Positions 1 to 33,889 of a stretch of 33,889 bases of DNA are shown here, piece after piece. The stretch's first letter is position 1. The number at the start of each line of letters is the position of its first letter. The position numbers and the translations under genes were made by a program. The stretch is from a virus. The notes below the pieces were generated by a model. That model was not told the DNA's origin. It worked only from the letters and a program-made list of their open reading frames with translations, and ran no database searches. Where the stretch lies: the IMG/VR virus record IMGVR_UViG_3300037585_004186, positions 1-33,889 of that record. One strand, given 5' to 3'.

Positions 1-3000
1 ACTTAGCATCGATAATAGCATTATTATCATTAGAGTTTTCTATAATTTCATTACTAACAACGTTCTCTACTATTCCTTTAGCTATTTGGTTAGCTAATCC
101 TTTTTGTCTAGCTAGTAATGTTGTATATCCTCCTTCTGTAAAAAACTTAGTAAACTTAGCTTTGTTAGTTTCTATTTTGAAAATACCTTTTCTATAGTTA
201 CTGTCTTTTTTAAGACTAGGTTTATCTGCTTTTCTAGTCTTTCTATCTTCTTTACCTATTTCAGTAAGTTCAAATAATGTTTTATAATTATTTTTTATAG
301 TATTAACGTCTAAACTTTCAACGATGTTTTCATAGTTTAAAGCTATAAAAGCTTTATATTCATCACTTATAACAACCTCGCCTTTTATGTTAGAGATTTT
401 ACCCATTTGAGCCTTAACAGCTTTAGTAATTTCTTTTTCAATAATCTTAGTTATTTGCTCTTCTAAGTTTTTAGGGTTTTGCTCTATTAAAGCATCTATT
501 TCAGCTCTTGCTGTAGCTGATATTATTTCTTTGTTATCAAGATTTACATCAGCTAAACTTTTTAGTACTCTAGCTCTTTGACCTTTAGGTTCAGCTTTTT
601 TAGTAATTGGAGTTATATCAATATCATCAGTAGTTGGTTCTTTTATGTTGTCAATATCTTTGGTAAACTCTTTCGGTACTCCTAGTTTTGTAGCTAACGC
701 GTTGGCTCTAAGATACAATCGACTGCTAACAAACTTATCTAAAGTTTGTTTTGTTGGATCAAAGTTTTCAGTTGTAATTATTTCAGAAGCAACTCCAATT
801 AAAGCGTTTTTATATTCACCTCTTGTTAATCCTCTTGTTTCTATTATAGGATCATACAGTCTTTGGGTAATATTTTCAACCATAGCGGCTATGTCTTGGC
901 CTAATCTAGATTTTGTTAAATCTGGTTTAGTCAATCTATTTCCATCAGGGTCTACAGAAACAGCATCTCTACCCATTTTTCTAGCACTGCCTTCGTACTG
1001 AGTGTCTAACATGCTTTGTAAGTTAGATTTAGAAAACGCGACTCCACCTTCTTTTTTCTTAGGTGGAATTTTTTTACCCTTAGTAAAAGCAACCATTCTT
1101 TCACTAAGCCCACCTTTTTTAACGCTTTTACTATATTCTTTCATGAACTCAAAAGCCTGCTTACCAGTCGCAATACTCAAGTTTTCATAGTCTGTTTCTT
1201 TTTTAAATATATCAGGAATCATGTCCTTCATATTATCAAAAAAGCTTTTACTATTATCGTAAGTGATATTATTTTTCTTACTTTCTATAACATCTGACAA
1301 AGCAGTAAACCATTCATCAGTAGTTTCTAAATCTATAGTTAATTTACCCTTTTTATCCGTATAAGCCTCTCTAAGTCTGGTATCTATTTTGTCTAAAACT
1401 TTCGCGCCAAGATTATCTGATATTTCTTGTTTAAACTCAGCTATCATTTTTTTTCTAGCCGGTATTTTCATAGTCGCTAATGCGCCCCTTAAAACACTAT
1501 GTAATATTTCATGAGAACCAACGTCTAATTGATTGTATTTTACAGCCGCCTCTCTATTTACATATATAGTATTACCTAAATTAACCGCTCCAGCTCCTTT
1601 ACTTGCGCTGTCAATAATTCTTTGTGTTTCTTCTGCTATTTGCTCGTCAGACATTTTAGTAGTATCAACTTTTATACCATCAAAATCATACTTCTTTTGT
1701 TTCATTAAATAGTTAACAACTCCTTTAGCGAAATCTTTAGTACTTTTAAAAGATTGATACGGATTCAGATCTATTTGTTCTCCACTTTTTTTAAGGAAAG
1801 CTTCTGTTTCTTGTAATTTTATTTTGTCTCTAGCTTGCCCAACCATTTCTTTTATTTTAGCTATAGCTCTAACATCTTTAGTTCTACCGTCAATTTTAGC
1901 GGCTTCATTTGCAAATGTTTCTATTTTTGCTTTTAAAGCTAATACTTTTGCTTTAGCGCCAGGAACAGTTCTCCAACCTGTCTTTTTAGCATCAGCCTCT
2001 GCTTTGGTTAATTGTCTACCAAGCTTTACCATTTCCTTTCTTTTAGCCGGATCTTTTATTTTAGCATCTACTTGTGATACATCAATAGCGTTTTGCTGTC
2101 TTTTATATAATTTGGATTTTGTTTCGTTATCATTGTCAATTTTAATATCAGCCATAGCAATATCTAAGTCGTTCATTCTAGATATTACTTTATCAAAAAG
2201 ACGCTTTTTCATTACGTGACCATTAACCGAATACTTAGGTGGATTTTTTATCTTGTTGTATGCGTCTCTAGTAACGCCAACACCAACTAATGGCCCTGCT
2301 TTTTCAGCAAAACCTTCCGTTAATATTTCACCAGCATCATATTCTTGACCACCAGCAGTTTGACCTAAAACCTCACTAGTTAAACCACCAGCTATCGGAG
2401 CTGCAAAACTACTTCCTTTACCAACAAGAGCACCTGTAGCAAAGTCAGTGAATCCAATCGCGATACCACGTCTAGTTGCTCTAGATCTCATTATTTCAGC
2501 TCTAGTACCTGTTATATCCATGAACTCAAAGCGTGGATCTTTAAAAGTTATAATCTCATCGTCACTCAATAATTCCCGTATGTTTTCAGGGTTAAAATCT
2601 TTTCCTTCTGCTTCTAATTGCTCTTTCATTAACTCAACAAAAGTATAACTTTGTTCCATTGAGCCTGACACAGTGCCATAAAGACCAGATAAAAAAGCGG
2701 CTGCAGTACCAATTGGACCACCCATAAATCTATTAGCAACCGCAGCAGTAGTACCACCAGCAAGACCCTTGGTTAAAGTTGTTGGGCTCTGTAAAAAACT
2801 ACCAATTTGATTGGCCATAGATCCAGCTGTTGACTGTGTTAAAAAAGTAGGATTTTCTCCAATCGCCATAAACCAAGCTGTAACACCCCCGTACTTCTTT
2901 TTATTTGCTTCGTAAACCTGTCCATAAGCTCTTTGCTCATCGGTTTGGCCCATAGCAGCAATTTTTAAATCATTTTCATACAATTCTTTTAAATCATCTC

Positions 3001-3574
3001 CTTCTGGAGCTCTCCCTTGACTTATAGCGCTACCTATGTCTAATCCAGCTTGAACACCCTCTGATCTAGTCCAATCTACTTTAGCGGCTTTACCTATACC
3101 ATGGAAGAAATCCAGAAAAATATGATCTTTATATTTATCGGCTTCTTCTATTTCTAATTCTTGTGACGGATCACCAAATAAGCCCTTGTATAATCCGACT
3201 ATTGATTGAAGTGGCATTGAAGCCTCGCTTATATTAGCATCTACAACATCGCTAAAAGTGTTTGCTCTTTGTCTTATCTCTGGATTAGAATTATAATCTC
3301 CTTTTTTAATAACAGTTCCATCACTTCTATAGTCAACTCCAAAAAACGAAAAATGAGGCTCTTCAGTTGTTCTTTCTGGTTGCTCCGAAGAACTAACAAC
3401 CGGTTCAAATCCACCGAGACTTAATTTCTGAACACTTGGTTTGGCAACGGAAACCTCAATCATACCGTCGTCTTTATACATTTGCATAAACTCATCAAAG
3501 TCGTCATAACCTTGTGAGACTGCAGATTTTTGCATTGTTTCTAAAGTATATCGTTTACCCTTGTATTCAAACAT
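1..3574 (-). CDS. Giant internal virion (ejection) protein, gp16-like position, partial; candidate zinc metallopeptidase
   Basis: An open frame starts at ATG 3574-3572 (MFEYKGKRYTLETMQ) and stays open for 1191 codons to the left edge, so its C-terminus is outside the window. The start lies 3 bases after the stop of the preceding gene. Two Gly/Ala-rich hydrophobic stretches occur at about residues 265-301 and 372-402 and could be membrane-interacting. Around residue 688 there is the motif HEILH (H688, E689, H692), the HExxH signature of zincin metallopeptidases; E754, in a DEWF context 62 residues later, could be the third zinc ligand as in gluzincins. Most of the rest reads as charged helix. 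It is the last and largest of three consecutive large genes after the tail nozzle, the place of T7 gp16, which is ejected into the cell. Role in ejection is inferred from position; peptidase activity is inferred from a short motif. No lytic transglycosylase motif was recognised in the visible part. Confidence 0.75.
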   Translation of the reverse strand, partial: MFEYKGKRYTLETMQKSAVSQGYDDFDEFMQMYKDDGMIEVSVAKPSVQKLSLGGFEPVVSSSEQPERTTEEPHFSFFGVDYRSDGTVIKKGDYNSNPEIRQRANTFSDVVDANISEASMPLQSIVGLYKGLFGDPSQELEIEEADKYKDHIFLDFFHGIGKAAKVDWTRSEGVQAGLDIGSAISQGRAPEGDDLKELYENDLKIAAMGQTDEQRAYGQVYEANKKKYGGVTAWFMAIGENPTFLTQSTAGSMANQIGSFLQSPTTLTKGLAGGTTAAVANRFMGGPIGTAAAFLSGLYGTVSGSMEQSYTFVELMKEQLEAEGKDFNPENIRELLSDDEIITFKDPRFEFMDITGTRAEIMRSRATRRGIAIGFTDFATGALVGKGSSFAAPIAGGLTSEVLGQTAGGQEYDAGEILTEGFAEKAGPLVGVGVTRDAYNKIKNPPKYSVNGHVMKKRLFDKVISRMNDLDIAMADIKIDNDNETKSKLYKRQQNAIDVSQVDAKIKDPAKRKEMVKLGRQLTKAEADAKKTGWRTVPGAKAKVLALKAKIETFANEAAKIDGRTKDVRAIAKIKEMVGQARDKIKLQETEAFLKKSGEQIDLNPYQSFKSTKDFAKGVVNYLMKQKKYDFDGIKVDTTKMSDEQIAEETQRIIDSASKGAGAVNLGNTIYVNREAAVKYNQLDVGSHEILHSVLRGALATMKIPARKKMIAEFKQEISDNLGAKVLDKIDTRLREAYTDKKGKLTIDLETTDEWFTALSDVIESKKNNITYDNSKSFFDNMKDMIPDIFKKETDYENLSIATGKQAFEFMKEYSKSVKKGGLSERMVAFTKGKKIPPKKKEGGVAFSKSNLQSMLDTQYEGSARKMGRDAVSVDPDGNRLTKPDLTKSRLGQDIAAMVENITQRLYDPIIETRGLTRGEYKNALIGVASEIITTENFDPTKQTLDKFVSSRLYLRANALATKLGVPKEFTKDIDNIKEPTTDDIDITPITKKAEPKGQRARVLKSLADVNLDNKEIISATARAEIDALIEQNPKNLEEQITKIIEKEITKAVKAQMGKISNIKGEVVISDEYKAFIALNYENIVESLDVNTIKNNYKTLFELTEIGKEDRKTRKADKPSLKKDSNYRKGIFKIETNKAKFTKFFTEGGYTTLLARQKGLANQIAKGIVENVVSNEIIENSNDNNAIIDAK

Positions 3575-3577
3575 GTA

Positions 3578-5377
3578 TTATATTTTGTTTTCCTCTATAA
3601 ACTTATTTAAAGCCCTAGCTTGATCATTTCTATTACCTCTAAAACTAGCTAGTTTCGCTATATGTTTTTTGCCGCCATCAGCAATTATTGTTACTGTTGC
3701 GCCTGAAACTGATTTTTCAAATTTAAAGCCCATGCCTTTGTATCTTTCTTTCCAACTATTGAGCACGTTTTTTGGATTAGCATTATAAGCAAAGTCAGCT
3801 GAGTTTTTAACTTCAAGTTCTGGAAGATCATCTCCACCATCTCCTCCATCACCTCCTTCTATTTGCGATACTTGAGCGCCAGGAACATAATTTGTTATAT
3901 AATCCGTATCTGCAATATTAGTTAATGTTGATTTTTCACCTTGGAAGTACCACTCTCCATCTTTATATTCAGTAATACCACCTCTTGGACTGTTCATTCT
4001 TTTTCCTTCTACAGGATTATTTAAAAAGTCAATATACGGCGCGTAAACTTTATTCCAAGTAGCCGTAGGAATTTGTTGTCCACCAACTATGTTTAAACCT
4101 ATACCACTTTTGTCAGGATTATCTCTTTTATATCGATCATTAGTATCTTTGTATTGTTGTTCCATTCCACTCCAAACTTGATTTGCAACTTCTGTTCTGA
4201 TTTTAGAACCCTTAACAAATCTTTGTTCTTTTAATATTACTAATCTACGTTCCCAATCTGCGCTTCCAGGTCCAAAACCAGGTTTAAAACTTCCATCCTC
4301 GTTGGTGTGGCCAAGTACTATATCTTCACTTTTTAATTTTATATAAGCTGGAGCGCTTTCACCCATTCTATTTGTAGAAAAATCATATGAAAATCCTCCA
4401 AAGTAAAAATCCTTAAATTGATCTTCGCTATAACTATCTACTTTTCCTAAAAAATTATCTTTATAAATACCAGATGCAAGATCCCAAGGTTTAGCATTAC
4501 TATTCCAAGCGTCATTAACAAGAGCTGCTCTAACTTGTTTTATATCGCTTTCAAATATATTATCTTCTTCGCCTGCATACCGTATATCTGAATATTTTGC
4601 TAATCTAATAGTATTTTTCCTGTTCGCCTCTTTCCATTCTTCCTTTGACATTGGAGCTACGTCCTCTCCGCTCTTGTCTTTCATTCCTTTAAATTCTTTT
4701 GCGTACTCTTCGTAGGTACCGGTAACGGAAACTTTTGGTGTGTAAACGTCTTTACCATTTTCATCAACACCCCAAACTCCACCTCGTTGAACCATTAGTC
4801 CGGGATTATCTACATCCCATCTTAAATTTAACCCCATTAATCCATTTGCTTGTTCTAGCGTATTGTTGACTTCCATTGGAGTAGCGGCAGGGTTTATATT
4901 TTTATTACCTGCTTGGTTGTTTTCTCCAGCAATCCCTGCTTTTACAGTCGCCATACCTTGAGCTGCCTCTGCATTTGTTTTATAAACTTCTAACTCCGCA
5001 CTCATATCAGTTAACTGCTGCATATATGAAGTCATATCTTGTCTTCCTTTTGATCTCATTTTCCCAATACCTAAAGAAGCATTTCTAGCAGCCTTATCAT
5101 ATCTTTTTTTAATCTCTAATATACTAGCTTTCAAATCCTCATTACCTTTAGGTAGCTTGTCTACTTTTAAATTTAAAAGAGATGTTTGACTATCTGATAG
5201 GTTTTTGAACCTTTGTAAGTTTTTGAAACCACTTTTGATTGATCCAATAGCCATAGTGCCTATGGTTTCATAAGCCGCTTCAACTAGTGCGTTGTGCGCT
5301 TCAGCAGCAGGATTTCTACCTGTACTTGCACGGCCAAAACCGGCCCTATACATCGCATCTGCATCTATTATACCCAT
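3578..5377 (-). CDS. Probable internal virion protein, gp15-like position
   Basis: A 599-residue protein with no enzyme motif that I recognise. Residues 1-150 are helical and charged, with an Ala/Gly-rich start; the middle (about 170-490) is mixed and rich in Tyr, Trp and Asp. A low-complexity Gly/Asp linker (GGDGGDGGDD) at about residues 506-516 separates a small C-terminal domain of roughly 80 residues, whose basic segment reads HIAKLASFRGNRNDQARALN. It starts 2 bases after the stop of the S74-type gene and ends 3 bases before the giant gene, so the three are almost certainly co-transcribed. By position and size it matches T7 gp15 (747 residues), a core protein of the ejection apparatus. 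Function is inferred from synteny only. It could also be another kind of capsid-internal protein. Confidence 0.7.
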   Translation of the reverse strand: MGIIDADAMYRAGFGRASTGRNPAAEAHNALVEAAYETIGTMAIGSIKSGFKNLQRFKNLSDSQTSLLNLKVDKLPKGNEDLKASILEIKKRYDKAARNASLGIGKMRSKGRQDMTSYMQQLTDMSAELEVYKTNAEAAQGMATVKAGIAGENNQAGNKNINPAATPMEVNNTLEQANGLMGLNLRWDVDNPGLMVQRGGVWGVDENGKDVYTPKVSVTGTYEEYAKEFKGMKDKSGEDVAPMSKEEWKEANRKNTIRLAKYSDIRYAGEEDNIFESDIKQVRAALVNDAWNSNAKPWDLASGIYKDNFLGKVDSYSEDQFKDFYFGGFSYDFSTNRMGESAPAYIKLKSEDIVLGHTNEDGSFKPGFGPGSADWERRLVILKEQRFVKGSKIRTEVANQVWSGMEQQYKDTNDRYKRDNPDKSGIGLNIVGGQQIPTATWNKVYAPYIDFLNNPVEGKRMNSPRGGITEYKDGEWYFQGEKSTLTNIADTDYITNYVPGAQVSQIEGGDGGDGGDDLPELEVKNSADFAYNANPKNVLNSWKERYKGMGFKFEKSVSGATVTIIADGGKKHIAKLASFRGNRNDQARALNKFIEENKI

Positions 5378-5379
5378 GT

Positions 5380-6621
5380 TTATAATTGTTTAAATTCTAC
5401 GTCTAGTAGATTATAATTTACCATATCATACTCTCCGTTGTTAATAACTGCGTCTTGTGGTATTTCATCTGACATTACACCTTGAAACAACCCATGACCA
5501 TGTATTGGATTTTTATACTCAAAACTATATATATTTATACCAGATATAGATTCTCCTATTTTTGTTATATTTTTCTTTAACTTACGGTCAGATTTTTTAT
5601 AATCAGCATCTTTATTTCCATGTGAAGCTTGTAATAAGCCGGCGAGAAAAGATAATTCACCTTGCTTTGCTTGAAACGCTAAGTCTCTATTATCAGCGGC
5701 TCCTTGTAATCGTATTTTTTGAGCTTCCATAGCGCCTTGGCCTGTAGCTACATCAGCGGCTTGTAGTCCACCTGCCTGAGCAAGTTGAGCTGACGAACTC
5801 AACGCGTCCGCTGCTTGCGCTCCTTGTGCTATAGATAATTGAGTAGTCATAGCGCCTTGTGCTCTAAGTTGGTCAACACTTGCTGCTCCTTGTGCTTTAG
5901 CGAGATCAAGCGCTGTAGTCCCTTGTGCTTTGGCTATATCAAGTGATGATGCTCCTTTTGCTTTAGCAAGATCAACTGCAGATGCTCCTTGTGCTTCCAT
6001 TTGTTGAATTGACATACCTGCTTGAGCAGCCAGCCTTTGATTTGCAGATTCTTGTTGACCTATATCTGTAGATATCTGTCTTGCAGATGCGGATTGTTGG
6101 TTAGCCATAGCTTGAGCAAGACCAGCAATACCAGAACTTCCGGCAGCACCTCTAAAAGTTTGCATTGTATTAGCTGCCCCTTGTTGCGACATTTCTCTTT
6201 GGAAATCAGCAGCCTGTCTATTTACAGTTAGATCTTCCATTGTATTTTCCATACCAGCAAATCTATTTTCTAATCCACTATATCGATCTTGTAATCCACC
6301 CCATTGATCTTTTACACCACCAAATTGGTTCTTTAATCCACCAAATGTGTTTGTAACGTTAGCGTATTGATTATCAAAATCAGTTTTAACACCACCAAAA
6401 TGATCCCCAATATTCATTTTATTCTCTGCAGCTGCCCATAAATTTCCCATCATTGAACCTTCTGTACCTTCTGGACCACTAAGGGTTTGAAACTGCCCAA
6501 AAGCATCGTCAATTTGTTTTTGATATTGTGGGATATTATAACTTGCGTCAGAACCTTGTCCTTTTCTAAAAGGACTTTCTCCAGGGGCTGTGTTTACTTG
6601 TTTTTTCTTCTTTTTTGTCAT
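5380..6621 (-). CDS. Coiled-coil virion protein with C-terminal S74-type chaperone segment, gp14-like position
   Basis: 413 residues in three visible parts. Residues 75-126 carry heptad repeats, with aromatics at 93, 100, 107, 114 and 121 each followed by a GG/SG/AG step. Residues 210-310 carry 11-residue repeats of the form AQGASAVDLAK, with Gly at 212, 223, 234, 245, 256 and 267, then in a shifted phase at 285, 296 and 307. Residues 344-413 begin with SDRKLKKNITKIG, the hallmark of the S74/endosialidase-type intramolecular chaperone, followed by SGINIYSFEYKN and a VMSDEIPQDAV segment. The domain is only about 70 residues, shorter than the auto-cleaving domains of tail spikes, so it may not cleave. 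The gene sits one base after the GNAT-like gene and before two large internal-protein genes, the place of T7 gp14. Membrane-channel or core assembly is an inference; a fibre role is the alternative that the S74 segment suggests. Confidence 0.78.
   Translation of the reverse strand: MTKKKKKQVNTAPGESPFRKGQGSDASYNIPQYQKQIDDAFGQFQTLSGPEGTEGSMMGNLWAAAENKMNIGDHFGGVKTDFDNQYANVTNTFGGLKNQFGGVKDQWGGLQDRYSGLENRFAGMENTMEDLTVNRQAADFQREMSQQGAANTMQTFRGAAGSSGIAGLAQAMANQQSASARQISTDIGQQESANQRLAAQAGMSIQQMEAQGASAVDLAKAKGASSLDIAKAQGTTALDLAKAQGAASVDQLRAQGAMTTQLSIAQGAQAADALSSSAQLAQAGGLQAADVATGQGAMEAQKIRLQGAADNRDLAFQAKQGELSFLAGLLQASHGNKDADYKKSDRKLKKNITKIGESISGINIYSFEYKNPIHGHGLFQGVMSDEIPQDAVINNGEYDMVNYNLLDVEFKQL
5692..5994 (-). 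repeat. Hendecad (11-residue) coding repeat
   Basis: About nine imperfect 33-base units inside the S74-type gene encode AQGxxxxDLAK-like 11-mers. The conserved Gly recurs exactly every 11 residues six times (212 to 267), then three more times (285, 296, 307) after an 18-residue step, that is 11+7. Eleven-residue periodicity is typical of slightly right-handed coiled coils. The repeat is at the protein level; DNA units have diverged. Confidence 0.85.
6244..6345 (-). repeat. Heptad coding repeat (aromatic-GG units)
   Basis: Five consecutive 21-base units encode FGGLKNQ, FGGVKDQ, WGGLQDR, YSGLENR and FAGMEN. The aromatic residue recurs every seven residues at 93-121. Two looser units precede it at residues 75 and 82. 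This suggests a coiled-coil or amphipathic helical rod distinct from the downstream hendecad region. Confidence 0.85.
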
Positions 6622-6622
6622 T

Positions 6623-7084
6623 TTAATTTGTATTTTTAGGTAAATTTGTTGGGGTGCAATCTAACTTAACCTTGTTACAAGGAAGAGTTACAACATGATA
6701 TTTTTCTTTAGAAACCTCTACCCCAAGCATCTCACATTTTGATAATAAACCTTTTTCTTTTGTTAAAAACCAAAAATCTTCATATCCTAGATTATTAGCT
6801 GTTTTTATAGAACTAGCCATTAGTCTTAAAAGAATATCTTGTCTGTCTTCTTCTCTATATTCTGGATCACCAATCATATAGTCACAATAACCCATTTTAG
6901 AGTTTGTTAAGTATAAATAAACACACATTACTGGTTTTCCATCTTTACACGCCATCAACCCATGTAATCCGTTTTCCGGGAGTAAATTTCTTTTTGGAGG
7001 ATTTTTCCCAGTTGCATCTTTCCACCACTTACTAATAAACCTATAATCTTCTTCTTCTATAGGTCGTACTATAATATTTTCCAT
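6623..7084 (-). CDS. GNAT-fold protein, gp13-like position
   Basis: 153 residues. The N-terminus IVRPIEEEDYRFISKWW has the usual GNAT beta1-alpha1 pattern, followed by a substrate-strand region (GLMACKDGKPVMCVYLYL), a central strand and helix (residues 64-100) and a C-terminal strand pair. The position of the acetyl-CoA loop (canonical R/QxxGxG/A) reads YREEDRQDI at about residues 76-84, so the glycines are missing and coenzyme binding is doubtful. The gene lies between tail nozzle/structural genes and the gp14-like gene, exactly where T7 carries gp13, a small protein that I regard as resembling a GNAT fold. A virion-assembly role is therefore as likely as acetyl transfer. The stop lies one base before the next ATG; 49 bases separate it from the gene before. 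Confidence 0.7.
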   Translation of the reverse strand: MENIIVRPIEEEDYRFISKWWKDATGKNPPKRNLLPENGLHGLMACKDGKPVMCVYLYLTNSKMGYCDYMIGDPEYREEDRQDILLRLMASSIKTANNLGYEDFWFLTKEKGLLSKCEMLGVEVSKEKYHVVTLPCNKVKLDCTPTNLPKNTN

Positions 7085-7133
7085 ATAACTATATTTAATT
7101 TAAATGTACTTATATAGTCACACTTTTTGCCTT

Positions 7134-7463
7134 TTATTTACTACTAAGTACTACTTCTGAACCAATAGAGAATAAATTAGCTTTTTTAGTAGAATTATTT
7201 CTAAACTTTACATCTGCATAATATCCTTTTAAACTGGTTTTGTTTGCTATAATACTTTTAGCGAACAAAAAGTAACCACCGTCAGCGTTTAAACCAGTAA
7301 CATCACCATTAACTACAATGTAATCGCCCCCAAGTTGTGTAATCATACCACACGACCTTGGTTGAGAAGTAATCCCAAAAACTGGTGGGGAAGTGTAGTA
7401 CATTGTATCTCCAAGTTGTACAGAAGAGTTTATAGGATAATCAAAATCTATTCTTGTTGGCAT
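7134..7463 (-). CDS. Small beta-rich virion-associated protein
   Basis: 109 residues, starting at ATG 7463 (MPTRIDFDYPINSS) 12 bases after the preceding gene. The sequence is beta-rich with short hydrophobic strands. Its C-terminal half, GYYADVKFRNNSTKKANLF, resembles small conserved proteins that I associate with the tail modules of marine phages, though I cannot run a search. There are no catalytic motifs, signal peptide or membrane segment. Lying between a beta-rich structural protein and the internal-protein genes, it is best regarded as a minor tail, fibre or decoration component. Function is not established. Confidence 0.6.
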   Translation of the reverse strand: MPTRIDFDYPINSSVQLGDTMYYTSPPVFGITSQPRSCGMITQLGGDYIVVNGDVTGLNADGGYFLFAKSIIANKTSLKGYYADVKFRNNSTKKANLFSIGSEVVLSSK

Positions 7464-7475
7464 AATTATTTTTTT

Positions 7476-8717
7476 TTATGTAGCTGCTCCTACTGATAAA
7501 AGTTCATCTAAATTAAAGTATATTGTTTTGTTTGCAGATGGATAGCCGTTTATAGAAATACCACTAATAATATTAATGATTTTAAGTGATCCTTCAAATC
7601 GAAGTATAGTTCCTTTTTCTAAGGTTTGAGCTAATTCAACAACTACTTTACCATCGTTATCTAAAGTACCATCACTTGGATCTGGACAATCTGGAGTAAC
7701 AACTGTCACTCTATTGGTCGCACTATTATTCACCCCAACTCCAGAATACGTTACAACTTCCCCACCAGCAATACCGTGGGTATCAGTCAAAGTAACATCT
7801 GTACTACTACTAACATCAGCTCTAACCGTTTTAGTTAAAGCGGTTGCTATAATACGAGGACTATTCCCAACCCCACCTGTAACCGGAGTAAAAGCCAACG
7901 TAACACCAATAGCGCTTTGAATATCATTTATTCCAAGAGTTTTTACAGTCAAAGTTACTCCATCATTAATAGTTTGAACAGAATCTAGTGTTAATATTTT
8001 GTTTTCAGTATCTATTGCTATTATTCTTGGCGTTCCAGATAAACCAGTTCCAGACCACAAATATGATCCTTCAACAATATCCGTTAAACTATTAACAGTA
8101 ACCTCTGCTTCACCGGCTGGTTGACTTACAACATCAGTTGTTGTTTTTATATAAAGTACTTCTTCGTTTAATTCTTTATAACCATCTTTTAATATTAAAC
8201 CAAAACCACCAGCGTCAGTAGATGCATTCGTTATAGTCCAATCAAAATTTACACTACTAGCATCAGTAAGAGCACCGGTTGAAGTTGTAGTTGGTGTTGT
8301 TTGATAGTTATCAGGATTGGCAAGACTAGCCGCTTGAAATGTTATTGTACTATTATCGGTTTGTTTTTCTATAGTTTTACTGATTACAGTTTTATTGTTA
8401 GAACGCGCTACCTCTGTTCCTTCAAAAGCTATCAATTTTACTATATACGTCCCACCGCTAGAAGGAAACGCAACGTCCCTCACATACTTCTTATTTGACA
8501 TTGTTACTACTAAATTGTTATCTGTACTAACATGTCCAGATGTAAAAGTATTTAAGGTAAAATCATAATACTTAGTCATAACGCTAGAACTACTTGGATT
8601 ATTTATTATCTGTAAAGTAAACTTAGCTCCAATTTCTCCGTTAACAGTAATTCTCCTAGAGGTAACAGTCGCAGGCATTTCTGAAGTGTCAATTAATAAA
8701 TTATTTATTTTTTTCAC
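7476..8717 (-). CDS. Beta-rich structural protein, possible fibre or tail appendage
   Basis: 413 residues, starting with GTG at 8717-8715; no ATG lies between the preceding gene's stop and this codon, so GTG is the natural start, and the next residues are KKINNLLIDTSEM. The protein is rich in Thr, Ser, Val and Gly with repeated short strands, for example TVNSLTDIVEGSYLWSG and ADVSSSTDVTLTDTHG, and it looks like tandem immunoglobulin-like or jelly-roll beta domains. It begins 17 bases after the giant nozzle gene and shares its Ser/Thr/Asn-rich style. A tail-fibre or adhesin role is plausible from composition and position, but I recognise no named family. Confidence 0.62.
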   Translation of the reverse strand: MKKINNLLIDTSEMPATVTSRRITVNGEIGAKFTLQIINNPSSSSVMTKYYDFTLNTFTSGHVSTDNNLVVTMSNKKYVRDVAFPSSGGTYIVKLIAFEGTEVARSNNKTVISKTIEKQTDNSTITFQAASLANPDNYQTTPTTTSTGALTDASSVNFDWTITNASTDAGGFGLILKDGYKELNEEVLYIKTTTDVVSQPAGEAEVTVNSLTDIVEGSYLWSGTGLSGTPRIIAIDTENKILTLDSVQTINDGVTLTVKTLGINDIQSAIGVTLAFTPVTGGVGNSPRIIATALTKTVRADVSSSTDVTLTDTHGIAGGEVVTYSGVGVNNSATNRVTVVTPDCPDPSDGTLDNDGKVVVELAQTLEKGTILRFEGSLKIINIISGISINGYPSANKTIYFNLDELLSVGAAT

Positions 8718-8734
8718 TATTTTATATTGTTTAA

Positions 8735-11700
8735 TTAAAGTGTAGTTATATTAGAACTTTCACCAATACCCTGTACACTAAAACGACTTGTGTCTAACTC
8801 AACATTGTTTGTAAATTCATTTAAAGTATTTTTTCCTCTTATATAATTAAACCATTTTCCTTCTTTTTCGATAAATTCTTTTACATTACCTATATCTAGA
8901 TTTGTTTTAACGTCTTCACAATACCAACCTTGTATATTACTACTCAAACTCCAAGCAGCGGCATTGTTAGGTGTAATTCTATTTGCTGATGGCTTCAATA
9001 TTTGAGCTTGCGTTCCCTCGTAGTTTAAAGTATTAAATGTTTTTACCGTTGAGGGTTCATTGTTTAAAATAACTCTAACGCTAGAACCTTGAGTGCTATG
9101 AACCCCGTAAAACATATTATAATTCTCGGCGTTTTTAACCGAAGAAGAAACTAAATAACTGGCAGATCCATCAGCCGGGAAGTATTCTTTTAGTGGAACG
9201 TAGTGCTGCCACAAACCACCTTTGTCTATAGTAAAATATTTTTTAGATAAACTAAGACCACTTTCTGGAATAAAACTTTTAAAACTAGTCCAACCGTTCA
9301 CGTCTTCACTAAATGTAACGGTTTTTTCATCAAACATACTATCTCCATTTTCATCTTCTATAATATCGTAAACCCTAGTCATTCTAATATTATCTATCCA
9401 ACCATTTACATCTTCTAAAGGATTAGCCAACATGTATGTGTCATCTACTTGTATAACAAACGTTTCTTTTAACTCTGTAGCGTAATTTGCTCCGGCAGGA
9501 TTTTCCCAATCCCATATTTCATCTCCTATTTCAACTGTTGTTTTGTAAAAAGATGGTGTTAAAGGACCTATATCTGGTATTCTAAAACCATACCCTTCGC
9601 TATTGAAGTAATATATTTTTACCATTCCCTCTGTTATACCGTGGTTAAATTCTATTTCAAACTTTTCAAATCTGTCTATATTTCTATTAACAAATTGATT
9701 CGCGTTAAGGAAGGTTGTTAAAGTCAAACCCGAAGACGGATCAAAAAGTGGGCAATCATTAAACTCTATCAGTCCATTTACCCCGGCATTACTATTCCAA
9801 ATTATATATGGAGCTATAGAGTTATCCCAACCATCAAAACTCCAAGAACCAGCTGAACCACCTTGGAATATTAAAGTTTGATCTTTTAAAGAAATATTAC
9901 TAATAGCACCTTCTAAATTCAAAGGAGCTCCAGTAACATCACCAGCTATAAACATAATTAAATTAGCTAGACCTGGGTGATTCGTTAAATTAGCGCCACT
10001 TGAAGATGTTGATTGTATATTAGCAGTTCCAGAATAATCTACCCACGTAGCCCCTGCATCTGTACTGTGGTTTATATACCAAGGGGTAGTTACTTCATCT
10101 CCATTTGTTGTAAAAAATATTTCGTAATCACCTGTATCTTGTATATCACTAAAATATAATCCTTCGTATGAATCATTACCGGATCCTAAATTACTTTCGT
10201 TATTATTCACATAACCTCTAATCTTACCCACAAAACTTGTTGTATCTGGATTTGGGTTGACAGTAAATTTTAATATCCAACCATATTCACCTGGATGTGG
10301 CGGTGGGTATGAAGGAACTTGATAACTTGAGTTTCCAAATCGCTGAAACCATTGTAAATTATTATCTGCTAGAGCGCTCCAACATAACGCTCCACTAATA
10401 TTATCCCAATATATTTTTCTTTTTGCAAATGAGTGAGTTAAAATATCCGTAGTATGCTCCCAACTCTTAGCGCTACCACCAATAACACCTTCTGTAAGAC
10501 CATAATCTAATCTTTTAACAATAACAGTTTCAAGTTTTGCGGTATTTTTAAAACCAAAAAAACGAAGTTTGAATTGATTATCGTTTTGTGTGGCTATAGG
10601 CGCGGTAAACCGTATAGAGTCACTAGCTGCTTGGAATATTGCTCTTATAACTCTTCTACCATCACCAGAACCATCAGCGTTACCATATTCCGTCCTATAA
10701 TGTTGCTGTAAGTGTACGTGAACTTGTTTAGGTGATAGTGTTGCATCTCCTGAATAATTCCCAATTCCTTCTGGATGTATTTGTACGCCAGTAGTTCCAT
10801 CCCAAGTTTGCGATCCAACTTGAACCACGTGACAACTACCATAATCACCCGCTGTTCCAGCTAAACCTGAGGTAAAAGAACTCCCATCATCCCAAGTATC
10901 ATCGAATTCAAGATCAACTAAATACCAAGCGTCTTGTTGCCATGGATCAGTCTGTATATCAAATTCAAGATCAAGTGCGCTATTTCCTGCTTGTGCGCTA
11001 TTATCAGAGCGTATGAGTAAATATTGAGAAGGTACACTTTGTTCCCCTGAAGTAATAGTAACCGGGTTTTCATCATTACCGCTTGTATAAGTATAGTTAG
11101 GGTTGCCAAGCGTACTAATGCTATCACCAGCAGCACCAGAAACAGTGTTATCTAAGTTCCAAGAGTTAATATTCCAATTACTTGGAGTTGTATAAGTAAT
11201 TGCAACATTCGGTGGTAGTGCAGGATCTACGTTTTGTCCGTTTCCTGTTTGAGAAATTCCTCCAAATGAAGGGCCATACCCACCAGCACCCTGGGTACCT
11301 TGTAAACTAAAATGACTTCCAGCGGTACCAAGAGGACCATATGCAGTACTTATTGTCCAATCAAAAGCTTGGTGGTGAATTTCCGCCCAAGCCGGTACAG
11401 GAAAAGGCGGAACAGCGCGAACTTGTTTTATCTCTGAAACCGCTTCTTCGTATGGTGTCCATCCTCCCGCCGCTATGTACGGAGTAAAATTTTCATAAAG
11501 AGTTGGTCCAGTATAAGTGACAGCTTGTTGTGTAACCGCAGCTTGCGCTGGTGTTATATCACCACCTGGACCATGTATGCCAAAACCTTTAACAATTTTA
11601 ACACTACAAATCTCCCACAATGGGTATTTATTATTACATAAACCATCACCATAAACATCTTCATGGGGATCTGCGCCTAAAATTACTATTGGTGCTTGGG

Positions 11701-14700
11701 TATAAACTCTTACTCTAAGATCATCTATCACTTTTACTTCATGAGGCAAATCACTCCAACCAGTCGTATTACTATAAGTAGCCCCAATCCTATTACCATT
11801 AGCATCTTGAGTATTAGGATCTTTAAATTTAAATCTAGCTATTAATTTAATTGTTTTTCTTTCTATCGGAGTGGCTGTTAACCCGCTGGTTGCCATCATT
11901 TCTGCAGTACCACTCGCCCAGAAGTTTGATTGTCGAGTTGATGGATATTGTACCGTAGCAAATTGTTCATATTTATCATTGGATATACCATAATCGCACG
12001 TACCAGTAGTATCATCAGCATATTTCATGCTGTTGGCTTGGGATGTGTGATATCCATAAGATCCAAAAACATTATTGTCTGACCAAGCTGTATTATAAGG
12101 AGTAAGCTGATTGTTTGCTGAAGATAAATAAGGATCCAAACCCATTAGCTTAGCAGAGGAGATATCACTCGTCCCATCCATAAGCTTAATTGAGGGTTTT
12201 ATAGAATTTCTTCCTCTAGCTCCCGTTCCACCAAAATTCTCCGCTTGGAAAGTTTGATTACTAAAATCCGTATATAACGCGATTTCAATCGCAATGTGTA
12301 ACTCATCCCCATTATAAAAAGTATTATGATGATCATTACCAGGCGTGCTAGGAGCTTGGTTATAATCCCACATTAATTCACCTTCATGATTAGTTGGGTT
12401 AAGCAGTGTTGAGTTTGGATCTTTTCCAACATCTTTAAACTCAACAAAACTACCGTGTCGAGCTCTATCAAAAAGAATATTTCCGTATCCAGACCCTGCA
12501 GCATTAGAATAAGCTCCTCCTCCATATCCATAAATATATCGACCAGCAGATCTAGTAATAGTATTTGATGTAAGTTTTGTGCCATTTGTATTGTAAGTGG
12601 CTAAGTATGCACATTTTGCGACCGCTGCACCACCATTATCAGAAGCACCTGCTAATGTTTGGTTAGTATAGCTGGACGCTGCATCAATAGCGCTATGATT
12701 AGTAGGGTTATTTTCATTAACATAACCGAACAACCCACTACTAGCAGTAATAATATATCTTTTAATTTCAACGTATCTATCGTCGTTATCAGGAACTAAA
12801 GTACGATTTGGACCAAACAAGTTTGGATACGATAAAGCAGCGCCGTATGTTCCACCTGCTGGCGGAGTGCTTACGCCCCCATTTAAGTAAAGTACTAAAA
12901 ACTCTCCACCATCTGGATATGTACCCACCGAATCATCCCACGCCCACGCTGCAGATCCTTGGTTATTATCTAAATTCCCATCCCAACTATCAAAATCAGC
13001 TATATTACTCATTGCTAGAAACGCATCTTGAGCAGCCTGTAGTTCATAACCCTCCTCGCTGTATGAAGAAGTAGTAGTTGTAGCAGGGGCAGTTAGGGCA
13101 GTGGCAGATACCGAGGTATAACCAGTAATTGTAAGTCCAGTTTCTGGAGCGCCAGCAGGATTAGTACCACCGTAACTATTAAGAGGATTAAGTTGTGTGT
13201 TTGTCACTAGAATTGGGGTGCTTAATTCCGCTTCTTGCATTTGTATTGAATAAGATCCTAATACTCCATTAAGTGTTGTAAGACCAGCCGCAGTAGTACC
13301 AGTAATAGGATTTCCTTGCGCATCATATCCCGCTAGAACTGTTGCTAAATTTCCTGCTTGGGGATTTCTTCCCGGAACATGTTGTTGTAGCGATCCAGTA
13401 GGAATTTCAGCATGCATAGTAACGTCTACACTAACTTCTAAATTTCTATTCTGAGGTCCCCAAGCAAAAGGTTGTAGAACGCTTGTATTGTCTTCTAAAA
13501 CATTTGCTCTTTCGTAACCATATAGTAAGTCTACACCGTTGTTAACATCTGGATTTGCAACAAAGTTTAATAAAGTTTTAAGTTCACTGGTAGATTCTTG
13601 TCCTAAATTAAAAGAAGTATTGTATATAATATTTTCTCCAAAAGCGTGTGAAAGGCTTATGTTGTAATCTTGTTTGTAACTATCATAAGTACCTATTAAA
13701 GCGGTATAATTAGGTAAGTTATCTCTAAACCAATCGTGCATTCCAGCGGTAGAAATAGGTGTTAAACCATCTTTAGATAATCTTAGCACCGCGCCTCTTT
13801 GTTTATCTGTAAAATAAGCTCTATAAGATTCTGACGCAAACGACTCTGGATTTGTAGATATACCATAATCTCCAACGAATGGATTTACATCACCTAGAAC
13901 AAGGTTAGTAGATACTAATTGTGGATTTCCATCTGCATTGTATAACGCATCTTTATTCGACGTAATACTTACAACTCTATCTTCACAAAAGGCTATTAAA
14001 CTAATTCTTCTTTGAAATAATTTTTGTATACTACCGTATGTAGGGTTTAAATCTTTAGTGATTTTTTCAGCCATGATAAACTGATTTAAATCATTGACTC
14101 CAGAATTTGAATTATACAATCCAGAATATATTAAACCATGTGATCTACGCTCTTCTTCGTAAGTTTTTTGTGTTGTTGACGATGCTTTAACTCCGTTACC
14201 AATATACATTTCGTTAAAATCATCTTTAATCCTATTAGATTCTAATCCATTATTAAAAGAAAAACAATTATAGTAAGTTAACCCAACACGTATATTGTCG
14301 CCAATGTCTTCTCTAAAAAGAAACTCTGTTTTGTATCCAACTGTATTTACGTCTCCACTGAGAACTTGCTCTTCAGCTTGTGCTATTGTAAAACCACCAT
14401 CTTCTCTAATAAATTTAAAAGATGAACCAGAATAATCTGCTTCTAACGAGCCTTCAACAGCTAATAAAGGAAATCCAGGTTCAAATATAGCTATTGTACC
14501 ATCTTTCCATTCTTTTAAATAAGAAGATCCAGCAACAGGTCCATCTAACACCTCTACCCTACACCCAATAGGTGCAAATAATTCATTTGTAGTATCGTTA
14601 AGTTTTACAGGTATATTATTACTAGCCTCGTAATATATATCTAAATCTACTTGTTGTTTTTTGGGACTAATCTCCCATATAGCTGGGAATTTATTTAATT

Positions 14701-17700
14701 CAGAAAGTAAAACTGACTGAACTTGTTCTACAAACTCTATATCAGCAAAATCACCATTAGTTTTGTCAGCAGACATAGCGGAATCTAAAGGATTATGCCC
14801 ACCCACTGTTGGGTTTTTATCTAATTCAATTATATAACAAAGTCTTCTATTACTAGCTTTACCAAAATCTACTATTTTGCTTTTTAGCAATGTATGTTCA
14901 TCACTTCCTCCATTTTCACCATCTACATCTAAAGTATTTAACCATTCTAATGCCACTTCCTCAACACTTATGTAAACATCATCTTGATTTGCTCTGGAAA
15001 TATTATAACCATTATAACCAATAGAATTTGCCGTATCATATCTATTATATGGTTTTCTCCAAGAAGTGTGATTGTATAACTTTTTTACAACTACTTTTTT
15101 AATAGTGTAAATTTCATCATTAGAATCAGTTGAAAATTTAAACTGTGCTCCAGTGTGGAGGTTTCTTATAAAATCTCGTATTTTATTCTCAGCATCTCCT
15201 TGCGCATTAAATGTTGGGTCCCACTGTCTTTCGTGTAATTCTCTATAATCTAAATCGTAACCAAATCCAACACCAGGACCTGGTGTTTCTGGTAACCAAG
15301 CGCCATTTGTTAAATCATTATTACCTTCTAAACAAAGTGATCTATGCTCGTTAGTCGGATCGCTATCTGATCCAAATACCTGCTTATTTGTCGTACCAGT
15401 AAAATGTCCACCTCCCCATATTCCTTGTAAATTGTTTCCAATAGAATCGTCACCAAATAATTCAAAAGTATTAGGAAAAGCATCAGGTACTAAATTGCGA
15501 CCTGGAGCAAAAAACGATAAATGCATAAAGTGTCTATCTATATCATCATCATCATTAGCATATGTATTAGTATCAACTCCAACGCCTTGTTCTGTTGAGT
15601 TTCCAGTTATTCCACTAAACCATCTTCTAGGACCCACGCTATGATCACTAGTGGTAGTGACTATTCCTTCTAAACCGTTTATATGGTTGTCTACAATATC
15701 ATTTGAATCTAAAGAAACAAATCTTTTTACACTTTGTTCACCACCAACCCATCCAGTAATTCTTTGCCCTTCAGTATCAGTATCGTAAAATTTATATTCA
15801 TCATTTTCAACTACTAAAGGAGATATGTCTATTATTCCATTTTTTAATGCTGTGTGAAATTTTCCTGTTACACCAACTCCAGGTACTTCGATTTCTTTGT
15901 CTGGAATATAGTTTTCGCTATCAATAAAATCTGTCAACCAAGTTTTAAGAGGAGGATAACTCCAACTGGAGTGAGTGTTTTTTCCCGCCTTAGTTCTTCC
16001 AGCCCAAGTTACACAACAATATTTAGCATAATCACTAGCTTCGCTTTGCCCAGCCACCATGTGCATTGCGTCTATAAAAAACGTAGGTTTATGGTTAACT
16101 AGTATACCATCCCAAGGTGCGGCATAATCAGTGACGCCAAGTTTGCCATCATTATTAGCGGCATCTCCAGCAACATCACCAACGTTATTGTTGTTGTTAA
16201 TATGGTGTATTGAATTTGTACCAGTAACAGTGCCAAGCCATCCATTATAATTAAATAAACCATATCCAGCTGATGATAGAATATTTATATTAGCCACAGT
16301 GGCTATATCGTCTTGCCAGTACCAACTTTTATTTTTTGCTGATACAATATAATTATCTTCAACGTTTACATCAGAACCTTCTTCAATAAAGTTTGTAACT
16401 TGATTTTTAGATATTTTAACAAAAAATGAACCAGAAAAATTTTCATCATCTTTAAGCTCTTTTCTTTCTACTTGTATTACTAGATCTGCATGAAGATTAG
16501 TTAAAGAGGTATCGCTCGAGTCTCCGCTTGCGTGGGCTATATCAGCATCTATTTTGGTTATTGGCGTAGATAATTTTAGTACATAAGAACCGCCACTAGT
16601 ACTTTTTCTACCACCAGTTATTCTATATTTTTTAGAAGAAACACCAAATCCAGATCCTGTTCCTAGTTTTCTCCAAGAAATATATAAATCTTTAGGATCA
16701 AAAACATCTTCATCATGTCCCATTCCACTTTCTAAAGGCGTGTTTTTGTTAGCTTGCTCCCACTCTGACCAGTTCATAGTTAAAGTGTCTATTTCTTTAT
16801 TTGGACGGGTTGCAGAAACTGAAAAAAGAGTGTTTAAACCATCACCAGTGTCTGACGCGGTTGAACCCGAACTAGTATTTGAAACCGTACCATAATTAAC
16901 TAATCGATATTTTATAGCGTCAGGAGCTTCGTTTTTAATATCAATAACTTTAAACTTATTTTCAAAATCCACTTGTTCTTCCCCAACTCCAATTTTCTTT
17001 TTTAAAACTATATAATCTTCTTCTGTAATTTTATTTCTATCAGACGAAGGAAATGAAATCCATAAATGCCCGTCTTCATTATCAAGCTCATAAGTAGCTT
17101 TAGAAACCCAAGCTCTTTCCATTGCTAGATTGTAATATGGATTAGAAGTTTCTTTTACAAAAAACTTTAATGAGTCAACCCATTCTGGAAAATTAGCAAC
17201 GACACTTGGGTTTAATTGAAGATTTCTACTAGCATTTTTTAAACCATCACTTTTTTGCCAAGGAATATTTATTGCTCCTTTATCAGATGTGAATACTGGA
17301 GTTTCTCTACCATACTTGTCACAGTATACAACTCCTACTTGATAGTTTCTTTGAGATTTTACAGAAGGTAAACCTTGTGTAGTAAAACTTCCAATCAAAC
17401 TATTTCTATCACTATAAGCAACTTGAACTTCAGGTTTTAATAAACCTATATCATAATTTTGTAAGTAATTACCATAAACAACTCTATTACCAGTTACCTC
17501 TTGCGCTAAAGCTCTTCTTGGAACATTATCCCAAGGTCTAAGTAATTGATTTGCTGGTAATGCCGCATAAATATTTTCTGTTGTTACAATATATTTTCCT
17601 TTATTATAACTTCCTTCAGCAGCGTATCCAAGCGGTTCATTTTGTAGTGTGGCATTGACTGTTTCACCTATTCCCAAATCGTAACTAAGTCCCTCGTGAT

Positions 17701-19087
17701 TGCTAGAAGCGTGCCACGCACTGTCAACATGTCTTATGGTTCCTACAGAATATACAACACTAGAGTTTTCTTGCTTATATAATATATCGATCTCTACGAC
17801 ATCTTCTGGTGTTTGTTCTGTAATAAAATCGGTTAATTCTATAGAGTGAATAGAATTCTCCATAGCTTTGTTATACGGTTCTTCTGTGGTATAAGCGTTA
17901 TCTTTATTATAAAATACGTTTCCAGTAGAAGTACTATTTATATCTTTTGGGAATTTAGCATTAAATACAGGTTCAGTAAATGGAGCGAATGTAGAAAATT
18001 CGCCATCTCTATATTTATACCTATATGAAAATCTTGGGAAGGTTGTTTCGAATAAGTTAGGAATATTATTTGTACTTTCCGAAGGTTGAGCGTGATTTAT
18101 TTTTACCGCAGGGGCTTTTAAAGGTTTTGGTTTTATAATAGTAATATGGCGCTCTTCTATATCTAGCGTTATATTATTACCAAAAATAATATCTCCTTCG
18201 TGCCAATCTTCTTCAGCTGGGATTTGTCCAACGATAGTAGCAACACCATTATTAGGCTGTAAAGGATCGTCTTCATCTACACCCATGTCAGATAGTCTAA
18301 CATGCATTCCACTATCATTATTCCAAATAGTTACTTCTTTTAAGCCTATATACTCTCCATTTCTATAATGCCTAATGTTAGTAATTAAGGGAGGTTGGAT
18401 TGATGCTCCGAATTCGTCTTCGTTATAAGGAATTTCTTGTTGTAATAATTTTTCTAATTGCTTTTTTTCATACCAAAAATAAAGTCCTTTTTTTGGTTTT
18501 TCAAGAGTAAAGTCGTGTTCATCCGCTTCACCTTTTTGACTAAAAAGCTCTAGTGTCATACCGTTAAAACTACCTCGCTCAAATTCTAGCTGTGTATGAC
18601 TATCAAAATTAAGCGTACCTTCTTTACACTCTTCTATATTTATTTTCTTTGGCTCGCTATCGTTATCAGTCCAAAGTAATAAATCATCAATTATATTTAT
18701 TCCAGTAATTATTTCACCAGCAAATTTTAAAACAGCTTTTGAGTTCCAAGCGTTTTTGTCAACAATCACCGGTAATGTTTCTCCTGTTTGAGGATTGTGT
18801 TCTAAAATTGCGTCTTTTTCATAACTACTAACAAACCAATATAATTTATTTGATTTTTCGTCAGCTATACTTCCAACGCATTTAAAACCAAAAGGAATAC
18901 CGGTAAAAGTATCAGTAACATCAACCCTAGCATTACCTAATACATTTTGCAAAGTACCAACGCTTGAGCCTTCAGAAGTTGATACCTCCACGTTCATCGC
19001 ATCTCTATACTGTCCTTTTGGCATTAATCTCTCATCGAGATCTTTGTTCATCTTCCCCCCAGTAAAATTGTTCTTAATTTCCGGCAT
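8735..19087 (-). CDS. Giant tail nozzle / stabilization protein (T7 gp12-like position) with large insert
   Basis: 3450 residues in one frame, 10.4 kb. The N-terminus (residues 8-55: TGGKMNKDLDERLMPKGQYRDAMN, then VSTSEGSSVGTLQNVLGN) is the classic opening of the phage tail stabilization/nozzle family. Further family-like blocks follow at about 352-380 (YRYKYRDGEFSTFAPF), 518-545 (NVPRRALAQEVTGNRVVYGN), 576-603 (NYQVGVVYCDKYGRETPVF), 1467-1496 (AIWEISPKKQQVDLDIYYEA), 1590-1635 (YYNCFSFNNGLESNRIKDDF) and 1684-1785. The C-terminus (about 3250-3450: TVTFSEDVNGWTSFKSFIPE to EFIEKEGKWFNYIRG) also looks conserved. Between about 1950 and 3240 lies a Gly/Ser/Asn/Trp-rich region resembling several carbohydrate-binding beta modules. 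The gene follows the adaptor by 3 bases. It likely forms the lower tail tube and carries host-binding domains. Nozzle identity is well supported by motif and order; the insert's function is inferred. Confidence 0.85.
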   Translation of the reverse strand: MPEIKNNFTGGKMNKDLDERLMPKGQYRDAMNVEVSTSEGSSVGTLQNVLGNARVDVTDTFTGIPFGFKCVGSIADEKSNKLYWFVSSYEKDAILEHNPQTGETLPVIVDKNAWNSKAVLKFAGEIITGINIIDDLLLWTDNDSEPKKINIEECKEGTLNFDSHTQLEFERGSFNGMTLELFSQKGEADEHDFTLEKPKKGLYFWYEKKQLEKLLQQEIPYNEDEFGASIQPPLITNIRHYRNGEYIGLKEVTIWNNDSGMHVRLSDMGVDEDDPLQPNNGVATIVGQIPAEEDWHEGDIIFGNNITLDIEERHITIIKPKPLKAPAVKINHAQPSESTNNIPNLFETTFPRFSYRYKYRDGEFSTFAPFTEPVFNAKFPKDINSTSTGNVFYNKDNAYTTEEPYNKAMENSIHSIELTDFITEQTPEDVVEIDILYKQENSSVVYSVGTIRHVDSAWHASSNHEGLSYDLGIGETVNATLQNEPLGYAAEGSYNKGKYIVTTENIYAALPANQLLRPWDNVPRRALAQEVTGNRVVYGNYLQNYDIGLLKPEVQVAYSDRNSLIGSFTTQGLPSVKSQRNYQVGVVYCDKYGRETPVFTSDKGAINIPWQKSDGLKNASRNLQLNPSVVANFPEWVDSLKFFVKETSNPYYNLAMERAWVSKATYELDNEDGHLWISFPSSDRNKITEEDYIVLKKKIGVGEEQVDFENKFKVIDIKNEAPDAIKYRLVNYGTVSNTSSGSTASDTGDGLNTLFSVSATRPNKEIDTLTMNWSEWEQANKNTPLESGMGHDEDVFDPKDLYISWRKLGTGSGFGVSSKKYRITGGRKSTSGGSYVLKLSTPITKIDADIAHASGDSSDTSLTNLHADLVIQVERKELKDDENFSGSFFVKISKNQVTNFIEEGSDVNVEDNYIVSAKNKSWYWQDDIATVANINILSSAGYGLFNYNGWLGTVTGTNSIHHINNNNNVGDVAGDAANNDGKLGVTDYAAPWDGILVNHKPTFFIDAMHMVAGQSEASDYAKYCCVTWAGRTKAGKNTHSSWSYPPLKTWLTDFIDSENYIPDKEIEVPGVGVTGKFHTALKNGIIDISPLVVENDEYKFYDTDTEGQRITGWVGGEQSVKRFVSLDSNDIVDNHINGLEGIVTTTSDHSVGPRRWFSGITGNSTEQGVGVDTNTYANDDDDIDRHFMHLSFFAPGRNLVPDAFPNTFELFGDDSIGNNLQGIWGGGHFTGTTNKQVFGSDSDPTNEHRSLCLEGNNDLTNGAWLPETPGPGVGFGYDLDYRELHERQWDPTFNAQGDAENKIRDFIRNLHTGAQFKFSTDSNDEIYTIKKVVVKKLYNHTSWRKPYNRYDTANSIGYNGYNISRANQDDVYISVEEVALEWLNTLDVDGENGGSDEHTLLKSKIVDFGKASNRRLCYIIELDKNPTVGGHNPLDSAMSADKTNGDFADIEFVEQVQSVLLSELNKFPAIWEISPKKQQVDLDIYYEASNNIPVKLNDTTNELFAPIGCRVEVLDGPVAGSSYLKEWKDGTIAIFEPGFPLLAVEGSLEADYSGSSFKFIREDGGFTIAQAEEQVLSGDVNTVGYKTEFLFREDIGDNIRVGLTYYNCFSFNNGLESNRIKDDFNEMYIGNGVKASSTTQKTYEEERRSHGLIYSGLYNSNSGVNDLNQFIMAEKITKDLNPTYGSIQKLFQRRISLIAFCEDRVVSITSNKDALYNADGNPQLVSTNLVLGDVNPFVGDYGISTNPESFASESYRAYFTDKQRGAVLRLSKDGLTPISTAGMHDWFRDNLPNYTALIGTYDSYKQDYNISLSHAFGENIIYNTSFNLGQESTSELKTLLNFVANPDVNNGVDLLYGYERANVLEDNTSVLQPFAWGPQNRNLEVSVDVTMHAEIPTGSLQQHVPGRNPQAGNLATVLAGYDAQGNPITGTTAAGLTTLNGVLGSYSIQMQEAELSTPILVTNTQLNPLNSYGGTNPAGAPETGLTITGYTSVSATALTAPATTTTSSYSEEGYELQAAQDAFLAMSNIADFDSWDGNLDNNQGSAAWAWDDSVGTYPDGGEFLVLYLNGGVSTPPAGGTYGAALSYPNLFGPNRTLVPDNDDRYVEIKRYIITASSGLFGYVNENNPTNHSAIDAASSYTNQTLAGASDNGGAAVAKCAYLATYNTNGTKLTSNTITRSAGRYIYGYGGGAYSNAAGSGYGNILFDRARHGSFVEFKDVGKDPNSTLLNPTNHEGELMWDYNQAPSTPGNDHHNTFYNGDELHIAIEIALYTDFSNQTFQAENFGGTGARGRNSIKPSIKLMDGTSDISSAKLMGLDPYLSSANNQLTPYNTAWSDNNVFGSYGYHTSQANSMKYADDTTGTCDYGISNDKYEQFATVQYPSTRQSNFWASGTAEMMATSGLTATPIERKTIKLIARFKFKDPNTQDANGNRIGATYSNTTGWSDLPHEVKVIDDLRVRVYTQAPIVILGADPHEDVYGDGLCNNKYPLWEICSVKIVKGFGIHGPGGDITPAQAAVTQQAVTYTGPTLYENFTPYIAAGGWTPYEEAVSEIKQVRAVPPFPVPAWAEIHHQAFDWTISTAYGPLGTAGSHFSLQGTQGAGGYGPSFGGISQTGNGQNVDPALPPNVAITYTTPSNWNINSWNLDNTVSGAAGDSISTLGNPNYTYTSGNDENPVTITSGEQSVPSQYLLIRSDNSAQAGNSALDLEFDIQTDPWQQDAWYLVDLEFDDTWDDGSSFTSGLAGTAGDYGSCHVVQVGSQTWDGTTGVQIHPEGIGNYSGDATLSPKQVHVHLQQHYRTEYGNADGSGDGRRVIRAIFQAASDSIRFTAPIATQNDNQFKLRFFGFKNTAKLETVIVKRLDYGLTEGVIGGSAKSWEHTTDILTHSFAKRKIYWDNISGALCWSALADNNLQWFQRFGNSSYQVPSYPPPHPGEYGWILKFTVNPNPDTTSFVGKIRGYVNNNESNLGSGNDSYEGLYFSDIQDTGDYEIFFTTNGDEVTTPWYINHSTDAGATWVDYSGTANIQSTSSSGANLTNHPGLANLIMFIAGDVTGAPLNLEGAISNISLKDQTLIFQGGSAGSWSFDGWDNSIAPYIIWNSNAGVNGLIEFNDCPLFDPSSGLTLTTFLNANQFVNRNIDRFEKFEIEFNHGITEGMVKIYYFNSEGYGFRIPDIGPLTPSFYKTTVEIGDEIWDWENPAGANYATELKETFVIQVDDTYMLANPLEDVNGWIDNIRMTRVYDIIEDENGDSMFDEKTVTFSEDVNGWTSFKSFIPESGLSLSKKYFTIDKGGLWQHYVPLKEYFPADGSASYLVSSSVKNAENYNMFYGVHSTQGSSVRVILNNEPSTVKTFNTLNYEGTQAQILKPSANRITPNNAAAWSLSSNIQGWYCEDVKTNLDIGNVKEFIEKEGKWFNYIRGKNTLNEFTNNVELDTSRFSVQGIGESSNITTL

Positions 19088-19090
19088 GAA

Positions 19091-20848
19091 TTAGTGTTTT
19101 ATTTGCTTAGATTTGCCTCTTAATGTTTGAGTTAATTCTTCTAATTTAATATTTGATAATCTTAATTTTGCTTTTCTTATTGCAGCGAATTTTTCTTTTG
19201 CTAATCTAGGAACTAATTGCTGACCGTAAGAAGAAGTTGATAATACCGCATGAGCAATTGATTTGTACATAGCTTCTTCTGCAAATTTATGAACTTGCAT
19301 TTCCGCATCTGTTCCAATACCATCACTTATATAATCTAGTATTACAGTTTTTCCAGAAATATTAGAACTAAAATGTATTCTACCTAATCTTTGGTCTATA
19401 TAATATGATCCATTTACATTAGAGTGTTCTGGATCTAATCCATATCGCTCACCACTAGCGCTATAACAATCACACGAGCAACTATTATCTCCACATGTAT
19501 CACTACCACATCCTTTATAACTGTTCCAAGTAGACGATTCTTTACCGTTACCAATTGGAGGCACTAAAGTTCTATTGAGTGATAAAGGATAAAAACCACT
19601 AGTAATAGAAATGTTATCTATACTAGCTACGGTTGGAGCTGTTCCACTAATGTGTATATATCCTAACCCATCAGGATTACCACCCAAATCCTCGAATTTC
19701 TTAATATTACCATCGCCAATAGCGTTAGAATGAATATCTTGTAAAGTGTCTGGATGATAAGCCGTAATGGCATCATAGTAATCGTTTAATGTATCGTTTA
19801 CCCCATGATTAGGCTCTACACCTTGGATGTTAAGATCCATAAAAACTACTATCACAAGATAAACACTGTTTAGCGCCGAAACATCAATATTTACAGCTGA
19901 TTTTGTTGAAGCATTGCTTGCCCCTACAACGCTATTACCATCACCAACATCAGAACTATTCCACTCTACGTAGCTAGCGCCCCCACTAGTATCAATCACC
20001 CCACTTTTACTATAAGAAGCTGCTGTTAAATTATAAATATTTGGATCAAGATTGGTAGATTCACCTGGTCCAGTTACATAATCACCTTCTCCAAACATAC
20101 TTGCTGTAGTTATTGCGGGGTCTGTGCTAATACCACATCTTAAAACGGTGGTACCTTGTGCAAGGGTTTCAGACGATCCCGTTGCTATTACGTCAATATA
20201 ATCAATTCCTGATACATCTACGGCTTGGTATACTGTAGTTAGATATCCATTATTCCATGGACCATGCCCAGAGCTTGTTGAGTTTTGGAATGTTAATTTT
20301 CCGTTTTCAACTCTAGCCCCAGCATGTGCTCTGTTAGTGTCAGCAAGCATTAATGGATCGTGGTATACACCACGTTTTGAAATTGTGTTCCAGGGAGCTG
20401 CTAGATCATTGTCAAAACCACCTGCTATCTCCAATAATTCGTAACTTTCTGGAAAAAAATAATCTCCGTTTTCTTCTTGTGCTATTTGGAAAGGATTAGA
20501 CGTGTTACTTGTGGGATATAAAGGGTATTTTATACCGCAGTTATCTACCCAAGAAACTTTCGTATAATTAACGTAATCATGTGGAAGTTTCATAACCAAA
20601 GAAGGTGGAAGATCTATTTGTTGCGATTTTACAGATTTAAAAGTATCAAATGATAGTTCTTGTAAAGCCCTCATTGCGTGAAAAGAGACATCTGCTTTTT
20701 TTAACTTTGGTATTAATTTGTTTTCTCCAACATACGCTATTTGAAATTGTGTTATAATATTTTCTAAAGAAGTAAATTGATAATTTCCAAGATCATTACT
20801 GTTGTAATAATCTTTATGTGAAGCTTTGTATGTAGTTAAATATCCCAT
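19091..20848 (-). CDS. Head-tail adaptor-like protein with central beta insert and Cys cluster
   Basis: 585 residues. Residues 1-110 (ALQELSFDTFKSVKSQQIDL, then PPSLVMKLPHDYVNYTKVSW) and about 483-585 (RLGRIHFSSNISGKTVILDY, IGTDAEMQVHKFAEEAMYKS, ending in basic helices) look like the two halves of an adaptor of the T7 gp11 type that docks below the portal. Between them lies an insert of roughly 290 residues (about 150-440) with jelly-roll-like strands such as VSGIDYIDVIATGSS. A cysteine cluster follows, with Cys at 447, 452, 457, 459 and 461, dense enough for metal binding or disulfides. The gene starts 4 bases after the 253-residue protein and ends 3 bases before the nozzle, matching gp11-gp12 order. 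The adaptor role is inferred from order and terminal motifs. Confidence 0.68.
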   Translation of the reverse strand: MGYLTTYKASHKDYYNSNDLGNYQFTSLENIITQFQIAYVGENKLIPKLKKADVSFHAMRALQELSFDTFKSVKSQQIDLPPSLVMKLPHDYVNYTKVSWVDNCGIKYPLYPTSNTSNPFQIAQEENGDYFFPESYELLEIAGGFDNDLAAPWNTISKRGVYHDPLMLADTNRAHAGARVENGKLTFQNSTSSGHGPWNNGYLTTVYQAVDVSGIDYIDVIATGSSETLAQGTTVLRCGISTDPAITTASMFGEGDYVTGPGESTNLDPNIYNLTAASYSKSGVIDTSGGASYVEWNSSDVGDGNSVVGASNASTKSAVNIDVSALNSVYLVIVVFMDLNIQGVEPNHGVNDTLNDYYDAITAYHPDTLQDIHSNAIGDGNIKKFEDLGGNPDGLGYIHISGTAPTVASIDNISITSGFYPLSLNRTLVPPIGNGKESSTWNSYKGCGSDTCGDNSCSCDCYSASGERYGLDPEHSNVNGSYYIDQRLGRIHFSSNISGKTVILDYISDGIGTDAEMQVHKFAEEAMYKSIAHAVLSTSSYGQQLVPRLAKEKFAAIRKAKLRLSNIKLEELTQTLRGKSKQIKH

Positions 20849-20852
20849 TTAT

Positions 20853-21614
20853 TTATTGTTTTTCTTGTTGAACGTTTTTCATTTCTTCCTGTGCCGCTAC
20901 TTGAATTAATCCTGGATCTTTAATAGTTACACCAGCTAATTGTAGTATTTTAATAACTAATTCGTTTTCTTCAGAATCATGTAGTTCAAAATCTACAAAA
21001 CCCCCACCTGAGTTAAAAACAGCGCTTGCTCCATCTACAATAACATAAGTCCAACTCGGTTGATTTGGTTTTCTTATATAACTAATTAACACCTCATCCA
21101 CTGGTGATGGGAAAATACGGATTATCGGAATTCCAGTAACGTTGCTAGATCTTGTATAATATGGACCACCAAATCTATTTGTAAGATAAGAATCTAAATA
21201 TTTATTTATTTCTTTTTGCTGAACTTGTTCTGCTTCACGATATTTATTAATACCTGCAAATCCTACAAAAGTTGAATTTGCACCAGAATACAAAACCTTT
21301 ACTGATCCCAATCTCCACATAGTACCCCCTAAATTTGATAAACTTACTTGACCAGTTTCATCACTAGAATGTAATTCGTCATGAACATCAAACATACTTA
21401 TTTTTTCTTCAATATTAGAAACAATATCCGCGTAGTCAAAACTATTACCAGTTCCTCTTTGTCTTTGTTCTAAATCATAAAAATATTGCTCAAAAATAGC
21501 CATTTGAGCTTGGTCGGCAAATAAGTTGAACTCCTGAGGTGTTATATAGCCTCTTTGTTCTTTATTAGCCAAAGCTAAAACTTTTTGATATACCCTATCT
21601 ACACTTACTGCCAT
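20853..21614 (-). CDS. Probable neck / head-tail connector protein
   Basis: 253 residues. The N-terminus, VDRVYQKVLALANKEQRGYI followed by TPQEFNLFADQAQMAIFEQY, is a conserved opening that I associate with connector-region proteins in environmental phages. The middle contains RIFPSPVDEVLISYIRKP, a strand pattern common in adaptors, and the C-terminus is helical (SEENELVIKILQLAGVTIKD), ending in a Gln-rich tail. The gene is preceded by a 61-base gap holding a long RNA hairpin and is followed by the adaptor with a 4-base gap. Position between capsid and adaptor/nozzle genes supports a role at the neck. No enzymatic motif was found. Confidence 0.65.
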   Translation of the reverse strand: MAVSVDRVYQKVLALANKEQRGYITPQEFNLFADQAQMAIFEQYFYDLEQRQRGTGNSFDYADIVSNIEEKISMFDVHDELHSSDETGQVSLSNLGGTMWRLGSVKVLYSGANSTFVGFAGINKYREAEQVQQKEINKYLDSYLTNRFGGPYYTRSSNVTGIPIIRIFPSPVDEVLISYIRKPNQPSWTYVIVDGASAVFNSGGGFVDFELHDSEENELVIKILQLAGVTIKDPGLIQVAAQEEMKNVQQEKQ

Positions 21615-21630
21615 AATTTCTTTTTAATTT

Positions 21631-21669
21631 TGTAGTTTGCAATCGCCCCGTAGAGCGACTGCATCTACA
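21631..21669 (-). promoter_or_regulatory. Long intergenic RNA stem-loop
   Basis: In the minus-strand transcript TGCAGTCGC (21663-21655) pairs with GCGATTGCA (21646-21638), nine pairs including one G-U, around the 8-base loop TCTACGGG. Outer TGTAG/CTACA pairs (21669-21665 with 21635-21631) extend it. On the plus strand the G-U becomes an A-C mismatch, so the fold favours minus-strand RNA. No U-tract follows, so it is not a simple terminator. Its place between two structural genes suggests an RNA-processing or stability element. Confidence 0.6.
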
Positions 21670-21675
21670 GTTAGA

Positions 21676-22506
21676 TTAATTTAATCTTTTTTCAATATTG
21701 GAGTAAATCTCCATTCCTTCGTCAGTTTTAAACCAAGCGGCTAAAGCTGAGTAAGGATGTTCATCAAAAGGAACATTCATTAACTTTCTATCATTAGAAC
21801 CCCATGAAAAAGTTCTTTGATCAGAAGATAATTTAATTATCCCCATTTCAGTTGCTTTAATACCAAAGTTTCTAAGTTGAACGTTTTCATCATTTACTAG
21901 ATCTAAGAACAATTTAGGATTTTTCTTAGCATATACTAATAAATCTCTTTTAAGTTCTTTAGAACTCATCTTAGACACCTCAGAACCTTTTTCTACTCGT
22001 AACACCGCTTCAGCCATGTCAATATCTAGATTTTGAGCCGCATTTAACGCATCGATTTCTAACTCTATAATTTGTACTTCGTTTTGAGCTATGACTTGAG
22101 GCTTGTGCTCCATGTACACATGCTTTCTACCTGGATGATATAATGATAGTAGTTTTTGTAACGTTTGTTTTTCTCTTGGTACATATAAAACACCATTTCT
22201 AAATATAATATGAGACAATCTTTGATCACCTTGCATTTCATCAACAAAGCAAGTTCTTTGATTTTCACAGTACTTCAGTTCTCTTTCATATCCTAATTCT
22301 TCATCAAAATAATAGATACCAGCACTTTTTATAGATCTAGATAAAGATTTTCTACTTTTACCTCTTAAAAAATAACTTCTATTTTTTATTTCCCAAGTAT
22401 CTTTTTTTAGTAACGGTTTTTCCATAACCGGTGTTTCAACTTTTGGTTGTTCTACAACTCGTGGCGTTGGTTCCACTTTTGTTTTTGTTTCTTGTTTTTT
22501 TGCCAT
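21676..22506 (-). CDS. Unrecognised virion-associated protein downstream of the capsid gene
   Basis: 276 residues. Residues 1-35 are a Lys/Pro/Glu-rich, probably disordered leader (AKKQETKTKVEPTPRVVEQP). A compact domain follows at about 37-125, with WEIKNRSYFLRGKSRKSLSR, two Cys residues (CENQRTC) and FRNGVLYVPREKQTLQKLLS. The second half is helical (KELKRDLLVYAKKNPKLFLD, then NEEDEHPYS-like acidic segments) and ends in AALAAWFKTDEGMEIYSNIE-type helix near residue 265. It is the first gene after the capsid terminator, in the space where head-completion or neck genes usually lie. I do not recognise a named family, so no function is assigned beyond likely involvement in the head or neck. Confidence 0.6.
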   Translation of the reverse strand: MAKKQETKTKVEPTPRVVEQPKVETPVMEKPLLKKDTWEIKNRSYFLRGKSRKSLSRSIKSAGIYYFDEELGYERELKYCENQRTCFVDEMQGDQRLSHIIFRNGVLYVPREKQTLQKLLSLYHPGRKHVYMEHKPQVIAQNEVQIIELEIDALNAAQNLDIDMAEAVLRVEKGSEVSKMSSKELKRDLLVYAKKNPKLFLDLVNDENVQLRNFGIKATEMGIIKLSSDQRTFSWGSNDRKLMNVPFDEHPYSALAAWFKTDEGMEIYSNIEKRLN

Positions 22507-22530
22507 AATATAATATATAATAAAATTAAT

Positions 22531-22582
22531 AAAAATAAAAAGGAGGGCAGAGAACGTTTACATGTATGCCGCCCTCCCTTTT
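22531..22582 (-). terminator. Rho-independent terminator after the major capsid gene
   Basis: Reading the minus strand, AAAAGGGAGGGC (22582-22571) is followed by a 22-base loop and then GCCCTCC (22548-22542), giving seven GC-rich pairs plus four A-U pairs beyond one mismatch. The run TTTTTATTTTT (22541-22531) follows directly. The stem begins about 13 bases after the capsid stop codon. This is a textbook intrinsic terminator and the only one visible inside the gene block; it may be partial, because the next gene has no obvious promoter. Confidence 0.85.
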
Positions 22583-22595
22583 AAAATAAATGTGC

Positions 22596-24107
22596 TTACT
22601 TCATTAACATAAAGTTATTAGCACCTTGTGTAATTAAACATCTTTCAGATAAGAAGTTCATTTGCATCGCATCTAAGTCAGACGTAACAGCGCCAACAGA
22701 ACCAGTAATCCAAGTTTTCATTTTTCTACTTTCTGTATTAGAAGCTCTATATCTAACATGTAAGAAAGGACGTTTCATATTCCTTCCTAATTGCTCATCG
22801 TATACAGATGACACACCAGCTGGAATAAATATCCCACGAACAGCGTCAGAAGTTGCAGCACTATTAATACCACCTCTAGTAGCCTTGTCGTTTAGATATT
22901 TCCAGTCAGATTTATAGAAGTCATAAGAACCTCTTCTGAAACCAGAGAAACCTAAATTAAGCGCCATATCTTCAGAGTTGTCAAATACTCCGTAAGAAGT
23001 ACCACCAGCTCCATAAGAATTCATAGAAGCTAACATATCATCCATCGCTAACGAAGTAGCTCTATTTACAAACATCATGTTTTCTTCAATAGCACCTTGA
23101 TTATCAAACTCAGCTAAGATAGCGTCAAATTCAGCTAAATCAGTAGCAGCGTTAACACCAGTTACACCTGAAGTTACGTTACCTCTTTGCTCTACAGCAT
23201 AGAATAAACCATCCATACCACCTGGGTTTCTACCAGATGAGTAATAACCAGTATCATCAGTTGCACCCGCATTTATAATATGAGACTCAGCGTTAACTGG
23301 CTCAGCTTCAATACACATCATTTCAACATAATCATTAAAACGCGTTCTTGTATCACTAGCTGCTTTTAAGTACCATAAGTAACCACCTTGACCATCTTCA
23401 CCAGAAACTTCAACCCAACCAATTTGAGAAGCATCAGATCCAGAGACCTCATAGTAATCTTTCATGATAACAGGCTTGTTGGTAAATGATTTGAATGTTG
23501 GTTTAATAGCTTTATTAGTACCAGTGCCTTGTGTAAGACCACCGTGACCAGTTGAACCTTTTTCCCAGTCAGAACCAATAACTACAACCTGAGTATTTGC
23601 TAAAGTTGCAGATGATCCGTGAAATGGAGAATCAGCCCAAGTTTCCTCACCATAAGGTATAATAGTAACAGCTTCACCGTTAACTAAAGCTACTTGACCA
23701 GTACCTGACCAACCAGCGTTAGCTACTAAACACACGTCATATAGTCTAAGACCGTGGTTAGCGATAGTATAACCATCACCTGATACGTTTCCGTCACCAT
23801 CACTAACTACGGTGAAAATGTTAGTATTCGTTACAAGTGAACCTATACATGCAACGTGTAATCTAGACTGCTCAGACCAAACTACTTGGTCAGAAGCCAT
23901 AGCCTCTTCAGCTCCTACTTGTGAAAGAAATCCTGAGATAGTTCTGTTTCCAAAAACCTCAGCTTCTTTTTCCATAAGATCTGGTAAATATTGTTGCGCC
24001 CAGCCGTCCGAAGAACCTGCTGTCGCGAAATCGATGTAGTTTGACTGTAACGTTTGCTTCTGTGAAGCCGCAACGCTATTCAAACTACCTCCTGGAGTAA
24101 TTGCCAT
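22596..24107 (-). CDS. Major capsid protein (probable HK97 fold)
   Basis: 503 residues starting at ATG 24107 (MAITPGGSLNSVAASQ). The N-terminal helix contains LPDLMEKEAEVFGNRTISGF. The centre is rich in Gly, Asp and Ala, with segments such as FTNKPVIMKDYYEVSGSDAS and DYVEMMCIEAEPVNAESHII. The C-terminal part, FIPAGVSSVYDEQLGRNMKR followed by PFLHVRYRASNTESRKMKTW, fits the late P-domain strands of HK97-fold shells. Length is usual for this fold. It lies directly after the acidic scaffold (20 bases) and before a strong terminator, as expected for the most heavily transcribed structural gene. I cannot confirm the fold by structure prediction, but position, size and style agree. Confidence 0.85.
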   Translation of the reverse strand: MAITPGGSLNSVAASQKQTLQSNYIDFATAGSSDGWAQQYLPDLMEKEAEVFGNRTISGFLSQVGAEEAMASDQVVWSEQSRLHVACIGSLVTNTNIFTVVSDGDGNVSGDGYTIANHGLRLYDVCLVANAGWSGTGQVALVNGEAVTIIPYGEETWADSPFHGSSATLANTQVVVIGSDWEKGSTGHGGLTQGTGTNKAIKPTFKSFTNKPVIMKDYYEVSGSDASQIGWVEVSGEDGQGGYLWYLKAASDTRTRFNDYVEMMCIEAEPVNAESHIINAGATDDTGYYSSGRNPGGMDGLFYAVEQRGNVTSGVTGVNAATDLAEFDAILAEFDNQGAIEENMMFVNRATSLAMDDMLASMNSYGAGGTSYGVFDNSEDMALNLGFSGFRRGSYDFYKSDWKYLNDKATRGGINSAATSDAVRGIFIPAGVSSVYDEQLGRNMKRPFLHVRYRASNTESRKMKTWITGSVGAVTSDLDAMQMNFLSERCLITQGANNFMLMK

Positions 24108-24127
24108 TTTTTTATTGTTTTAAATTG

Positions 24128-25339
24128 TTATTTATTTTTGTTTTTAATTTTAAACTTAAAATCAGAAGAATCATTACCTAATACTTTAAACTTTAAACCA
24201 CCTGCTTCAATTTTTCCATGAGCTTGTCTTGGATCCATATTAACGTTTTTGGCTTTAGCAACACTATCTTTCATAGCGTCAGCTTTTCCTTGTTCGTAAA
24301 AATGTTTTGCAATAGCATCAGGATTTCCTGCTGTAAATAAAGCTTTGTGGTATTCGTTTGGATTTTTTAAAGTTGAATCTTTGTTGACAAACTTTGCCAT
24401 AAATTGATTTATATCACTTTGTTCAGTCTTAACTTTGTCCACGTCTTTTACATTAAATCTATAATTTTTATCACCAACGTTATATTTAAAACCTTTGAAT
24501 TTGTTGTTAAAAACCTCACTGGTTTTTTTCATAAAATTATTTCGACTTAATTCAGACGCTTTATTTTGCTCTTCTGTTTCCTTGTTATATCTATTAAAGA
24601 AATCTACAGCTTTTTGTTGTTCTTGGGTCAACTTTGACCCGGCTTTGATTTCGTTATAGTATTTAGACTTTTGCCCGTCTAAGTGGCTTTTAGCGCTGGC
24701 AACTTGCTCTTTAAGCGCTAATTTTTTTCTTCGTATATCTCTATCTTCGTCTACATCTTCATCGTAAGAGAACGAATCTTCCATAAGGAAGTTAATTTCT
24801 TCGTTGTTTAAATGAGGTTTTGTTTGTTTGTAATACTCGTATAATAAACTTTGATCGTCTAATTTTGAATAATCTTGGTTAAGCTTAACATAATCACTTA
24901 AATCTCCACCAGTTTCCTCCATAAAGTCCATTAACTTTTGGATATTCTCTGGTAATGGTTCACCGGTTTCCATCGATTCTGTTAAAGCTTCTTCTACAGC
25001 TTCTGCTGTTGCTTCTATAGTAACCTCTTCTTCTCCACCATCTTCAGTAATTTCTTCTAATACTGGAGTTTCTTGTGCTTGAACTTCCGGTTGTACTTCT
25101 TCTTGTTTTTCTGTGGTGTCGGCATCTTCAGTGCTTGCAACCACTCCGCTGTCGTCAGTTGAACTTGCTTCAACTTCTGTATTTTCTTTTGGTTCTTCAT
25201 TTTCTTCTGGTGTGGGTGGTTTACTTAAATCTACCTTTGTAACGCTATCGTCACCCGCAGATTCAAATTTACTTTCGTCAACCTGTTCGGTTGTTTCCTG
25301 TGTAGTCTCTTCGACTACGTTTTCATCTTTTTCTTCCAT
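24128..25339 (-). CDS. Capsid scaffolding protein
   Basis: 403 residues. Residues 1-135 are extremely acidic and low-complexity (Glu, Thr, Val, Asp; for example EEVQPEVQAQETPVLEEITE), followed by a charged helical core at about 150-350 (DEDRDIRRKKLALKEQVASA, and a KAVDFFNRYNKETEEQNKAS helix). It ends in a basic C-terminus (DFKFKIKNKNK), the end that usually contacts the shell in scaffold proteins. It lies between portal and major capsid genes, the T7 gp9 position. No serine-protease motif was recognised, so a separate prohead protease domain is not evident. Identification rests on composition, helical character and order. Confidence 0.75.
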   Translation of the reverse strand: MEEKDENVVEETTQETTEQVDESKFESAGDDSVTKVDLSKPPTPEENEEPKENTEVEASSTDDSGVVASTEDADTTEKQEEVQPEVQAQETPVLEEITEDGGEEEVTIEATAEAVEEALTESMETGEPLPENIQKLMDFMEETGGDLSDYVKLNQDYSKLDDQSLLYEYYKQTKPHLNNEEINFLMEDSFSYDEDVDEDRDIRRKKLALKEQVASAKSHLDGQKSKYYNEIKAGSKLTQEQQKAVDFFNRYNKETEEQNKASELSRNNFMKKTSEVFNNKFKGFKYNVGDKNYRFNVKDVDKVKTEQSDINQFMAKFVNKDSTLKNPNEYHKALFTAGNPDAIAKHFYEQGKADAMKDSVAKAKNVNMDPRQAHGKIEAGGLKFKVLGNDSSDFKFKIKNKNK

Positions 25340-25366
25340 AATATAATATAATAATAATTAATAATT

Positions 25367-27787
25367 TTAACTAGGGTCAAACGCTCCTAAATCAAATCCT
25401 CCACCTAGTATATCATTACCTGCGGACTCAAAGTTTTTAGGTGGTTTTCCACTATTTCTTTGCTCAATCATTTCTGATTGTTGTGTTGCTTGTATCTTTG
25501 TTCTTTCGTCTTTACGATCTTCTTTTTGCTTTTCTCTTTGCTTCATTCCATCAACCTCAACTCCTTTTAGTTGCATATTGTATTGAAACTCTAATCCCAT
25601 TAGTTCTTTTTTTAACCCTGCTTCTTGCATCATTTTTTGAGATTCAATTTGAGCCTTAAGTTGTTCCATTTGAGCTTGTCCTTGCATTATTGCTTGGCCT
25701 TTTTGGATTTCAGCTTGAGCAGCTGCTTGTTGGGCTTGGGCATTTGCTTGCGCTTGAGCTTGCATATTTTGTTGCTGCATTAATTGATCTTTCTCTAACT
25801 TTTTTGTTCTTCTTATTTTTAACAATTGGTTAGCAAGTTTAATACTTCTAATATCTCTAAGATCGATAGCATCAGCAAGTTCAATTACCTGTTGTTGAAG
25901 CGCCATTTGTATATTGTTTTCAAGTATTGCTTTTTCTTCTTCATCAGGCGCTAGTTCTATAAATATACCAAAATCATAAAGATGTAATTCCGACATTTCT
26001 TCTAACGTAGCGATATTGTGAACCCCAATAGCTTGTATAAACGCTTCTCTAGTAGGAGAATATTCTATAATATCTGATATTCTAAGAGATAAACATTCTG
26101 CTACTGATGAAGTTAAAAATAATCCAGCTTGTAATATATGTCTAGTAGCCGTGTTAGAGTTTGCTGCGGCTAATTTTTGAACGCCAACTAAAGCATTTTT
26201 ATCAGGAGTAGACGCATCTCTTGATTCATTTAAACCAGTCGTATCCCTTATCATTTGCATATAATAGTTATAAGTGCCAATTAACGCTTGCATTTTATTC
26301 CCACCAGATCCAGATGTAATTTCTTGAATAGGTATTTTCCCTGGATTCATGTCGCCCTCACTTGTAAACGATCTACCGATTACAGACCCAGTTTGGAAGA
26401 ACATGTTTAACGCTTCTTGTGGATTGTAATTTGTTCCATTACCTAAATCAACCTCGGCTAAACCATCAGCGTCTAAATAAACTCCATCTGGAACCATTCT
26501 CGACATTACTTGTTGTAGTTTAAGATGTGTCAACTGAATCATGTCAGCAAAACCAGTAACTCTACCTACCAGTGATTCTATTTTACCGTTATACATTCTA
26601 GGAGCAACAATAGCATAGTTCATTTTTACTTTAGTAAAATTACTTTTTGGACGCATCATGTTTTTTGACATTTCCCATTTAAGTAATTTTTCTGTACCTA
26701 AAACCATAGCGCCATCATATAAACACTCTATAGATCGCATTAGTTTTTTATAACCACCTTCTTTTTCTTTTGGTGGATTAAACGAATCGTCTTTTGGAAT
26801 AATTTTTTCAGCACCAGTACCTATTTCTTTAATCTTATAAACCTCATTCATATAAGTTTTATAATTAAAATATAAAACTTGAATGGTATTATTATCTTCT
26901 TTGTCGTAAGTATGTGTTGAATTATAATTTGATCTATTGTTAGATTTATTTTTCATTATATCTTCAAGATCACTTTCTGACAAGTGAGGAAATTGTTTTG
27001 CTAATTCGTTTACTGGAATAGTTTTTACCTCACCAACATAATATATATCTTCAAAATATGGAGATTCACTATAAGAATAAACTAAATTAGCTGGATCAAC
27101 ATAATCTATAACAACACCTTCTGACGTATTAAAACTTGTTTTAACAGCTCCAATTCCCAACACAGTAAGATCGTAGTAAAATCTTTTCTTTATTAACTCA
27201 TAGTTATTTCCTTCCATTAAAACATTTAAAGCTTGTTCTTCAGCTAACTCGACAGCTTGTTTATACGTAAGCTGCATGTGTAGTTTTAGTTCTTCCTCTG
27301 ATTCTGGTAAAGTGGTTTTATCATTTTCATAAAGATTAACGTCAAAAGCTTTAGCTGCAAAATCATTAAATTCCTTTGATCGCATGTCAGCTAATATTGA
27401 CTCCATATATTTTGTTCTTTTAGAAACTCCATAAGGATCTTGAGAGTAAGCTTTTATATCATATGTTCTTTCAGCAATACCATTTACAACTATATCTACA
27501 AATTTAGGTATAATTGGAACTGGTTTCCAATCTAAATTTAAATAGGACAAATCACCGTTTATAGATAACTCATCCTTATATTTCTGTATAGATTGCTCAC
27601 CTCTTGCGTACAATCTTAAGTTATGAAAGTTGTTGTTGTTAGATTTGTATTTACTAATACTTCTATCGTTGTTGAACCATTCAGTTGCTATTGCTTTGCC
27701 TACTTTCAAACCATAGTCGTAGCTTAGCTTTTCTGCATCGCTTACAGTTTGACTCGGGAAATAACTTTTAATGCCAGACTCTGCCAT
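25367..27787 (-). CDS. Portal protein
   Basis: 806 residues. Portal features include a stretch around residues 406-450 (GRVTGFADMIQLTHLKLQQV, then a VPDGVYLDADGL segment) and a block at about 516-551 (DTTGLNESRDASTPDKNALV, followed by GVQKLAAANSNTATRHIL) that is typical of portals of this broad phage group. The C-terminus at about 666-765 is a Gln/Ala-rich, then Lys/Glu-rich helix (QQQNMQAQAQANAQAQQAA), suitable for the portal barrel or crown. It begins 5 bases after the large terminase and precedes the scaffold by 27 bases. It forms the dodecameric DNA gate at one capsid vertex and docks the terminase. Length is on the large side for portals. Confidence 0.85.
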   Translation of the reverse strand: MAESGIKSYFPSQTVSDAEKLSYDYGLKVGKAIATEWFNNDRSISKYKSNNNNFHNLRLYARGEQSIQKYKDELSINGDLSYLNLDWKPVPIIPKFVDIVVNGIAERTYDIKAYSQDPYGVSKRTKYMESILADMRSKEFNDFAAKAFDVNLYENDKTTLPESEEELKLHMQLTYKQAVELAEEQALNVLMEGNNYELIKKRFYYDLTVLGIGAVKTSFNTSEGVVIDYVDPANLVYSYSESPYFEDIYYVGEVKTIPVNELAKQFPHLSESDLEDIMKNKSNNRSNYNSTHTYDKEDNNTIQVLYFNYKTYMNEVYKIKEIGTGAEKIIPKDDSFNPPKEKEGGYKKLMRSIECLYDGAMVLGTEKLLKWEMSKNMMRPKSNFTKVKMNYAIVAPRMYNGKIESLVGRVTGFADMIQLTHLKLQQVMSRMVPDGVYLDADGLAEVDLGNGTNYNPQEALNMFFQTGSVIGRSFTSEGDMNPGKIPIQEITSGSGGNKMQALIGTYNYYMQMIRDTTGLNESRDASTPDKNALVGVQKLAAANSNTATRHILQAGLFLTSSVAECLSLRISDIIEYSPTREAFIQAIGVHNIATLEEMSELHLYDFGIFIELAPDEEEKAILENNIQMALQQQVIELADAIDLRDIRSIKLANQLLKIRRTKKLEKDQLMQQQNMQAQAQANAQAQQAAAQAEIQKGQAIMQGQAQMEQLKAQIESQKMMQEAGLKKELMGLEFQYNMQLKGVEVDGMKQREKQKEDRKDERTKIQATQQSEMIEQRNSGKPPKNFESAGNDILGGGFDLGAFDPS

Positions 27788-27792
27788 ATTTA

Positions 27793-30009
27793 TTATTTGA
27801 TTATTTGTGAATTAGTTCCAGTATTAGTATACTTGGAAACGTTTATATTTAGTTTAGGTTTTTCAACCTTTGCATTAGGTCTATATAAATGTCTATTATT
27901 AGCCATTATAGCTAAACCAGAACTTATAGACGCATCGTGTTTTGTTCTTTTGTTTATATCAAATCTACTCCAATCATTTAACAGCTCGTTAAAATATAGA
28001 TCTCCAAAAGTTCCATCTTGTTTCATGCCAACATGATCTTGTATATACATTTCAATTGCCGCGGCATGAGCTTGTTTTATGTCTTCGCTAGAATTTGGTA
28101 TTCCACCTACTTCTTTTTCTGCAACAGATAGTTTGTTCCAAACTTTATCTGGCCTGTTCATACTAAACCCTCTATATCCTCTTCTTCTTAAATAGTATAA
28201 TAATCTAGGTTTGTTATTCTCTGCAAGTATTGGCATACCGTAAAATACTAATGCCATTAGAACATCTTCAAAAAACATCTCTGCCGTAGGTGGTCTTGAT
28301 AAGTATTCTAAAAAGAAACTATTAGCGGGAGCGTCCTCCATACTGAACTTTGTAAGTCCGTGCAAAGCTCCTTTAGAACCTTCTCCATCTACGGTCCCCG
28401 ATATATCATATGAATCACAGCCAAAAGCCCCCATATGTTCGTTACCAGGATATTTTATACCATTTTTAAGTACCACTCTATTTTGTAATTGCTGAGGTGG
28501 AACCCAGCTAACTTTAAATCTACCTTTTGGATCTGGGTAGAATATTACTTGTGAATCTTTAATACCGTTTACCCATTGAAAATTACCCGTTGTAATTCCT
28601 AAGCTCCTACTTAACTCTTCGTTATAATCTATCTGTTCATATATTTTAACAAGATTAAAAATACTTCCTTTCGCCTCATCTCTAAAGGCATGCTCGGTTG
28701 TTCTTGGGAATTGACGATAAAATTCATTTAATCCATCTTGATCATTTTTTAAACCATCAACTTCGTTTTGCCAACTATCTATTACGCCTACATCTATTAA
28801 TTCACCGTCTGGTGCGAGTCTGTCGATATCAGGAGTAGTAAAGACTGGAATTCCATATTCGTCAATAAATCCTTCGTAGTTCCATTCCATTGGGATAAAA
28901 AGAGAGTATAACCCAGATTTTGTCTGACCGTTTCTATTTCTCTTTGTGACATCTGACGAGTTGTATAGTTTTTTGAAGTTTTCCCCACCTTTATCTAATG
29001 CGTTTGAAGTGCTACCCATCATACATTTACCAATAATCCTACTACCTAATCGTAAACATGTTTTTGTAACCCTCCAGTTATTTAATATATTCTCAGGTCT
29101 CTCCCATTTCCCAGCCTCATCATGTACCAACAAAGCTAGTTTTTCACCATCATAACTATTGTCTCCAGTGTTTTTCCAATCAATTGTTGTATCTAAACCT
29201 TTTAGTTCTTCTAGTTTTTCATTAACCGTGATCTTCTTTCTAGTAAACCTTGTAGACGGCACTCTATATGCGAGTTCTGTTTTCGGACGATCCATACCAT
29301 CTTGAATCGGTTTAAAGAAAAATGGATAGTTTATACTAATAGGTACTATTTTATCAGTAAACATTTTTTTTGCATCTGCACCTGTTTTAGACAATACTCC
29401 ATATCTACTATCACTCGCAAGAGTGGCTAAATTAACTGTTTCTGCTGATGACATAAAAGAAAAACCAGAACGTCTATTTTTAAGATAACACATCCCATAA
29501 CATCTTTTATCTGCTTTACACGCTTCCCAAAACATAAAGAATAGTCTATTTGCTTCTCTATAGTCTGGAGCACCAACGTCTATTTTGCTCCATTGAAGAT
29601 ACATATAGTGCGTTCCTACTATATAAGTTGGTTTACCATTATTTGTAAACCAGAATCCATTATCTCTTCTATCAAACTCTTGATCTATATAATCGTACCA
29701 CTGTTCTTTTTGTTCATCTGGATAAGTTCTCCAATCAAAAATACTCTTAATATTCTTTAACTCTTTAGGATATTCTTCTTTAACCCATTTATCTTTCTCG
29801 TGTTTATATACTTCTTTAGGTTGTTTTGGTAATGCTATCCGGAGATTTTGGATTTCATAGATTTCACCAATTTGACCAGTTTTTGATAGTATGATAATAT
29901 CATGTTCTTTATCGTATCCATATTTCCATTTTTTACCCTTATTAAGACGACTAATAGTCGTTTTTTTTATAGGGTCGATTATTTTAACTAATGTTTGCTC
30001 GTAACTCAT
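27793..30009 (-). CDS. Terminase large subunit (DNA-packaging ATPase and nuclease)
   Basis: 738 residues. ATPase: a non-classical Walker A, KNRRSGFS at 177-184; Walker B LALLVHDEAG at 291-300 with D297-E298; a likely coupling motif GSTSN at about 332-336. Nuclease: an RNase H-like strand GAFGCDSYD (528-535, D532 the likely first acid), an AENNK segment with E597, and a late HDASISSGLA (691-700, D692) that matches the usual third acid. The start ATG overlaps the stop of the preceding small gene as ATGA, which suggests translational coupling. The enzyme cuts concatemers and pumps DNA through the portal, whose gene follows by 5 bases. I cannot tell the packaging type (pac, cos or repeats) from this sequence. 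Confidence 0.9.
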   Translation of the reverse strand: MSYEQTLVKIIDPIKKTTISRLNKGKKWKYGYDKEHDIIILSKTGQIGEIYEIQNLRIALPKQPKEVYKHEKDKWVKEEYPKELKNIKSIFDWRTYPDEQKEQWYDYIDQEFDRRDNGFWFTNNGKPTYIVGTHYMYLQWSKIDVGAPDYREANRLFFMFWEACKADKRCYGMCYLKNRRSGFSFMSSAETVNLATLASDSRYGVLSKTGADAKKMFTDKIVPISINYPFFFKPIQDGMDRPKTELAYRVPSTRFTRKKITVNEKLEELKGLDTTIDWKNTGDNSYDGEKLALLVHDEAGKWERPENILNNWRVTKTCLRLGSRIIGKCMMGSTSNALDKGGENFKKLYNSSDVTKRNRNGQTKSGLYSLFIPMEWNYEGFIDEYGIPVFTTPDIDRLAPDGELIDVGVIDSWQNEVDGLKNDQDGLNEFYRQFPRTTEHAFRDEAKGSIFNLVKIYEQIDYNEELSRSLGITTGNFQWVNGIKDSQVIFYPDPKGRFKVSWVPPQQLQNRVVLKNGIKYPGNEHMGAFGCDSYDISGTVDGEGSKGALHGLTKFSMEDAPANSFFLEYLSRPPTAEMFFEDVLMALVFYGMPILAENNKPRLLYYLRRRGYRGFSMNRPDKVWNKLSVAEKEVGGIPNSSEDIKQAHAAAIEMYIQDHVGMKQDGTFGDLYFNELLNDWSRFDINKRTKHDASISSGLAIMANNRHLYRPNAKVEKPKLNINVSKYTNTGTNSQIIK

Positions 30010-30281
30010 TTTGATCTTCCTTCTGCGAAACCTTTAAACACTCTTTCTTTCTTTTCTTCTGGCGTTTTACTTTCAAGTAAACTCTCTTCTTCTTGAATTC
30101 TATTAAGTATTTCAAAAGCATCAAATATCGCTAGTTTTTTAGTAGCTGCAGCATTTTTAAGTCTGTCTGCTGTAATATCATCTCCACTATCAACAATAGC
30201 TTCTTTTGCAACTTTAATAAGTTCTTCAACTGCTTTGTGCCCAGCTTGGATTATACTCTTCTTCGTCTCCTTGATATTCAT
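30006..30281 (-). CDS. Probable terminase small subunit
   Basis: 91 residues, entirely helical by pattern (SIIQAGHKAVEELIKVAKEA and ATKKLAIFDAFEILNRIQEE). It has a charged C-terminal tail (PEEKKERVFKGFAEGRSK). It overlaps the previous gene by 56 bases and the large terminase by 4 bases (ATGA). Position directly before the large subunit, small size and helical, charged character fit the DNA-recognition subunit of terminase. No clear helix-turn-helix can be read, so the call rests mainly on order. It might instead be an unrelated small conserved protein. Confidence 0.55.
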   Translation of the reverse strand: MNIKETKKSIIQAGHKAVEELIKVAKEAIVDSGDDITADRLKNAAATKKLAIFDAFEILNRIQEEESLLESKTPEEKKERVFKGFAEGRSK

Positions 30282-30816
30282 ATTTGATTGTAATAAAATT
30301 AGATAAAACTCTGTATAATCGTTCTCCGTCGATTATAAATTCGTATTCACTACTTGGTCTAAAACCAACTAGATCATTAACCTTAACTGTACCGTCTGAA
30401 TATTTAACAATACCTTGCAAAGGTTTTTCTAAATCCACATCAAGTGGATTTTGTTGTTTTAAAGGCATTACAAAACAATAACCTTTTGGAACTTTCCATT
30501 TATCATCTCTTTTATATAAAAAGATTTGATCTGAAGATATCATATAAGTAGATTCATCAAAATAACTTCTACTATTCTTTTCAATACCTTTTACATTATG
30601 CCACCTGCGGAATACATTATGATGTACTATAACCGTATCTCCTGGTTTTATATTTGTATCACCAATTATAGGTTTTGATACAACAATAGCTTCTCTATTT
30701 ACATATTGGTGATTAAAAATCTCTGTATTCAAGATTAATTCTCCACCATCTAGTTTTTTAGTATTGTTATATCTTTCTCCTTTTGGCGTTACAACAAAGT
30801 TGTATACGCTCTTCAT
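30226..30816 (-). CDS. Candidate GroES-like co-chaperonin with two GroES-type domains
   Basis: 196 residues. Domain 1 (about 4-103) follows the GroES layout: an early strand YNFVVTPK, a mobile-loop-like stretch (KKLDGGELILNTEIF), REAIVVSKPIIGDTNIKPGD then TVIVHHNVF, and a closing strand MISSDQIFLYKR. Domain 2 (about 112-181) repeats the pattern: GYCFVMPLK, GIVKYSDGTVKVNDLVGFRP, IIDGERLYRVLSNFITIKYE. GroES has the same order, with GD-V-I after the loop and a final IL strand. Phage co-chaperonins (T4 gp31, RB49 CocO) help the host GroEL fold the capsid protein, and this gene lies in the packaging/capsid cluster. The start overlaps the previous stop as TAATG. Identification is by pattern only; another beta-barrel fold is possible. 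Confidence 0.5.
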   Translation of the reverse strand: MKSVYNFVVTPKGERYNNTKKLDGGELILNTEIFNHQYVNREAIVVSKPIIGDTNIKPGDTVIVHHNVFRRWHNVKGIEKNSRSYFDESTYMISSDQIFLYKRDDKWKVPKGYCFVMPLKQQNPLDVDLEKPLQGIVKYSDGTVKVNDLVGFRPSSEYEFIIDGERLYRVLSNFITIKYEYQGDEEEYNPSWAQSS

Positions 30817-31037
30817 TAGTACTCGAGATTATATTCTACAGATACCGCCATGTTTTTATTAAAGTCTTTCCAAGGAAGTACATCCTTTTTCTTTTTAATA
30901 TAAACAGAAAACTTATCGTCTTCTTCTATAATATCGCAGATAGTATGACCACCATACACTTCTTGCCCCACGGCATAGTGCATAGCGTCATTCTTATAAT
31001 CTTTACCGATACTAATCTTCCTTATTAACTTCGCCAT
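30816..31037 (-). CDS. Small conserved protein of unknown function
   Basis: 73 residues (MAKLIRKISIGKDYKNDAMH, then YAVGQEVYGGHTICDIIEED). It is a compact mixed alpha/beta protein, Lys-rich, with a single Cys (34) and no catalytic motif. The start lies inside the last 26 bases of the preceding gene, and its stop overlaps the next start as TAATG, so expression is likely coupled in both directions. I do not recognise a family with certainty. Location among packaging and co-chaperonin genes suggests an assembly role, but this is only context. Confidence 0.6.
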   Translation of the reverse strand: MAKLIRKISIGKDYKNDAMHYAVGQEVYGGHTICDIIEEDDKFSVYIKKKKDVLPWKDFNKNMAVSVEYNLEY

Positions 31038-31323
31038 TTTCTTTTGGGTAGTTTATAGTTCCGTCTTGAATATTAACGTCAGCTGTACCGTATTCTTTTT
31101 CGAAATCATCTCTAATCTCACCAACAGCTTCTTGTAAAACCGTGATATGATGTGCGATCGCATGTTTCTTGGTTTCCATTTGCCCAATCTCCATTTGAGA
31201 TCTATTTATCTCATTAATTACGTCTTGAACTTTTTTCAACTGATCTTCAGTTATTTTTTCAGGTTTAATACCTTTAAGTTCTTTAATTTTTGCGTTTGTT
31301 CCTTTTGTTTTTGTTTTTGCCAT
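31012..31323 (-). CDS. Small coiled-coil protein
   Basis: 103 residues. A Lys/Thr-rich start (AKTKTKGTNAKIKELKGIKP) leads into a long amphipathic helix at about 25-78 (EDQLKKVQDVINEINRSQME, then a HAIAHHITVLQEAVGEI stretch) and a short C-terminal tail (DVNIQDGTINYPKENGEVNK). The pattern is that of a small coiled-coil oligomer, not unlike prefoldin-type or RNA-less accessory proteins, but no family can be assigned. The start is an ATG 27 bases after the LamG-like gene, in A/T-rich sequence without a Shine-Dalgarno motif. Confidence 0.6.
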   Translation of the reverse strand: MAKTKTKGTNAKIKELKGIKPEKITEDQLKKVQDVINEINRSQMEIGQMETKKHAIAHHITVLQEAVGEIRDDFEKEYGTADVNIQDGTINYPKENGEVNKED

Positions 31324-31350
31324 TTTTATTTAATTTAAGTTAATTTTATT

Positions 31351-32154
31351 TTATTGTCCTTCTATATAGTCAAATATTTGTTCTCTATCAGCTGAGCTAG
31401 CAGCGGTTCCATCCCACACGAGCATGTCTTTTATAAAACCATGCATATTATACGCATCATCAGCACTAGAGCCTAGATTACTTAAGGTTATTTCTCCTGT
31501 AACTTGTCCTTCACTACCAAACTGTGTTCCTGTTGCGGTTCCATCAAAATAACCAGAATCAGCACCTCTAACAAATAAATTTACATTACCTGTGGCTCCG
31601 TCACTTCTAACAATGAGTAAAGTAATATATTTATCTGTTGCAATGTTACTACTAGCTAAAGTAAAATCAGTATTACTAGAATTGACCCTTAGTCTTATAA
31701 CAGTATTGCTCTGTAATCTTACAAATTCACTAGTGCTGTCTCCAAAAAAAACTCTAGAAGTAAAATCATCAGGTTTAAATCTTAGAGCTATTGTAAAATC
31801 TGTGTTAGCATCCAGAACAATATTCTCGGAAAGATTCATGTATTTTGAACCGTTATGAAAATTTACACTACCAACATCTGCAGCGTCAGCTTCCCACATA
31901 GGTTTATCAGCCTCTGTTGTTTGCACTGCGTTTATACTAGTGTCGCCAAAAGCATTCCAAGCGTTTATTTTGTCTTGATCTACCATGTCTCCAGCTGTTG
32001 TACTATGAGTTATAGAGCTCTTATCTGCAGCTTGATCTGCAGTTATATTTTGATTAAACGCTAGCCATAGTGTTAAGTTTGATAAACTTGCTGGCGTCCA
32101 ACTACTACTACCACTATAACTATTAGCATGTACATTATTTCCTAATCCTAGCAT
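31351..32154 (-). CDS. Concanavalin A / LamG-like lectin protein, first of two in map order
   Basis: 267 residues. A short N-terminus (MLGLGNNVHANSYSGSSSWT) may be an attachment peptide. Residues about 20-85 form one beta region (LTLWLAFNQNITADQAADKS), and residues 85-265 read as a concanavalin A-like sandwich: MNLSENIVLDANTDFTIALR, then FKPDDFTSRVFFGDSTSEFV, DKYITLLIVRSDGATGNVNL, and an ending DMLVWDGTAASSADREQIFD typical of LamG-like domains. The fold binds glycans, so this is likely a virion-surface or fibre protein for host adsorption. Its neighbour 26 bases upstream carries the same type of fold. The fold call is strong; receptor binding is inferred. Confidence 0.75.
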   Translation of the reverse strand: MLGLGNNVHANSYSGSSSWTPASLSNLTLWLAFNQNITADQAADKSSITHSTTAGDMVDQDKINAWNAFGDTSINAVQTTEADKPMWEADAADVGSVNFHNGSKYMNLSENIVLDANTDFTIALRFKPDDFTSRVFFGDSTSEFVRLQSNTVIRLRVNSSNTDFTLASSNIATDKYITLLIVRSDGATGNVNLFVRGADSGYFDGTATGTQFGSEGQVTGEITLSNLGSSADDAYNMHGFIKDMLVWDGTAASSADREQIFDYIEGQ

Positions 32155-32180
32155 AATTATTTATTTTCATAGTTGTATTC

Positions 32181-33041
32181 TTACGGCATAAAATTACTCA
32201 CGCCTAATAATCTTCCTTGGCTTTCAGGAGTGCCTGTAATTAGTTCTAAAGCAATTGCACCACTATAATCGTTGAGTTTGTGGTATGTAACTAAATCATC
32301 CTCAACATTATACGCACCACTACTTGCTGTTAAATCTGGAAAATTTGATGCTGTTGGAACACCTAAGGCTTCTATAGCTGCCACCATACCAGCAGATAAA
32401 GCTACATTCCATATTGCGAATTCCGCATACTCCCCTTGCGTACCAAGCCCGATAAAACTAGACGGATGTCCAGGAACTAAAAGCAAACTCGCCGCACCTA
32501 TTCCAAAAGCATCATCCTCGTCATCCCAAGTTGAATGGTTTCCTCCGGTAATTTCATTCCCACTTACCACGGAAGTATCTACACGCGTTCCATCTACATA
32601 TATAACAGAAACACTATTCTCAGTATCACCTGCTTTTGTCATTGTTATAGCTATATGCTTGTATGCGCTGCTACCACTTGCGAATACAGCGGCATCTGTT
32701 TTGTATTGATGACTATCACTATTCTCCTCAAATCCAAAATTAAGCTTTCCATCTGTCTCTAAATGAAGATTACACTTTCCTGAACCGGTAGAGTTGCCAT
32801 AATTTCCAAATAAAGCTAATTGTGAACTCGGTTGCCCTTCAATTAACTTAACCCAAAAAGCTATAGTAAAAGAATCTCTAAAGGTACTTTTTAAAACTGA
32901 GGCTTCAAAATAAAGACCGTTATCATTTCCATCACCAACTCTTACCGTAGTTCCTGTTGGTGCAACTACTGCCGCTGCATTATCAGAACCTATAGTAGGG
33001 CCAACGCCATAAAAACCTGCTCCTAACCCTAAAGGTGCCAT
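32181..33041 (-). CDS. Concanavalin A / LamG-like lectin protein, second
   Basis: 286 residues. A Gly-rich N-terminus (MAPLGLGAGFYGVGP) shares the GLG motif with the next gene's product. From about residue 40 a LamG-like sandwich is visible: GLYFEASVLKSTFRDSFTIA then FWVKL, YKHIAITMTKAGDTENSVSV then IYVDGTRVD, and the closing GEYAEFAIWNVALSAGMVAA. A short C-terminal module follows (YHKLNDYSGAIALELITG). Its ATG overlaps the stop of the preceding gene by one base (TAATG), so the two are translationally coupled. The most likely role is a glycan-binding surface protein; decoration of the head is an alternative. Confidence 0.75.
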   Translation of the reverse strand: MAPLGLGAGFYGVGPTIGSDNAAAVVAPTGTTVRVGDGNDNGLYFEASVLKSTFRDSFTIAFWVKLIEGQPSSQLALFGNYGNSTGSGKCNLHLETDGKLNFGFEENSDSHQYKTDAAVFASGSSAYKHIAITMTKAGDTENSVSVIYVDGTRVDTSVVSGNEITGGNHSTWDDEDDAFGIGAASLLLVPGHPSSFIGLGTQGEYAEFAIWNVALSAGMVAAIEALGVPTASNFPDLTASSGAYNVEDDLVTYHKLNDYSGAIALELITGTPESQGRLLGVSNFMP

Positions 33042-33706
33042 TACTTACCGAAATAACAGATTACTCCAGTTGCAGAAGGTTTAAATGCTGCCCATCTACC
33101 ATATATTGTTAATCCTTTTGGAAACACTTGAGAAGCTACTGATGTACCACCAGCGCCGTGATATGAATCAAGGAATAATAATGCTTGATCACCTGTTGGT
33201 GTAATATCTGCACTTAGTTTAACTTTGCTTACGCCGTCGTAAGCAGTAACATAAACACCCTGCTTGTTTGGTCCATTATATATTGGATATGGAGTTTCAC
33301 TATCTATAGCCATATCTGTATCGGCCTCACTAGCATCACCATTAACTAACAACACATAATCACCAACATGTATCCTGTCAGTTGGAACAGCTGGTGTTTC
33401 TAAAGTAACATCAGCTCCAGCAGAAATGTTAGTATCAGCTATCTCACTAGTCCAAGATCCGTTAAAGTTAAAATAGTTGTTACCAGTCGCGTCAACGTGT
33501 TCGTCTGTTGATCCAGATATAGCTGGAAAGTTTGGTCCCATATAATCTAATTTTTCAGGAACCATTATTGTTGGGGTGTTATCGGCTAAAAATTGAATAG
33601 CTACGATAACGTGATCTTTAGGTGGTATAATAACTTGATCTAAGTCAGTATATACGCTACCCATTTGTCCAAAGCCATAAGCGACTTCTGTTGAATTTTG
33701 TCCCAT
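33041..33706 (-). CDS. Surface/fibre-tip or decoration-type structural protein
   Basis: 221 residues, starting at ATG 33706 four bases after the holin-like stop. The N-terminus, TEVAYGFGQMGSVYTDLDQV, leads into beta segments (VIIPPKDHVIVAIQFLADNT, RIHVGDYVLLVNGDASEADT). It ends in KGLTIYGRWAAFKPSATGVI then CYFGK, a closing strand pattern that I associate with trimeric fibre-tip or decoration proteins of environmental phages. There is no transmembrane segment or enzyme motif. It is coupled by a one-base overlap to the LamG-like gene that follows, which supports a shared role on the virion surface. Family assignment is from memory of the pattern and is uncertain. Confidence 0.6.
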   Translation of the reverse strand: MGQNSTEVAYGFGQMGSVYTDLDQVIIPPKDHVIVAIQFLADNTPTIMVPEKLDYMGPNFPAISGSTDEHVDATGNNYFNFNGSWTSEIADTNISAGADVTLETPAVPTDRIHVGDYVLLVNGDASEADTDMAIDSETPYPIYNGPNKQGVYVTAYDGVSKVKLSADITPTGDQALLFLDSYHGAGGTSVASQVFPKGLTIYGRWAAFKPSATGVICYFGK

Positions 33707-33710
33707 AATT

Positions 33711-33889
33711 TTATTTTTTTACTTTTTCTAGTGATCTACCGCCAAAATAAGCACCGATCACGGTTATTAATACTAATTGAAGTAAATCCACCCAAGATGA
33801 TTTTACTTCGAAATTTATCGCACCAGCATCAATAAATATTAATAGCATGGTGCATACTATTAAAAAAATCATTACTAATGGTCTAACAT
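33711..33889 (-). CDS. Holin-like membrane protein, C-terminal part
   Basis: The frame is open from the right edge to the stop at 33713-33711, giving 58 visible residues. The first reads VRPLVMIFLIVCTMLLIFID, a clear membrane segment; a short soluble stretch (NFEVKSSWVD) and a second membrane segment (LLQLVLITVIGAYFGGRS) follow, ending in a basic tail LEKVKK. The RPL start, two membrane helices and the AYFGGRS/EK ending match the C-terminal half of three-segment holins of the GTA-holin type, which open the inner membrane for lysis. The N-terminal third lies outside the window, so start and length are unknown. Placing a lysis gene upstream of the surface genes is unlike T7, where lysis genes lie near the end. 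Confidence 0.65.
   Translation of the reverse strand, partial: VRPLVMIFLIVCTMLLIFIDAGAINFEVKSSWVDLLQLVLITVIGAYFGGRSLEKVKK

Follow-up and report, generated by a model that had tools for sequence, protein, structure and literature searches.

In crAss001, the muzzle is a hexameric seven-bladed propeller that gates the tail (PMC10172136), and its authors proposed that the distal part of this muzzle contacts the cell surface. Length variation by insertion has already been reported for the crAss001-type muzzle, in its crass and Ig2 regions (PMC10172136). How crassvirus-type phages recognize their hosts and open is poorly known, and in the literature that we found the muzzle is proposed as a gatekeeper, with no receptor-binding part assigned to it. 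In another tail protein, Dit, inserted carbohydrate-binding modules (CBMs) were shown to promote adsorption (PMC10688798).

Here we evaluated a window of viral DNA, by which we mean the whole stretch analysed (33,889 nucleotides), in which a single unbroken open reading frame encodes what is, by sequence, a crassvirus-type tail muzzle.

8735..19087, minus strand: tail muzzle protein, crassvirus-type, 3450 aa (ORF; PHROG 14478; crAss_MUZ_C; homologues)

The original prediction had read this gene as a nozzle-type protein with a conserved-looking closing region, and both readings were borne out. PHROG 14478 matches the protein (E=1e-125) with family-like blocks from residue 1 to about 1815, and the Pfam family crAss_MUZ_C, matched by all 23 members of our alignment A3, was found at residues 3322-3418 above its cut-off (33.1 bits vs 27), such that the closing region corresponds to this family domain (62% mean identity among long homologues at residues 3251-3300). 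The protein is homologous to phi38:1 gp97, phi13:2 gp120 and structural proteins of elemo and Gundel; HMM comparison matched the N-terminal part to the phi38:1, elemo, phi13:2 and Gundel muzzles (E 1e-27 to 1e-44) and the crAss001 muzzle in the C-terminal part only. As in phi38:1, the genes run from TerL and portal through structural genes to the ring protein, with the muzzle gene directly after it. With regard to membership of the virus in the order Crassvirales, the nearest TerL sequences come from an unclassified podovirus (64%) and from flavobacterial podoviruses (elemo, 45%) and not from crAss001; phi13:2 is termed an outgroup in PMC10172136. By analogy with crAss001, this muzzle would likewise be a hexamer with propeller geometry.

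Comparing the protein with its homologues revealed the following layout:

16928..19087, minus strand: residues 1-720, conserved N-terminus (matched by HMM in short homologues)
14303..16927, minus strand: residues 721-1595, enlarged equivalent of the Ig2/crass domain (block spacing)
13643..14302, minus strand: residues 1596-1815, propeller block with the highest conservation; its end forms the hairpin's first strand
9326..13642, minus strand: residues ~1816-3254, inserted module array of about 1440 residues (absent in short homologues; at least 500 aa in 32 of 96 relatives)
8738..9325, minus strand: residues 3255-3450, returning hairpin strand followed by the C-terminal propeller part, including crAss_MUZ_C (Pfam; alignment)

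Residues 1-720 probably comprise the ring-joining and first propeller/Ig parts, judging by homology to crAss001 gp44, from whose description the domain names are taken (PMC10172136). Mean identity among long homologues is 69-86% at residues 1601-1800, and the block of residues 1596-1815 shows a dN/dS of only 0.024 against the relative L003; residues 3255-3450 align with phi38:1, elemo and crAss001. Between the conserved parts, residues ~721-1595 are moderately conserved among long homologues, sit at the location of the crassvirus "crass" domain region and had no lectin family match in Pfam.

The array takes the place of a 0-40-residue turn in one beta-hairpin of the C-terminal propeller part, with the strand before it ending "SYKQDYNISLS" at about residue 1813 and the return strand "KTVTFSED" beginning at residue 3255. 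A large insert had been proposed for residues 1950-3240; the insert is real, with its N-terminal edge further upstream, at about 1815. Its described richness in Gly, Ser, Asn and Trp held for Gly (10.3% vs 6.8% in the core) and slightly for Trp, with Thr and Ala also enriched, whereas Ser and Asn were not enriched over the core in residue composition; charged residues are scarce (16% vs 23%).

The shorter homologues place this insertion at one point, as had been suggested, because in them the two flanks adjoin with 0-40 residues between and the segment is absent. In the phi38:1 muzzle the flanks jump from residue 1070 to 1079 where the window protein has about 1440 residues, in elemo from 1241 to 1241 and in Gundel from 1150 to 1156 (0-9 residues across short muzzles), and alignment locates the equivalent turn of crAss001 gp44 near residue 1188. 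Empty hairpins are also readable in the relatives L036, L040, L059 and L110, of which L036 and L040 share 70-75% identity just before the hairpin. Among the 96 relatives with both flanks, 32 carry at least 500 aa at the hairpin and about two thirds of those scored carry at most 258 aa, counts that lean toward the window's own clade given that the second scan comprised the 80 most similar loci. With so many relatives sharing the same flanks 0-40 residues apart, the insert is not a product of chance, and with close relatives such as L040 lacking it amid the same neighbouring genes, the tail can do without it.

A separate pattern among the same relatives concerns the muzzle C-terminus: hairpin inserts (32) and C-terminal extensions (24) never occurred together in the 96, where about 8 joint occurrences would be expected under independence, suggesting that the two alternate. 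Insert state changes at least 6 times on the tree, and because it changes only about six times we did not count this alternation as independent evidence.

Other lineages fill the same hairpin with cadherin/Ig or fn3 modules, namely a Big_9/cadherin module in phi13:2 (E=4e-21) and an fn3-like module in L120 (6e-5, just below the Pfam cut-off). In several relatives the muzzle gene is split exactly at the hairpin, such that its halves are separate genes in L025 and the phi13:2 group, and on one contig glycosyltransferase genes sit between them. Separate halves might hint that the long gene is an artefact, produced by misassembly or by wrongly joining two genes; the chance of this is negligible, seeing that an uninterrupted ORF with the same flanks recurs in more than 20 independent contigs of different sample origin, which refutes misassembly, and that short homologues hold both flanks in one protein. 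We also regard it as very unlikely that the segment is an enlarged intrinsic tail structure lengthening the tail tip: the crass region (721-1595) is also bigger in the same proteins (875 aa of M-to-N block spacing here vs 223-442 aa in phi38:1, phi13:2, elemo and Gundel), as expected of a generally larger muzzle, but a load-bearing tube would not be expected to have the long loops, the very low conservation and the unrelated module types seen at the hairpin. BLAST with the insert (E<=1e-4) matched only muzzle genes, without insert modules seen in other genes, and on these grounds we rejected movement of the modules to other genes.

Structure prediction resolved three confident domains in the distal half of the insert, adding to a more variable part upstream:

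11408..12775, minus strand: residues ~2105-2560, hypervariable beta-rich part (identity to L003; low-confidence predicted strands)
10496..11026, minus strand: residues ~2688-2864, predicted beta-sandwich 1 (AlphaFold pLDDT mostly 70-90)
9881..10459, minus strand: residues ~2877-3069, predicted beta-sandwich 2 (pLDDT mostly 60-87)
9365..9868, minus strand: residues ~3074-3241, predicted beta-sandwich 3 (pLDDT mostly 65-88)

Foldseek neighbours of these distal domains include tandem CBM22 (E=2e-3), CBM29-2 and CBM4-2 (each prob 0.99, TM 0.52 on target), as well as viral tail and host-specificity proteins. The distal domains are thus predicted to have a CBM-type beta-sandwich fold, an assignment that rests on single-domain matches to a very common fold because whole-chain TM scores are low (0.1-0.2). 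The expectation of several carbohydrate-binding modules across the segment was therefore upheld in part: the three distal sandwiches agree with it, but the first half had no significant Foldseek match, the middle has a mean pLDDT of 42 with strands predicted at low confidence, neither Pfam nor PHROG revealed a lectin or other carbohydrate-binding family in the muzzle or the homologous inserts scanned, and a PDB sequence search returned no match to the insert. Profile self-comparison gave no convincing internal module duplication (best probability 15%). An embedded depolymerase or hydrolase clearing surface polysaccharide might be considered, as CBM-like domains are often found alongside glycan-active enzymes and several of the Foldseek neighbours are multi-domain proteins of that kind; we consider it highly improbable given that no insert scanned gave a match to a catalytic family and the confidently predicted domains are beta-sandwiches, with no barrel or beta-helix.

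The insert also diverges rapidly. In close pairs its dN/dS is 0.33-0.53 vs 0.02-0.05 in the adjacent propeller block, i.e., it evolves about 10-20 times faster, and older divergence does not account for the difference, since dS between L017 and L027 is 0.13 in both regions. Variability is concentrated at residues ~2016-2515, with 17-33% identity to L003 where the cores are 76-96% identical. The sole tight SNP cluster seen (17 differences in 222 bp of insert between L005 and L006) is not adenine-specific and resembles a recombination tract, and judging by this SNP pattern a diversity-generating retroelement was rejected as the cause of variability.

The genes next to the muzzle gene are the following:

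19091..20848, minus strand: 585-aa ring-type tail protein adjoining the muzzle (PHROG 13977 in two stretches)
7476..8717, minus strand: 413-aa protein between muzzle gene and detached domain (conserved in most relatives)
7134..7463, minus strand: 109-aa gene, detached muzzle C-terminal domain (matches elemo muzzle and phi13:2 gp121 C-termini)

The ring protein has its own insert of about 290 aa (residues ~150-440), where counterparts in phi38:1, phi13:2, elemo and Gundel measure 269-286 aa in total; its profile has no similarity to that of the muzzle insert, and we rejected a common origin of the two. The 109-aa gene corresponds to the last ~100 aa, at the C-terminus, of two proteins, the elemo muzzle (E=2e-7) and phi13:2 gp121 (3e-7), and also matches PHROG 18548 at positions 166-239; we rejected the idea that the 413-aa protein had spilled out of the insert, as it is a conserved family present whether or not the muzzle has an insert. 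The contig of the clade member L019, whose insert measures 1248 aa, also has a gene for a separate fibre protein (at least 1393 aa, with matches to tail-fibre families in PHROG), and the idea that receptor-binding domains are carried in the muzzle instead of on separate fibres is not supported. Such fibres, the comparable insert in the adjoining ring protein, as if the whole tail exterior were decorated, and close relatives doing without the insert would all suit a tail-exterior decoration that is structural, protective or non-specifically adhesive (e.g., to marine polysaccharide particles) and no host-recognition determinant. We find this rather unlikely, since variability centred in one part is typical under recognition pressure.

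Taken together, we interpret the insert as probably a chain of cell-surface binding modules built in cis into the muzzle, a hexameric complex by which short tails of the crassvirus type are closed at the tip. A single beta-hairpin turn of the C-terminal propeller part would serve the chain as both exit and point of return, and because the two share this turn the propeller could fold as usual. The chain would probably hang outside the tail tip in six copies per virion, with distal domains whose probable targets are surface glycans of a Bacteroidota host, and may either add to the fibres or help position the muzzle for opening. In related phages this hairpin has repeatedly received insertions or been the point at which the gene is split, and the module types found there differ. 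A broader proposal, somewhat short of an even bet, is that the hairpin serves crassvirus-type phages generally for docking and gene splitting, accommodating unrelated adhesion modules and even whole genes between adjacent propeller strands, such that binding could mechanically couple to gate opening.

Set against known systems, crAss001 gp44 (PDB 7qok, 7qol, 8ckb; PMC10172136) belongs to the same family by its conserved parts, with the hairpin alignable at ~1188, but here about 1440 aa are inserted in that propeller-part hairpin, a site also used for gene splitting. The gp97 muzzle of Cellulophaga phage phi38:1 and the muzzles of elemo and Gundel share family and gene order, have the hairpin without an insert and keep fused the ~100-aa C-terminal domain that is a separate gene in the window. 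Closer in arrangement is Cellulophaga phi13:2 gp120/gp121 (Baltivirus), with an insert of about 500 aa at the same hairpin; there the module is of another type (Big_9/cadherin-like) and a separate gene, gp121, begins with the return strand, yielding a two-piece muzzle. Such splits explain why annotation in some genomes treats the muzzle C-terminal part as a gene of its own, unrelated to the muzzle. The turn thus has the look of a docking point at which parts for host recognition can be exchanged, and its natural empty, filled and split versions, cultured phages among them (phi38:1 empty, phi13:2 filled and split), make the recognition question directly testable. In mode of action the nearest parallel would be the evolved Dit (evoDit) of siphophages, likewise a conserved tail protein with an internal CBM-type insertion that promotes adsorption (PMC10688798) and is absent in classical homologues; by this analogy the muzzle insert would work as a cis-adhesin, although carried by a muzzle and not a distal tail (Dit) ring protein, and evoDit differs further in its Gram-positive hosts and in inserts about ten times shorter (e.g., 168 aa).

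The minus strand of the 33,889-base window, a virus record, carries a tailed-phage structural operon in which terminase and portal are followed by more structural genes, a ring-type protein and then the muzzle:

27793-30009, minus strand: large terminase
25367-27787, minus strand: portal
19091-20848, minus strand: ring-type tail protein (585 aa), adjoining the muzzle gene
8735-19087, minus strand: muzzle protein (3450 aa; PHROG 14478 and crAss_MUZ_C)
7476-8717: conserved 413-aa gene between the muzzle and its detached C-terminal domain

The 3450-aa product matched PHROG 14478, annotated as a virion structural protein (E=1e-125), and its end scored above the curated cut-off for crAss_MUZ_C, the Pfam model for the muzzle C-terminal domain of crassviruses. 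The crAss001 muzzle (gp44), a hexamer located where the tail ends, combines a seven-bladed propeller with a ring-joining domain, a ‘crass’ domain and a pair of immunoglobulin-like domains; it varies in length through insertions in the crass and Ig2 regions, and was proposed to gate ejection and contact the cell (PMC10172136). The last ~100 residues of the window muzzle form a separate 109-aa gene (7134-7463, minus strand), whose product matches the fused C-terminal domain of phage elemo (E=2e-7) and phage phi13:2 gp121 (3e-7). By terminase, the nearest annotated relative is MW202828, an uncultured complete podovirus genome (64%), followed by cultured flavobacterial podoviruses (45%). The adjoining ring-type protein is a second decorated tail protein, with its own ~290-aa insert (residues ~150-440) at a position holding 160-304 aa in most relatives and <10 in phi38:1, phi13:2 and elemo. 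Further along, 5380-6621 (minus strand) encodes a 413-aa Ala/Gln-rich repeat protein with a C-terminal Peptidase_S74-like chaperone stretch (E=7.5e-4, just under cut-off), an unusual end for what is likely an ejection-type virion protein.

Matching a profile from long homologues to short muzzles, we found that where the window protein spans about 1815 to 3255, the alignment passes from 1070 to 1079 in phi38:1, 1241 to 1241 in elemo and 1150 to 1156 in Gundel. The original prediction of a lectin-like segment at about 1950-3240 was thus right about a large extra segment, its end, and its absence from these shorter homologues (jumps of 0-9 residues), but placed the start ~130 residues too late, making the segment somewhat larger than proposed. 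It is flanked by two neighbouring strands, SYKQDYNISLS, which ends at about 1813, and KTVTFSEDVNGWTSF, which begins at 3255; because a short turn connects the corresponding strands in phi38:1 and in crAss001 gp44 (near residue 1188), the insert site is a beta-hairpin. By sequence comparison this hairpin belongs to the muzzle part forming the last propeller blades, and by homology both flanks would be strands of one blade.

Among 27 related viral contigs retrieved with the whole window protein, uncut single-ORF muzzle genes encode 2776-3518 residues; the genes of L004 and L018 extend past the contig end, and in L025 the muzzle occupies two genes that share out the window-type insert. A second scan with a conserved block as query added the best 80 further loci. 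Spacing between the two flanking blocks was strongly two-peaked, mostly 0-40 residues with a large group at 957-1433, a few at 83-258 and one at 506. Two relatives (L040, L036) have an empty hairpin despite 70-75% identity in the adjacent block, such turns reading e.g. ‘NITLTKHAEDATSETLSFSED’. In a FastTree phylogeny built from the conserved parts, presence of a large insert (500 residues or more) requires at least 6 changes across 96 scored rows, with presence and absence counts biased towards the window's clade. Short-hairpin relatives (L058, L060, L067, L069-L071, L080, L081, L083) often have, in place of an insert, a muzzle C-terminus extended by 700-1100 aa, in some cases with fn3 domains; large insert and long extension co-occur in 0 of the 96 loci.

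Other relatives fill or break the same hairpin differently. Cultured phi13:2 has about 500 residues there, part of them a Big_9/cadherin-like domain (E=4e-21); its return strand starts the next gene, gp121 (‘MPKTITYSEKNKGWTSF’), a split also seen in L120-L124 and L127 (contigs in genome records of Myroides, Flavobacterium and others). MW202828 is likewise divided (1551-aa N part, 184-aa gene, 268-aa C part), a gene of about 580 residues separates the halves in L121 and L124, and two glycosyltransferase genes do so in L127 (3928-7442; PF11397, E=1e-75; PF04488, E=1e-30). The latter adjoin Thr-Pro repeat linkers, the split-muzzle insert being rich in such repeats, and might glycosylate virion linkers. 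Given inserts and splits at one hairpin across relatives, we regard it as a recurrent site of insertion and fission. Public records annotate the halves as unrelated ‘structural protein’ genes (MW202828.1, 15633-21653; phi13:2, 5010-10580) and the 184-aa gene of MW202828 as ‘putative glycosidase’. Family muzzle genes also lie on large isolate-genome contigs of Myroides, Flavobacterium, Aquimarina and Tenacibaculum (L120, L122, L126, L128), which suggests prophages or integrated relatives.

The insert diverges fast. Against the related locus L003, window identity is 90%, 79% and 96% in three parts before the insert and 76% in the C-terminal block, versus 54% in the insert and only 17-33% at residues ~2016-2515. 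Across several close pairs dN/dS was 0.02-0.05 in the propeller block versus 0.33-0.53 in the insert; since synonymous divergence in L017/L027 is 0.13 in both, this contrast reflects selection rather than age. The near-identical muzzle genes of L005 and L006, from two samples, differ at 17 bases, which all fall in a 222-base stretch of the insert (muzzle residues 2640-2714), probably a recombination tract.

In the model of residues 2545-3450 three domains are well predicted, all of them beta-sandwiches (about 2688-2864, 2877-3069 and 3074-3241); the C-terminal block was not modelled with confidence, as expected if that block needs the rest of the propeller for folding. Most structural neighbours of the distal insert have binding domains of beta-sandwich fold in tandem; they include CBM22 pairs, CBM29-2 and CBM4-2 (TM 0.52 on target, probability 0.99). 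The viral neighbours were tail, host-specificity and F5/8-type proteins. With whole-chain TM scores low and the fold common, the CBM-type neighbours support fold class only. Residues 1795-2560 modelled poorly (mean pLDDT 42) and returned no significant structural matches, and no carbohydrate-binding sequence families were found in the window-type inserts scanned.

With site, absence in relatives, fast divergence and beta-sandwich prediction established, the best-supported reading, from sequence and models, is that the muzzle displays putative adhesion modules in cis; these would be exposed and bind sugar, and may be linked to gate opening. The proposal that the insert serves instead of separate fibres is not supported: the L019 contig has a 1248-residue insert and, in addition, a gene whose product (at least 1393 residues) matches tail-fibre families in PHROG. 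Overall the observation stands, and its interpretation has partial support. The host is probably in Bacteroidota, since cultured relatives infect Flavobacteriia, related muzzle copies fall mostly in Bacteroidota genome records, and clade member L132 encodes a protein bearing a sorting domain for type 9 secretion. That 676-aa product (6961-8991, minus strand; PF18962, E=1e-10) has a signal-like N-terminus, which suggests that the phage encodes a surface protein of a Bacteroidota host. Next to structural genes in L132 (9617-10654, minus strand) and L135 (2309-3388) lie phage genes of 345-359 aa whose products begin like signal peptides and gave no family match.

Structural tail proteins with inserted binding modules are already known, and by analogy the muzzle insert would be a variant. 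Its nearest functional parallel is the evolved Dit, a conserved tail protein in which CBM insertions improve adsorption (PMC10688798), whereas a binding role for the muzzle is putative; what is unusual in the muzzle is how large the insert is, that it sits in a propeller hairpin of a gating protein, and that the gene is repeatedly split at this very hairpin.
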